This document shows positions 1 through 48,475 of a stretch of DNA of 48,475 nucleotides, piece after piece. Both the position numbers and the translations under genes were made by a program. Below the pieces are notes generated by a model. It was not told the origin of the DNA. It saw nothing but the letters and a program-made list of their open reading frames with translations, and ran no database searches. The stretch spans positions 1-48,475 of the forward strand of contig NZ_JALHMP010000031.1 of assembly GCF_022843985.1 (NCBI RefSeq), given 5' to 3'. The number at the start of each line of letters is the position of its first letter. Within the stretch, counting starts at the first letter, position 1. The DNA is from Phreatobacter sp. GTDB taxonomy: Bacteria > Pseudomonadota > Alphaproteobacteria > Rhizobiales > Phreatobacteraceae.

Positions 1-98
1 CCGGCGCTGAGGCGCCATCCCCCGGCGCGGAGCCTTCCGCGCCCGACGGTGCCCGCCACGGCGACCCGACGGTCGCTGCCTGCCGTTATGGGCCTTCC

Positions 99-986
99 AT
101 GTCCGCCGGACCTGCCCTCTCGCGCCCTGCCACCCTCGCCGGCTTCGGCGCCATCGCCCTGTGGGGCCTCCTGGCGCTGTTCACCGCGGCCTCGGGGACC
201 GTGCCGCCCTTCCAGCTGACGGCCATGACCTTCGCCATCGGTGGCGGCATCGGGCTCGCGGTGGTGGCGACGCGCCCGGGCGGCCTGGCGCTGCTGGTCC
301 AGCCGCCGCGGGTCTGGCTGCATGGCGTCGCCGGACTGTTCGGCTATCACGCGCTCTATTTCACCGCCCTGCGCTTCGCCCCCGCGGCGGAGGCGAACCT
401 CCTCAACTATCTCTGGCCGCTGCTGATCGTCGTCTTCTCGGCGCTGCTGCCGGGTGAGCGGCTGAAAGCCCACCACCTCCTCGGCGCGCTGCTGGGTCTC
501 GCCGGCACGGTGCTGCTGATCGCCGGGCGCGGCGGGCTGGGTGCCGGCTTCGCCTCCGGCCATCTCCTCGGCTATGCCGCCGCCCTCGGCTGCGCCCTGG
601 TCTGGTCGGCCTATTCGGTGACGGCGCGGCTGCTGCCGGACGTGCCCACCGAGGCGGTCGCCGGCTTCTGCCTTGCCACCGCCGCCCTGGCGCTCGGCTG
701 CCATCTTGTGCTGGAGACCACGGTCTGGCCGGGCTCCGCCGTCGAATGGCTGGCGATCCTCGCCCTTGGCCTCGGCCCGGTGGGGGCGGCCTTCTACCTC
801 TGGGACCGCGGCATGAAGCGCGGCGACATCCAGGTGCTGGGGGCGGCGAGCTATGCCGCGCCGGTGATCTCGACCCTGGCGCTGGTCGCCTTCGGCCATG
901 CCCAGGCGAGCCTCGTGCTCGGGACCTCGGTGGCGCTCATCGTGGCGGGATCGGTGGTCGCGGCGAAGGACATGATCAGGCGGTAG
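99..986 (+). CDS. EamA/DMT-family exporter, YddG-like
   Basis: Inner-membrane transporter of the drug/metabolite superfamily, probably exporting a small metabolite. The 295-residue protein is almost wholly hydrophobic and fits ten membrane segments in two EamA repeats (about residues 10-140 and 155-290). The motif NYLWPLL near residue 104, after an Ala/Glu-rich turn, resembles YddG-type aromatic amino acid exporters, so aromatic compounds are a plausible but unproven substrate. An aromatic biosynthesis unit follows on the other strand. The first ATG of the conserved part is used. No clear ribosome-binding site is visible, and the frame stays open to the window edge. The gene stands alone and ends at a palindromic repeat. 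Confidence 0.85.
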   Translation: MSAGPALSRPATLAGFGAIALWGLLALFTAASGTVPPFQLTAMTFAIGGGIGLAVVATRPGGLALLVQPPRVWLHGVAGLFGYHALYFTALRFAPAAEANLLNYLWPLLIVVFSALLPGERLKAHHLLGALLGLAGTVLLIAGRGGLGAGFASGHLLGYAAALGCALVWSAYSVTARLLPDVPTEAVAGFCLATAALALGCHLVLETTVWPGSAVEWLAILALGLGPVGAAFYLWDRGMKRGDIQVLGAASYAAPVISTLALVAFGHAQASLVLGTSVALIVAGSVVAAKDMIRR

Positions 987-1020
987 GAGGCAGGTGGCGC
1001 TCGCCTCCTGCACCACCTTT

Positions 1021-1113
1021 CCGTCATGCCCGGGCTTGGCCCGGGCATCCACGAATTCCTTTTGCCGCGGTGGTCAAGTCGTGGATGGCCGGGACAAGCC
1101 CGGCCATGACGGG
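1021..1113 (+). repeat. Palindromic intergenic repeat, copy 1 (two hairpins)
   Basis: Element of about 92 bp lying between two convergent genes. It has two strong hairpins: arms 1026-1035/1039-1048 (10 bp, 3-nt loop) and 1085-1093/1099-1107 (9 bp, 5-nt loop). The whole unit begins with GTCATG and ends with CATGAC. Three more copies lie at 18401, 40590 (inverted) and 45020, all in 3'-3' gaps. A REP-like element acting as bidirectional terminator or RNA 3'-end stabiliser is likely. Confidence 0.85.
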
Positions 1114-1136
1114 TAGGGCAGCGGCAGCAGGCGCCC

Positions 1137-1898
1137 TCACCCCTGCTGCATCCGCCGGCAATGATAATCATAGCCCAGGGTGAAGCCGAGCCGCGTGTAG
1201 AGGGCATGGGCCTTCACATTGGTCTTGCGCACCTGGAGATAGGCCGTGTGGGCGCCGTGCGACCGGCCCCAGTGCAGCAGCGCGCCGATCATGCGCTGTC
1301 CGGCGCCCGATCCGCGGGCGACGGGCGTGACAGCGAGATCATAGAGGCCGACATAGCCGCGATCGGCCACGGCGAGGCCGAAGCCGACCGCCTGCCTGTC
1401 GACATAGACGGTGGCGAAGGCGGTCTCGACCCGGATGGCGCCGACGATGCGGGCGAGCATGTCGCGCTGCCAGTCGGCGAGGTCATAGGCCCCCGCCGCC
1501 CCGTCGATCCAGGCCTGCGAGGGTTCCTGCGAGAGGACGACGGCGGCATCGGTCGCACCCGTCATCTTCACCCGGTCGGCGAGGGAAGCGACCATGACAT
1601 CGGTCTCGTCGTAGACGGTCCAGCCGGCGCTGGCGAGGGCGGCGTCGATCCCCTCCCCGGCCAGCGGGGTGATGCGCACCATCGGCTCGATGCCGGCCTT
1701 GCGGTAGAGCGTCCTGACGGTGCGGATGAGCTCCTCGCCGGAGATCGACGAGGGGTAGAAGGGGCTCGCCGCATTGGAGCGCTTGGTATGGCCGCCGGCC
1801 ATGCGCAGCAGCCAGCCGTCGCAATAGACGGTCTGCAGCGCCGGCCAGGCATTGAAGAGGCGCTCCTCCAAGGTGCGGACGAGGGCGATGTCGGTCAT
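1137..1898 (-). CDS. GNAT-family N-acetyltransferase
   Basis: Predicted acetyl-CoA-dependent N-acetyltransferase, substrate unknown. The 253-residue protein has an atypical N-terminal half and a C-terminal GNAT core. Acetyl-CoA motif A lies at about 187-206 (DLAVTPVARGSGAGQRMI) and motif B follows around 228-240 (NVKAHALYTRLGF). It is the last gene of the leftward unit ridA-like / chorismate mutase / hisC / prephenate dehydrogenase / cupin, 11 nt after the cupin gene, so it is probably co-transcribed. Nothing in the sequence ties it to aromatic amino acids beyond position. Confidence 0.85.
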   Translation of the reverse strand: MTDIALVRTLEERLFNAWPALQTVYCDGWLLRMAGGHTKRSNAASPFYPSSISGEELIRTVRTLYRKAGIEPMVRITPLAGEGIDAALASAGWTVYDETDVMVASLADRVKMTGATDAAVVLSQEPSQAWIDGAAGAYDLADWQRDMLARIVGAIRVETAFATVYVDRQAVGFGLAVADRGYVGLYDLAVTPVARGSGAGQRMIGALLHWGRSHGAHTAYLQVRKTNVKAHALYTRLGFTLGYDYHCRRMQQG

Positions 1899-1909
1899 GG
1901 GACTGCCTG

Positions 1910-2347
1910 TCAGGTGCCCGGCATCCAGCCGGGAGGCGCCAGCCGGAAGCCGGCGAAATCGAACCCGGGCGCGACGGTGCAGCCGACCAGCGTCCAGTCG
2001 CCGAGGCTCTCGGCGGCCTGCCAGTGGTGCGGCGGCACGATCCCCTGAGGCCGCTCGCCGGCGGCCAGATCGGCGCCGAGGACGAGGTGGGCGACCGGTC
2101 CGGCATCGCCCGCCGCCAGCGACAGTCTGAGTGGCGCCCCGGCGTGCCAGTGCCAGATCTCGACGGCATCGACCGTATGCCAGTGGGACCGCTCGCCGCG
2201 CCGGAGCAGGAAATAGATCGCGGTGGAGGCGGCCCGCCCGTCCGCGCCGGGCGCATCGCGGAAGGTCTCGACGAAGAAGCCGCCCTCGGGATGGGGCTTC
2301 AGGCCGAGCAGGGCGATGATGGCGTCGGCGGTCATGCTGGCGGTCAC
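1910..2347 (-). CDS. Cupin-fold protein of the DUF985 (Cupin_5) family
   Basis: Small cytosolic cupin of 145 residues. Family features visible are HPEGGFFVETFRD near the start, a metal-type cluster (SHWHTVDAVEIWHWH, about 54-68), VPPHHWQAAES, and a VAPGFDF segment near the end. Members adopt a single-domain beta barrel and their reaction is not established; a sugar or small-molecule ligand role is only inferred in the family. Its ATG overlaps the stop of the prephenate dehydrogenase gene by 4 nt (ATGA), which indicates translational coupling and membership in the same operon. Confidence 0.8.
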   Translation of the reverse strand: MTASMTADAIIALLGLKPHPEGGFFVETFRDAPGADGRAASTAIYFLLRRGERSHWHTVDAVEIWHWHAGAPLRLSLAAGDAGPVAHLVLGADLAAGERPQGIVPPHHWQAAESLGDWTLVGCTVAPGFDFAGFRLAPPGWMPGT

Positions 2348-3264
2348 TTGCGGTTACGCCCGAAATCCGGATCGGCCGTGTCCTGGCGCTGGTCGATGAT
2401 CGAGCGGCGGATGGCGCGGGTGCGGGTGAAGAGGTCGAAGAGCTGGTCGCCCTGGCCCCAGCGGATGTTGCGCTGGAGGGCGATCAGGTCCTCGGTGAAG
2501 CGGCCCAGCACCTCCAGCACCGCCTCCTTGTTGTGGAGAAAGACGTCGCGCCACATGGTCGGGTCGGAGGCGGCGATGCGGGTGAAGTCGCGGAAGCCGC
2601 CGGCCGAGAACTTGATGACCTCGCTCTCGGTGACGGTCTCGAGGTCGGAGGCGGTGCCGACGATGTTGTAGGCGATGAGATGCGGCACGTGGCTGGTGAT
2701 GGCCAGAACGAGGTCGTGATGGTCTGGCGCCATGACCTCGGTCTTCGAGCCAAGGCCCTGCCAGAAGGCCGCCAGCCTGTCGATGGCGGCGGGATCGGTG
2801 TCCGGCACCGGAGTGAGGATGCACCAGCGGCCGTGGAACAGTTCGGGGAAGCCGGAATCGGGTCCGGAATGTTCGGTGCCCGCCACCGGATGGGCGGGGA
2901 TGAGATGAACCCCGGTCGGCATATGCGGCGCCATCTGGGCGACGATCGAGCCCTTGGTGGAGCCGACATCGGAGACGATGGCGCCCGGCTTCAGATGCGG
3001 CCCGATGGCCTCGGCCACCGCCCCCATGGCGCCGACGGGCACGCAGGCGATGACGAGGTCAGCGTCCTGAACGGCCGCCGCCAGATCGGTGGTCGCGGCG
3101 TCGGCGATGCCGAGTTCGCGCACGCGGGCGATGACGGCCTCGGAGCGGTCCGCGGCCACCACGGTGCCGGCCAGCGGCACGGCCTTGAGGCCACGCGCGA
3201 TGGACGAGCCGATCAGCCCCATGCCGATCAGCGCGACCTTGCCGAAGAGGGGCTGGCCGGTCAC
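2344..3264 (-). CDS. tyrC: Prephenate/arogenate dehydrogenase
   Basis: Oxidative decarboxylation of prephenate or arogenate on the way to tyrosine, NAD(P)-dependent and cytosolic. The 306-residue protein has an N-terminal Rossmann motif ([15 protein letters not shown], about 12-26), the family segment VGSTKGSI, the catalytic-region [11 protein letters not shown] (about 124-134) and a helical C-terminal domain. No ACT domain is present. It is coupled to hisC upstream and to the cupin gene downstream by 4-nt overlaps. Which substrate is used cannot be decided from sequence, so the symbol is tentative. Confidence 0.9.
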
Positions 3265-4364
3265 CGTGCCATGAACTCGGCAAGGGTAGCGACGAGGTGG
3301 CGGTTGGCCTCCTCATCGCCGATGGTCAGGCGCAGCGCATCCGGCAGGCCATAGGCGGCGACCCGGCGCAGGACGAGGCCCTTCGACACGAGATAGGCAT
3401 CGGCTTCGGCGGCGGTCCTGCCGGCCTCTTTCGGGAAATGGATCAGCAGGAAATTGCCGACCGAGGGGGTGACGGTCAGGCCGAGCTTCTCGATCTCGGC
3501 GGTCAGCCAGGGCAGCCAGGTGTCATTGTGCTCGATGGCCTTCTGGACGAAGGCCTGGTCGGCAATGGCGGCGGCACCGGCGGCGATCGCCGCGGCATTG
3601 ACGTTGAAGGGGCCGCGGATGCGGTTCACAGCGTCGATGAGATGGGCGGGGCCGACCATCCAGCCGATGCGCAGAGCGGCGAGGCCGTAGATCTTCGAGA
3701 AGGTGCGCGTCATCACGACATTCTCGTTCGACGCCACCAGTTCCAGGCCGCTCTCGTAGTCGTTGCGGCGGACATATTCGGCATAGGCCGCGTCGAGGAT
3801 CAGCAGCACCGATTTCGGCAGGCCGGCATGCAGCCGCTTGACCGCGTCGAAGGGGATGTAGGTGCCGGTCGGGTTGTTGGGATTGGCGAGATAGACGATC
3901 TTCGTCTTCGGCGTCACCGCCGCGAGGATGGCGTCGACATCGGCCGTCAGGTTCTTCTCCTTGACGATGACCGGGGTGCCGCCGGCCGCCAGGATGGCGA
4001 TCTTGTAGACGAGGAAGCCGTGCTCGGTGAACAGGCCCTCGTCGCCGGGCCCGAGATAGGCGTTGGTGAGCAGCGACAGCAGCTCGTCCGAGCCCGAGCC
4101 GCAGAGGATGCGGTCGGCATCGAGGCCGTAGAGCGCGGCGATGGCCTGACGCAGTTCGGCGGAAGTGCCTTCGGGATAGAGCTCCAGCTTGCCGGCGAGC
4201 TTGCTGTAGGCGGCGATGGCGTTCGGGCTGGCGCCGAGCGGCGTCTCGTTGGACGAGAGCTTGTAGACCTTGTCGACGCCGGGGGCGCCGGACTTGCCGG
4301 GGACATAGGCATCGATCGCCATCACACCGGGACGGGGAACGGGACGCGTGGCTTCAAGGGTCAT
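3261..4364 (-). CDS. hisC: Histidinol-phosphate / aromatic aminotransferase
   Basis: PLP-dependent class I/II aminotransferase of 367 residues. In histidine synthesis it converts imidazole-acetol phosphate to histidinol phosphate. Many HisC proteins also aminate aromatic keto acids, which fits its position between chorismate mutase and prephenate dehydrogenase. Visible motifs are [14 protein letters not shown] near residue 34, the NPNNPTGT loop, DAAYAEY, the PLP-lysine segment [16 protein letters not shown], and a C-terminal [11 protein letters not shown]. It starts 39 nt after the chorismate mutase stop and overlaps the next gene by 4 nt. Its location suggests an aromatic rather than purely histidine role. 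Confidence 0.93.
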
Positions 4365-4403
4365 GTCGGCACCGGATGAGGGGCGGGCCCGGCGGGTGGA
4401 CCG

Positions 4404-5201
4404 TCAGGCGGCTATCGGCTTTGCGGTGTAGCCGACCGTGCGGGCGGCTTCAACAGCCATGCCCGAGGCGGCGTCCTGGGCGATCTCCGCCTCGGAGGCC
4501 TCGCGCGGGCCCCAGGCGAGGAGATGGTGGCGGCCGCCCTCCCCGGCGCTGGCGAGGACAGCGTCGACCTCCACCGGCGGCCGGCCGGCCAGCGTCAGGG
4601 CGACGAGGCGGGTGTCGAGCCCGGCCGTGTCGATGGAGGGATGGCCGATGACCAGGGCCTGGGGCGGCCGCGGGCTGGCGGCGCGGGCAATGGCGGGGGC
4701 GGTGGCCATGGCGATCGGCTGGTCCGGGCCGCCGAGCTTTTCCCACCAGGCGTCGCGGGCGGGGCCGAGGCCGATGAGGCCGAGATCGCCGCGGTCGCGG
4801 GCGATGGCGGCAATGACCGAGCCGGGGCTGGAATGTTTCACCAGCGGCACGCCGAAGCCGAAATGGAAGCGGGCGAGCTCGCGGGCATTCTCCTGCTCCG
4901 GCCCCATCACCACATGGACGGAGTGGGGCGACTGGACATAGGTGAAGGTCGAGATGATCTGCCGCCAGATCTGCACCACGAGTTCCACCGGCAGGCGGCC
5001 CTTGTGGTTGTCGACGAGGCGGCGGACGACGTCGACCTCGCGCGCCGGCCGGAAGGCGGAGCCGGTCTCGGCGGTCTTCTTCACCTCGATCAGCCGCTCG
5101 ATGATCTGGCCGCGCTCCATGAGCAGGCCGTGCATGGCGGCGTCGATACGGTCGATCTCGCCGCGCAGGTCGGCAAGGCTCGGCAGGGTGGGATCGGTCA
5201 T
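4404..5201 (-). CDS. Chorismate mutase with C-terminal PDT-like region
   Basis: Chorismate to prephenate, the branch point to phenylalanine and tyrosine. The first ~95 of 265 residues form an AroQ-type helical chorismate mutase: LRGEIDRIDAAMHGLLMERG with the active-site arginine pattern, then a conserved lysine region and FRPAREVDVVRRL. The remaining ~165 residues are rich in Ala/Gly and look like a periplasmic-binding-type or prephenate-dehydratase-like lobe (HSSPGSVIAAIARDRGDLGLI). No threonine-arginine-phenylalanine dehydratase motif or ACT domain is seen, so dehydratase activity is unlikely. It lies 23 nt after the ridA-like gene and 39 nt before hisC. Confidence 0.85.
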   Translation of the reverse strand: MTDPTLPSLADLRGEIDRIDAAMHGLLMERGQIIERLIEVKKTAETGSAFRPAREVDVVRRLVDNHKGRLPVELVVQIWRQIISTFTYVQSPHSVHVVMGPEQENARELARFHFGFGVPLVKHSSPGSVIAAIARDRGDLGLIGLGPARDAWWEKLGGPDQPIAMATAPAIARAASPRPPQALVIGHPSIDTAGLDTRLVALTLAGRPPVEVDAVLASAGEGGRHHLLAWGPREASEAEIAQDAASGMAVEAARTVGYTAKPIAA

Positions 5202-5224
5202 GGCAGGTCCGGCCGGTTGCGGCG

Positions 5225-5635
5225 TCAGGAGAAGAGGGTATCGGTGGCCACGCCCGGCAGGGCGGCGGTGACCTCGATCTCGACCTTCATCTGGGGCTTG
5301 AACAGGCCGGCCACGACGAGAAGGGTGGAGGCCGGGCGGATGTCGCCGAAGACCTCGCCGAAGATCGGGAACACCGTCTCGGCATCGGCCGCATCGGTGA
5401 TGTAATAGGTGGCGCGCACGACATTCGCCATGGAGGTGCCGGCCTCCTTCAGCGTCGCCGCGATGGTGCGGAAGCAGTTGCGCGTCTGCTCCTCGATGCC
5501 CGCGGGCAGCGTCATGGTGGCATAGTCGTAGCCCGTCGTGCCGGCGACGAAGACGAAACCGCCCTGCACCACGGCGCGGGAATAGCCGGCCGTCTTCTCG
5601 AAGGGTGAGCCGGTGGAGATGAGGCGGCGGTCCAT
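5225..5635 (-). CDS. RidA/YjgF-family protein lacking the canonical arginine
   Basis: 136-residue trimeric-fold Rid family protein. RidA proper hydrolyses enamine/imine intermediates leaked by PLP enzymes. In Escherichia coli RidA the catalytic arginine sits in the PARS motif; here the equivalent segment reads RPASTLLVVAGLF (about 100-112), with serine in place of that arginine. This places it in a divergent Rid subfamily for which the enamine deaminase reaction is not expected. It is the first gene of the leftward amino-acid unit, 23 nt before chorismate mutase, and precedes the PLP enzyme HisC. Confidence 0.88.
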   Translation of the reverse strand: MDRRLISTGSPFEKTAGYSRAVVQGGFVFVAGTTGYDYATMTLPAGIEEQTRNCFRTIAATLKEAGTSMANVVRATYYITDAADAETVFPIFGEVFGDIRPASTLLVVAGLFKPQMKVEIEVTAALPGVATDTLFS

Positions 5636-5706
5636 GGCGGTGGTCCTGGCGTGGGGCGCGGGGAGCGAGGTTTACACAGTCGCGGCCGCCGGGAACAGAT
5701 GGCGCG

Positions 5707-5734
5707 GCGCGGGAGAGGGCCCCGCTCCCGGCGC
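5707..5734 (-). terminator. Possible hairpin after the response regulator
   Basis: Imperfect inverted repeat (arms 5707-5715 and 5725-5734, one bulged base) just downstream of the leftward two-component operon. No T-rich run follows on the minus strand, so intrinsic termination is uncertain. Confidence 0.25.
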
Positions 5735-5745
5735 GACGGACCGGT

Positions 5746-6474
5746 TCAGTCGGCGGGCGGGCGGGCGGCGGCGGGATCGGCCTCCAGCCGATAGCCGAGA
5801 CCGCGCTGGGTATGGATCAGCGGCACCGCGCCGGTGTCGATCTTGTTGCGCAGCCGGCCGATATAGACGTCGACGATGTTGGTGAGCGGGTCCTCGTTGA
5901 CCCCCCAGACATTGGCGAGGATGCGCTCGCGGCTGAACAGCCGCCCCGGCGCGCTCATCAGCAGTTCGAGCAGGGCCAGTTCGCGCACCGTGAGGGCCAC
6001 GACCTTGCCGGCGCGGGTCACCTTCATCGTGGTGCGGTCCAGTTCGAGGTCGGCGACCCGCAGGACGGTGGTGGCGGCCGCCTTGAGGCCGCGGCCGCGG
6101 CGCCGCAGGGCCTCGATCCGCGCCAGGAGTTCCTCGAAATCGAAGGGCTTGCAGAGATAGTCGTCGGCCCCGAGGCGCAATCCGGCGACGCGGTCCTCGA
6201 CGGTCGAGAGCGCCGTGAGGACCAGGATGGGCAGCTCGACCTGGGCGGCGCGCAGCGTCTGGCAGACCTCCAGGCCGGTGATGTCGCCGAGCATGATGTC
6301 GAGGATGACCAGCGTGGTCTCGCCGCCGGCGGACTGCTCCTTCCAGGCCGCCCGGGCGAGGTCCAGCCCGTCGCGGCCATTGCGGGCCACCTGCACGCGC
6401 ATGCCCTCGGCGCGCAGGCCCCGCTGCAGGAAGTCGGCGATGCGCTGGTCGTCTTCGATGATCAGGATGTTCAT
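5746..6474 (-). CDS. OmpR/PhoB-type response regulator
   Basis: DNA-binding response regulator of 242 residues. The receiver domain (1-120) has the acidic pair at residues 8-9, the phospho-acceptor Asp59 (VILDIMLGD), Thr87 and Lys109 (CKPFDF). The C-terminal winged helix (about 138-230) ends with RGLGYRLE, as in the PhoB family. It is the second gene of the operon, its ATG overlapping the kinase stop by 4 nt. Kinase-first order is less usual for this family. Probable targets are the kinase operon itself and the divergent secreted NTF2-like gene, because tandem 11-bp repeats separate them. Confidence 0.93.
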   Translation of the reverse strand: MNILIIEDDQRIADFLQRGLRAEGMRVQVARNGRDGLDLARAAWKEQSAGGETTLVILDIMLGDITGLEVCQTLRAAQVELPILVLTALSTVEDRVAGLRLGADDYLCKPFDFEELLARIEALRRRGRGLKAAATTVLRVADLELDRTTMKVTRAGKVVALTVRELALLELLMSAPGRLFSRERILANVWGVNEDPLTNIVDVYIGRLRNKIDTGAVPLIHTQRGLGYRLEADPAAARPPAD

Positions 6475-8111
6475 GCGGGGACCTTCGGCACGGTGAAGGC
6501 GAGCGGCAAGGTCACTGTGGCGGTCGTGCCGCGACCGGGGGCGCTGGTGATGGCGATCTCACCGCCGTGACCGCGGGCGAGGACCCGCGCGATGGGCAGC
6601 CCGAGGCCGCTGCCATCAGCGCGATGGGCGATTGCCGCGGGCGCCCGGTGGTTGCGGTCGAAGACCCGGGGCAGGTCATCGGCGGCGATGCCGATCCCTT
6701 CATCGTGGATCCGGACCTCGACCAGAGGGCGCGGCCCATCGATCGCCACGGCCTCCAGCCGCACCGTCTGGCCGGGGCGTGAATAGCGCACGGCATTGTC
6801 GACGAGGGCCAGCAGGAGCTGCCTGAGGCGGTCGGCATCACCGCTCATCGCCAGGGCCGCCGGCCAGGGCTCGTGCTCCAGCCGCACCCCGCTCGCCAGG
6901 GCCATGGCCTGGCCATGGGAGTGCACGTCGTTGAGCACGGCGACGAGATCGACGGGGACCCGGCGCAGCGACAGGGCGTCGATGTCGCTGCGGGCCATGG
7001 TCAGGAGATCGTCGATGGCGAGGCCGAGCTGGCGCGAGGCATCCTCGATCCGCCGCAGCGAGCCCCTGTATTCGTCCGCGGGTTTGGGATCACCGCGCAG
7101 GGCGATCTGCGCCTCGCCGCGGATGGCGGTCGTCGGCGTGCGCAATTCGTGGCTGATGTCGGCGAAGAGCTGGCGCCGGCGCACCTCCGCCTCGCGCTGG
7201 GCGACGAGCGCGGAGGTCAGTTCGTCGGTGCGGGCGGCGACCTGTTCCTCGAGCGCCTGGCGCGCCTCGGTCTCGATGCGCCGGCGCTCGGCCAGTTCCG
7301 CCGCCATGGCATCCATGCTGCGGGCGACGGCGGCGAATTCGTCGGAGCCGGAGAGGCCGATCCGGTGCGACAGGCGGCCGGCTCGCAAGGCCGCGGCGCC
7401 CTCGGAGAGGCTGCGCAGCGGGCCGCGCAGGGCGCGGGCGAAGAAGGCGGCCAGCAGCAGGGCGGCGAGGGCGAGCGTGGTGGTCGACCCGATCCAGAAC
7501 CGCCGCAGCCAGGCGAGCGCAGCATTGGTGTCGGCCCGCTTCTCGCGCAGGGAGACATCCTCCCGGTCGATGCTGTCGGCGAGCAGCAGGCGCAGATCCT
7601 GTCCCTCGGCCCGGTCGAACAGTTCATTGGCGATCGACCAGGCGAGGTTGGTGTCCATGCCGACGGGCGGCGGGTTGAGGCTCGCCAGCCCCCGCTCGAG
7701 CTGGGCGATGCTGCCCTCCAGAACCACCAGCGCGTCGCGGCGCCCGGCCTGCCGCTGGCGGGCGGCCGGGCCGTCGTCCAGCACCACGGCCTGATCGGCG
7801 AGCGCCTTGAGATCGGCGAGGATGACCCGCATCCGCTGCAGCAGCGCGTCGCGCTGGCTGTCGCGCGCACCGGCCCCGAACTGCTGCTGGGCGAGCCAGG
7901 TGCGCAATTGCTGCTTCTCGGAGCGCAGCTCGGTGAAGCCCTGCCGGATATCGGCGGCGACACGCCCGCGCAGCACGTGGCGCTCCGCCTCCCCCACGGC
8001 CCACAGCGCCACGGCGCCCTGGATCACGGCGATCGAGCCGAGGGCGGCCAGGGCGAGCGTCAGGCGCCTCCCGAAGACATTGGTCTCATGCGCCGGCGGT
8101 GGGGTCGTCAT
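6471..8111 (-). CDS. Membrane sensor histidine kinase
   Basis: 546-residue inner-membrane kinase that phosphorylates the adjacent response regulator. Order: membrane segment about 18-38; a periplasmic, largely helical sensor region of ~165 residues with charged and Ala/Leu-rich stretches; second membrane segment about 206-227; HAMP about 228-280; coiled linker; HisKA with the phospho-histidine His321 (DISHELRTP); and a HATPase domain (N box DNAVRY, DEGIGIA, GSGLGLPIARV). The sensed signal is unknown. The start codon lies 7 nt from a set of four TTCA boxes, so autoregulation is likely. Confidence 0.92.
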   Translation of the reverse strand: MTTPPPAHETNVFGRRLTLALAALGSIAVIQGAVALWAVGEAERHVLRGRVAADIRQGFTELRSEKQQLRTWLAQQQFGAGARDSQRDALLQRMRVILADLKALADQAVVLDDGPAARQRQAGRRDALVVLEGSIAQLERGLASLNPPPVGMDTNLAWSIANELFDRAEGQDLRLLLADSIDREDVSLREKRADTNAALAWLRRFWIGSTTTLALAALLLAAFFARALRGPLRSLSEGAAALRAGRLSHRIGLSGSDEFAAVARSMDAMAAELAERRRIETEARQALEEQVAARTDELTSALVAQREAEVRRRQLFADISHELRTPTTAIRGEAQIALRGDPKPADEYRGSLRRIEDASRQLGLAIDDLLTMARSDIDALSLRRVPVDLVAVLNDVHSHGQAMALASGVRLEHEPWPAALAMSGDADRLRQLLLALVDNAVRYSRPGQTVRLEAVAIDGPRPLVEVRIHDEGIGIAADDLPRVFDRNHRAPAAIAHRADGSGLGLPIARVLARGHGGEIAITSAPGRGTTATVTLPLAFTVPKVPA

Positions 8112-8117
8112 CCGATG

Positions 8118-8161
8118 TTCATGAAGAATTCAGTGCGCGCTCATGCCGGGTTCAAGGCGGC
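8118..8161. promoter_or_regulatory. Four 11-bp-phased TTCA boxes, likely response-regulator site
   Basis: Between the kinase gene and the NTF2-like gene, boxes TTCATG, TTCAGT, CTCATG and TTCAAG begin at 8118, 8129, 8140 and 8151, exactly 11 nt apart. Direct repeats spaced one helical turn are typical of sites for OmpR/PhoB-family regulators, and such a regulator is encoded next door. A weak -10-like TACAAC at 8177-8182 lies about 20 nt beyond the last box, in line with activation of the rightward NTF2-like gene. Confidence 0.6.
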
Positions 8162-8245
8162 GTCAGCCGCGGGGCCTACAACGTCGACACGCGGTCGAAC
8201 CCGGCCGCCCCGCCTGACGCCGATAGCGTTCCCCTAGGAGAGCAC

Positions 8246-8812
8246 ATGTCCGCCCGCAATTCCATGATGACCGCCGCGCTTCTCGCCCTGGCCGTTCCGT
8301 TCGGCGCCGCCTCGGCCCAGACCACCGTGGTCAACCAGGCCGTCACCCAGACCGAAGTCCTCGCCGCCCAGCGCGCCTGGTGCGACGCCCTCGTGAGCAT
8401 CAGCACCACCCATGCGACCCAAGGGCAGCCGGCCGCCAAGGCGCTGGCCGAGCGGGTGATCGACGCCGCCTACGGCTACCAGATGGGCGCCGTCCTGTTC
8501 AAACCGACCCTGACCGTCGCGCCGCAGACCTTCCGCACCACCCGCGCCGGCGCGCTGGCCTATTTCGTCGGCGGCGACACCGCCTTCCCGAATGACAAGG
8601 GTTTCGCCCTGAACGGCTGGACGAAGTGCGAGATCGCCAACAGCGCCATCTTCATCGCCGGCGACTCGGCCACGACCATGGGCAATGTCAGCATCACCGG
8701 CCCGAACGGCGCCGTGACGACGGTCGACAAGACCTGGAAGTTCGTCAAGGACGATGCCGGCCGCCTGCGCATCGTCGTCCATCACTCGTCGCTGCCCTTC
8801 CGCCCCAACTGA
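8246..8812 (+). CDS. Secreted NTF2-like-fold protein of unknown function
   Basis: 188 residues with a Sec signal peptide (MSARNSMMTAALLALAVPFG..., cleavage expected after ASA near residue 24), so periplasmic or secreted. The mature part (AQRAWCDALVSIS, Tyr/Gly-rich middle, a final DKTWKFVKDDAGRLRIVVHHSSLP strand region) resembles the SnoaL/NTF2-like fold used by many small ligand-binding proteins or enzymes. No specific activity can be assigned. The start at 8246 follows a good AGGAG site and begins with the signal peptide; the longer upstream reading is rejected. It is divergent from the two-component operon and is a likely member of its regulon. Confidence 0.8.
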   Translation: MSARNSMMTAALLALAVPFGAASAQTTVVNQAVTQTEVLAAQRAWCDALVSISTTHATQGQPAAKALAERVIDAAYGYQMGAVLFKPTLTVAPQTFRTTRAGALAYFVGGDTAFPNDKGFALNGWTKCEIANSAIFIAGDSATTMGNVSITGPNGAVTTVDKTWKFVKDDAGRLRIVVHHSSLPFRPN

Positions 8813-8867
8813 GCCGGCGAGGCGGGCGGGTTGCGCCCGTTCGATCATCGACCCGTTCCCCCGGATG

Positions 8868-8892
8868 ACCCGGCGCGCCGCGCGCCGGGTCG
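8868..8892. terminator. Perfect palindrome between convergent genes
   Basis: Two 12-bp arms (8868-8879 and 8881-8892) separated by one base form a very GC-rich palindrome between the stops of the NTF2-like gene and leuD. It can fold on either transcript with a slightly opened loop. There is no T-run, so it is only a candidate bidirectional terminator. Confidence 0.45.
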
Positions 8893-8897
8893 TTCCG

Positions 8898-9503
8898 TCA
8901 GAGCCAGGGACGCGCCGTCGAGACGGTCTTCTCGAAGCTGTCGATCGCCTTCTCCTTGACCATGGTCAGGCCGATATCGTCGAGGCCGTTGAGCAGGCAG
9001 TGCTTGCGGAAGGGGTCGAGGTCGAAGCGGATCGTGCCGCCGTCGGGGCCGCGGATCTCCTGCGCCTCGAGGTCGACGGTAAGCGTCGCATTGGAGCCGC
9101 GGTCGGCATCCTCGAACAGTTTCTCGAGCTGTTCCGGGGTGACGGTGATCGGCAGGACGCCGTTCTTGAAGCAGTTGTTGTAGAAGATGTCGGCGAAGCT
9201 GGTGGAGATGACGCAGCGGATGCCGAAATCGAGCAGCGCCCATGGGGCATGCTCGCGCGACGAGCCGCAGCCGAAATTGTCGCCGGCGACGAGGATCTGG
9301 GCGTTGCGATAGGCCGGCTTGTTGAGCACGAAATCCGGGTTTTCCGACCCGTCGTCCCGGTAGCGCGCCTCGGAGAACAGGCCCTTGCCGAGGCCGGTGC
9401 GCTTGATGGTCTTCAGATACTGCTTGGGAATGATCATGTCGGTATCGACATTGATCGTGCGCATGGGCGCGGCGACGCCGGTGAGGACGGTGAATTTCTG
9501 CAT
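8898..9503 (-). CDS. leuD: 3-isopropylmalate dehydratase small subunit
   Basis: Isomerises 2- to 3-isopropylmalate in leucine synthesis together with the iron-sulfur large subunit LeuC, which is not in this window. The 201-residue length is normal. Motifs: [20 protein letters not shown] (about 20-39), the substrate loop [17 protein letters not shown] and [19 protein letters not shown] strong GAGGGGA site precedes the ATG. It is a single gene here, with no leu partner on either side. Confidence 0.96.
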
Positions 9504-9598
9504 GGGTTTTCCCCTCGATGCTCGTTGCGGGGGGTGTATCAGAGGCGTGACACTCCCGGCAAGGCGGCCGAGCGGGCTTTGGGGTTGCGGAAGCCCCG

Positions 9599-10510
9599 TC
9601 AGAACCTCGTCGCGGTCAGCGCCTCCGACACGGACCAGAGGCGGCCGGAGACCGCCTCGTCCAGCGCCTGCGGCGGAATTTTCGCGGCGACGGGATAGCC
9701 CCTGATCTCGTTGATGCGGTCCGGCCCGTAATGGCCGCCGCCGACCGCCTCAGGCGCGGTCGCGGCGTAGAGGGTCGGCAATGCGCCCTGGGCCGCCGGC
9801 TGGAACAGGAACCAGAGCAGGCTGCGGGCGAGGCCAGCCGGACTGCGCTTGCCGGGCGCGTTGTGGAGCAGGTCCGTGCGGGCGACCCCCGGATGGGCGG
9901 CAATGCCGGCGACGCCCCAGCCGCCGGCCCGGCTGCGCCGCTCGAATTCGAGCGCGAACATCAGGCAGGCGAGCTTCGACTGGCTGTAGACCTGCATCGG
10001 CCGGTAGGAGCGCTCGGCGTTGAGATCGTCGAAATCAATCACCCCCTGCCGCGCGGCGATGCTGGAGAGCGCAACCACCCGGGCGTCCCGGCCGCGCCGC
10101 AGCAGCGGCAACAGCCCAGCCGTCAGAGCGAAATGGCCGAGATGGTTGGTGGCGAATTGCAGTTCGAAACCGTCGACGGTCACCTCGCGGCGCGGCGGCA
10201 CCATGACGCCGGCATTGTTGACAAGGAGGTCGAGGCGCTCCTCCCGGCCGGCGAAGCGATGGACGAAGTCGCGGACAGAGGAGAGACTAGCGAGGTCGAC
10301 CTCCTCGAAACGGACCGCCGCGGACGGGATCTCCCCGCGGATCTTCGTGACGGCCCTGTCGCCCTTCGCGGCGCTGCGTCCGGCAATCACCACATCGGCA
10401 CCCGCCCGGGCGAGGGCGAGCGCAGTTTCGAGGCCGAGCCCGCCCGTGCCGGTCACGAGGGCCTTGCGGCCGTCCTGCGGGGGAATGTCCGTCGCGGTCC
10501 ATCTTGCCAT
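9599..10510 (-). CDS. Short-chain dehydrogenase/reductase, retinol-dehydrogenase-like
   Basis: NAD(P)-dependent oxidoreductase of 303 residues. Visible are the cofactor motif [15 protein letters not shown] (about 20-34), the NNAGVMVPP strand, LSSIAA with the catalytic serine, and the YSQSKLA catalytic Tyr-Lys pair. The ~300-residue length and [12 protein letters not shown] segment match the retinol dehydrogenase/WW-oxidoreductase-like subgroup. Substrate unknown. It is divergent from a TetR repressor with three operator-like palindromes in the 79-nt gap, so it is very probably induced by the ligand of that repressor, as in detoxification modules. Confidence 0.9.
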
Positions 10511-10531
10511 GTCGTCATCGTTCCGTAAAAC

Positions 10532-10582
10532 TGCACCCTGTGCAAAAATATATGCACCAAGTGCAATCTTGCATCAAGGGCA
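10532..10582. promoter_or_regulatory. Triple TGCAC-N3-GTGCA operator
   Basis: Two perfect 5-3-5 palindromes, TGCACCCTGTGCA (10532-10544) and TGCACCAAGTGCA (10553-10565), begin 21 nt apart (two helical turns). A degenerate third, TGCATCAAGGGCA, follows at 10570-10582. They fill the gap between the SDR gene and the divergent TetR gene, the usual place for an autoregulated TetR operator. The last copy ends 7 nt before the tetR start codon, so it overlaps its leader. Confidence 0.7.
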
Positions 10583-10589
10583 ATTTTTT

Positions 10590-11183
10590 ATGGGCGTCGA
10601 TGGAGGCGAGAGCCAGGGCCTGCGGCAACGCAAGCGCCGGGAGACCGAGAGGCGCATCGTCGACACCGCCCTCCTCCTGTTCATCCGGAACGGCTATGAC
10701 GAGACGCGGCTGGACGAGATCGCCACGGCGGCGGGCATTTCGCGCCGGACGTTCTTCAATTATTTCGCCTCGAAGGACGAGATCCTGCTGTCGCTGGAGA
10801 GCGGGATGGGCGACCAGTTGGCGGGGGCGCTGCGCGCACAGCCGGACGACAAGGAGCCGCTGTCAGCGGTGCGCGACGCCATCGTCGCGGAGCTGGCCCG
10901 CTACCCGGCCGCGGACATGATCGCCATCGACCGCCTCATGCGGTCGAACGCCGCTGTCCAGGCGCGCAAGCTCGCCAGCTACGTGATTCACGAGCGCACG
11001 CTGTTCGCCGCCATGCGCGAGAAATGGCCGGCGCCCGACCGCGAGGCCTCGCTACGGCTGGTGGCGATGATGGCGATCGGAGCGCTTCGACTGTCGCTCG
11101 AGGCCTTCGGCCGGGAGGGAGGCGCACGGCCGGTCGCTGAGATCCTGCGAGAAACCTTCGCCGCCCTGGAACGGCGGAACTGA
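10590..11183 (+). CDS. TetR-family transcriptional regulator (SDR-linked)
   Basis: 197-residue repressor. The N-terminal helix-turn-helix is clear: RRIVDTALLLFIRNGYDETRLDEIATAAGISRRTFFNYF (two blocks, about 22-60), followed by an all-helical ligand and dimer domain. The ATG at 10590 follows the operator region; longer readings run through the operators and the divergent gene and are rejected. Its leader is T-rich with no strong ribosome-binding site. It probably represses itself and the divergent SDR gene; the inducer is unknown. Confidence 0.9.
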   Translation: MGVDGGESQGLRQRKRRETERRIVDTALLLFIRNGYDETRLDEIATAAGISRRTFFNYFASKDEILLSLESGMGDQLAGALRAQPDDKEPLSAVRDAIVAELARYPAADMIAIDRLMRSNAAVQARKLASYVIHERTLFAAMREKWPAPDREASLRLVAMMAIGALRLSLEAFGREGGARPVAEILRETFAALERRN

Positions 11184-11251
11184 CGGGCTCGACCACGCTG
11201 GACTTGCGGTGCCGGCGAGGGCGGCCGATATGGCGGGTCCGGGAGACAACC

Positions 11252-11518
11252 ATGACCGTTCGCGACACCATCACCGAGAAGCTGACCGCCGCCTTCGCCC
11301 CCACGGCGCTCGAGGTCATCGACGAGAGCCACCAGCATCATGGCCATGGTGGCTGGCGCGAGGGCGGCGAGACGCATTTCCGAGTCAAGCTGGTCTCGGC
11401 CGCCTTTGCCGGCAAGTCCCGCGTCGACCGCCACCGCATGGTGAACCTGGCCCTCGATGCGGAACTCAAGGGCCGCGTCCATGCCCTGGCGATGGAGACC
11501 AAGGCGCCGGGGGAGTGA
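11252..11518 (+). CDS. bolA: BolA-family protein
   Basis: 88-residue BolA/IbaG-like protein. BolA proteins partner with monothiol glutaredoxins in iron-sulfur trafficking and may bind DNA. The KH-like fold is recognisable, with the conserved VIDESHQHHGHGG segment (about 22-34), FRVKLVSAAFAGKSRVDRHRM and the final HALAMETKAP. The His residues in these segments are the usual cluster ligands. The ATG at 11252 has a GGGAG site. The gene converges on mgsA with 30 nt between the stops. Confidence 0.92.
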   Translation: MTVRDTITEKLTAAFAPTALEVIDESHQHHGHGGWREGGETHFRVKLVSAAFAGKSRVDRHRMVNLALDAELKGRVHALAMETKAPGE

Positions 11519-11548
11519 GGGCGGGGGCCGCGCGGCCCGACCCGCCCC

Positions 11549-11944
11549 CTACAGTCCCGCCACCAGCCGGTCGGCGGTGGCGAGATTGCACGCCATGGGC
11601 ACATCATAGACCACGGCGAGCCGCGTCAGCGCCTTGACGTCGACGTCGTGGGGGTGGGGCGACAGCGGATCGACGAGGAAGACCAGCAGGGCGATCCTGT
11701 CCTCGACGATCAGCGCGCCGATCTGCTGGTCGCCGCCGAGCGGGCCGCTCTTCATCAGGCGGATGTCGAGGTCCGGCATGTCGGCCTTCAGCCATGCCCC
11801 CGTCGTGCCGGTCGCCACCAGCCGATGGCGGACGAGGCGCCCGTGGTGGCGGCGGGCCCAGGCCAGCATGTCGGGCTTCTTCTTGTCGTGGGCGATGAGG
11901 GCGATCAGCCCCCGGCCCGGTTCGACCACCGCGTCTGCGGCCAT
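11549..11944 (-). CDS. mgsA: Methylglyoxal synthase
   Basis: Converts dihydroxyacetone phosphate to methylglyoxal and phosphate, a bypass of lower glycolysis used under phosphate limitation or sugar-phosphate stress. The 131-residue protein carries the family signatures ALIAHDKKK (phosphate loop), [17 protein letters not shown] with the catalytic aspartate, [18 protein letters not shown] and the final ACN. It starts 30 nt after the CorC-like gene and is probably co-transcribed with the shikimate genes upstream. A methylglyoxal-disposal gene is not visible here. Confidence 0.95.
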
Positions 11945-11974
11945 CGGCTGTCCTTTCTGCCTGTCGCCCCGCGC

Positions 11975-13258
11975 TCAGTTGAGGCGGTCGAGCGGCGTGA
12001 TCTTGAGGGCCGAGATGCGGTTGCGCTGGCGGCGCAGGACCTGGAAGCGGAAGCCGTGGAAGGTGAAGGTCTGGCCGCTCTCGGGGATCGACCGCGCCTC
12101 GTGGATGACGAGGCCGGCAATGGTCGTCGCCTCCTCGTCCGGCAGGCGCCAGTCCATGGCGCGGTTGAGGTCGCGCACCGGCACGGAGCCGTCGACATTG
12201 ACCGAGCCGTCGGGCTGCGGGCGCACGCCGGTGACCTGGACATCGTGCTCGTCCTTGATGTCGCCGACGATCTCCTCGATGATGTCCTCGAGGGTGACGA
12301 GCCCCATGACCTCGCCATATTCGTCGACGACCAGGGCGAAATGGGTCTTGCGGCGCAGGAAGGCCTTGAGCTGGTCCTGCAGGCTGGTGGAATCGGGCAC
12401 GAACCAGGCCGGCAGGGCGAGCGCCGCGGGATCGATCTTCGTCATGTCGCCGCCGGCCGCCGCCAGGGCGCGCAGCAGGTCCTTGCCGTGCAGCACGCCG
12501 ATGATGTTCTCCGGCGAGTCGCGCCACAGCGGAATGCGCGTGTAGGGGGCGGCGAGGACGTCGCGCACGACCTTGTCGGGAGCATCGCCCGCATCGATCG
12601 TCACCATCTTGGTGCGGTGGACCATGACATCCTCGACGGTGAGGTCCTTGAGGTCGAGGATGCCGCCGACCATGTCGCGGTCATGTTTGCCGAAGGAGCC
12701 TTCCTTGTGCATCAGCTCGACCGTTCCGCGCAGTTCCTCCGCGCCGGTCAGCACGTTCTGGTTCTCGTTGATCCGCATGCCGAAGAGCCGCAGGACGGTG
12801 CGCACCAGGGCCTCCACCCCGACCAGGATCGGGCCGAAAAGGGCGACGACCACGGAGACCGGGCGGGCATAGAGCAGCGCCATCCATTCGGGACGCGAGA
12901 TCGCCACCGTCTTCGGCAGGACCTCGGAAAAGACGATGAGCAGGATGGACATGACCGCCGTGGCATAGATCACGCCCTCGGCGCCGAGCACGGCGACGAA
13001 GAGCGACGTGGCGAAGGCGGCGACGCCGGTATTGACGATGTTGTTGCCGACCAGCATGGCGCCGATCAGGCGCTCGCGCGTGTCGAGCAGGCGGCTGACG
13101 ATGCCGGCCCTTTTGTCACCGGCGCTCTCGAGCGCCAGCATCCGCGCCTTCGAGGCGGCTGACATGGCGGTTTCGGCGCTGGAGAAGAAGGCCGACAGCA
13201 ACAGGCAGACGACGATGAGTGCCACCGCCAGCCAGGGGTTGATCGCAAGTTCGTCCAT
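11975..13258 (-). CDS. CorC/HlyC-family (CNNM-like) CBS-domain transporter
   Basis: Inner-membrane protein of the family implicated in magnesium/cobalt handling. Order: DUF21 transmembrane domain (about 1-190) starting with a membrane segment rich in Val/Leu and the SSAETAMSAASKARM motif; two CBS domains (about 205-325), VEDVMVHRTKM and GLVTLEDIIEEIVGDI; and a C-terminal CorC_HlyC domain (about 340-425). The start at 13258 has a GAGGA ribosome-binding site; an in-frame ATG at 13276 would add six residues. In related alphaproteobacteria this gene commonly follows aroK-aroB, as here. Confidence 0.9.
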   Translation of the reverse strand: MDELAINPWLAVALIVVCLLLSAFFSSAETAMSAASKARMLALESAGDKRAGIVSRLLDTRERLIGAMLVGNNIVNTGVAAFATSLFVAVLGAEGVIYATAVMSILLIVFSEVLPKTVAISRPEWMALLYARPVSVVVALFGPILVGVEALVRTVLRLFGMRINENQNVLTGAEELRGTVELMHKEGSFGKHDRDMVGGILDLKDLTVEDVMVHRTKMVTIDAGDAPDKVVRDVLAAPYTRIPLWRDSPENIIGVLHGKDLLRALAAAGGDMTKIDPAALALPAWFVPDSTSLQDQLKAFLRRKTHFALVVDEYGEVMGLVTLEDIIEEIVGDIKDEHDVQVTGVRPQPDGSVNVDGSVPVRDLNRAMDWRLPDEEATTIAGLVIHEARSIPESGQTFTFHGFRFQVLRRQRNRISALKITPLDRLN

Positions 13259-13333
13259 GGCGTCCTCGGCCGGCATGCGGCAGCAATGAAGTCAGGATCG
13301 GATCCCGCGTCACGTGCGGGCAGACCCCGCGAA

Positions 13334-14479
13334 CTAGCCTCTCGCCCGCTCCACCGCAAGGAAGTCGCGCACGGCGGCAGGGTCGACATCCTTAGCGATG
13401 AAGCTCTCGCCGATGCCGCGGGCGAGGATGAAGGTGAGCTTGCCGCGCGCCACCTTCTTGTCCTGGCCGATGGCGGCCATGAGGCGGTCGACGTCGCCGA
13501 CGCCGCCGGGGATCTCGGAGAGTTCGGTGGGCAGGCCGACCTGCTTCAGGTGGTTCGCCATGCGCTGGGCCGCATCCGGCGGGCAGAGACCAAGCCGCGC
13601 CGAGAAGCGGAAGGCCTGGCACATGCCGATGGCAACGCCCTCGCCATGGACGAGGCGGGCGCCGTCATAGGCGGTGGCGGCCTCCAGGGCATGGCCGAAG
13701 GTGTGGCCGAGATTGAGCAGGGCGCGATCACCCGTCTCGGTCTCGTCGCGGGCGACGACGGCCGCCTTGGCGCGGCAGGAGGTGGCGATGGCGTGGACGC
13801 GATCCTTGCCGCCCTGGAAGACGCCGCGCCAGTTGGCCTCCAGCCAGGCGAAGAAGCCGGGATCATCGATGAGGCCATATTTCGCCACCTCGGCATAGCC
13901 GGCGCGGAATTCGCGGGTGGAGAGGGTGTCGAGCACATCGGTATCCGCCAGAACCAGGCCCGGCTGGTAGAAGGCGCCGATGAGGTTCTTGCCGTGGCGG
14001 GAATTGATGCCGGTCTTGCCGCCGACCGAGGAATCGACCTGGGCCAGCAGCGAGGTCGGCATCTGCACGAAGCCCATGCCGCGGCGGACAATGGCGGCGG
14101 CGAAGCCGGCGAGATCGCCCACCACCCCGCCACCGAGGGCGAGGACGATGTCGCCGCGCTCGAGGCGATGGCTAAGGATCTGGTCGACCACCTCTTCCAG
14201 CACGGCGAAGCGCTTGGTCGCCTCGCCGGGGGCGACGGTGATGCGGTGGTGGCGGATGCCGGCCTTGGCGAGGCTCGCCTCCAGCGCCGGGCCATGGACA
14301 TCACCGACATGGGCATCGGTGACGATGGCCACGGCGCGGCCGGGAAACCGGGCGGCGATGCGCGCGCCGGCGCCGGCGACAAGGCCGGAGCCGATGAGGA
14401 TGTCGTAGGAGCGATCGCCGAGCACGACGGGAACGCGCGTCGCCGCACCGGCATCGTCGAGGTCGGGAGGCAGGGTCAC
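13334..14479 (-). CDS. aroB: 3-dehydroquinate synthase
   Basis: Second step of the shikimate pathway, DAHP to 3-dehydroquinate, NAD- and metal-dependent. The 381-residue protein has the NAD-binding ALGGGVVGDLAGFAAAIV segment, RGMGFVQMPTSLLAQVDSSVGGKTGIN (two blocks), the metal-binding YAEVAKYGLI region and GHTFGHALEA. Its ATG overlaps the aroK stop by 4 nt, so the two are translationally coupled. Confidence 0.97.
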   Translation of the reverse strand: MTLPPDLDDAGAATRVPVVLGDRSYDILIGSGLVAGAGARIAARFPGRAVAIVTDAHVGDVHGPALEASLAKAGIRHHRITVAPGEATKRFAVLEEVVDQILSHRLERGDIVLALGGGVVGDLAGFAAAIVRRGMGFVQMPTSLLAQVDSSVGGKTGINSRHGKNLIGAFYQPGLVLADTDVLDTLSTREFRAGYAEVAKYGLIDDPGFFAWLEANWRGVFQGGKDRVHAIATSCRAKAAVVARDETETGDRALLNLGHTFGHALEAATAYDGARLVHGEGVAIGMCQAFRFSARLGLCPPDAAQRMANHLKQVGLPTELSEIPGGVGDVDRLMAAIGQDKKVARGKLTFILARGIGESFIAKDVDPAAVRDFLAVERARG

Positions 14480-15081
14480 GGCAGGGCTCGTTCGGCAGGC
14501 GGCAGGAGATGGCAGGCGAGCGCCCGGAGAACATCCTCGACGGCGTCCTCGTGGGTGGCCTCGCGGGACAGGACGGTCAGGGCCGCCTCGGCATAGACCG
14601 GATAGCGCTCGTCCATCAGGCGCTTCAGCACCGCCTGGGGATCGTCGGCCTTGAGCAGCGGCCGGTCACCGCGCCGCTTGACGCGTTTCATCAGCACGTC
14701 GAGCTCGGCCTTGAGCCAGATGGAGATGCCGCGCTCGCGGATGCGCGCGCGTGTCTCGGCGTTCATATAGGCGCCGCCGCCGGTGGCCAGGACCTGCGGG
14801 CCGGTATCGAGGATGCGGGCGACGACGCGGACCTCGCCGGCGCGGAAATAGGCCTCGCCGTGCTTGTCGAAGATTTCGGGGATGGTGAGGTCCGCCGCCT
14901 TCTCGATCTCGGTGTCGGCATCGACGAAGGGCAGGCCGAGGCGCTGGGCGAGCCGCCGGCCGACGGAGGACTTGCCCGCGCCCATCAGTCCGACGAGCAC
15001 GACGGAGCGCGTGCCGAGCGCCTCGCGCAGCCGCCTCACGTCGATGGCGGCCGGAGCCGCCGAGGATACCTCATCCGCCAT
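14476..15081 (-). CDS. aroK: Shikimate kinase
   Basis: Phosphorylates shikimate at the 3-OH with ATP. The 201-residue protein has the P-loop GLMGAGKSSVG (about 32-42), the substrate aspartate segment DADTEIE, RAGEVRV with the binding arginine, GGGAYMN, and the adenine-binding RRGDRPLL lid. The N-terminal ~25 residues (Ala/Arg-rich) are an extension beyond the ~170-residue core common in Hyphomicrobiales. It is coupled to aroB downstream; the CoA-ester lyase gene ends 56 nt upstream, so a longer transcript is possible. Confidence 0.96.
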   Translation of the reverse strand: MADEVSSAAPAAIDVRRLREALGTRSVVLVGLMGAGKSSVGRRLAQRLGLPFVDADTEIEKAADLTIPEIFDKHGEAYFRAGEVRVVARILDTGPQVLATGGGAYMNAETRARIRERGISIWLKAELDVLMKRVKRRGDRPLLKADDPQAVLKRLMDERYPVYAEAALTVLSREATHEDAVEDVLRALACHLLPPAERALP

Positions 15082-15137
15082 GACGCCCGTGTCTCACGAA
15101 AGCGGCGGCGAGGGCAACCGGCCGGATCGGACGAGGG

Positions 15138-16025
15138 TCAGGCTTCGGCCGCCCGCGCCGCGATGGCGTCGGCGATGGCGACGAGCTTGCGGGCCATGTC
15201 GGCATGGAGCCGCTCGACCATGCGGCCCTCGACCTGGATGGCGCCCCGGGCGGCATTCTCGGGCAGGTCGAAGGCGGCGATGATGGTCCGCGCCCAGGCG
15301 ACCTCCTTCTCGGCCGGCGAGAAGGCGGCATTGCAGGGCGCGATCTGGCTCGGATGGATCAGCGTCTTGCCGTCGAAGCCCATGTCGCGGGCCTCGGCGC
15401 ATTCGCGGGCGAAGCCGGCCTCGTCGGCGATCTCGTTCCAGACGCCGTCGAGGATGGCGAGTCCATGGGCACGGGCGGCGGCAAGCGAAAGCATCAGCCA
15501 GGCGTTCATCGGCGCCCGTCCCGGCACGATGCGCGCGCCGGTCTCCTTGGCGAGGTCGTTGGTCCCCATGACGAAGCCGGAGAGGCGTGTCCGCCGGTCC
15601 GCCACGGCGGCGGCGATGACCGCCGCATTCAGCATGGCGAGGGGCGTCTCCATCATCGCCCAGACGGCGGTGCGGTCGGGCGCGCCGGCGCTGACGATGG
15701 CCTTGCCGGCAGCAACGAGATCCTCGGGGCGGCTGACCTTGGGGATGAGGATGACATCGGCGCCGGTCGGCGCCAGCGCCTTGAGGTCATCGGCGCCCCA
15801 GGCGGTGTCGAGGCCGTTGATGCGCACCACCACCTCGCGATGGCCGAAGCCGCCCGCGGTCACGGCGGCGGCGACCTGGCCGCGGGCAACCTCCTTGGCA
15901 TCGGGCGCCACCGCATCCTCGAGGTCGAGGATGACGACGTCGGCGGGAAGGCTGCGGGCCTTGTCCAGCGCGCGGGCATTGGAGCCGGGCATGTAGAGGA
16001 CGGAGCGGCGGGGACGGAGCGGCAT
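15138..16025 (-). CDS. CoA-ester lyase, HpcH/HpaI (citrate lyase beta-like)
   Basis: TIM-barrel lyase of 295 residues, expected to cleave or form a 3-hydroxyacyl-CoA such as malyl- or citramalyl-CoA. Motifs: RRSVLYMPGSNARALDKA at the start, VILDLEDAVAPDAK (magnesium-binding), VVVRINGLD, ILIPKVSRPED, MMETPLA with the metal glutamate, MGTNDLAKE and the C-terminal GKTLIHPSQI. The ATG at 16025 directly precedes the conserved core. An upstream in-frame ATG at 16073 cannot be excluded, since no ribosome-binding site is strong for either. It diverges from the FAD oxidoreductase gene, with the 35-bp tandem duplication in the gap. Confidence 0.88.
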   Translation of the reverse strand: MPLRPRRSVLYMPGSNARALDKARSLPADVVILDLEDAVAPDAKEVARGQVAAAVTAGGFGHREVVVRINGLDTAWGADDLKALAPTGADVILIPKVSRPEDLVAAGKAIVSAGAPDRTAVWAMMETPLAMLNAAVIAAAVADRRTRLSGFVMGTNDLAKETGARIVPGRAPMNAWLMLSLAAARAHGLAILDGVWNEIADEAGFARECAEARDMGFDGKTLIHPSQIAPCNAAFSPAEKEVAWARTIIAAFDLPENAARGAIQVEGRMVERLHADMARKLVAIADAIAARAAEA

Positions 16026-16113
16026 GGCGTTCGGGTCCGGAGGTGGGCTATGTGCGGGCAAGGCTAGCTGCATCGCAGCATGCATGCCATCGTCCTTCCG
16101 AACGAGACGCAAT

Positions 16114-16183
16114 CCCGAAAGAGACGCAACGCGTGACACACGCTGATGCCCGAAAGAGACGCAACGCGTGACACACGCTGATG
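16114..16183 (+). repeat. Perfect 35-bp tandem duplication spanning a start codon
   Basis: The 35 bp at 16114-16148 are repeated exactly at 16149-16183. The second copy contains the GTG start (16168) and first five codons of the FAD oxidoreductase. The first copy carries the same GTG at 16133, which opens a 12-codon reading frame whose TGA (16169-16171) overlaps the real GTG as GTGA. Recent slippage or unequal exchange is the simplest origin, since no base differs. Confidence 0.9.
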
Positions 16184-17340
16184 TGCTGATCGTCGGCGGC
16201 GGAATCATGGGTTCCTGCACCGCCTATTTCCTCAAGAAGGAGCTCGGCTATGCCGGGACGGTACGCGTCATCGAACGCGATCCGACCTATGCCCAGGCGT
16301 CCACGACGCTGTCGGCCGCCTCCATCCGGCAGCAGTTCTCGACGCCCGAGAACATCCGCTTGAGCCGGTTCGGCATCGACGTGATCCGCTCCCTCAAGGA
16401 CCGGTTCGGCGCGGATGCCGATATCGGCTTCCACGAGGGCGGCTATCTGATCCTCGCCTCGCCGGACGGGCAGGGCGTGCTGGAGGCCAACTGGCAGACG
16501 CAGACCGCCGAGGGCGCCGATATCCTGCTGCTCGGCCCGTCCGAGCTGCAGGCGCGCTTTCCCTGGCTCTCCACCGAGGACGTCGCGCTCGGCGCCTTCG
16601 GCCGCAGCGGCGAGGGCTGGTTCGACGCGGCCATGCTGCTCGACCTGTTCCGCAAGGCGGCGCGGGAGGCCGGCGCGATTTACGAAAAGGGCGAGGTCGC
16701 CTCCCTCACCCGCGCGGGCGACCGTGTCACCGGCGCGGTGATGCAGGACGGCTCGGCGCGCACCTGCGGCACGCTGGTGCTGGCTGCCGGCGCCTGGGCG
16801 GGACGGCTCGCGGCGGGCATCGCCGTGCCGCTGCCGGTGGAGCCCCGCAAGCGCACCGTCTTCGTGGTGAAATGCCCCGAGACCTTCCCGGACATGCCGC
16901 TGATCGTCGACCCCTCGGGGGTGTGGATGCGGCCCGAGCGCGACCTCGTCATCGGCGGCTGGGGACCGGGCGAGGGCGACCCCGATCCGGCCGCCTACGG
17001 CGATTTCGAGCCGGCCCACGACGAGTTCGAGGCCCATGTCTGGCCGGCCTGGGCGACGCGCATCCCGGCCATGGAACAGCTCCGGCAGATGCGCGCCTGG
17101 GCCGGGCATTACGACTTCAACACGCTCGACCACAACGCCATCCTCGGCCCCCATCCGGATGTCGCCGGCCTGATGTTCATCAACGGCTTTTCCGGCCACG
17201 GCCTGCAGCAGGCGCCGGCGGCCGGACGGGCGCTGGCCGAGCTCATCATCCATGGCGGCTATCGCAGCCTCGACCTCTCCGTCTTCGGTTTCGACCGCAT
17301 CCTGCGGAACGAGCCGGTTCTCGAACTCAACGTGATCTGA
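16168..17340 (+). CDS. FAD-dependent amine oxidoreductase (DAO family)
   Basis: 390-residue flavoenzyme of the glycine/sarcosine/D-amino acid oxidase family, oxidising an amine substrate not identifiable here. The N-terminal dinucleotide motif VLIVGGGIMGSCTAYFL (about 6-22) and the C-terminal GFSGHGLQQAPAAGRALAEL (about 346-365) are clear. STTLSAASIRQQFS resembles the sarcosine oxidase beta/dimethylglycine group. The start is GTG at 16168 inside the second copy of the tandem duplication, with GAAAGAGA as a possible ribosome-binding site. A ketopantoate-reductase-like gene follows after 16 nt, so they form an operon. Confidence 0.88.
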   Translation: MTHADVLIVGGGIMGSCTAYFLKKELGYAGTVRVIERDPTYAQASTTLSAASIRQQFSTPENIRLSRFGIDVIRSLKDRFGADADIGFHEGGYLILASPDGQGVLEANWQTQTAEGADILLLGPSELQARFPWLSTEDVALGAFGRSGEGWFDAAMLLDLFRKAAREAGAIYEKGEVASLTRAGDRVTGAVMQDGSARTCGTLVLAAGAWAGRLAAGIAVPLPVEPRKRTVFVVKCPETFPDMPLIVDPSGVWMRPERDLVIGGWGPGEGDPDPAAYGDFEPAHDEFEAHVWPAWATRIPAMEQLRQMRAWAGHYDFNTLDHNAILGPHPDVAGLMFINGFSGHGLQQAPAAGRALAELIIHGGYRSLDLSVFGFDRILRNEPVLELNVI

Positions 17341-17356
17341 CCCCGGAGCCTCCCCC

Positions 17357-18346
17357 ATGAAGATCTGCATCTTTGGCGCCGGCGCGGTCGGCGGCAATGC
17401 CGCGGCACGGCTGATCGCGGCGGGCGACGCCGAGGTCTCCGTCGTGGCGCGCGGCGCCCATCTCGCCGCCATCCGCGAGAAGGGCCTGACGCTGCACAGC
17501 GAGGGCCAGACGCTCGGCGGCAAGCCCTTTGCCGCGACCGACGATCCCGCCACCCTGCCGCCGCAGGACCTCGTCGTGGTGACGCTGAAGGCCCATTCCC
17601 TGCCCGCCATCGCCGCGCCGCTGAAGGCGCTGCTGGCCCCCGGCGCCGCCGCGCTGTTCTTCACCAACGGCGTCCCGTGGTGGTGGAACCACGGCCTCAG
17701 CGAGGACGGCTCGCTCCCCCTCCTCGACCCCGAGGGCCGGCTGTGGCGCGAGCTCGGGCCGGAGAGCGTGCTCGGCGGCGTGGTCTATTCCGCCAATGCG
17801 GTGACCGAGCCCGGTGTCATCGCCCATTCGGCCGGCAACCGCTGGGTAATCGGCGAGCCGACGGGGGACGCCTCGCCGCGGGCCGATGCCGCCGCCGAGA
17901 TCTTCCAGAAGGCCGGCCTCAACGGCGAGGTCACCGGCGACATCCGCAAGGCCATGTGGGAGAAGCTCGTCCTCAACATCGCCGCCAATCCGCTCTGCGC
18001 CCTCTCCCGCCTGCCGCTCGGCCGCTGGCACGAGGTGCCGGGCCTTGGCGACCTCGGCGTGACGCTGATCCGCGAGCTGCTCGCGGTGGCGAAGGCGCTG
18101 GGCTGGGACCTGACTGCGACGGTCGACCCCGCCGCCGCGCTGCCGGCGCGGCCCGGCCGCCCCGGCGGCAAGCCCTCCATGCTGCAGGATGCGGAGGCTG
18201 GCCGGCCCATGGAGGTCGAGGCCATCGTCGGCCAGTTGCAGGTCTTCGGCCGCGAGCAGGGGATCGCCACACCGGCCATCGACGTGGTGCTGCCGCTGCT
18301 GCGTTCGCTCGATGCGGCAGTGAGCAAGGCGCCGGTCAAGGTGTGA
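17357..18346 (+). CDS. 2-dehydropantoate 2-reductase family protein
   Basis: NADPH-dependent reductase fold of 329 residues. It has the Rossmann motif MKICIFGAGAVGGNAAARL at the N-terminus, VVVTLKAHSLPAI, FFTNGVPWWW, the catalytic-type lysine region IRKAMWEKLVLNIAANPLCAL (in two parts) and PSMLQDAEAGRPMEVEAIVG. Canonical PanE makes pantoate for coenzyme A, but such paralogs in operons with amine oxidases often reduce other 2-oxo acids; the pairing with the FAD enzyme suggests a catabolic role. It converges on the M81 peptidase gene, with a palindromic repeat between. Confidence 0.87.
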   Translation: MKICIFGAGAVGGNAAARLIAAGDAEVSVVARGAHLAAIREKGLTLHSEGQTLGGKPFAATDDPATLPPQDLVVVTLKAHSLPAIAAPLKALLAPGAAALFFTNGVPWWWNHGLSEDGSLPLLDPEGRLWRELGPESVLGGVVYSANAVTEPGVIAHSAGNRWVIGEPTGDASPRADAAAEIFQKAGLNGEVTGDIRKAMWEKLVLNIAANPLCALSRLPLGRWHEVPGLGDLGVTLIRELLAVAKALGWDLTATVDPAAALPARPGRPGGKPSMLQDAEAGRPMEVEAIVGQLQVFGREQGIATPAIDVVLPLLRSLDAAVSKAPVKV

Positions 18347-18400
18347 GAGGTCAGGCTCACGGCGTGGGCCTGAAGCGACCTAACACCCGAACCGCAGCGC

Positions 18401-18490
18401 GTCATGCACGGGCTTGGCCCGGGCATCCACGCATTCCTTGAGGCTGCGGTGTTCAAGTCGTGGATGGCCGGGACAAGCCCGGCCATGACG
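18401..18490 (+). repeat. Palindromic intergenic repeat, copy 2
   Basis: Same element as at 1021, in the same orientation, in the 197-nt gap between convergent genes. GTCATG and CATGAC ends, the CCACG/CGTGG inner pair and both hairpins are kept, with a one-base change in the left arm (GCACGGGC instead of GCCCGGGC). Confidence 0.85.
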
Positions 18491-18543
18491 AAGGGGGCGG
18501 CGCGGCTTCGTGAGGGTGGAGGTTCCTCCCCGCCTCCCTCCCC

Positions 18544-20031
18544 TCACCGGTTTGCCATGGGCCTCCGGCGCACGTCCGGGCGCAGGTGCTGGAAGGGGAT
18601 GATGCCGGTGTCGTCCAGCGCGGCGCCGGGCGAAGCGCCGACCACCACCGAATCGGCATAGGGCTGCCAGTCGCCGCGGAAATGCACCGAACTCTTGAGG
18701 ACCACGACCTTGTAACCGGTGATGTCGACGCCGAGATGGGTGCAGACGGCGACGCAGTGCGGCTGCTGGCGCACCGAGCCGACGACAAGATCGATGCCGC
18801 CGATCCTGAGCCAGGCGGAGGGCCCCATATTGATGGGCTGGCCGCCGACCATCGGCCCGGTGCCGGTGAAGCGGCCATCGGAGACGGCGACCACCTCGGC
18901 CCTGGTCGTCAGCGGCTCCTCGCCGGGGCCTGATCCCTTCACCGCGAAGGTGACGGCAATGGTGGCCCCCTTGCCGGCGGCATGGGCCTGCCTGGCGATC
19001 TCCGGCTCGTGGAAGAGCGCCATCAGCGTCTCCTTCGCGCCGCGGTTGATCATGGCGCGCAGGAACCCTGTGGTGATGGAGGAGCCGCCGGCGCCGGGAT
19101 TGTCCTGGGTATCGGCGATGATGACCGGCTTCGAGGCCAGCGCGGCGCGGGCAAAGGCAAACGTCACCGCCTCGTCCTGCGGCTTGGCGAGATGCTCGAG
19201 GAAGCCGGCTTCGGCGCGCAGCACGGCCCGGTAGAGCCGGTCCACCGCCTCGTCCACCACGGCCTGGTCGGCGCCGTAGCCGATGATTGTGGCGCCCATA
19301 TCGAAGATATCGGCGGAGGGAAAGCCCGGGCAGAGCGAGAGATGCACGCCGGTCTCCGCCTCGATGGCGCCGAGCAGGACATAGAGCCCCTTCATCGGCT
19401 CGATCATCGAGCAGCCCGAGGCGATGGGGATGAGGAAGGGCATCTGGCGGAAGGCCCGGGCCGGGCGCGGTCCCCAGGCGACGACCCGGTCGAACCATTC
19501 GGCGACGCGCTGGCCGGTCTGCAGCCAGTCGATATGGGGATAGGTGCGGTAGGCCGACATGAAGCTGGCATTGTCGACCATCTGCCGGGTCACGTTGGCG
19601 TGGAGGTCGAGGGAGGCGACGACCGGCACGCCCGGCCCGACGAGGCGGCGGACGCGGGCGAGCAACTCGCCCTCGGCATCCTCGATGGTCTCGGTGGTCA
19701 TGGCACCGTGCAGTTCGAGGAAGACCGCATCGGGGGCGGCATCGGCGATGTCGGCGAGGAGATAGGCGACGGCGCGCTCGAAGACCGCATCCTCGACCCG
19801 GCCGGAGGGCTGGGCGAAGGACCAGGAGAGCGGCACCATCGTGTGACCGGCCTGCTCGGCGACGCCCATGAAACCGGAAACCGCGATGTTGAAGGGGCGG
19901 AACTTCGTCAGGATCTCGGGCCCGCGGGTGAAGCCCGGCCAGGCGCCTTCCTGGTTGAACATCGCCCAGGGCGTCGGGGCGGGAACGAAGGTGTTGGTCT
20001 CGTGCATGAAACCGCCAACGGCGATGCGCAT
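18544..20031 (-). CDS. M81-family metallopeptidase (MlrC/microcystinase C-like)
   Basis: 495 residues covering both domains of the family: an N-terminal metallohydrolase half and the MlrC C-terminal half. Conserved segments are FMHETNTFVP (about 8-17), VFLELHGAMTTE, ASLDLHANVT with presumed zinc ligands, YRTYPHID, ADTQDNPGAGGSS and the final IIPFQHLRPD. In sphingomonads MlrC cleaves linearised microcystin; in other alphaproteobacteria the substrate is unknown. The ATG at 20031 begins the conserved MRIAVGGF; the longer upstream reading lacks family sequence. No signal peptide. It stands alone and diverges from the toxin-antitoxin pair. Confidence 0.9.
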   Translation of the reverse strand: MRIAVGGFMHETNTFVPAPTPWAMFNQEGAWPGFTRGPEILTKFRPFNIAVSGFMGVAEQAGHTMVPLSWSFAQPSGRVEDAVFERAVAYLLADIADAAPDAVFLELHGAMTTETIEDAEGELLARVRRLVGPGVPVVASLDLHANVTRQMVDNASFMSAYRTYPHIDWLQTGQRVAEWFDRVVAWGPRPARAFRQMPFLIPIASGCSMIEPMKGLYVLLGAIEAETGVHLSLCPGFPSADIFDMGATIIGYGADQAVVDEAVDRLYRAVLRAEAGFLEHLAKPQDEAVTFAFARAALASKPVIIADTQDNPGAGGSSITTGFLRAMINRGAKETLMALFHEPEIARQAHAAGKGATIAVTFAVKGSGPGEEPLTTRAEVVAVSDGRFTGTGPMVGGQPINMGPSAWLRIGGIDLVVGSVRQQPHCVAVCTHLGVDITGYKVVVLKSSVHFRGDWQPYADSVVVGASPGAALDDTGIIPFQHLRPDVRRRPMANR

Positions 20032-20169
20032 GGTCGTTTCATTCCTCTTGTTGTCTTCAGCATCAAAGACGAAGCGTTGCGACGCCGCCAGTCGGCGAGG
20101 GGCATGACCCAGTCGCGGCGGAGGGCCTTGACGCGGGCGTGCGGCAACCCCCTTGAAGGACGCGGGTGA

Positions 20170-20214
20170 TGAAACCATAATGGTTGCATATTGGGGTCGA
20201 TATTCATGGTTTCA
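20170..20214. promoter_or_regulatory. Inverted repeats at the antitoxin promoter
   Basis: A perfect palindrome AACCA-TAA-TGGTT lies at 20173-20185. A wider inverted pair, TGAAACCAT (20170-20178) and ATGGTTTCA (20206-20214), brackets the region, the right arm covering the antitoxin ATG. Such spaced inverted repeats fit binding of two ribbon-helix-helix antitoxin dimers and autorepression. Confidence 0.6.
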
Positions 20215-20448
20215 CTGACGCTGAAGAACATTCCGGACGATCTCTATGAGCGGCTGCGACAGCGCGCTGCTGCGCATCGGCGCTCGATCAACGGCGAGAT
20301 GATCCATTGCCTAGAGCAGGCGCTTCAGCCACGCCGGCTCGCGCCGGAGGAACGGCTCTCGCGGATCCGCGCGCTGCGGCCGGCGATCGATCCGCAGGCC
20401 GTCAGCCATGACGATCTCATCGCGGCGATCAATGATGGCCGGCCGTGA
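20206..20448 (+). CDS. FitA-like ribbon-helix-helix antitoxin
   Basis: 80-residue antitoxin. The N-terminal Arc-type ribbon-helix-helix (VSLTLKNIPDDLYERLRQRA, then HRRSINGEMIHCLEQAL) binds DNA; the C-terminal tail should wrap the toxin. The ATG at 20206 starts the ribbon strand; an in-frame start 15 nt upstream is possible. Its TGA overlaps the toxin GTG (GTGA), the coupled arrangement typical of such modules. Autorepression through the inverted repeats at its start is expected. Confidence 0.88.
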   Translation: MVSLTLKNIPDDLYERLRQRAAAHRRSINGEMIHCLEQALQPRRLAPEERLSRIRALRPAIDPQAVSHDDLIAAINDGRP

Positions 20449-20846
20449 TCGTCGCCGACACCAATGTCATCGCCTATCTCCTGATCCCGTCGCCTTTCAC
20501 CGTGATGGCAGAGCGGGTCTACGCGCAGGATCCGGAATGGCTTGCGCCGGCCCTCTGGCGGAGCGAGTTCCGCAGCGTCCTGTCCCTCTATGTCCGGCGC
20601 GCCCTGCTGACGCTGGATGAGGCCATCGCGCTCCAGGACGAGGCTGATGATCTCCTGCGCGGCAACGAGTTTGAGGTGATCTCCGCAGACGTTCTCTCGC
20701 TCGCCCGGGACAGCGGATGCTCGGCCTATGACTGCGAGTTCGTCGCGCTTGCCCGTTTCGTCGGCGTTCCGCTGGTGACAGCAGACAGACGCCTCGCTCA
20801 AGCTTTCCCGCAATATGCCCGGACGCTCGCGGCGACCGCCGGATAG
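20445..20846 (+). CDS. PIN-domain toxin, VapC/FitB-like
   Basis: 133-residue PIN ribonuclease. The acidic active-site residues are all visible: Asp5 (VADTN), Glu41 (WRSEF), Asp96 (SAYDCEF) and Asp114 (TADRR), so the toxin appears intact. VapC toxins cleave tRNA or rRNA; the target here is unknown. It starts with GTG, coupled to the antitoxin stop. A hairpin follows before the convergent mmsA gene. Confidence 0.92.
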   Translation: MIVADTNVIAYLLIPSPFTVMAERVYAQDPEWLAPALWRSEFRSVLSLYVRRALLTLDEAIALQDEADDLLRGNEFEVISADVLSLARDSGCSAYDCEFVALARFVGVPLVTADRRLAQAFPQYARTLAATAG

Positions 20847-20850
20847 TCAA

Positions 20851-20877
20851 ACGCCGCCGCGGAAACCGCGACGGCGT
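20851..20877. terminator. Hairpin between convergent toxin and mmsA genes
   Basis: Arms 20851-20862 and 20866-20877 (12 bp, one mismatch) around an AAA loop, in the 61-nt gap between two stops. Likely shared terminator, although no T-run follows. Confidence 0.45.
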
Positions 20878-20907
20878 GCTCGCTACGCCATACAGACGTG
20901 AAGGCCA

Positions 20908-22404
20908 TCACCCCATGGTGGGGATGACGAAGCTGGCGCCGTCCTTGATGCCGGAGGGCCAGCGGGACGTGACGGTCTTCGTCTTCGTGTAGAAGCGGAA
21001 GGCGTCCGGGCCGTGCTGGTTGAGGTCGCCGAAGGACGAACGCTTCCAGCCGCCGAAGGTGTAATAGGCCAGCGGCACCGGGATCGGCACGTTGATGCCG
21101 ACCATGCCGACCTGCACCTTGGCGGCGAAGTCGCGGGCGGCATCGCCGTCGCGGGTGTAGATGGCAACGCCATTGCCGTATTCGTGGTCGTTGGCGAGGT
21201 CGAGGGCCTCGTTGTAGGTCTTGGCGCGGACGACGGAGAGGACGGGGCCGAAGATCTCCTCCTTGTAGATCCGCATGTCCCTGGTGACATTGTCGAACAG
21301 GCAGCCGCCCATGTAGTAGCCGTTCTCGTAGCCCTGCATCTTGAAGCCGCGGCCGTCGACCACGAGCCGGGCGCCTTCCTTCACGCCGATATCGACATAG
21401 CCCTTGACGCGCTCCAGCGCCTGGGCGGTGACGAGGGGTCCGAAATCGACGTCGGCGGCCGTCGAGGGGCCGATCTTCAGGGCCTCGACGCGCGGGACGA
21501 GCTTGTCCATCAGACGGTTGGCGGCATCCTCGCCGACCGGCACGGCCACCGAGATCGCCATGCAGCGCTCGCCGGCCGAGCCGTAGCCGGCGCCGATGAG
21601 GGCGTCGGCGGCCTGGTCCATGTCGGCGTCGGGCATGATGATCATGTGGTTCTTGGCGCCGCCGAAGCACTGCACGCGCTTGCCGGCCGCGCAGCCGCGG
21701 GCATAGACATATTCGGCGATGGAGGTGGAGCCGACGAAGCCGACGGCCTTGATGTCGGGATCGTCCAGCACCGCGTCGACCGCTTCCTTGTCGCCGTTGA
21801 CGACGTTGAAGATGCCCGGCGGCAGGCCGGCCTCGAGGAAGAGCTCGGCGAGCATGAGCGGCACGCCCGGATCGCGCTCGGAGGGCTTCAGCACGAAGGC
21901 ATTGCCGGCAGCGATGGCGGGGCCGGCCTTCCACAGCGGGATCATGGCGGGGAAGTTGAACGGGGTGATGCCGGCGCAGACGCCGAGCGGCTGGCGCATC
22001 GAATAGATGTCGATGCCGGGGCCGGCGCCCTCGGTGTACTCGCCCTTCATCATCTGCGGGGCGCCGATGGCGAACTCGACCACTTCAAGGCCGCGCTGGA
22101 TGTCGCCCTTGGCGTCGGGGATGGTCTTGCCGTGCTCGCGGGCGAGCAGTTCCGCCATCTTGTCGTTGTCGCGGGCGCAGAGTTCGAGGAACTTCATGAG
22201 AACGCGGGCGCGGCGCTGCGGATTGGTGGCGGCCCAGGCGGGCTGGGCGGCCGCGGCATTCTCCACCGCCGCGCGCACCTCGGCCTTGGAGGCGAGCGCC
22301 ACCGTGCCGAAGACCGAACCGTCAAGCGGCTGGAACACGTCGGCGGTCCGGCCGGATGTGCCGGCGACATGCTTGCCGCCGATGAAGTGACCATAGTTGC
22401 GCAT
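20908..22404 (-). CDS. mmsA: CoA-acylating methylmalonate-semialdehyde dehydrogenase
   Basis: Converts methylmalonate semialdehyde (or malonate semialdehyde) with CoA and NAD to propionyl-CoA (or acetyl-CoA), in valine, myo-inositol or beta-alanine breakdown. The 498-residue protein has ALDH order with ITPFNFPAMIPLW, the NAD-binding VGSTSIAEYVY region and the catalytic cysteine segment AGERCMAISVAV (about 280-291) characteristic of the MmsA branch. The start at 22404 has a GAGGAG site; the longer reading is rejected. The divergent LysR gene and the palindromes between them suggest local control. No mmsB or iol genes are adjacent. Confidence 0.95.
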   Translation of the reverse strand: MRNYGHFIGGKHVAGTSGRTADVFQPLDGSVFGTVALASKAEVRAAVENAAAAQPAWAATNPQRRARVLMKFLELCARDNDKMAELLAREHGKTIPDAKGDIQRGLEVVEFAIGAPQMMKGEYTEGAGPGIDIYSMRQPLGVCAGITPFNFPAMIPLWKAGPAIAAGNAFVLKPSERDPGVPLMLAELFLEAGLPPGIFNVVNGDKEAVDAVLDDPDIKAVGFVGSTSIAEYVYARGCAAGKRVQCFGGAKNHMIIMPDADMDQAADALIGAGYGSAGERCMAISVAVPVGEDAANRLMDKLVPRVEALKIGPSTAADVDFGPLVTAQALERVKGYVDIGVKEGARLVVDGRGFKMQGYENGYYMGGCLFDNVTRDMRIYKEEIFGPVLSVVRAKTYNEALDLANDHEYGNGVAIYTRDGDAARDFAAKVQVGMVGINVPIPVPLAYYTFGGWKRSSFGDLNQHGPDAFRFYTKTKTVTSRWPSGIKDGASFVIPTMG

Positions 22405-22458
22405 GGGATCGTCTCCTCTGGGATGGTCATCCCTAGAGCGAAGCCATGCGGCAACCAA

Positions 22459-22495
22459 GCGCCAAGTTGGCGCATACGCTGTGCGCAAATTGGCG
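22459..22495. promoter_or_regulatory. Palindromic LysR-type binding region
   Basis: A perfect 7-1-7 palindrome GCGCCAA-G-TTGGCGC spans 22459-22473, overlapped by GCGCA-N7-TGCGC (22470-22486). The half-site TTGGCG recurs at 22467 and 22490, 23 nt apart. This arrangement in the 103-nt gap between mmsA and lysR fits a LysR recognition and activation region. Confidence 0.55.
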
Positions 22496-22507
22496 TAAGA
22501 TGGCAGG

Positions 22508-23395
22508 ATGACGCCAAACTGGGATCATGTCCGGGTCTTCCTCGCCGTGGCGCGCGCCGGGCAGTTCCTCGCCGCGGCACGGGCGCTGGCGCTCGACCAT
22601 GCGACGGTGGCGCGGCGCATCACGCTGCTGGAGGCGCAGCTGGGGACGCAGCTGGTGGCGCGGTCCACGGCGGGCATCGCCCTGACGGTCGCCGGCGAGA
22701 CCTTCGTCGCCGCGGCCGAGGCCATGGAGACCGCCTGGCTCGATGCCCAGGCCGATGTCTCGCAGGTCGACCGCGTCATTTCCGGCACGGTCCGCATCGG
22801 CGCGCCGGAAGGCTTCGGCGCTCTGTTCCTGAGCGCCCGGCTGGGCCGCCTCGCCGCGCGCCACCCGGACCTGACGATCCAGCTCGTGCCGCTGCAGCGG
22901 ACCATGTCGCTGTCGAAGCGCGATGCCGACCTTGCCGTCGTCATCGACCCACCGACCGACGGGCGCCTCACCGTGCGCAAGCTGACCGATTACGGCCTCG
23001 GCATGTATGCGACGGCACCCTATCTCGCGCGCCATGGCCGGCCGGAAACGCCGGAGGCGCTGCGCCGGCACCTTCTGGTCACCTCGGTGCAGGAACTGCA
23101 CTATTCGCAGTCGCTGACCTATTATCCGCCGGCCTTCGATGCGGGACAGCGCCGCTTCGAATGCGCCAGCGTCCTCGCCCTGATGGAAGCGGTGAAGGCC
23201 GGCGTCGGCATCGGCGTGCTGCACGACTACGCGGCCCGCGACGCCGGCGGGCTGATCCGCGTGCTGCCGGAGCTGGCGATCCGCCGCACCTATCACCTCG
23301 TCGCCCATGTCGACACCCGCCGCATCGCCCGGATCGACGAGGCCTACCGGTTCCTGGTGGACGAGGTGGAGGAGGCCGCAGGCCTGTTCCTCTGA
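22508..23395 (+). CDS. LysR-family transcriptional regulator
   Basis: 295 residues, standard LysR length. The N-terminal winged helix (WDHVRVFLAVARAGQFLAAARAL, then HATVARRITLLEAQLGTQL) is followed by a substrate-binding domain (about 90-290). It is divergent from mmsA and probably controls it in response to a valine or inositol catabolite; that link rests on arrangement only. Its stop is 6 nt from the stop of modC, so the two converge closely with no terminator space. Confidence 0.92.
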   Translation: MTPNWDHVRVFLAVARAGQFLAAARALALDHATVARRITLLEAQLGTQLVARSTAGIALTVAGETFVAAAEAMETAWLDAQADVSQVDRVISGTVRIGAPEGFGALFLSARLGRLAARHPDLTIQLVPLQRTMSLSKRDADLAVVIDPPTDGRLTVRKLTDYGLGMYATAPYLARHGRPETPEALRRHLLVTSVQELHYSQSLTYYPPAFDAGQRRFECASVLALMEAVKAGVGIGVLHDYAARDAGGLIRVLPELAIRRTYHLVAHVDTRRIARIDEAYRFLVDEVEEAAGLFL

Positions 23396-23401
23396 CCGTG
23401 A

Positions 23402-24133
23402 TCAGGACGGCGAAAGATCGAGATCGAGCGCCTGCGCGACCCGCTCGTTCGCCGGACGGGCGAGGACATCGGCCGGGACGCCCACCTGCAGGATGTCACC
23501 CCGATCGATGACGGCGAGGCGGTCGGCGAGGCCCGCCGCCTCATCAAGGTCGTGGGTGACGAGGAGGATGGGCACCCGGATGGCCGTGCGGATCGCCGCC
23601 AGTTCGGCATGGAGCTCGCGGCGGACGCGCCGGTCCACCGCCGAGAAGGGTTCGTCGAGGAGAAGCACGGCGGGATCGCGGGCGAGAGCCCGGGCCAGCG
23701 CCACGCGCTGCTGCTGGCCGCCGGAGAGCTCGGCGGGATAGCGGGCTTCCAGCCCGGCGAGATGGACGAGGGCAAGGAGCCGGCCCGCGGCGGCGGCGCG
23801 CTCCGCCGCGGGCCTGTGGCCCATGGCCGCCGCGACATTGGCGAGCGCCGTCATGTGGGGGAAGAGCGCGTAGTGCTGGAAGACGAGGCCGGCGCGCCGC
23901 TGGTGCGGCGGCAGGGCGATGCCGGCGGCGCTGTCGAGCCAGACGGTGCCGCCGCACCGGACCCGGCCCTCGCGCGGCTGGTAGAGCCCGGCAATGGTCC
24001 TGAGCACGGTGGTCTTGCCGCTGCCCGAGGGGCCGACGAGAGCCAGCATCTCGCCGGCGGCGCAGGTCAGCGCCACGGCGAGGGGAATGGGCGCCGCCTG
24101 GTGCAGGTCCACCGTCAGGCCCGTCTCATCCAT
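23402..24133 (-). CDS. modC: Molybdate ABC transporter ATP-binding protein (short ModC)
   Basis: Energises molybdate import. The 243-residue protein has the Walker A LVGPSGSGKTT (about 33-43), Q-loop GLVFQHYALFPH, signature LSGGQQQRVALARAL, Walker B VLLLDEPF and the switch VTHDLDEA. Canonical ModC is about 350 residues with a C-terminal Mop/TOBE molybdate-binding domain, which is absent here. The ATG at 24133 overlaps the modB stop by 8 nt. Specificity for molybdate comes from modA and the ModE-like gene; another oxyanion such as tungstate is possible. Confidence 0.87.
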   Translation of the reverse strand: MDETGLTVDLHQAAPIPLAVALTCAAGEMLALVGPSGSGKTTVLRTIAGLYQPREGRVRCGGTVWLDSAAGIALPPHQRRAGLVFQHYALFPHMTALANVAAAMGHRPAAERAAAAGRLLALVHLAGLEARYPAELSGGQQQRVALARALARDPAVLLLDEPFSAVDRRVRRELHAELAAIRTAIRVPILLVTHDLDEAAGLADRLAVIDRGDILQVGVPADVLARPANERVAQALDLDLSPS

Positions 24134-24794
24134 GGCGGCGGACCATGCGGCCGGAGAGCAGCGAGGTGGTGGCGAGGGCCACCACCGAGACGACGACGAG
24201 CACCGCCGACATGGCATGGGCCGCCGCATCGTCGAAGGCCTGGACGCGGTCATAGATCGCGATCGAGAGGGTGCGCGTTTCGCCCGGCAGCGATCCGCCG
24301 ACCATCAGCACGACGCCGAACTCGCCGAGCGTGTGGGCGAAGGTCAGCACCATGCCCGTAACGATCCCTGGCCAGGCCAGCGGCAGGTCGATGCGGCGCA
24401 TGATTGTCAGCGGCGCCATGCCGGAGACGGCGGCGGCCTCGCGCACCTCCGGCGGGATCGCCCGGAAGGCCTGCACCATCGGCTGGATGGCGAAGGGCAG
24501 GTTGGCGATGACCGAGGCGATGAGCAGCGCCTCGAAATGGAAGACAAGCTGGCGCCCGACCAGCGCCTGCCAGACCTGGCCGATGGGCGAGGCGGCGCCG
24601 AGCCCGACCAGCAGATAGTAGCCGAGGACGGTCGGCGGCAGGACCAGCGGCAGGGCGATGAGCGCCTCGACCATCCCCTGGCCGCGGAAGGGATGGAAGG
24701 CGAGGCGGCGCGCCACGACGAAGCCGACAGGCAGGAGGATGAGGACGGTCGCCGCGCCCAGTTTCAGCGACAGGGAGAGCGCGACCCAGTCCAT
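24126..24794 (-). CDS. modB: Molybdate ABC transporter permease
   Basis: Inner-membrane permease of 222 residues with about five to six membrane segments. The ABC-permease coupling loop EAAAVSGMAPLTIMRRIDLPLAWPG (about 138-162) contains the EAA-G pattern. VLPPTVLGYYLLVGLG and the final helix before MVRRHG match ModB. It starts 7 nt after the modA stop and overlaps modC by 8 nt, making one translational unit. Confidence 0.92.
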   Translation of the reverse strand: MDWVALSLSLKLGAATVLILLPVGFVVARRLAFHPFRGQGMVEALIALPLVLPPTVLGYYLLVGLGAASPIGQVWQALVGRQLVFHFEALLIASVIANLPFAIQPMVQAFRAIPPEVREAAAVSGMAPLTIMRRIDLPLAWPGIVTGMVLTFAHTLGEFGVVLMVGGSLPGETRTLSIAIYDRVQAFDDAAAHAMSAVLVVVSVVALATTSLLSGRMVRRHG

Positions 24795-24801
24795 GGCGGT
24801 G

Positions 24802-25581
24802 TCAGGATTCCTCGCCGGCGATGAGGAAGCCGTGCCGGCGGAAGATCTGCCGCGCCGCCGGCGTGCGAAGATAGGCGTGGAAGTCGCGGGCCACCGGCCC
24901 CGCCGTCTTCATCAGCGCCATGCGCTGGCGCAGCGGCAGATGCCAGTCTGCCGGCACGAGGGCGAAGCTGCCGAGCGCCCGGACCTGCGGCGCAAGCACC
25001 AGCGAATAGGCGACGAGGCCGCCCTGGGCCGCGCCGGTCGTGGCGAAGCGGAGGGTCTGGGCAATGTCCTCGCCGATGGCGAGCCGGCCCTGCAGCGGCT
25101 CCCACAGGCCCTGGCCCTTGAGAACCTGCTCGGCGGCGCGGCCATAGGGCGCATGCTCCGGGCTGGCGATGGCGAAGCGCGTGACGCGCCCGTCCCTGAG
25201 CCCGGCGCGCAGGTCCGCCAGGGCGCCGTCGGCCTTCAGCGGCGAGCCGTTCGGCACGAAGAGGGCGACGCGTCCTTCGGCATAGACCTCGCCCCTGTCG
25301 GCTGCGAGGCCCGCATCGGCGAGCTGGAAGATGAAGCCCTCATCGGCGGAGAGGAAGAGCTGGAACGGCGCGCCCTGGCGGATCTGTCGGGTGAAATTGC
25401 CGGAAGCGCCATAGACCACCGAGACCTCCTGGCCGGTGGCCTGGCGGAAGGCGACGACGAGCTCGTCCATCGCCGTCTTGACGCTGGCGGCGACGGCGAT
25501 CTGCGGCGCCTGGGCCAGGGCCGGCGCGACAAGGCCGGCGGCGAGGCCGGCGGCGAGCAGAAGACGGCGGACGACGGCCAT
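24802..25581 (-). CDS. modA: Molybdate-binding periplasmic protein
   Basis: 259 residues with a Sec signal peptide (hydrophobic run ending APALAQA near residue 24). Ligand-binding motifs of ModA: AVAASVKTAM (about 30-39), GASGNFTRQI, and GAPFQLFLSAD, where the family usually has GAPADVF. A strong GGAGG site precedes the ATG and overlaps a ModE-like palindrome. First gene of modABC, 55 nt after the ModE-like gene. Confidence 0.92.
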   Translation of the reverse strand: MAVVRRLLLAAGLAAGLVAPALAQAPQIAVAASVKTAMDELVVAFRQATGQEVSVVYGASGNFTRQIRQGAPFQLFLSADEGFIFQLADAGLAADRGEVYAEGRVALFVPNGSPLKADGALADLRAGLRDGRVTRFAIASPEHAPYGRAAEQVLKGQGLWEPLQGRLAIGEDIAQTLRFATTGAAQGGLVAYSLVLAPQVRALGSFALVPADWHLPLRQRMALMKTAGPVARDFHAYLRTPAARQIFRRHGFLIAGEES

Positions 25582-25588
25582 GGGGACC

Positions 25589-25622
25589 TCCAGCGATATT
25601 TCCGGTTGGCTATATCGCTGGA
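25589..25622. promoter_or_regulatory. ModE-like operator before modA
   Basis: Perfect 11-bp inverted arms (25589-25599 and 25612-25622) around a 12-nt spacer; the right arm reads ATATCGCTGGA. A CGATAT/ATATCG core inverted repeat resembles the known ModE box of proteobacteria. It sits directly on the modA ribosome-binding site, in the 55-nt gap downstream of the ModE-like gene, so binding should block modABC expression. Confidence 0.75.
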
Positions 25623-25636
25623 CGGGGCCCGGCCTG

Positions 25637-25993
25637 TCAATCGCCCGGCGGACGCAGAAGCCGCGACAGGGTGGCGATTTCGCCGGCGGAGGAGGTCCTG
25701 AGCTTCTCCTCCATGGCGCGGAAGGCGGAGAGGACCGTCAGGCCCGCCTCCGTCAGTTCCGCCCCGCCGCCGTCGCGGCCGCCCTTGGAAGAGGTCACGA
25801 GCGGTTCAGCGAACATGGCATTCATGGTCTCGACCAGCATCCAGGCGCGCTTGTAGCTCATGCCCATGCGCCGTCCCGCGGCGGCGATGGAGCCGGTGTC
25901 GCGAATGCCCTCCAGGAGGTCGGCCTTGCCCGGCCCGAGCCTTACGCCGGGGGCGAAGTCGACCCGCAGGGTGACGAGGGGGGCGGAGGCCAA
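25637..25993 (-). CDS. ModE-like winged-helix regulator, DNA-binding domain only
   Basis: 118 residues matching the N-terminal half of ModE: LGPGKADLLEGIRDTGSIAAAGRRMGMSYKRAWMLVETMN (two blocks, about 19-58) is the winged helix, followed by the GGRDGGGAELTEAG wing (about 71-84) and a dimerisation helix. The molybdate-binding tail of the 262-residue Escherichia coli protein is missing. Expected to repress modABC through the palindrome 15 nt beyond its own stop. How it would sense molybdate is open, since ModC also lacks a binding domain. Confidence 0.88.
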   Translation of the reverse strand: MASAPLVTLRVDFAPGVRLGPGKADLLEGIRDTGSIAAAGRRMGMSYKRAWMLVETMNAMFAEPLVTSSKGGRDGGGAELTEAGLTVLSAFRAMEEKLRTSSAGEIATLSRLLRPPGD

Positions 25994-26063
25994 GGCGATC
26001 GGTTCCTGGGAAGCGTCGCGCCGAGCCTAGCGGCGACGCGCCGCGCTGTCAGCCGGATAGGTC

Positions 26064-26107
26064 GGAGCCCGGCCTCCATGGGGGCGGACCCACGGATGCC
26101 GGGCTCC
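26064..26107 (-). other. Inverted repeat between the RND operon and the ModE-like gene
   Basis: 10-bp perfect arms (26064-26073, 26098-26107) with a 24-nt loop, 45 nt past the stop of the leftward RND gene. It could terminate that operon. No T-run is present, so the role is a guess. Confidence 0.25.
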
Positions 26108-26151
26108 CGTGCCCTCCCCCGGCGGTAAAGCACGGCAGGAGGACGCGTGGG

Positions 26152-29100
26152 CTATTCCGCGGCGACGCGGATCGGCCGGGGCGCCTCGCCGGGAGGCGAG
26201 GCATCGGCGGGGAGAAGAAGCGGCGGTGCGCCATGGCCACCATGGCCGGCAGCAGCCGTGTCGGGCTCGTCGACGGGGCCGACGAAGCGGCCGAAGGCCC
26301 AGCCGAAGAAGCGGCCGACATCATCCATCACCGTATAGAAGGACGGCACGAAGACGAGGCTCAGCACGGTGGAGACGAGCAGGCCACCGATCACCGCGAT
26401 GGCCATGGGCGCGCGGAACTCGCCGCCGTCTCCCGAGCCGAGTGCCGGCGGGATCATGCCCGCCCCCATGGCGAGGGTGGTCATGATGATCGGGCGGGCG
26501 CGCTTGCGGCCGGCATCGAGGATGGCCTCGCGGCGGGGCATGCCCTCCCGCGTCTTCTCCACCGCGAAGTCGACCAGCATGATGGCGTTCTTGGTGACGA
26601 TGCCCATCAGCATGAGGATGCCGATAACGACCGGCATGGAGATGGCATTGTTGGTGAGCAGCAAAGCGATGATCACGCCGCCGAGGGAGAGCGGCAGCGA
26701 CATCAGGATGGTCAGCGGCTGGAACACCGAGTGGAACAGCAGGACGAGCACGCCGAGGACCATCAGCAGGCCCGTGCCCATCGCCAGGGCGAAGCCCTGG
26801 AAGACCTCCTGCATGATCTCCGCGTCACCGCCGCGCTGGAACGACACGCCGGCCGGCAGGTTGCGCGCCGCGGGAAGGGAATAGACCTTCTCGAGCGCCG
26901 GACCGAGTTCCAGGCCGCGACCGAGATCGGTCCCGATGTTCACGCGGCGCACCCGGTTGTAGCGCTCGATCGACGAGAGCCCCTGGCCGAAGGTGATGTC
27001 GGCGACGGCGGTGAGCGGCACCTGCTGGCCTGCAGGCGTCGTCACGGTCAGGGCGGAGAGGATGTCGAGGCGGGCGCGGGCATCGGTGTCGAGCTGGACG
27101 CGGATTGGCACCAGCCGGTCGCCGGCATTGAACTTGGCGAGATTGGCGGCAACGTCACCGATGGTGGCGATGCGCACCGCCTCCGAGATCTGGTCGGTGG
27201 TGATGCCGTAGCGCGCGGCCTCGTCGGTCTTCGGCACGACCCTGATCTCGGGCCGGTCGAGGCCGGCCGTGGCGGCGACGTTGACGAAACCGGGGAGCTG
27301 GCGCATCTCGGCCTCGAGCGCGGCCACCGCCTTCGACAGGTTGGCGCCATCGTTGCCGCGCACGATGATGGAGAGCTCGCGCTCGCCGCGGTCGTTGACA
27401 TACCAGGCGCGGATGTCGGGGATCTCGGTGAAGAGCGGCGACGTCGCCTGCTGGATCTGCCGCTGCTTGCGCTCGCGCTTGGTCTTGTGGACGAGGCGGA
27501 CGATGACGGTGGCGCGGCGCACCTCCAGCGTGCCGACCGGGCTCGCGCCGCCGATGACGAGGACCGATTCCACCTCCGGCGTCTTCTCGCGGATCAGCTT
27601 GGCGAGCCTGTCGGAGCGCTCGCGGGTGTCATCGAGGGTCGAGCCCGGCGGCAGTTCCATGGAAATGACGAAGCGGGCCTCGTCGGGAAAGGGGATGAAG
27701 CCGGTGGGCAGGAACTTCACCGCCCAGATGGACAGGGCGAAGACGCCGATGCCGGCGAGGAGGGTGAGGTAGCGGAAGCGGATGGTGACGGACAGGAAGC
27801 GCAGATAGGCGCGCATGAAGATGCCGTCCTTGGGCTCCTGATGCGCGTGAGGCCGGAGGAAATAGGCCGCCAGCATGGGCGTGATGAGCCGCGCCACCAG
27901 CAGCGAGAAGAGCACGGCGATGGCCACCACCAGGCCGAACTGCTTGAAATACTGGCCGGCAATGCCGCCCATGAAGGAGACCGGCGCGAAGACGGCGACG
28001 ATGGTCAGCGAGATGGCGATGACGGCGAGACCGATCTCGTCCGCCGCCTCCATCGAGGCGCGGTAGGGCGATTTGCCCATCTTCATATGTCTGACGATGT
28101 TCTCGATCTCGACGATGGCATCGTCGACCAGGATGCCCGTCACCAGGATGATCGCCAGCAGCGAGACGAGATTCATCGAGAAACCGAGCATGTCGATCAC
28201 CCAGAAGGTCGGGATGATCGACAAGGGCAGCGCCACGGCGGAGATGAGGGTGGCGCGGAAATCGCGCAGGAACAGGAAGACGACGATGACGGTGAGACCT
28301 GCGCCTTCCAGCAGCATGGTCATGGCCGAGGTGTGGTTGCCGGCGGTGTAGTTGACCGAATTGTCGATCTCGTTGAAGGCGATGTCCGGGTGGGCGGCGC
28401 GCAATTCGTCGATCTTGGCGCGGGCGAGGGCGGCGACGCGCACGTCGGAGGCGCCCTTCGAGCGGAAGACCTGGAAGGCCACCGTCGGTGTCTCGCCGTT
28501 GAGGCGGGTGAAGCTGCGCGGCTCCTCGTAGAGATCGGTGACGGTGCCGAGGTCGGAGAGGACCACGGCACGCCCGCCGGGCAGCACGATGCGGGTGGCG
28601 GCGAGGTCCTCGACGCTCTCCGCGCCGGCGAGGGTGCGGATCGACTGCTGCTGACCACCGATTTCGCCCTGGCCGCCGGCAAGGTCGACATTGGTGGCGC
28701 GCAGCTGGCGGTTGACGTCGCCTGCCGTGATGCCGAGCGCCATCAGGCGGCTGGGGTCGAGGGCGACGCGGACCTCGCGCAGCACACCGCCGTTGCGGCT
28801 GATGCGGCCGATGCCGCGCAGGCCCTGGAGCTCGCGCTTGACGGTGTCGTCGACGAACCAGGACAGCTGTTCCAGCGTCTTGGCGGGAGCGGCGACGGCC
28901 ACCGTCATGATCGCCTGGTTCTCGATGTCGAGCCGCTCGATGATCGGCTCGTCGATGTTGCGCGGCAGGTCGGCGCGGATCTTGGCGACGGCGTCCTTGA
29001 CGTCGTTCAGCGCCCGGTCGGCATTCACCTCCAGGCGGAACTCCACCACCGTCGAGGACTGGCCATCGGTGAGGTTGGAGATGACGTTCTTGACGCCGGT

Positions 29101-29331
29101 GATGTTGGCGACGGCGTCCTCGACCCTTTTGGTGATCTGACTCTCAAGCTCGGCCGGCGCGGCGCCCGCCTGGGTCACCCGGATCTGAACCAGCGGCACG
29201 TCGATATTGGGGAACCGCGTGATCGGCAGGTTGTTGAAGCTCATCCATCCGAGGAAGCAGAGGACGATGAACAGCACGATCGAGGGGACCGGCTGGCGGA
29301 TGGAATAGGCGGAGACGTTGAACGAGGACAT
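26152..29331 (-). CDS. RND multidrug efflux permease (HAE1/AcrB-like)
   Basis: 1059-residue inner-membrane proton-driven exporter, trimeric in the family. Twelve membrane segments with two large periplasmic loops are expected. The proton-relay aspartates Asp403-Asp404 (GILVDDAIVEIEN) and the relay lysine in GIVTKNAIMLVDF are present, as is the ITRFPNIDVP porter start. A GAGGAGG site precedes the ATG, 12 nt after the adaptor gene. Substrates unknown. No outer-membrane channel gene is adjacent, so a TolC-type partner must be encoded elsewhere. Confidence 0.95.
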   Translation of the reverse strand: MSSFNVSAYSIRQPVPSIVLFIVLCFLGWMSFNNLPITRFPNIDVPLVQIRVTQAGAAPAELESQITKRVEDAVANITGVKNVISNLTDGQSSTVVEFRLEVNADRALNDVKDAVAKIRADLPRNIDEPIIERLDIENQAIMTVAVAAPAKTLEQLSWFVDDTVKRELQGLRGIGRISRNGGVLREVRVALDPSRLMALGITAGDVNRQLRATNVDLAGGQGEIGGQQQSIRTLAGAESVEDLAATRIVLPGGRAVVLSDLGTVTDLYEEPRSFTRLNGETPTVAFQVFRSKGASDVRVAALARAKIDELRAAHPDIAFNEIDNSVNYTAGNHTSAMTMLLEGAGLTVIVVFLFLRDFRATLISAVALPLSIIPTFWVIDMLGFSMNLVSLLAIILVTGILVDDAIVEIENIVRHMKMGKSPYRASMEAADEIGLAVIAISLTIVAVFAPVSFMGGIAGQYFKQFGLVVAIAVLFSLLVARLITPMLAAYFLRPHAHQEPKDGIFMRAYLRFLSVTIRFRYLTLLAGIGVFALSIWAVKFLPTGFIPFPDEARFVISMELPPGSTLDDTRERSDRLAKLIREKTPEVESVLVIGGASPVGTLEVRRATVIVRLVHKTKRERKQRQIQQATSPLFTEIPDIRAWYVNDRGERELSIIVRGNDGANLSKAVAALEAEMRQLPGFVNVAATAGLDRPEIRVVPKTDEAARYGITTDQISEAVRIATIGDVAANLAKFNAGDRLVPIRVQLDTDARARLDILSALTVTTPAGQQVPLTAVADITFGQGLSSIERYNRVRRVNIGTDLGRGLELGPALEKVYSLPAARNLPAGVSFQRGGDAEIMQEVFQGFALAMGTGLLMVLGVLVLLFHSVFQPLTILMSLPLSLGGVIIALLLTNNAISMPVVIGILMLMGIVTKNAIMLVDFAVEKTREGMPRREAILDAGRKRARPIIMTTLAMGAGMIPPALGSGDGGEFRAPMAIAVIGGLLVSTVLSLVFVPSFYTVMDDVGRFFGWAFGRFVGPVDEPDTAAAGHGGHGAPPLLLPADASPPGEAPRPIRVAAE

Positions 29332-29343
29332 GGCGCGGCCTCC

Positions 29344-30492
29344 TCAGCGCGGGACGGCCGCGACGGGCGTCACCCGGTCGCCGTTGCGAACGAAACTGCC
29401 GGAGACCGAGACGACCTCTTCGCCCTCGGCGATGCCCTCGCGGATCTCGACCCTGCCGGCGGCGCGCAGGCCGACGACGACGGTGCGGGTCTGCACGATG
29501 CCGTCCTTGATCACCTGGACGGCCGTGGTCGGGCCGAACATCACGGCCGAGAGCGGCACGGTCAGGCCGGTGGAACGCGCCACCTCGACGGTGGCGCGGC
29601 CGAAGGCGCCGAGCGGCGGGCGCTCGTCGTCGGTCAGGGTGACCCGGACGCGGCCGAGCCGGTTGGTGCGGTTCACCTCGGGCGCCACCAGGCGGACCTT
29701 GCCTGCGAGCGGGCGCGTGTAGCCGGCCGCCTCGATGGTCGCCGGCTGGCCGGGCCGGATGCGGGCGAGCGTCGTCTCCGGCACGTCGGCCTCGAGCTCG
29801 ACCTCCGACTCCGCGATGATGCGGAACAGCGGGTCGCCCGCCGCCGCCGCCAGGGCGCCGAGGCGGGCGGTGCGGCGCGAGATGGTGCCGCCGATCCTGG
29901 CCCTGATCTCGGTGCGGGACATGCGCAGCTCGATGTCGCGGCGCTGGGCGCGGGCCAGCACCAGGTCGGCCTCGGCGAGGGCGAGGGCGTTGGTGACCGA
30001 ATCCAGCCGGGCGGCGGTTGTGCGCGCGGCGCTGGTGCGCTGGTCGAGCGCGTCGGCCGTCGCCGCGCCGCTGCGCTGCAATTGCTGGGTGCGCTCCAGC
30101 TGCTGCTGGGCGAGGGTGCGGGCCGAGGTGGCCTCGACGATGGCGGCACGGGCCTGGGCGATGGCGGCATCGGCGCGGGCGAGCTGGGCGCTGTTCTGGG
30201 CGAGCTGGACGTCCAGCATCTCGCGGTTGAGGCGGGCGAGCACCTGGCCGGCGGTGACCTTGTCGCCCTCCTCGGCGAGGATCTCGGTGATCGTCAGGCC
30301 GTCGACCTCGGGCGAGACCATGACCTCGTCGCGGGCAACGAAGGAACCGGTGAGGATGACGGTCTCGCGCAGCTCGGAGCGGGCAGCCGGGGTCACCGTG
30401 ACCGCGGGCGCAGCGCCCTGGCCAGCCGCAGCGCCGCCGAGGGCGGCGGTCGCGACGGCGGCGAGAAGGAGGGTGCGGGCGAGCATGATCAT
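29344..30492 (-). CDS. RND efflux periplasmic adaptor (membrane fusion protein)
   Basis: 382 residues linking the RND pump to an outer-membrane channel. N-terminal signal peptide (LARTLLLAAVATAALGGAAA), no clear lipobox cysteine; then lipoyl and barrel parts around a long alpha hairpin (about 95-185; many Ala/Gln/Arg heptads such as LAQQQLERTQQLQRSG), and the C-terminal membrane-proximal domain with EGEEVVSVSGSFVRNG. Its ATG overlaps the TetR stop by 4 nt, so regulator, adaptor and pump share a transcript. Confidence 0.93.
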   Translation of the reverse strand: MIMLARTLLLAAVATAALGGAAAGQGAAPAVTVTPAARSELRETVILTGSFVARDEVMVSPEVDGLTITEILAEEGDKVTAGQVLARLNREMLDVQLAQNSAQLARADAAIAQARAAIVEATSARTLAQQQLERTQQLQRSGAATADALDQRTSAARTTAARLDSVTNALALAEADLVLARAQRRDIELRMSRTEIRARIGGTISRRTARLGALAAAAGDPLFRIIAESEVELEADVPETTLARIRPGQPATIEAAGYTRPLAGKVRLVAPEVNRTNRLGRVRVTLTDDERPPLGAFGRATVEVARSTGLTVPLSAVMFGPTTAVQVIKDGIVQTRTVVVGLRAAGRVEIREGIAEGEEVVSVSGSFVRNGDRVTPVAAVPR

Positions 30493-31115
30493 GGTGTTGT
30501 CAGCCTAGCTGAGGCCGGCGTGGCGGGTGGCAGCAACATGGACCGCAGGATGGAGAACATCAGGGCCACATGCGGCTTCGGATCGAAATTCACATCGCGG
30601 GCGCGCCGCAGCATGAGGCCGTCGGCATAGGTGATGAGGAACTGCACGGCGGGGTCGAGATCGGCGTCCGGAGCGGTCTGACCACGATCCCGCGCCATTT
30701 CCAGCGCAAAGCGGATCTTGGTCTCGATGAACTGGTCGATCTTCTTACGCAGGGCGCCGATCTGCGGATTACGCGCGACCTCCGACATGATCTCGACCCA
30801 GAGCTGGCAGCTCTCGCGCGGCTCCTCGATCATGTGGAAGCGGGCGAGCGCCTCGAAGGCCTCCCAGATGTCCGGCGCCCTGGCGAGGGCGGAAAACCCG
30901 GCGCCGAGTTCGGCGAAGTCGCGCTCGCACAGGCCCTCGATCATCGCCTCCTTGGAGGGAAAGTAGCGATAGAGGTTGCCGGGGCTCATGCCCGCCTCGC
31001 CGCAGATGTCGCTCATCGAGGCGCCATGGAAGCCGGAGCGCACGAAGCAGCGCTCGGCGGCATCGAGGATGGCCGCCTTCCGGTCTATGCGCTGGGCACT
31101 GTCGATGCGCGGCAT
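30489..31115 (-). CDS. TetR-family repressor of the RND operon
   Basis: 208 residues. HTH at about 14-58 (KAAILDAAERCFVRSGFHGA, then MSDICGEAGMSPGNLYRYFP), with a helical ligand domain after. The ATG at 31115 starts the family sequence; the longer reading would run through the operator. First gene of the efflux operon and coupled to the adaptor, so ligand release would raise pump and repressor together. The candidate operator lies about 70 nt upstream. Confidence 0.92.
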   Translation of the reverse strand: MPRIDSAQRIDRKAAILDAAERCFVRSGFHGASMSDICGEAGMSPGNLYRYFPSKEAMIEGLCERDFAELGAGFSALARAPDIWEAFEALARFHMIEEPRESCQLWVEIMSEVARNPQIGALRKKIDQFIETKIRFALEMARDRGQTAPDADLDPAVQFLITYADGLMLRRARDVNFDPKPHVALMFSILRSMLLPPATPASARLTTP

Positions 31116-31183
31116 GGCGATGGGGGATCCTCGCGGGTAGAGCCTGATTAGGGCAGGGCGGCAAGGGGCGCAACAAAAAAGAG

Positions 31184-31197
31184 AATGAACATTCATT
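31184..31197. promoter_or_regulatory. TetR operator candidate AATGAA-CA-TTCATT
   Basis: Perfect 6-2-6 palindrome within an A/T-rich island of an otherwise GC-rich gap, upstream of the efflux regulator. ATGAA/TTCAT palindromes of this form are typical of AcrR/BepR-type repressor sites. Confidence 0.6.
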
Positions 31198-31406
31198 TTT
31201 ATGAGACATCCGATGACGCATGCCCGATGGCCTCCCGCCCGGCCGCGGGCGCGCCGGACAGCCGTTCGGCTGGCGTTCATCGGCCGGACACAGAGGCAGC
31301 GAAAAGCCGTCTTGCATGCGCCATCAACCGATGGTGACCTCGCCCGGTCGGCACGGGAGACGCAGTCTGGCGCCAGCCCGAACCCGACCCACGGAAGGAC
31401 ACGCCC

Positions 31407-31733
31407 ATGCTCAAGACCCTGTTGCTCGCCGCCTCCCTCGCGCTCGCCGGGACCGCCGCCATGGCGCAGACCGCGACCCAGCCTGCGACCCGTCCCACCG
31501 CAACGGCGACCACGCCGGCACCCGCCGGGACGACGCCGGCGGCGGCGCTCATCGACATCAATTCGGCGACCGAGGCCGAGCTGCGGGTGCTGCCGGGCAT
31601 CGGCGAGGCGCGGGCCAAGGCGATCATCGCCGGCCGGCCCTATCGCGGCAAGGACGAGCTGGTGCGCAAGAACATCATCCCGCAGGGGGTCTATGACGGC
31701 ATCCAGGCGCGGATCATCGCCCGCCAGCGCTGA
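31407..31733 (+). CDS. Secreted ComEA-like helix-hairpin-helix protein
   Basis: 108 residues: signal peptide (MLKTLLLAASLALAGTAAMA, cleavage near residue 20), a Thr/Pro/Ala-rich linker (about 21-46), and a helix-hairpin-helix pair (IDINSATEAELRVLPGIGEA, then RAKAIIAGRPYRGKDELV) of the ComEA DNA-binding type. ComEA binds incoming DNA in competence; short periplasmic HhH proteins like this are common in alphaproteobacteria and their role is not proven. It stands alone. Confidence 0.88.
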   Translation: MLKTLLLAASLALAGTAAMAQTATQPATRPTATATTPAPAGTTPAAALIDINSATEAELRVLPGIGEARAKAIIAGRPYRGKDELVRKNIIPQGVYDGIQARIIARQR

Positions 31734-32034
31734 ACCGCAGGCTCGTCACCGTCCGCGCCGGGAGGCGCGGGCGGTGCGGTCGTCGTCAGGTGTTCGCCTG
31801 CACGACCCAAGTGCGTCCTTCGAGGCTCGCCTCCTGACGATGCTGACGCATCGCCGGGGCTCGCACCTCAGGATGAGGAGGGTGGGTGTCCTGCATTCCG
31901 GCCGGCAAATGTGAGCAGCGCAGGTTCGTCCGGCGTTGTGCCGGTTACCACCCCCCTCATCCTTGAGGTGCGAGCGAAGCGAGCCTCGAAGGACGCACTT
32001 GATCCGTGCAGCGCGGCTCCTCGCGATGGCACCC
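31734..32034. repeat. Convergent gap holding two inverted copies of a second repeat
   Basis: The 301-nt gap holds no gene. A repeat begins AAGTGCGTCCTTCGAGGC at 31809 and runs to about 31887; an inverted copy lies at 31950-32001. The inverted copy has its GCTCGC arms nearly adjacent, whereas the first has about 28 extra bases in that loop. A fragment of the same family occurs at 40731-40753 and a diverged one at 48397-48417. The pair can form a long stem and probably ends transcription on both strands. Confidence 0.8.
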
Positions 32035-33198
32035 TCAGGCGGAACACTCGCGAATCAGCCCGGCGAGGAAGGCATCGCACCGGGCGAGTTCCGACACCTC
32101 GACCCATTCGTCGGGCTGGTGCGCCTGGGCGATGTCGCCCGGGCCGCAGATGACCGTGGAGATGCCGGCCGCCTGGAACAGGCCGGCCTCGGCGCCATAG
32201 GGCACGACCTGGATGCCATTGTCGCCGGTGAGCCGGCGGGCAAGGCGCTCGGCCTCGCCGTCTTCTTCACGCACCAGCGGCTCACCGCCGACCCGCCAGG
32301 TGAGGTTGACGCCCGAATCGGGATGCACGGCCTTCATCGCCGGCTCGATCTCGCGGCGGACGAAATCCTCGTATTCGCGCACATAGCGCATGCCGTCATC
32401 GCCGGGCACCACGCGGATGCCGGTGACGAAGTGGCAGTCGAGGGCGGTGATGTTGTGGGCGGTGCCGCCGGAGAGCGTGCCGACATGGATCATGGTCCAG
32501 CCGGGATCGAAATAGGGCGCGCCGCCATGCGCCTCCGCCTCGGCCTTGTTCTTCAGGTCGCGCTCCTCGAGCCAGGTCACCAGCCGCGCGGCGACGAAGA
32601 TGGCGGAGACGCCGGCATAGCGGTTGGAGGAATGGACCTCGTGGCCGCGCACATGGGTGTCGATGCGCAGATAACCCTTGTGGCCGGTGACCACCTTCAT
32701 GCGGCTCGGCTCGCCGACGATGCAGACGGAGGGCCGCGTCCAGTCCTTGCCGAGGCGGGCAATGAGGGCGCGGGCGCCGTCCATGCGGATTTCCTCATCC
32801 GCCGTCAGGCAGATGTGGATGGGGCGCTTCAGGTCGGCGGCAACCATGGCCGGCACGGCGGCGAGCACGCAGGCGTCGAAGCCCTTCATGTCGCAGGCGC
32901 CGCGACCATAGAGCCGGTCACCCTTCGCCGTCAGGGTGAAGGGATCGGTGGTCCAGGGCTGACCCTCGACCGGCACGACGTCGAGATGGCCGGAGAGCAC
33001 GATGCCACCGTCGACCTGCGGGCCGATCGTCGCCCAGATATTGGCATTGCGGCCATCGGGCATCGGCACGATCTCGCAGCCGACCCCATGGGCGGCGAGA
33101 TAGTCGCGGATGAAATCGACGAGGTCGAGATTGCTGGCGTCGGAGACCGAGGGGAAGCCGACGAGGCGCTCGAGCAAGGCGGTGCTGGTGAGTGTCAT
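32035..33198 (-). CDS. argE: ArgE-like acetylornithine deacetylase (M20A)
   Basis: Zinc-dependent hydrolase of 387 residues; ArgE removes acetate from N-acetylornithine in arginine synthesis. Motifs: VLSGHLDVVPVEG (metal His/Asp), GRGACDMKGFDA, LTADEEIRMDGA with the catalytic glutamate, VGEPSRMK and GHEVHSS in the dimer domain. The start at 33198 has AGGGA close by; a start 36 nt upstream is possible. It diverges from five M20D amidohydrolases of the same clan, so a role in deacylating other N-acyl amino acids is an alternative. Confidence 0.87.
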   Translation of the reverse strand: MTLTSTALLERLVGFPSVSDASNLDLVDFIRDYLAAHGVGCEIVPMPDGRNANIWATIGPQVDGGIVLSGHLDVVPVEGQPWTTDPFTLTAKGDRLYGRGACDMKGFDACVLAAVPAMVAADLKRPIHICLTADEEIRMDGARALIARLGKDWTRPSVCIVGEPSRMKVVTGHKGYLRIDTHVRGHEVHSSNRYAGVSAIFVAARLVTWLEERDLKNKAEAEAHGGAPYFDPGWTMIHVGTLSGGTAHNITALDCHFVTGIRVVPGDDGMRYVREYEDFVRREIEPAMKAVHPDSGVNLTWRVGGEPLVREEDGEAERLARRLTGDNGIQVVPYGAEAGLFQAAGISTVICGPGDIAQAHQPDEWVEVSELARCDAFLAGLIRECSA

Positions 33199-33314
33199 GT
33201 CCCTGAGGGAGCCGATGGCAGCCATGCACGTCAAGGGGAGGCCATCGCATGGCAGCCTGTTGACCGGCCCGCCCCGCTCCGGTTCTGTTGGCCTTTCTCC
33301 CTCGGGACATGTCC

Positions 33315-34478
33315 ATGCCCATCGTCAATCGCATCGCCGGCCTTCACGCGGAGGCCACGGCGTGGCGCCGCGATTTCCACCAGCATCCCGAACTGCTCTT
33401 CGATCTGCCGCGCACATCGGCGATCGTGGCGGAGAAGCTGCGCGCCTTCGGCTGCGACGCGGTCGTCACCGGCATCGGCCGCACCGGCGTCGTCGGTCTG
33501 ATCCACGGGGCGAAGACCACGTCGGGCCGGGTGATCGGCCTGAGGTCGGACATGGACGCACTGCCGCTCACCGAGATCACCGGACTGCCCCATGCCTCGA
33601 CCGTGCCGGGACAGATGCATGCCTGCGGCCATGACGGCCATATGGCGATGCTGCTGGGCGCGGCGAAATATCTCGCCGAGACCCGCAACTTCGACGGCAC
33701 TGTCGCGCTGATCTTCCAGCCGGCGGAAGAGGGCGGCGGCGGCGCCCGCGCCATGGTGGCCGACGGCCTGATGGAGCGCTTCGGCATCCAGGAGGTCTAT
33801 GGCATGCACAACAACCTGGACCCGGCCGGGACGCTCGCGGTGCGGGCCGGGCCGACCAGCGCGGCGGCCGACAAGATCCACATCCTCGTCGAGGGCAAGG
33901 GCGGCCATGCCGCCAAGCCGCACCTCGCTGTCGACACGGTCCTGGTCGCCGCCCAGATCATCATCGCGGTGCAATCCGTGGTGGCGCGCAACATCGACCC
34001 GCTGGGCAGCGCCGTCGTGTCGATCTGCGCCTTCAATGCCGGCCATGCCAACAATGTCATCCCGCAGACGGCGGAACTGCTCGGCACGGTGCGCACGCTC
34101 ACCAAGGACATCCAGGCCCTGGTCGAGCAGCGGCTGCGGCAGGTGGTCGAGATGACCGCCGAAAGCTACGGCGCCAGGGCGACCTTCACCTATACCTATG
34201 GCTGCCCGATGGTGGTGAACCACGCCGCCGAGGCCGAGCATGCCGCGGCGGTGGCCGCCTCCATCGTCGGCGAGGCCCTCGTGCGCCGCGACAAGCCGCC
34301 GACCATGGGCGCGGAGGATTTCTCCTTCATGCTGGAGGAGCGGCCCGGCTGCATGATCGGCATCGGCCAGGGCGGGGCGTTCGGCGTCCATCATCCCGCC
34401 TATGACTTCAACGACGAGATCCTGCCCATCGGCATGAGCTACTGGGCCCGCCTCGTCGAAACCCGCATGCCGGCCTGA
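33315..34478 (+). CDS. M20D amidohydrolase, array copy 1
   Basis: 387-residue hippurate/IAA-amino-acid hydrolase family member, expected to split an N-acyl amino acid. Predicted metal ligands are Cys104 and His106 (HACGHDGH), Glu138-Glu139 (PAEEGGGG), His165 and a C-terminal HHP. The family motif MHNxPGLPxG is altered to MHNNLDPAGT (about 164-173), near the active site. It is closest to copy 2: both share EERPGCMIGIGQGG and ILPIGMSYWARLVETR. The ATG at 33315 is best spaced from GGGA; an ATG 6 nt earlier is in frame. A weak TTGACC at 33260 could be a -35 box. Copy 2 follows after 22 nt. Confidence 0.92.
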   Translation: MPIVNRIAGLHAEATAWRRDFHQHPELLFDLPRTSAIVAEKLRAFGCDAVVTGIGRTGVVGLIHGAKTTSGRVIGLRSDMDALPLTEITGLPHASTVPGQMHACGHDGHMAMLLGAAKYLAETRNFDGTVALIFQPAEEGGGGARAMVADGLMERFGIQEVYGMHNNLDPAGTLAVRAGPTSAAADKIHILVEGKGGHAAKPHLAVDTVLVAAQIIIAVQSVVARNIDPLGSAVVSICAFNAGHANNVIPQTAELLGTVRTLTKDIQALVEQRLRQVVEMTAESYGARATFTYTYGCPMVVNHAAEAEHAAAVAASIVGEALVRRDKPPTMGAEDFSFMLEERPGCMIGIGQGGAFGVHHPAYDFNDEILPIGMSYWARLVETRMPA

Positions 34479-34500
34479 CCGCCCGCCACCGGAGGCCAAG

Positions 34501-35664
34501 GTGCCGATCGTCAACCGCATCGCCGCATTGCACGAGGAGGCCGCCGGCTGGCGGCAGGATTTCCATCGCCATCCCGAGCTCGGCTTCGACCTGCCCCGCA
34601 CGTCGGCCATCGTCGCCGACCGCCTCCGGGACTTCGGCTGCGACGCGGTGATCACCGGCATCGGCCGCTCGGGCGTCGTCGGCATCATCCGTGGCGCGCG
34701 GACGACCTCGGGACGGGTGGTCGGACTGCGGGCCGACATGGACGCGCTGCCCATCCACGAGTCCACCGGCGCAGACCATGCCTCGACAGTGGCGGGAAAG
34801 ATGCATGCCTGCGGCCATGACGGGCACATGGCCATGCTGCTGGGCGCGGCGAAATATCTCGCCGAGACGCGCAATTTCGATGGCACCGCCGTGCTGATCT
34901 TCCAGCCCGACGAGGAGGGGGGCCACGGCGCCCGCGCCATGATCGCCGACGACCTGATGGACCGGTTCGGCATCCACGAGGTCTATGGCATGCACAACAG
35001 CCAGGACCCGGTCGGCACGATCTCGGTGATCTCCGGCGCCGCCAGCGCCGCCGTCGACTGGATCCACATCGCCATCGAAGGCAAGGGCAGCCACGCGGCG
35101 CGGCCGCATCTGGCCGTCGACACCGTCCTCGTCGCGGCCCATATCATCGCCGCTGTCCAGTCCATCGCGGCGCGCAACGTTGATCCGCTCGCCAATGCCG
35201 TCGTCTCGCTCTGCCATGTCGATGCGGGCGCCGCCTTCAACGTCATTCCGCAGACCGCGGTGCTGCGCGGCACGGTGCGGACGCTGTCGAAGGCGGTGCA
35301 GGACCTGGTCGAGGCGCGGCTGCACCAGATCGTCGCCGGCGTCGCGGCGACCTTCGGCGCGAGCGCCACCCTGACCTATGACCGCGCCTGCCCGAGCGTG
35401 ATGAATACCGGGCCCGAATGCGACCATGCGGCCCGCGCCGCGGCCTCGGTTCTCGGCGAGACCGGGGTCTGGCGCGACGTCGACCCGGCCATGGGCGGCG
35501 AGGATTTCGCCTTCATGCTGGAGGAGCGGCCGGGCTGCATGATCGGCATCGGCCAGGGCGGCACCTACGGCCTGCACCACCCCTCCTACGATTTCAACGA
35601 CGCGATCCTGCCCATCGGCATGAGCTATTGGGCGAGGCTCGTCGAAACCCGCCTGCCGAGCTGA
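34501..35664 (+). CDS. M20D amidohydrolase, array copy 2
   Basis: 387 residues, collinear with copy 1. It has HACGHDGH, but the acidic motif reads QPDEEGGHGA instead of QPAEEGGGGA, and the MHNxPGLPxG motif is replaced by MHNSQDPVGT. Both glutamates are retained, so the enzyme is probably active with changed specificity. GTG start after a good GGAGG site. Only 22 nt from copy 1, so the two are surely co-transcribed. Confidence 0.92.
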   Translation: MPIVNRIAALHEEAAGWRQDFHRHPELGFDLPRTSAIVADRLRDFGCDAVITGIGRSGVVGIIRGARTTSGRVVGLRADMDALPIHESTGADHASTVAGKMHACGHDGHMAMLLGAAKYLAETRNFDGTAVLIFQPDEEGGHGARAMIADDLMDRFGIHEVYGMHNSQDPVGTISVISGAASAAVDWIHIAIEGKGSHAARPHLAVDTVLVAAHIIAAVQSIAARNVDPLANAVVSLCHVDAGAAFNVIPQTAVLRGTVRTLSKAVQDLVEARLHQIVAGVAATFGASATLTYDRACPSVMNTGPECDHAARAAASVLGETGVWRDVDPAMGGEDFAFMLEERPGCMIGIGQGGTYGLHHPSYDFNDAILPIGMSYWARLVETRLPS

Positions 35665-35705
35665 TAGAAGGGCCGCAAGGCCACCGCCCTTTCCGGAGAA
35701 TGACC

Positions 35706-36872
35706 ATGCCCATCAACAACCGCATCGCCTCCCTCCACGACGAGGTGACCGCCTGGCGCCGCGACCTGCACGAGAACCCCGAGTTGATGTTCGACGTGCA
35801 CCGCACCGCCGGCATCGTCGCCGACAAGCTGCGCGCATTCGGCTGCGACGAGGTCGTCACCGGCATCGGCCAGACCGGCGTCGTCGGCATCATCAAGGGC
35901 CGCAACACCGGCTCGGGCAAGGTGATCGGGCTGCGCGCCGACATGGACGCGCTGCCGCTCAGCGAGATCACCGGCCTGCCGCATGCCTCCAAGGTGCCGG
36001 GGAAGATGCATGCCTGCGGCCATGACGGCCACACGGCGATGCTGCTGGGCGCGGCCAAGTACCTCGCCGAGACGCGCAATTTCGACGGCACGGTGGCGGT
36101 CATCTTCCAGCCGGCGGAAGAGGGCGGCGGCGGCGGCCGCGAGATGGTCAATGACGGGATGATGGACCGTTTCGGCATCCAGGAGGTCTATGGCATGCAC
36201 AATGCGCCGGGCCTGCCGGTGGGCAAGTTCGCCCTGCGCGCCGGCCCGCTCATGGCCGCGGCCGACCGCATCCAGATCGATGTCGAGGGCAAGGGCGGCC
36301 ATGCCGCCCGCCCGCACCAGTCGATCGACACGATCCTCATCGCCTCGCAGATCGTCAACGCGGTGCAGTCGATCGTCTCGCGCAATGTCGACCCGCTCGG
36401 CAATGCGGTCGTCTCCATCTGCGCCTTCAATGCCGGCTTCACCGACAATGTCATCCCGCAGACGGCGACGCTGCTCGGCACGGTGCGCACGCTCACCCCT
36501 GAGATGCGCGATCTCGTCGAGAAGCGGCTGCACACCGTCGTCGAGGGCACCGCGACCGTCTATGGCGGCACCGCCAAGCTCACCTATTTCCGCGACTATC
36601 CGGTGACCCGGAACCATGCCGAGAACGCCGTCTTCGCCGGTGATGCCGCCGCCGCGGTGGTCGGCGACGAGGGTGTCAACCGCGACACCGTGCCGGTGAT
36701 GGGCGGCGAGGACTTCTCCTTCATGCTGGAGGCCCGCCCCGGCGCCTTCATCTTCATCGGCCAGGGCGACACCGCCTCCGTCCATCACCCCGCCTATGAC
36801 TTCAACGACGAGATCATCCCCATCGGCATGAGCTACTGGGCCAAGCTCGTCGAGAGCCGCCTCACGGCCTGA
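35706..36872 (+). CDS. M20D amidohydrolase, array copy 3
   Basis: 388 residues with all family motifs: HACGHDGHTAML, PAEEGGGGG, canonical MHNAPGLPVG, EGKGGHAARPH in the dimer domain and MGGEDFSFML near the end. It pairs with copy 4: both end EARPGAFIFIGQGDTASVHH. The ATG at 35706 follows GGAG by 7 nt; an ATG 6 nt upstream is in frame. The 41-nt gap after copy 2 has no evident terminator. Confidence 0.93.
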   Translation: MPINNRIASLHDEVTAWRRDLHENPELMFDVHRTAGIVADKLRAFGCDEVVTGIGQTGVVGIIKGRNTGSGKVIGLRADMDALPLSEITGLPHASKVPGKMHACGHDGHTAMLLGAAKYLAETRNFDGTVAVIFQPAEEGGGGGREMVNDGMMDRFGIQEVYGMHNAPGLPVGKFALRAGPLMAAADRIQIDVEGKGGHAARPHQSIDTILIASQIVNAVQSIVSRNVDPLGNAVVSICAFNAGFTDNVIPQTATLLGTVRTLTPEMRDLVEKRLHTVVEGTATVYGGTAKLTYFRDYPVTRNHAENAVFAGDAAAAVVGDEGVNRDTVPVMGGEDFSFMLEARPGAFIFIGQGDTASVHHPAYDFNDEIIPIGMSYWAKLVESRLTA

Positions 36873-36932
36873 TCCCCATTCCCGGCGCGGCCCTCGTCCG
36901 CGCCGGCCTTCCCTCTGCGCAGGACCACCGAC

Positions 36933-38099
36933 ATGCCCATCGTCAACCGCATCGCCGCCCTCCACGAGGAGGTCACCGCCTGGCGCCGCGACATCCACGC
37001 ATATCCGGAGCTGCAGTTCGACGTGCACCGCACCGCCGGGATCGTCGCCGACAAGCTGAGGGCGTTCGGCTGCGACGAGGTCATCACCGGCATCGGCCGC
37101 ACCGGCGTCGTCGGAATCATTCGCGGCCGAACCGACAGATCGGGCAAGGTGGTGGGCCTGCGCGCCGACATGGACGCGCTGCCGCTGACCGAGATCACCG
37201 GCCTGCCGCATGCCTCGAAGGTGCCGGGGAAGATGCATGCCTGCGGCCATGACGGCCACACGGCCATGCTGCTCGGCGCCGCCAAATACCTCGCCGAGAC
37301 GCGCAACTTCGACGGCACCGTCGCGGTCATCTTCCAGCCGGCGGAGGAGGGCGAGAAGGGCGGCGAGGCCATGGTGCTCGACGGCATGATGGAGCGCTTC
37401 GGCATCCAGGAGGTCTATGGCATGCACAATGCGCCGGGCCTGCCCGTCGGCCATTTTGCCATCCGTCCGGGGCCGATGCTGGCGGCGGTCGACAATTTCC
37501 GCATCCATGTCGAGGGCAAGGGCGGCCATGCCGCCAAGCCGCATCTGGCGGTCGACACGATCCTTGCCGGCGCGCATATCGTGGCGGCGGTGCAGTCGAT
37601 CGTGGCGCGCAATGTCGACCCGCTGAAGAGCGCCGTTATCTCCATCTGCGCCTTCAATGCCGGGTTCGCCAACAATGTCATTCCGCAGACGGCGGAGCTG
37701 CGCGGCACGGCGCGCACCCATGACGCAGAGGTGCGCGACCTGATCGAGGTCCGGCTGCGGGAGGTCGTCGAGAAGACCGCCGCCGCCTTCGGCGCCACGG
37801 CCAGGGTGGAGCATGTGCGGGTGGTGCCGGCCACCGTCAACGATCCCGCTTATACGCCGCATGCGGTCGCCGCGGCGGCCGCCGTGGTCGGCGACAAGGC
37901 GGTGAACGACGACGCGCCGCAGATCATGGGCGGCGAGGATTTCTCCTACATGCTCGAGGCGCGGCCCGGCGCCTTCATCTTCATCGGCCAGGGCGACACC
38001 GCCTCCGTGCATCACCCCGCCTATGATTTCAACGACGAGATCATCCCGCTCGGCATGAGCTACTGGGCGAAGCTGGTCGAGAACCGCATGCCGGCGTGA
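36933..38099 (+). CDS. M20D amidohydrolase, array copy 4
   Basis: 388 residues. Canonical metal motifs; the acidic motif is PAEEGEKGGEAM, so the glycine run after the glutamates is replaced by a charged stretch unlike the other copies. MHNAPGLPVG is intact. Highly similar to copy 3, particularly in the final 45 residues. AGGA ribosome-binding site; 60 nt after copy 3. Confidence 0.93.
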   Translation: MPIVNRIAALHEEVTAWRRDIHAYPELQFDVHRTAGIVADKLRAFGCDEVITGIGRTGVVGIIRGRTDRSGKVVGLRADMDALPLTEITGLPHASKVPGKMHACGHDGHTAMLLGAAKYLAETRNFDGTVAVIFQPAEEGEKGGEAMVLDGMMERFGIQEVYGMHNAPGLPVGHFAIRPGPMLAAVDNFRIHVEGKGGHAAKPHLAVDTILAGAHIVAAVQSIVARNVDPLKSAVISICAFNAGFANNVIPQTAELRGTARTHDAEVRDLIEVRLREVVEKTAAAFGATARVEHVRVVPATVNDPAYTPHAVAAAAAVVGDKAVNDDAPQIMGGEDFSYMLEARPGAFIFIGQGDTASVHHPAYDFNDEIIPLGMSYWAKLVENRMPA

Positions 38100-38139
38100 C
38101 CCCAGGCGTCCGGCCAGCCCCTCGCCTCCGCGCGCGTGC

Positions 38140-38154
38140 CGCGCTAGCCTCCCG
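38140..38154 (+). promoter_or_regulatory. Possible promoter segment before copy 5
   Basis: A 15-nt string containing GCTAGCCT recurs exactly before the erythronate-dehydrogenase-like gene (42613-42627), at nearly the same distance from the ATG (27 versus 33 nt). TAGCCT could be a -10 box, but no -35 partner is obvious. Confidence 0.25.
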
Positions 38155-38180
38155 CTTTCGCCTGCCCTTCGGAGATTTCC

Positions 38181-39347
38181 ATGCCCGTCATCAACCGCGT
38201 TGCCGACCTCCACGACGAGATCACCGCCTGGCGCCGTGACTTCCACGAAAATCCGGAGCTGCTCTACGACGTGCACCGCACTGCCGGCATCGTCGCGGAG
38301 AAACTGAAGGCCTTCGGCTGCGACGAGGTCGTCCCCGGCATCGGCCAGACCGGCGTCGTCGCCGTCATCAAGGGGCGCAAGAGCGGCTCGGGCAAGGTCA
38401 TCGGCCTGCGCGCCGACATGGACGCGCTCCCCATCGAGGAAGCCACCGACCTGCCCTACAAGTCCAAGGTGCCGGGCAAGATGCACGCCTGCGGCCATGA
38501 CGGCCACACCGCCATGCTGCTCGGCGCGGCGAAGTACCTCGCCGAGACGCGCAATTTCGACGGCACGGCGGTGGTCATCTTCCAGCCGGCGGAAGAGGGA
38601 GGCGGCGGCGGCGACGCCATGGTCAAGGACGGCCTGATGACCCGCTGGAACATCCAGGAGGTCTATGGCCTGCACAACATGCCGGGCATTCCCGTCGGCA
38701 CGTTCGCCGTGCGCAAGGGCCCGGCCATGGCGGCGGCGGACCGCTTCATCATCGACATCGAGGGCAAGGGCGGCCATGGCGCCATGCCGCATCTGTGCGT
38801 CGATCCGGTCCAGGCGGGCTTTGCCATCGGGCTGGCCATGCAGACCATCGTGGCGCGCAATGTCGATCCGATCGAGAGCGCCGTGGTCTCCATCACCTCG
38901 GTCAAGGCCGGCGAGGCCTTCAACGTCATCCCGCAGACCCTGCGCATGCTCGGCACGGTGCGCACCTTCAAGCCGGAGATCCAGGATCTGGTGGAGGCGC
39001 GGATGAAGGAGCTGGTGGTGAATGTCGCCAAGGGCATGGGCTGCGTCGCGACGGTCGACTACCTGCGCGGCTATCCCGTCACCTTCAACCATGCCGACCA
39101 GACCGACTTCGCCGTCAAGGTGGCGCAGTCCGTCGTCGGCGCCGACAAGGTCGATCCCAACACGCCGCCGCTGATGGGCGCCGAGGACTTCTCCTACATG
39201 CTCAACGAGCGGCCGGGCAGCTACATCTTCCTCGGCAATGGCGACACCGCCGCCTGCCACCACCCCGCCTACAATTTCGACGACGCCGCGATCCCGGTGG
39301 GCACCAGCTACCTCGCCAAGCTCGTCGAAGCGGCCATGCCGGCGTGA
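38181..39347 (+). CDS. M20D amidohydrolase, array copy 5
   Basis: 388 residues, the most divergent and most canonical member. It has HNMPGIPVG, GKGGHGAMPH (copies 1-4 have GGHAA), HACGHDGHTAML, PAEEGGGGG and MGAEDFSYML. The others may derive from a copy-5-like ancestor. GGAG site 7 nt before the ATG; 81 nt after copy 4, a gap that contains a possible separate promoter. Its stop overlaps an alternative GTG start of the next gene. Confidence 0.93.
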   Translation: MPVINRVADLHDEITAWRRDFHENPELLYDVHRTAGIVAEKLKAFGCDEVVPGIGQTGVVAVIKGRKSGSGKVIGLRADMDALPIEEATDLPYKSKVPGKMHACGHDGHTAMLLGAAKYLAETRNFDGTAVVIFQPAEEGGGGGDAMVKDGLMTRWNIQEVYGLHNMPGIPVGTFAVRKGPAMAAADRFIIDIEGKGGHGAMPHLCVDPVQAGFAIGLAMQTIVARNVDPIESAVVSITSVKAGEAFNVIPQTLRMLGTVRTFKPEIQDLVEARMKELVVNVAKGMGCVATVDYLRGYPVTFNHADQTDFAVKVAQSVVGADKVDPNTPPLMGAEDFSYMLNERPGSYIFLGNGDTAACHHPAYNFDDAAIPVGTSYLAKLVEAAMPA

Positions 39348-39355
39348 GCGGGACC

Positions 39356-40327
39356 ATGACCGCAAACCCCGTCGCGCTCGGCATTGTCGGCGCCGGCATC
39401 ATGGGCGAGCGCCTGCTCGGCGCCGCCCTGTCCCAGGCGGCCGATGTCGTCGGCATTACCGGCATCTGGGACCCCTCGGCGGAAGCCATGGCGCGCATGG
39501 GCGCGGCCTTTCCGGGCGTGCCGCGCCTTGCCGATGCGGCGGCGGTGATCGCCGCCTGCGACGCGCTCTATATCGCCTCGCCGCCGTCGTCGCACCTCGC
39601 CCATGCCCGGGCGGCTCTGGCAGCCGGAAAAGCCGTGTTCTGCGAAAAGCCGCTGGCGGTGGATGTCGCCGATGCCCGCGCCTTCGTCGCCGAGGCGGGC
39701 GCCAGGGGCGCCGTCAACTTCCCCTTTGCCTCCTCCTTCGGGGTGGCGACCCTGCAGCGCTGGATCGCCGAGGGCGCGGTCGGCACCGCGCGCCAGATCA
39801 CCATCGAGGTCGCCTTCGCCACCTGGCCGCGCTCCTGGCAGAGGGACGCGGCGGGCTGGCTGGACGGGAGGGCGCAAGGCGGCTTCACCCGCGAGGTGGT
39901 GTCGCATTTCCTCTTCCTGTCCCGCCGGCTCGGCGGGCCGCTGGCGGGCCTGAAGGCGACGGCGGAGTATCCGGAGGCGGGGAAGTCCGAGCGCCGCATC
40001 GCCGCGACGCTGACCGCGGGCGGCCTGCCGGTGACGCTCACGGGCAGCGTCGGCACGACCGAGAAGGACGACCACAACATCTGGATGATCGCCGGCGATG
40101 CGGGCGCCGTCCGGCTGCGCGACTGGTCGATCGCCGAGCGGCGGATGGCGGACGGCTCCTGGCAGCCCGACCCGGAGGCGCTGCCCAACGAGAAGATGCG
40201 GCCGCTGGTGCTGCGCCGGCAGCTCGAAGGCGTCGCGGCGCTGGTCCGCGGCCAACCGCACCACCTCGCGACGCTGGCCGAGGCGCTGGAGGTGCAGGAG
40301 GTGGTGGAGGCGATCCTGAAGGGGTGA
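39356..40327 (+). CDS. Gfo/Idh/MocA-family oxidoreductase
   Basis: NAD(P)-dependent dehydrogenase of 323 residues, often acting on sugars or cyclitols. N-terminal Rossmann motif ALGIVGAGIMGERLLGAAL (about 7-25), YIASPPSSHLAHARAAL, and the EKP motif in VFCEKPLAVDV (about 96-106) with the catalytic-region lysine; then the C-terminal substrate domain. The ATG at 39356 is used; an in-frame GTG at 39344 would overlap the previous stop. It is 8 nt after the amidohydrolase array and likely shares its transcript, so its substrate may be a product of those hydrolases. Confidence 0.87.
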   Translation: MTANPVALGIVGAGIMGERLLGAALSQAADVVGITGIWDPSAEAMARMGAAFPGVPRLADAAAVIAACDALYIASPPSSHLAHARAALAAGKAVFCEKPLAVDVADARAFVAEAGARGAVNFPFASSFGVATLQRWIAEGAVGTARQITIEVAFATWPRSWQRDAAGWLDGRAQGGFTREVVSHFLFLSRRLGGPLAGLKATAEYPEAGKSERRIAATLTAGGLPVTLTGSVGTTEKDDHNIWMIAGDAGAVRLRDWSIAERRMADGSWQPDPEALPNEKMRPLVLRRQLEGVAALVRGQPHHLATLAEALEVQEVVEAILKG

Positions 40328-40774
40328 TTCTGGGAAGAGGAAGAGCCCTCCCTTACCCTCCCCGCCCCCGCGGGCAGGGAGACCACGACGCCGCGCCACT
40401 GCCTCACCGATCCGCCAGGCCCAACCCATCGATAGTCCAGGGAGGCCGAAGTCTCCCTCCCTGCGACAGCGGGGAGGGTAAGGGTGAGGCCTTCGGCAGT
40501 CTCGGTCGCTGCCGAGGCCCGCTGTGCCCCTCAGAACCGCAGCGCCGTTGACCGCCACCATGGCAGTTCCATGATAGCCACCAACCCTTCCGTCATGGCC
40601 GGGCTTGTCCCGGCCATCCACGACTTGAACACGCGGCTTAAGGCAAAATTCGTGGATGCCCGGGACAAGCCCGGGCATGACGGGTGAGGTTCGGTCGGGA
40701 GAACCGCGACGGGCGATCACCTTTCCGGCAGCGAGCCTCGAAGGTCGCACTTGGCTGATGCAGGGCGCCCGCCC
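40328..40774. repeat. Convergent gap with an inverted pair and repeat fragments
   Basis: The 447-nt gap has no gene. It holds an inverted pair, 40350-40365 and 40469-40484 (16 bp perfect, CCCTTACCCTCCCCGC type), copy 3 of the palindromic element (40590-40683), and a truncated piece of the second repeat (40731-40753). This is an accumulation of repeats in one 3'-3' gap. Confidence 0.8.
40590..40683 (-). repeat. Palindromic intergenic repeat, copy 3 (inverted)
   Basis: Reverse orientation relative to copies 1, 2 and 4, lying between the Gfo/Idh/MocA and GMC genes. Both hairpins and the CCACGA/CGTGG inner boundary are kept. Confidence 0.85.
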
Positions 40775-42400
40775 CTACCTCTTCCCATCCTCCAGGATCA
40801 TCCGCGCGCCCTTCTCGGCGATCATCAGCGTCGGCGTGTTGGTATTGCCGGAGGTGATGGTCGGCATGACGGACGCATCCGCCACCCTGAGCCCCTCCAC
40901 CCCGATGACGCGCAGGCGCTCGTCCACCACCGCCAGCGGGTCGGAGGCGAGGCCCATCTTCGCGGTGCCGACGGGATGGAAGATGGTGGTGCCGATGTCG
41001 CCGGCGGCCTTCGCCAGGCTCTCGACATCGTCGCCGATCACCGGGCCGGGGAGATATTCCTGCGGACGATAGGGCGCCAGCGCCGCCTGGCCCATCAGCC
41101 GCCGTGTGACGCGCAGCGAATCCGCCGCCACCTGCCGGTCCTCGTCGGTAGCGAGATAGTTCGGCGCGATGAGGGGCTTGTCGGCCGGATCGGCGGAGCG
41201 GATGTGGACGGAGCCACGCGAGGTCGGCCTGAGATTGCAGGGCGCGACCGTCACGGCGGGGAAGCGGTGCAGCGGGTCGCCGAACTTGTCGAGCGACAAG
41301 GGCTGGACGTGGAACTGGATGTTGGCCCGTTCCTGGGCGGGATCGGAGCGGGTGAAGATGCCGAGCTGGCTCGGCGCCATGGTCAGCGGGCCGGTGCGGC
41401 GGAGGAGATATTCGAGCCCCATCAGGCCGCGCTTGAACAGGTTGTGGTAGGTCTCGTTCAGCGTCTTGATGCCGTCGACCCTGTAGATGGCGCGGATCTG
41501 CAGGTGGTCCTGCAGATTGCCGCCGACGCCGGGCTTCTCCTTCACCACGGGGATGCCGTGGCGGGCCAGCACCTCGCCATGGCCAATGCCGGAGAGTTCG
41601 AGGATCTGCGTCGAGCCGATGGAACCGGCGGTGAGCACGACCTCGCCGCGACAGCGGGCGACGACGCTCTCGCCGCCCTGGCGGAACTGCACCCCCGTCA
41701 CCCGGCCGTTCTCCACGATCACCTTCTCCACCAGCACGCCGGAGAGGAGATCGAGATTGTCGCGGGCGTCGATGACCGGCTTCAGGAAGCCGCGGGCCGC
41801 CGACCAGCGCAGGCCCTTCTTCTGGTTGACGTGGAAATAGGCGGTGCCCTCGTTGTCGCCGGTGTTGAAATCGTCGAGGGGGCGGACGCCCATCTGCACC
41901 GCCGCCTCGCGCACCTTGTCGAGCAGGTCCCAGCGCACGCGCGGCGCCTCCACCCGCCATTCGCCGCCGGCGCCGTGGTGCTCGCCCTCCCCGAGGAAAT
42001 GATCCTCGAGCCTGCGGAAGACCGGCCGGACATCGTCCCAGCCCCAGCCGGCGAGGCCGAGCTGGCGCCAATGGTCATAGTCGGCGCTCTGGCCGCGCAT
42101 GGTGATCATGGCGTTGATGGCGGAGGAGCCGCCGATCACCTTGCCGCGTGGATAGATCAGCGAGCGGCCGTTGAGGCCGGCCTCCGCCTCGGTCCTGAAC
42201 ATCCAGTCGGCGCGCGGATTGCCGATGGCGAAGAGATAGCCGACGGGAATGTGGAACCAGATCCAGTCATCCTTGCCGCCGGCCTCCAGCAGCAGGACCC
42301 GGTTCCTGGGATCGGCGGAGAGGCGGTTGGCCATGAGGCAGCCGGCCGTGCCGGCGCCGCAGACGATATAGTCCCACTCACCCTCGATGGTGCGGGCCAT
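40775..42400 (-). CDS. GMC-family oxidoreductase (choline-dehydrogenase-like)
   Basis: FAD-dependent alcohol dehydrogenase of 541 residues. FAD motif DYIVCGAGTAGCLMANRL (about 10-27) and LLLEAGG, the GGSSAINAM signature, and C-terminal HPVGTAKMG with the catalytic histidine, then NTNTPTLMIAEKGA. The alcohol substrate is unknown; choline, alkanol and polyethylene-glycol dehydrogenases share these motifs. The start at 42400 has a strong GGAGGGGA site. Divergent from the erythronate-dehydrogenase-like gene. Confidence 0.92.
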   Translation of the reverse strand: MARTIEGEWDYIVCGAGTAGCLMANRLSADPRNRVLLLEAGGKDDWIWFHIPVGYLFAIGNPRADWMFRTEAEAGLNGRSLIYPRGKVIGGSSAINAMITMRGQSADYDHWRQLGLAGWGWDDVRPVFRRLEDHFLGEGEHHGAGGEWRVEAPRVRWDLLDKVREAAVQMGVRPLDDFNTGDNEGTAYFHVNQKKGLRWSAARGFLKPVIDARDNLDLLSGVLVEKVIVENGRVTGVQFRQGGESVVARCRGEVVLTAGSIGSTQILELSGIGHGEVLARHGIPVVKEKPGVGGNLQDHLQIRAIYRVDGIKTLNETYHNLFKRGLMGLEYLLRRTGPLTMAPSQLGIFTRSDPAQERANIQFHVQPLSLDKFGDPLHRFPAVTVAPCNLRPTSRGSVHIRSADPADKPLIAPNYLATDEDRQVAADSLRVTRRLMGQAALAPYRPQEYLPGPVIGDDVESLAKAAGDIGTTIFHPVGTAKMGLASDPLAVVDERLRVIGVEGLRVADASVMPTITSGNTNTPTLMIAEKGARMILEDGKR

Positions 42401-42612
42401 GGCTCCCCTCCGGCACTGTCGCGCGGGCTCTCGACGGCGGCCCTTCGACCGATCCATCGCGCGCGGCGTGGCGAAGGTCAATCGGGACGGAGGGGGGAGC
42501 CGGTATGGCTGCGACCGGCCTTCGATGATCCTGCTGCCGGGCGTAGACTCCACGGAACCGCAAAGCTGCAACCCGCCCCCTCGCGCGTGCCCCATTCCCT
42601 GCCGGCGCCGGG

Positions 42613-42627
42613 CGCGCTAGCCTCCCG
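42613..42627 (+). promoter_or_regulatory. Possible promoter segment before the denD-like gene
   Basis: Same 15-nt string as at 38140-38154, 33 nt before the ATG. See that entry; the assignment is tentative. Confidence 0.25.
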
Positions 42628-42659
42628 TCCAAATCGTTTGAAAAGAAGAGGACACGTCC

Positions 42660-43646
42660 ATGCATATCCTGATCATCGGCGCCGCCGGCATGGTCGGCCG
42701 CAAGCTCACCGAGAAGCTCGTCCGCGACGGCGCGCTCGGCGGCAAGGCGATCACGGAATTCTCCCTCGTCGACGTGGTGGCCCCCCAGAAGCCCGCCGGC
42801 TTTGCCGGCAAGGTGACGAGCTGGGCCGTCGACATCTCCTTCCCCAACACCGCGGGGCCGATGGTCGCCGGACGGCCGGACGTCATCTTCCATCTCGCCG
42901 CCATCGTCTCCGGCGAGGCCGAGGTCGATTTCGACAAGGGCTACCGCATCAATCTCGACGGCACGCGGCAGATCTACGAGGCGATCCGCCAGGAAGGCGT
43001 CAAGGCGCCCTACCATCCGCGCGTCGTCTTCACCTCCTCCATCGCCGTCTATGGCGCGCCGTTCCACGAATTCATCGAGGACGAGTTCTTCCACACGCCG
43101 CTGACCAGCTACGGCACGCAGAAGTCGATCGGCGAGCTCCTGCTCACCGACTATTCGCGCAAGGGCTTCTTCGACGGCGTCGGCATCCGCCTGCCGACCA
43201 TCTGCGTGCGTCCGGGCAAGCCGAACAAGGCGGCCTCGGGCTTCTTCTCCAACATCATCCGCGAGCCGCTGGTGGGGATGGAGGCCGTGCTACCGGTGGG
43301 CGACGACGTCGTCCACACCCATGCGAGCCCGCGCTCTGCCGTCGGCTTCCTCATCCATGCCGCGACCATGGACACCGCCCAGCTCGGCTGGCGGCGCAAC
43401 CTCTCCATGCCCGGCGTGGTGGCGACGGTGGGCGAACAGCTCGAGGCCCTGCGCAAGATCGGCGGCGAGAAGGCCCTGAAGCTCGTGCGCCGCGAACCGG
43501 ACGACCTCATCATCCGCATCGTCTCCGGCTGGTCGCAGCGCTTCAACGCCAAGCGCGCGGCCGAACTCGGTTTCAGGGCGGAGACGAGCTTCGAGGAGAT
43601 CGTCCGTGCCCATGTCGAGGACGAGCTCGGGGGCAAGGTCGCCTGA
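42660..43646 (+). CDS. denD: D-erythronate dehydrogenase-like SDR epimerase-fold enzyme
   Basis: 328-residue extended SDR. Rossmann motif [14 protein letters not shown] at the start, [23 protein letters not shown] with the catalytic serine, and [13 protein letters not shown] with the Tyr-Lys pair; then the [19 protein letters not shown] segment typical of the DenD group, which oxidises D-erythronate to 2-oxo-tetronate. No other tetronate genes (denK/otnC type) are next to it, so the substrate is uncertain. GAAGAGG ribosome-binding site. sfsA starts 4 nt after the stop. Confidence 0.85.
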
Positions 43647-43650
43647 GGGC

Positions 43651-44364
43651 ATGCGCTTCCCCACCCCGCTCGTCCCCGGCCGCCTCGTCCAGCGCTACAA
43701 GCGCTTTCTGGCCGACGTGATCCTCGACAGCGGCGAGGCCATTACCGCCCATTGCGCCAATCCCGGCGCGATGCTTGGGCTGAACGCGCCGGGCAACCGC
43801 GTCTGGCTGTCGCGCGCGGACAATCCGGCGCGCAAGCTCCCCTGGTCGTGGGAACTGGTGGAGGCGGATTTCGGCGCGGGGCCGGAACTGGTCGGCATCA
43901 ACACCGCCCATCCCAATGCGCTGGTCGCGGAGGCGATCGGCGCCGGGACCATCCCCGCCCTCGCCGGCTACGCGGCGCTGTGGCGGGAGGTCGCCTACGG
44001 CAGGGCGAGCCGCGTCGACATGATGCTGACGGCCGAGGGACGGCCGCCCTGCTATGTCGAGGTGAAGAACGTCCACCTGATGCGTGCACCCGGCCTCGCC
44101 GAATTCCCCGATTCGGTGACGGCGCGCGGGGCGAAGCATCTCGACGAACTCGGCGACATGGTGGAGGCCGGTCACCGGGCGGTGATGGTGTTCCTCATCC
44201 AGTACGGGGCTGCCGGGCGCTTTTCCCTCGCCCGCGACATCGACCCCGCCTATGGCAGGGCCTTCGACCGGGCGCGGGCGCGCGGCGTCGAGATGCTGGC
44301 GTGGCGTTGCCGGCTCAGCCCCGAGGCCATCGTGGTGGACGAGGCGGTGGAGATCGTCGCTTAA
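43651..44364 (+). CDS. sfsA: SfsA-family DNA/RNA nuclease
   Basis: 237 residues, usual length. Motifs: [15 protein letters not shown] (about 9-23), the [10 protein letters not shown] loop, [10 protein letters not shown]-type helix (here [10 protein letters not shown]), [10 protein letters not shown], and the nuclease core [11 protein letters not shown] followed by [13 protein letters not shown]. The family was first linked to sugar fermentation and has since been described as a nuclease. The start at 43651 has TGAGGG just upstream, and 4 nt separate it from the previous gene. Confidence 0.94.
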
Positions 44365-44461
44365 GCGCACCCGCCTGATCGGCGGGCTTGTCCCCGCCGT
44401 CGCGCTCTTCCATGAAGGGGCCATGATGGGCCCGGGCCGCCGGGACGACGGGAGCGATGGC

Positions 44462-44965
44462 ATGAGCGTGAAACCGGGCTGGCAGGGCCGCTTCTTCGAG
44501 GATTTCGCCATCGGCGACGTCTACAAGCACCCGCTCGGGCGGACCGTGACGCAGGCCGACAATATCTGGTTCACGCTTTTGACCCAGAACACCGCGCACC
44601 CGCATTTCGACGCGAACTATGCGGCCCATACCGGCTTCGGCAAGCCGCTGGTCAATTCCTGCTTCACCATCGCGCTGGTCACCGGGCAGTCGGTGACCGA
44701 CATCAGCCAGAACGTCTTCGCCAATCTCGGCTGGGACGAGGTGCGCCTGCCGGCCCCGGTCTACGAGGGCGACACGATCTATTCGGAGAGCGAGGTGCTG
44801 GAAAAGCGCGATTCGGGCTCGCGGCCGGAGGTCGGCATCCTCACCGTGCGCACCAAGGGCTATACCCAGGCCGGCGACGTGGTGATCACCTTCAAGCGCA
44901 CGGTGATGGTCTATCGGCGGGGACAGGGCCCGGGGGGCAAGCACCGTCCCGAACCGAAGGGGTGA
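44462..44965 (+). CDS. MaoC-family hot-dog dehydratase
   Basis: 167-residue hot-dog protein of the MaoC/enoyl-CoA-hydratase-2 group. FEDFAIGDVYKHPLGRTVTQADN near the N-terminus (two parts), then TGFGKPLVN with the usual hydratase loop and LGWDEVRLPAPVYEGDTIY. It resembles mesaconyl-CoA hydratase-like MaoC proteins, which would fit the CoA-ester lyase at 15.1 kb, though the two are far apart. The ATG at 44462 has GGAG at 8 nt; an in-frame ATG at 44423 is possible. Confidence 0.87.
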   Translation: MSVKPGWQGRFFEDFAIGDVYKHPLGRTVTQADNIWFTLLTQNTAHPHFDANYAAHTGFGKPLVNSCFTIALVTGQSVTDISQNVFANLGWDEVRLPAPVYEGDTIYSESEVLEKRDSGSRPEVGILTVRTKGYTQAGDVVITFKRTVMVYRRGQGPGGKHRPEPKG

Positions 44966-45019
44966 GGCGGGGCGCGGCGAAGAGCGCGTCCCAGCCGAGT
45001 TGTCAGCGGGAACCTCCCC

Positions 45020-45113
45020 CCGTCATGCCCGGCCTTGGGCCGGGCATCCACGAATTTTCTTCCCAAGGACGGTGTTCAAGTCGTGGATGGCCGGGACAAG
45101 CCCGGCCATGACG
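45020..45113 (+). repeat. Palindromic intergenic repeat, copy 4
   Basis: In the gap between the MaoC and PhnA-like stops. Same ends (CGTCATG ... CATGACG) and both hairpins; the left arm has a compensating change (GCCCGGCCTTGGGCCGGGC) that keeps pairing. Confidence 0.85.
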
Positions 45114-45156
45114 CCGAATGGGGCGGCGAACTCTCCTGGGGCGGACAGCGATGCCC

Positions 45157-45369
45157 TCACGCCTTCTTCAGGAACTCCGTCCGCAGCACCAGGCCCTTGA
45201 CCTTGTCGACGCTGCATTCGACCTCCTGCGGGTCGGCGGTGAGGCGGATGGCCTTCACCCGCGCGCCGCGCTTCAGGGTCACAGACGTGCCCTTGACCTT
45301 GAGGTCCTTGATCAGGGTCACGCTGTCGCCATCGGCGAGGATCGTCCCGTTGGAATCCCTGGCATCCAT
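45157..45369 (-). CDS. PhnA-like (YjdM C-terminal domain) small protein
   Basis: 70 residues matching the C-terminal PhnA domain (DSNGTILADGDSVTLIKDLK, then VKGTSVTLKRGARVKAIRL), without the N-terminal zinc-ribbon of the ~110-residue YjdM/PhnA protein. Despite the name, a role in phosphonate use is not demonstrated. The ATG at 45369 is 4 nt from the aminomutase stop, so it is likely co-transcribed with that gene. A longer reading upstream overlaps the aminomutase and is rejected. Confidence 0.85.
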   Translation of the reverse strand: MDARDSNGTILADGDSVTLIKDLKVKGTSVTLKRGARVKAIRLTADPQEVECSVDKVKGLVLRTEFLKKA

Positions 45370-45373
45370 CGCA

Positions 45374-46429
45374 CTAGTCCTTCGTCTCTGCCGGGGGATA
45401 GGGGTGGTGGCCGCCGCGCCAGTCGGCGACGTCGTCGGCACCGAGATAGACGGGACCGACCGGGACCTTGCCGGCGCCGCCGGGAATGTCGAGCACATAG
45501 GTCGGCTGGGCGAGGCCGGAGAGCCCCCCGCGCAACTGCGCCATCAGCGCCTGGCCCTCGGCGATGGACAGGCGGAAATGGGCGGTGCCGGGGGCCATGT
45601 CGGGATGGTGCAGGTAATAGGGCTTCACCCGGTTGGCGAGGAAGGCGCGCATGAGATCCGCGAGGGTCTCGGCATCATCGTTGACGCCGCGCAGCAGCAC
45701 GGACTGGCTGACCAGGGCAATGCCGGCATCGGCGAGGCGGGCCAGGGCCTGTTCGGCGGCGGGCGTGAACTCACGGGCGTGATTGGCGTGGACGGCCACA
45801 TAGACCGCCTTGCCGGCTGCGCGCAGGGCCCGGGCGAAATCGGCGGTGACGCGGTCGGGGGCGACGATCGGCACGCGGGTATGCCAGCGGATGACCTTGA
45901 CATGGGGGATGGCGGCCAGCGCCCGGGTCAGGGCGCGTGCCCGCCGTGCCGAGAGCACGAAGGGATCGCCGCCGGTGAGGATGACCTCGAAGATCTCCGG
46001 CCGCGCCGCGATATAGGCGATGGCGGCGGCGAGTTCGGCGTCGTCCAGCGCGCCCCTGCCCTCGGGGCCGACCATCTCGCGGCGGAAACAGAAGCGGCAA
46101 TAGACCGGGCAGACATGGACGATCTTCAGCAGGACGCGGTCCGGATAGCGGTGGACGATGCCCGTGACGGGTGAATGGGCCTCGTCGCCGATGGGGTCGG
46201 CCAGCTCCTCGGGCCGGGTGTCGAGTTCGCGGGGATCGGGCAGGAACTGCCGCGCGATCGGGTCGGCGGCGGCGGCCGGCCCGGAGGGCATCAGCGCGGC
46301 CATGGCGGGGGGCACCGCGACAGCATAGCGCTCCCCCACTTTCGCCGCATCGGGGCCGGCGGCGGGCGCCAGCAGGCCGGCCGCGACGAGGTCGGCCGCC
46401 GTGCGCAGGGTGCGGTCGGGTCGGTTCAT
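45374..46429 (-). CDS. Lysine 2,3-aminomutase-type radical SAM enzyme (KamA/EpmB)
   Basis: 351-residue PLP and radical SAM enzyme. The cluster motif CPVYCRFCF (about 119-127) and the PLP-lysine motif IPGGAGKVP near the C-terminus are intact, as are TGGDPF and RWHTRVPI. The length matches EpmB (beta-lysine for EF-P modification) rather than the ~420-470-residue fermentative KamA. No EpmA or EF-P gene is nearby to decide. The ATG at 46429 starts family-like sequence; the open frame beyond it is antisense to pckA. Confidence 0.9.
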   Translation of the reverse strand: MNRPDRTLRTAADLVAAGLLAPAAGPDAAKVGERYAVAVPPAMAALMPSGPAAAADPIARQFLPDPRELDTRPEELADPIGDEAHSPVTGIVHRYPDRVLLKIVHVCPVYCRFCFRREMVGPEGRGALDDAELAAAIAYIAARPEIFEVILTGGDPFVLSARRARALTRALAAIPHVKVIRWHTRVPIVAPDRVTADFARALRAAGKAVYVAVHANHAREFTPAAEQALARLADAGIALVSQSVLLRGVNDDAETLADLMRAFLANRVKPYYLHHPDMAPGTAHFRLSIAEGQALMAQLRGGLSGLAQPTYVLDIPGGAGKVPVGPVYLGADDVADWRGGHHPYPPAETKD

Positions 46430-46702
46430 GGCGGCCTCATGGTCCCTGGCGCGGGGAAAGGCAAGGGCCAAGGCCCGGATCGGGATGCCGGCGCCAGCCA
46501 GCGGCGCCGCTCCCGGCTGTTCACCGCTTTCGCGAAAAAGGCCGGGGGCGACGCCGATCCGTCCTCCGTCGGGCTTGCCGGCAAAGAGCCTTTGGATTAG
46601 GGGGTTTTGCCTCTGCCGCGGCCCCTGACCCGGCGCCTGACTGCATGGCATCCAAAGGCGCGCATAAGCGTCGTGACGCGGACCCTTGAGGGGAGAACTG
46701 CC

Positions 46703-48316
46703 TTGGCCGAAACCGGTACCTGGAACAAGGCCCATGGGGCCGAAGCCTTCGGCTTTTCGGGGCTGAAGGCCCTGCACTGGAACTATCTCGAACCGCAGCT
46801 GGTCGAGGAATCGATCGCCCGCGGCGAGGCCAAGCTCTCTGCCGGCGGTCCGCTGGTCGCCGAGACCGGCCAGCACACCGGCCGCTCGCCCAAGGACAAG
46901 TTCGTCGTCCGCGATGCCACCACCCACTCCACCGTCTGGTGGGACAATAACGGCGCCATCTCGCCGGCGGCCTTCGATCTCCTCATGGCCGACATGCTGG
47001 CGCATGCCAAGGGCCGCGAACTCTTCGTCCAGGACCTCTATGGCGGCGCCGATCCGGCGACGCGGCTGAAGACCCGCGTCTTCACCGAATATGCCTGGCA
47101 CAACCTGTTCATCCGCAACCTGCTGATCCGCCCGAAGCGCGAGGACCTCGCCGCCTTCGTGCCGGACATGACCATCGTCGACCTGCCGTCCTTCCGCGCC
47201 GACCCGGCGAAATACGGCGTGCGTAGCGAAACGGTGATTGCCTGCGACTTCACCCGCAAGATCGTGCTGATCGCCGGGACCTCCTATGCCGGCGAGATGA
47301 AGAAGAGCGTTTTCACCATGCTCAACTTCCTCCTGCCGCCGCAGAACGTCATGCCGATGCATTGCTCGGCCAATGTCTCGCCCCAGGGCGAGGTGGCCGT
47401 CTTCTTCGGCCTGTCCGGCACCGGCAAGACGACGCTGTCGGCCGATGCCTCGCGCACCCTCATCGGCGACGATGAGCACGGCTGGGGCCGTGACGGCGTC
47501 TTCAACTTCGAGGGCGGCTGCTATGCCAAGGCGATCAAGCTGTCGCGCGAGGCCGAGCCGGAGATCTTTGCCACTTCCGAGCGCTTCGGCTCGGTGATGG
47601 AGAACGTGGTCATCGATCCCGTCTCGCGCATCCCCGACTTCGACGACGGCTCGAAGACCGAGAACACCCGCATCGCCTATCCGCTGCACTTCATCGCCAA
47701 TGCCTCGGAGACCGGCCGTGCCGGCCATCCGAAGAACATCGTCATGCTGACGGCCGATGCCTTCGGCGTCATGCCGCCCATCGCCAAGCTGACCCCGGCA
47801 GAGGCGATGTACCACTTCCTCTCCGGCTTCACCGCCAAGGTCGCCGGCACGGAGAAGGGAGTCACCGAGCCGCAGCCGACCTTCTCGACCTGTTTCGGTG
47901 CGCCCTTCATGCCGCGCCACCCGTCGGAATATGGCAACCTCTTGCGCGAGCTCATCGCCAAGCACCATGTCGACTGCTGGCTGGTGAACACCGGCTGGAC
48001 CGGCGGCAAGCATGGCGTCGGCCGGCGCATGCCGATCTCGATCACCCGCCTCTTGCTGCGCTCGGCCCTCGACGGCTCGCTCAACCGCGCCGATTTCCGC
48101 CGCGACCCCTATTTCGGCTTCGCGGTGCCGACCTCGGTGCCGGGCGTGCCGCCGCACATGCTCTATCCGATCAAGACCTGGCGCGACAAAGCCGAGTTCG
48201 ACGCCACGGCGCGCAAGCTCGTGCAGATGTTCCAGGACAATTTCGCCAAGTTCGAGCCCTATGTGGATGCCGATGTGAAGGCGGCGGCTCCCGCGGTGCA
48301 GCTCGCGGCGGAGTAA
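46703..48316 (+). CDS. pckA: Phosphoenolpyruvate carboxykinase (ATP)
   Basis: Gluconeogenic enzyme: oxaloacetate plus ATP to phosphoenolpyruvate, CO2 and ADP. The 537-residue protein has HWNYLEPQL, the substrate [20 protein letters not shown], the P-loop [13 protein letters not shown] (about 235-247), the metal-binding GDDEHGWG and [13 protein letters not shown] at 46703 is chosen because GGGGAG lies 8 nt before it and [18 protein letters not shown] matches relatives' N-termini; no ATG is suitably placed. Divergent from the aminomutase gene, with 273 nt of upstream region. Confidence 0.96.
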
Positions 48317-48341
48317 GGGGTCTCACATCATCGGCATTTGG

Positions 48342-48371
48342 AAAAGCCCGGCCGGCGTGCCGGGCTTTTTC
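48342..48371 (+). terminator. Intrinsic terminator of pckA
   Basis: AAAAGCCCGG (48342-48351) pairs with CCGGGCTTTT (48360-48369) around an 8-nt loop, followed by TCGTT. It is 25 nt beyond the pckA stop. The A-run on the left lets it work in both directions. Confidence 0.88.
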
Positions 48372-48396
48372 GTTGGGGGATGCCCTGCACCCGCCG

Positions 48397-48417
48397 AGTG
48401 CGTCCCGCGAGGCTCGC
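48397..48417 (+). repeat. Diverged fragment of the second intergenic repeat
   Basis: AGTGCGTCC and GAGGCTCGC match the core of the repeat at 31809, with the central TTC changed. It lies in another convergent gap, between pckA and the leftward partial gene. Confidence 0.5.
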
Positions 48418-48430
48418 CCCGGTGCAGGCC

Positions 48431-48475
48431 TCAGCCGCGCGGCGCGGCCGGAGGTGCGGCGGCCGGTGCCGGGGC
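48431..48475 (-). CDS. C-terminal end of a leftward gene (partial)
   Basis: From the window edge leftward, 14 codons read APAPAAAPPAAPRG and then TGA at 48431. An Ala/Pro tail at the end of a protein is plausible and would make pckA convergent with it, but 14 codons are too few to be sure. Confidence 0.35.
   Translation of the reverse strand, partial: APAPAAAPPAAPRG

Follow-up and report, generated by a model that had tools for sequence, protein, structure and literature searches.

Organisation of the M20D array and its neighbourhood

The analysed window, a 48,475-nucleotide stretch of Phreatobacter sp. DNA (contig NZ_JALHMP010000031.1), contains five consecutive and intact M20D amidohydrolase genes on the same strand (positions 33315-39347), designated here as g1 to g5. 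The preliminary description, made from the letters of the DNA, had reported five genes of 387-388 aa in a row, and its coordinates, ORFs and quoted motifs were all recovered. The array and the genes flanking it are listed below.

32035..33234, minus strand: ArgE-like M20A deacylase, divergent from the array (NF005710 and TIGR01892)
33315..34478, plus strand: g1, M20D amidohydrolase copy 1, 387 aa
34501..35664, plus strand: g2, M20D amidohydrolase copy 2, GTG start, 387 aa
35706..36872, plus strand: g3, M20D amidohydrolase copy 3, 388 aa
36933..38099, plus strand: g4, M20D amidohydrolase copy 4, 388 aa
38181..39347, plus strand: g5, M20D amidohydrolase copy 5, separate lineage, 388 aa
39356..40327, plus strand: Gfo/Idh/MocA-type oxidoreductase (PF01408, 76 bits in the longer ORF 38795-40327)
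40775..42595, minus strand: GMC oxidoreductase, convergent (PF00732, PF05199)

The spacers between g1 and g5 measure, in order, 22, 41, 60 and 81 bp. The ORF listed for g3 (35418-36872) starts too early, judged by relatives. Upstream, the ArgE-like deacylase passes both NF005710 (451 bits, cut-off 412) and TIGR01892 (383 bits, cut-off 297.7). Its longest ORF, with a TTG start, lies 80 bp from g1, and the true start may be further in; the gene adjoins the first array gene in all 10 loci of relatives in which this junction is covered. Downstream, the Gfo/Idh/MocA-type gene begins 8 bp after g5, a spacing that suggests it is probably co-transcribed with g5. It is located beside g5 in 9 of 11 relatives and was not found in the other two (G006 and G011). 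In 4 of 80 named loci, a lone M20D gene has a homologue of the GMC oxidoreductase (71-74%) in its vicinity. The array includes no transporter or regulator gene, and a promoter and terminator scan of positions 31800-43000 returned nothing above chance.

All five products pass TIGR01891 with 318-359 bits (cut-off 153.75), and each exceeds the cut-offs of both PF01546 (catalytic domain) and PF07687 (dimerisation domain). Scores for the carboxypeptidase CpsA (NF040868, 302-382 bits, cut-off 500) and for the ectoine-pathway deacetylase DoeB2 (NF038260, 269-336 bits, cut-off 550) fell below threshold in every copy. An AlphaFold2 model of g3, the one copy modelled, displays the M20 fold with a mean pLDDT of 94.8, and its best PDB matches are 4EWT, 1YSJ, 6SLF and 1XMB. 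Among these, Bacillus subtilis YxeP (1YSJ, about 40% identity) ranks first among solved relatives by sequence (300 bits) and second by Foldseek, while the plant IAA-amino acid hydrolase ILL2 (1XMB, about 34% identity) has the fold and core motifs seen in the array. Pairwise protein identity among g1-g5 ranges from 56 to 76%.

The copies differ in their distance from the rest of the family. Mean identity to 38 outside relatives was 0.580, 0.552, 0.635, 0.621 and 0.621 for g1 to g5, and departures at 148 family-conserved columns numbered 14, 17, 2, 7 and 4. The copy closest to the family norm is therefore g3, and not g5 as had been proposed earlier. The EARPGAFIF motif of g3 and g4 is the commonest form among relatives.

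Conserved catalytic site and copy-specific acyl-side positions

Residue roles were mapped by sequence alignment onto the solved M20D enzyme N-AGA of Corynebacterium (6SLF, an N-alpha-acyl-glutamine aminoacylase, about 30% identity), with its metal and catalytic site taken from PMC7209930. N-AGA and the array enzymes share the fold, the dinuclear metal ligands with a bridging cysteine (C104, together with H106, E139 and H165), the catalytic glutamate (E138), and the Arg/Asn clamp for the substrate alpha-carboxylate (R261 and N248). A further metal ligand, H360, was assigned by conservation rather than by the N-AGA alignment. These seven mapped residues and His360 are invariant in g1-g5 and in all 38 relatives. 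The residues that hold the glutamine side chain in N-AGA differ: D301 is replaced by Y, R, R, R and R in g1 to g5, and N191 corresponds to K, W, R, N and R, being kept in g4 only, so that no copy has both Asp-301 and Asn-191.

The acyl pocket was inferred from the same single distant relative, one of whose contacts, Met-354, had no alignable counterpart. Four equivalents of its pocket positions (167, 182, 183 and 331) are copy-specific across the array, with NTST in g1, SASA in g2, ALMV in g3, AMLI in g4 and MAML in g5; they differ from N-AGA save for leucine at 331 in g5 and at 183 in g4. Most of these residues are fixed within a given copy in the 6-7 species that represent it. The five mapped acyl positions vary more among g1-g5 than random positions do (p 0.0024), and their variability relative to overall divergence exceeds that of five randomly drawn relatives (fraction 0.002). 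As a raw value their variability is 3.4 states, a level that 9.5% of random sets of five outgroup proteins also attain. Positions fixed in a copy-specific way were not significantly enriched, along the sequence, near ligand contacts (p 0.07-0.15). The earlier suggestion of diversified specificity thus gains support at the residue level: the copy-specific pocket equivalents support, without proving, the view that acyl-side specificity may have diversified between copies.

The strongest departures are found in g1 and g2. The small/polar acyl set of these copies was present in none of 38 sampled relatives, the loop after the metal ligand His165 is one residue shorter and has lost a conserved Pro-Gly, and Ala347 is replaced by Cys. 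The T110M change of g1/g2 (HACGHDGHMAM) was considered as a genus-unique signature and rejected, because the motif occurs in 31 of 397 searched genomes, 9 within the genus and 22 outside it. In the 10 of these 22 outside genomes that were examined, no protein had three or four small/polar acyl positions. Tentatively, and with doubts that outweigh our confidence, we propose that g1 and g2 may constitute a new M20D specificity class, confined to the genus as sampled, within an array forming a graded acyl-specificity panel around a constant carboxylate clamp. If so, the change from a hydrophobic to a small or polar pocket, the His165 loop and Cys347 would point to cleavage of polar or very short acyl groups.

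Taken as a whole, the array is read here, with reasonable though far from complete confidence, as an expansion, specific to the genus, of cytoplasmic M20D metallo-amidohydrolases with copy-specific acyl preference, employed for scavenging. The main alternative is dosage, in which all copies would perform the same reaction and be retained for enzyme amount or differing expression rather than for their substrates; with redundant copies, the array would simply exemplify an old tandem family. The identity of catalytic and carboxylate residues in all copies is compatible with this, as is the similarity of g3 and g4, which share 76% identity, have almost the same C-terminal tail and carry the clearest converted-looking patch, C-terminal, in two relatives (G007 and G004). 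Dosage is nevertheless unlikely, given that the pocket equivalents differ by copy while staying mostly fixed within copies, and that g1 and g2 depart from the family at the 14 and 17 conserved columns noted above.

Origin, distribution and maintenance of the copies

Searches for the same array found four or five copies in all 12 Phreatobacter genomes searched. The g3, g4 and g5 genes are present in every one, and g1 and g2 come and go: copies of the g1/g2 type are absent from G006 and G011, and only one was detected in G001, G005, G008 and G009. The length of the run is unusual, as had been supposed, since the longest M20D run in the genomes sampled outside the genus consists of three genes.

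In the 80-row tree, the 43 rows of g1-g4 form one clade that holds only genus members (100/100; support is 93 in the 152-row tree), and we therefore place their duplication before the radiation of the genus. The proposed pairing of g1 with g2 is firm (100/100), whereas that of g3 with g4 (81/84) falls short and is drawn open. The copies of G003 and G009, which depart from g1 at the acyl positions, sit at the base of g1+g2 rather than with g1, so their orthology to g1 is by position only. The g5 proteins form a single clade of 12 rows (100/100) that groups with Microvirga, outside g1-g4 (93/80), and forcing all 55 array proteins into one clade was 27.65 log units worse (AU p 0.039). We regard g5 as an older, separate lineage whose exclusion from g1-g4 is marginally supported. 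Repeated tandem duplication, as originally suggested, is supported for g1-g4, with g5 outside.

The position of g5 is also what favours a separate acquisition of the genes, gathered by chance or transfer, and such an origin is possible for g5 only. For the array as a whole we consider it improbable: g1-g4 are a genus-only clade, in 199 genomes of the order the non-genus matches to g1 listed at E <= 1e-160 all stay at or below 65% identity, and the location beside the ArgE and Gfo/GMC genes is common to the genus.

Ortholog dN/dS, calculated over the same five species, was 0.088, 0.199, 0.060, 0.090 and 0.091 for g1 to g5, making g2 the most divergent and fastest-evolving copy. A value of 0.19 for g1 was discarded, as it counts G003 and G009 as orthologs; 0.088 is that of the five tree-firm species. 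The elevated g2 ratio and the patchy occurrence of g1/g2-type copies could indicate relaxed, decaying genes whose pocket changes are drift. This appears very improbable, as g1 is constrained like g4 and g5 and g2 remains well below 1. Furthermore, no array match in relatives has an internal stop (two g2/g5 matches are truncated by the end of a contig), all 13 g1/g2-type genes examined preserve the catalytic residues, and g2 retains S, A and S at 167, 182 and 183 together with W188 in 6 of 6 species.

The core shared by the five copies is indeed conserved, but this is the norm of the whole family and not a sign of recent duplication. Synonymous sites in codons 91-130 have diverged like the rest of the genes (pS 0.27-0.50, whole-gene pS 0.32-0.42, saturation expectation 0.46), and recent homogenisation of the core was rejected. 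Smaller conversion-like windows were observed in other pairs, the longest between g1 and g2 in G002 (five windows, codons 191-240).

An assembly error with collapsed or expanded repeats is practically excluded, because all 12 genus genomes searched, 11 besides this one, hold four or five copies; the array is contiguous in the one-contig genome G001, and the copies are only 67-81% identical in DNA, with a longest identical run of 47 bp.

Proposed role and related arrays

On the best reading, the enzyme family itself is ordinary and its array is old and unusually long. Tree and synteny show that g1-g4 were duplicated in the genus stem beside another M20D gene, g5, and that purifying selection afterwards maintained the array, while its g1/g2 end gained and lost genes. 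The products are probably hydrolases of N-acyl-amino acids or dipeptides that work in the cytoplasm and serve scavenging. The findings speak neither for nor against the auxin- or hippurate-type substrate proposed earlier. In each enzyme, a metal-bound water would serve to hydrolyse an amide bond, the substrate being an N-acyl-amino acid or a compound resembling a dipeptide. The amino-acid carboxylate would be held alike by all five, acyl preference would differ per copy, and g1 and g2 would accept smaller or more polar acyl groups. Together with the neighbouring ArgE-like deacylase, the array may give the cell access to the amino acids held in scarce conjugates. The pocket differences between copies suggest a small toolkit with which various amino-acid conjugates could be scavenged. 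The array also raises the question of whether a freshwater bacterium living in nutrient-poor water shares out the few conjugated amino acids between its paralogous enzymes.

M20D enzymes have been investigated as aminoacylases. In the titles and abstract openings of open-licence literature, no account of a five-gene M20D array was found; among the sources consulted, a residue-by-residue account of acyl preference appeared for one structure only, 6SLF. The enzyme of PMC12017989, a D-aminoacylase-like barrel enzyme, was set aside as a comparison. The five natural variants have the same catalytic residues at one genomic address but different residues at the pocket positions. With counterparts in as many as 12 genomes, they would be a ready series for tying pocket residues to specificity.

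Tandem same-strand M20D arrays, of three genes only, were identified in Roseobacteraceae/Paracoccaceae (loci L055, L067, L071, L085 and L101). As they belong to other clades, they represent an independent expansion. The small/polar acyl set was present in none of nine members tested from L055, L067, L071 and L101. Near several of these three-gene arrays stand genes for an ArgE-like protein and for oligopeptide ABC transporters.

Array composition and conservation in Phreatobacter

The region at 33315-39347 (+) contains five complete open reading frames of 387-388 codons each, copies g1 to g5, separated by spacers of 22, 41, 60 and 81 bp in order. The window is an entire contig, one of the 53 that make up a 4.33 Mb genome. 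All five products scored above the curated cut-offs for TIGR01891 and both M20 Pfam domains, which confirmed the row of five M20D genes proposed in the preliminary description as intact, same-strand genes. Pairwise identity ranged from 56 to 76% for protein and from 67 to 81% for DNA. An AlphaFold2 model of g3, built from a 44-row alignment, reached a mean pLDDT of 94.8, with 4EWT, 1YSJ, 6SLF and 1XMB as top PDB matches. On other contigs of the same genome, two more full-length relatives (47-51% identity) were found, and one additional partial match in this genome was weak.

The genus Phreatobacter is described as strictly aerobic; its type species came from ultrapure water (PMC6742797). The search for the same array suggested earlier recovered four or five copies in 12/12 genomes of the genus (five in 7, four in 5; E <= 1e-140), the only genus that represents its family among the sampled genomes. 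Five consecutive copies occur on one contig in genomes G000, G001, G003 and G007, four in G006, G009 and G011, and G010 has four in a row and, at a contig end, the first 51 residues of a fifth. These arrays in relatives, together with the long-read assembly described for a genome matching G001 (PMC6742797), rule out the assembly error raised as a possible refutation. A frame of the enoyl-CoA hydratase type (Pfam run on the G005 frame only) separates g4 from g5 in G005 and G008. G002, a one-contig genome, has its array broken up over three places (g1-g2-g3, g4 and g5), and the fragments of the draft genome G004 carry matching neighbours at the breakpoints, which points to rearrangement inside the array in some members of the genus.

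Enoyl-CoA hydratase/isomerase-type frames near the array in relatives (locus, coordinates)
L127, 10997-11914: enoyl-CoA hydratase/isomerase-type gene between g4 and g5 of G005 (Pfam)
L130, 11360-12277: frame similar to the G005 gene, in the g4/g5 gap of G008
L121, 12785-13681: another frame of this type, upstream of the displaced g5 of G002

The break between g3 and g4 was observed in G002 (L120, L121) and G004 (L123, L124, L126). Here g3 is adjoined by a LysR-type gene (Pfam on the G002 gene only) and g4 by an ApbA-DAO pair, whose site in the window is 16168-18346.

Rarity and history of the copies

Run counts cover matches within the stated E cut-offs. Within the order, 297 genomes were searched, 10 of them from the genus, with scoring of the six best candidates per genome; of the 287 others, 150 had one or two matches and none had more (E <= 1e-140). 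In a set of 115 genomes from the class, including a single member of the genus, no outside run exceeded the three genes of G313 (E <= 1e-130). The five-gene run is unusually long among the sampled genomes, as first described. Adjacent copies were present in at least 9 of 80 named loci (a subset of 590 confirmed loci), as triplets in five and pairs in four, a lower bound because several loci end near the gene; all nine were assigned to Roseobacteraceae or Paracoccaceae. The array is old, conserved and unusually long, within a well-known enzyme family.

In a careful 80-protein tree (55 genus members plus 25 outsiders chosen from 95), g1-g4 fell in a single genus-only clade (43 rows, 100/100) and g5 in a separate clade (12 rows, 100/100) beside Microvirga (93/80). 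Forcing all 55 genus proteins together cost 27.65 log units, with a marginal AU p of 0.039. In a quick 152-row tree the g1-g4 clade had support of 93, with the long-branched L038 (Cohaesibacter), not among the 25 outsiders, as its sister (96). Repeated tandem duplication, as proposed in the preliminary description, is accordingly supported for g1-g4. Its order (1,2), (3,4), 5 stands firmly for g1+g2 (16 rows, 100/100); the g4 clade (12 rows, 100/99) and g3-type clade (14 rows, 97/93) join weakly (81/84), and the exclusion of g5 is marginal.

Copies g3, g4 and g5 are present in 12/12 genomes. G006 and G011 lack a g1/g2-type copy and both carry a second g3-type copy. A single g1/g2-type copy occurs in each of G001, G005, G008 and G009; G001 additionally carries a copy that branches basal to g3 and g4. 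In G003 and G009 the leading gene of the array is called g1 by position only, since the careful tree puts it basal to g1+g2. Synonymous divergence, proposed earlier as a check, gave pS of 0.32-0.42 between copies (0.27-0.41 at identical residues), close to yet under the saturation value of 0.46. Scanning for windows where same-species paralogs exceed their orthologs in identity singled out g3 and g4 of G007 and G004, over codons of about 336-385 (identity up to 0.99), with scattered windows for other gene pairs.

Catalytic core, acyl pocket and selection

The core from HACGHDGH to AETRNFDGT, conserved in all five copies as described, is the consensus norm of the whole family, and its sameness is thus no evidence of recent duplication. 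Ligand contacts named for the Corynebacterium N-alpha-acyl-glutamine aminoacylase (6SLF; PMC7209930, whose numbers are chain numbers minus one) were mapped by alignment. After removal of one outlier (L098:8282, 32% identity) from 39 outsiders, the four metal ligands, the catalytic Glu and the Arg/Asn carboxylate clamp were invariant in g1-g5 and 38/38 outside relatives, as was His360, assigned by conservation. In M20 enzymes, the catalytic Glu activates a metal-bound water for attack on the amide carbonyl, with a loop from the dimer partner extending into the active site (PMC11511702, PMC7209930). By analogy, g1-g5 would hydrolyse amides in the same way, and, given the conserved clamp, their substrates should carry a free alpha-carboxylate. 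Read by eye, the g1-g5 N-termini contain nothing that resembles a signal peptide, which makes a cytoplasmic location probable.

At the acyl-pocket equivalents (g3 positions 167, 182, 183 and 331), the residues are NTST in g1, SASA in g2, ALMV in g3, AMLI in g4 and MAML in g5. Judged over 6-7 of the 12 species per copy, all four are fixed in g3 and g4, all save one residue in g5, and all except 331 (A or P) in g2; g1 is fixed in five species, with G003 and G009 deviating at two or three positions. With invariant Gly333 as the fifth mapped position, g1-g5 average 3.4 states vs 1.88 protein-wide (p 0.0024 against random positions). Random fives of outsiders average 2.84 states and 9.5% reach 3.4; once states are scaled to overall divergence, just 0.2% attain the g1-g5 ratio. 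None of the 38 outsiders had three of the four positions in S/T/N/A/G, as g1 and g2 do. These two copies have also lost P168 and G169, with a one-residue deletion in the same loop, and carry Cys in place of Ala347 (Ala in 38/38 outsiders). The copies thus appear to differ where the acyl group binds, and the diversified specificity suggested earlier gains support at residue level from these copy-specific residues.

Ortholog dN/dS (Nei-Gojobori; the same five species for every copy, 10 pairs each) was 0.088, 0.199, 0.060, 0.090 and 0.091 for g1-g5; with six or seven species it was 0.19, 0.19, 0.09, 0.11 and 0.105. All copies are under purifying selection, loosest on g2. That g1 and g2 are decaying, drifting copies is very unlikely, a reading weakened by the five-species value for g1.

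Flanking genes and genomic context elsewhere

The ArgE-like gene (-) lies left of the array in 10/10 relative loci spanning the junction. A Gfo/Idh/MocA gene (+) follows g5 in 9 of the 11 relatives compared, G006 and G011 being the two in which it was not found. Beyond this position, 11/11 have the GMC oxidoreductase (-). An RND pump set, whole or partial, was present in 7 of 10 loci reaching left of ArgE and not found in G001, G006 and G011.

Further genes of the window
18544-20178: M81/MlrC-type metallopeptidase homologue (139.6 bits, far under the microcystinase cut-off of 999)
26152-31280, on the left side of the array: RND pump of AcrB type with an HlyD-type adaptor and a TetR regulator
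42660-43646: predicted D-erythronate dehydrogenase (355 bits to NF043036 against a cut-off of 325), past the GMC oxidoreductase

Across the 80 loci, ArgE-like genes (44-51% identity to that of the window) lie within 9 kb of M20D in 12, and clusters of oligopeptide ABC transporter permeases and binding proteins (Pfam run on one representative per cluster) in 12 and 11, respectively, mostly in Rhodobacterales. These neighbours fit scavenging of peptides or acyl-amino acids. Four of the 80 loci (L045, L047, L051, L052) have a GMC homologue (71-74%) close to a single M20D gene, and the M20D proteins of these four group with g1-g4 (97, 152-row tree). By cluster counts, with Pfam run on one representative per cluster, single M20D genes also occur near a D-alanyl-D-alanine carboxypeptidase (23/80) and a CobW-type GTPase (23/80), in L035, L072 and others, mostly Rhizobiaceae/Phyllobacteriaceae, where they could have a zinc or cell-wall link.
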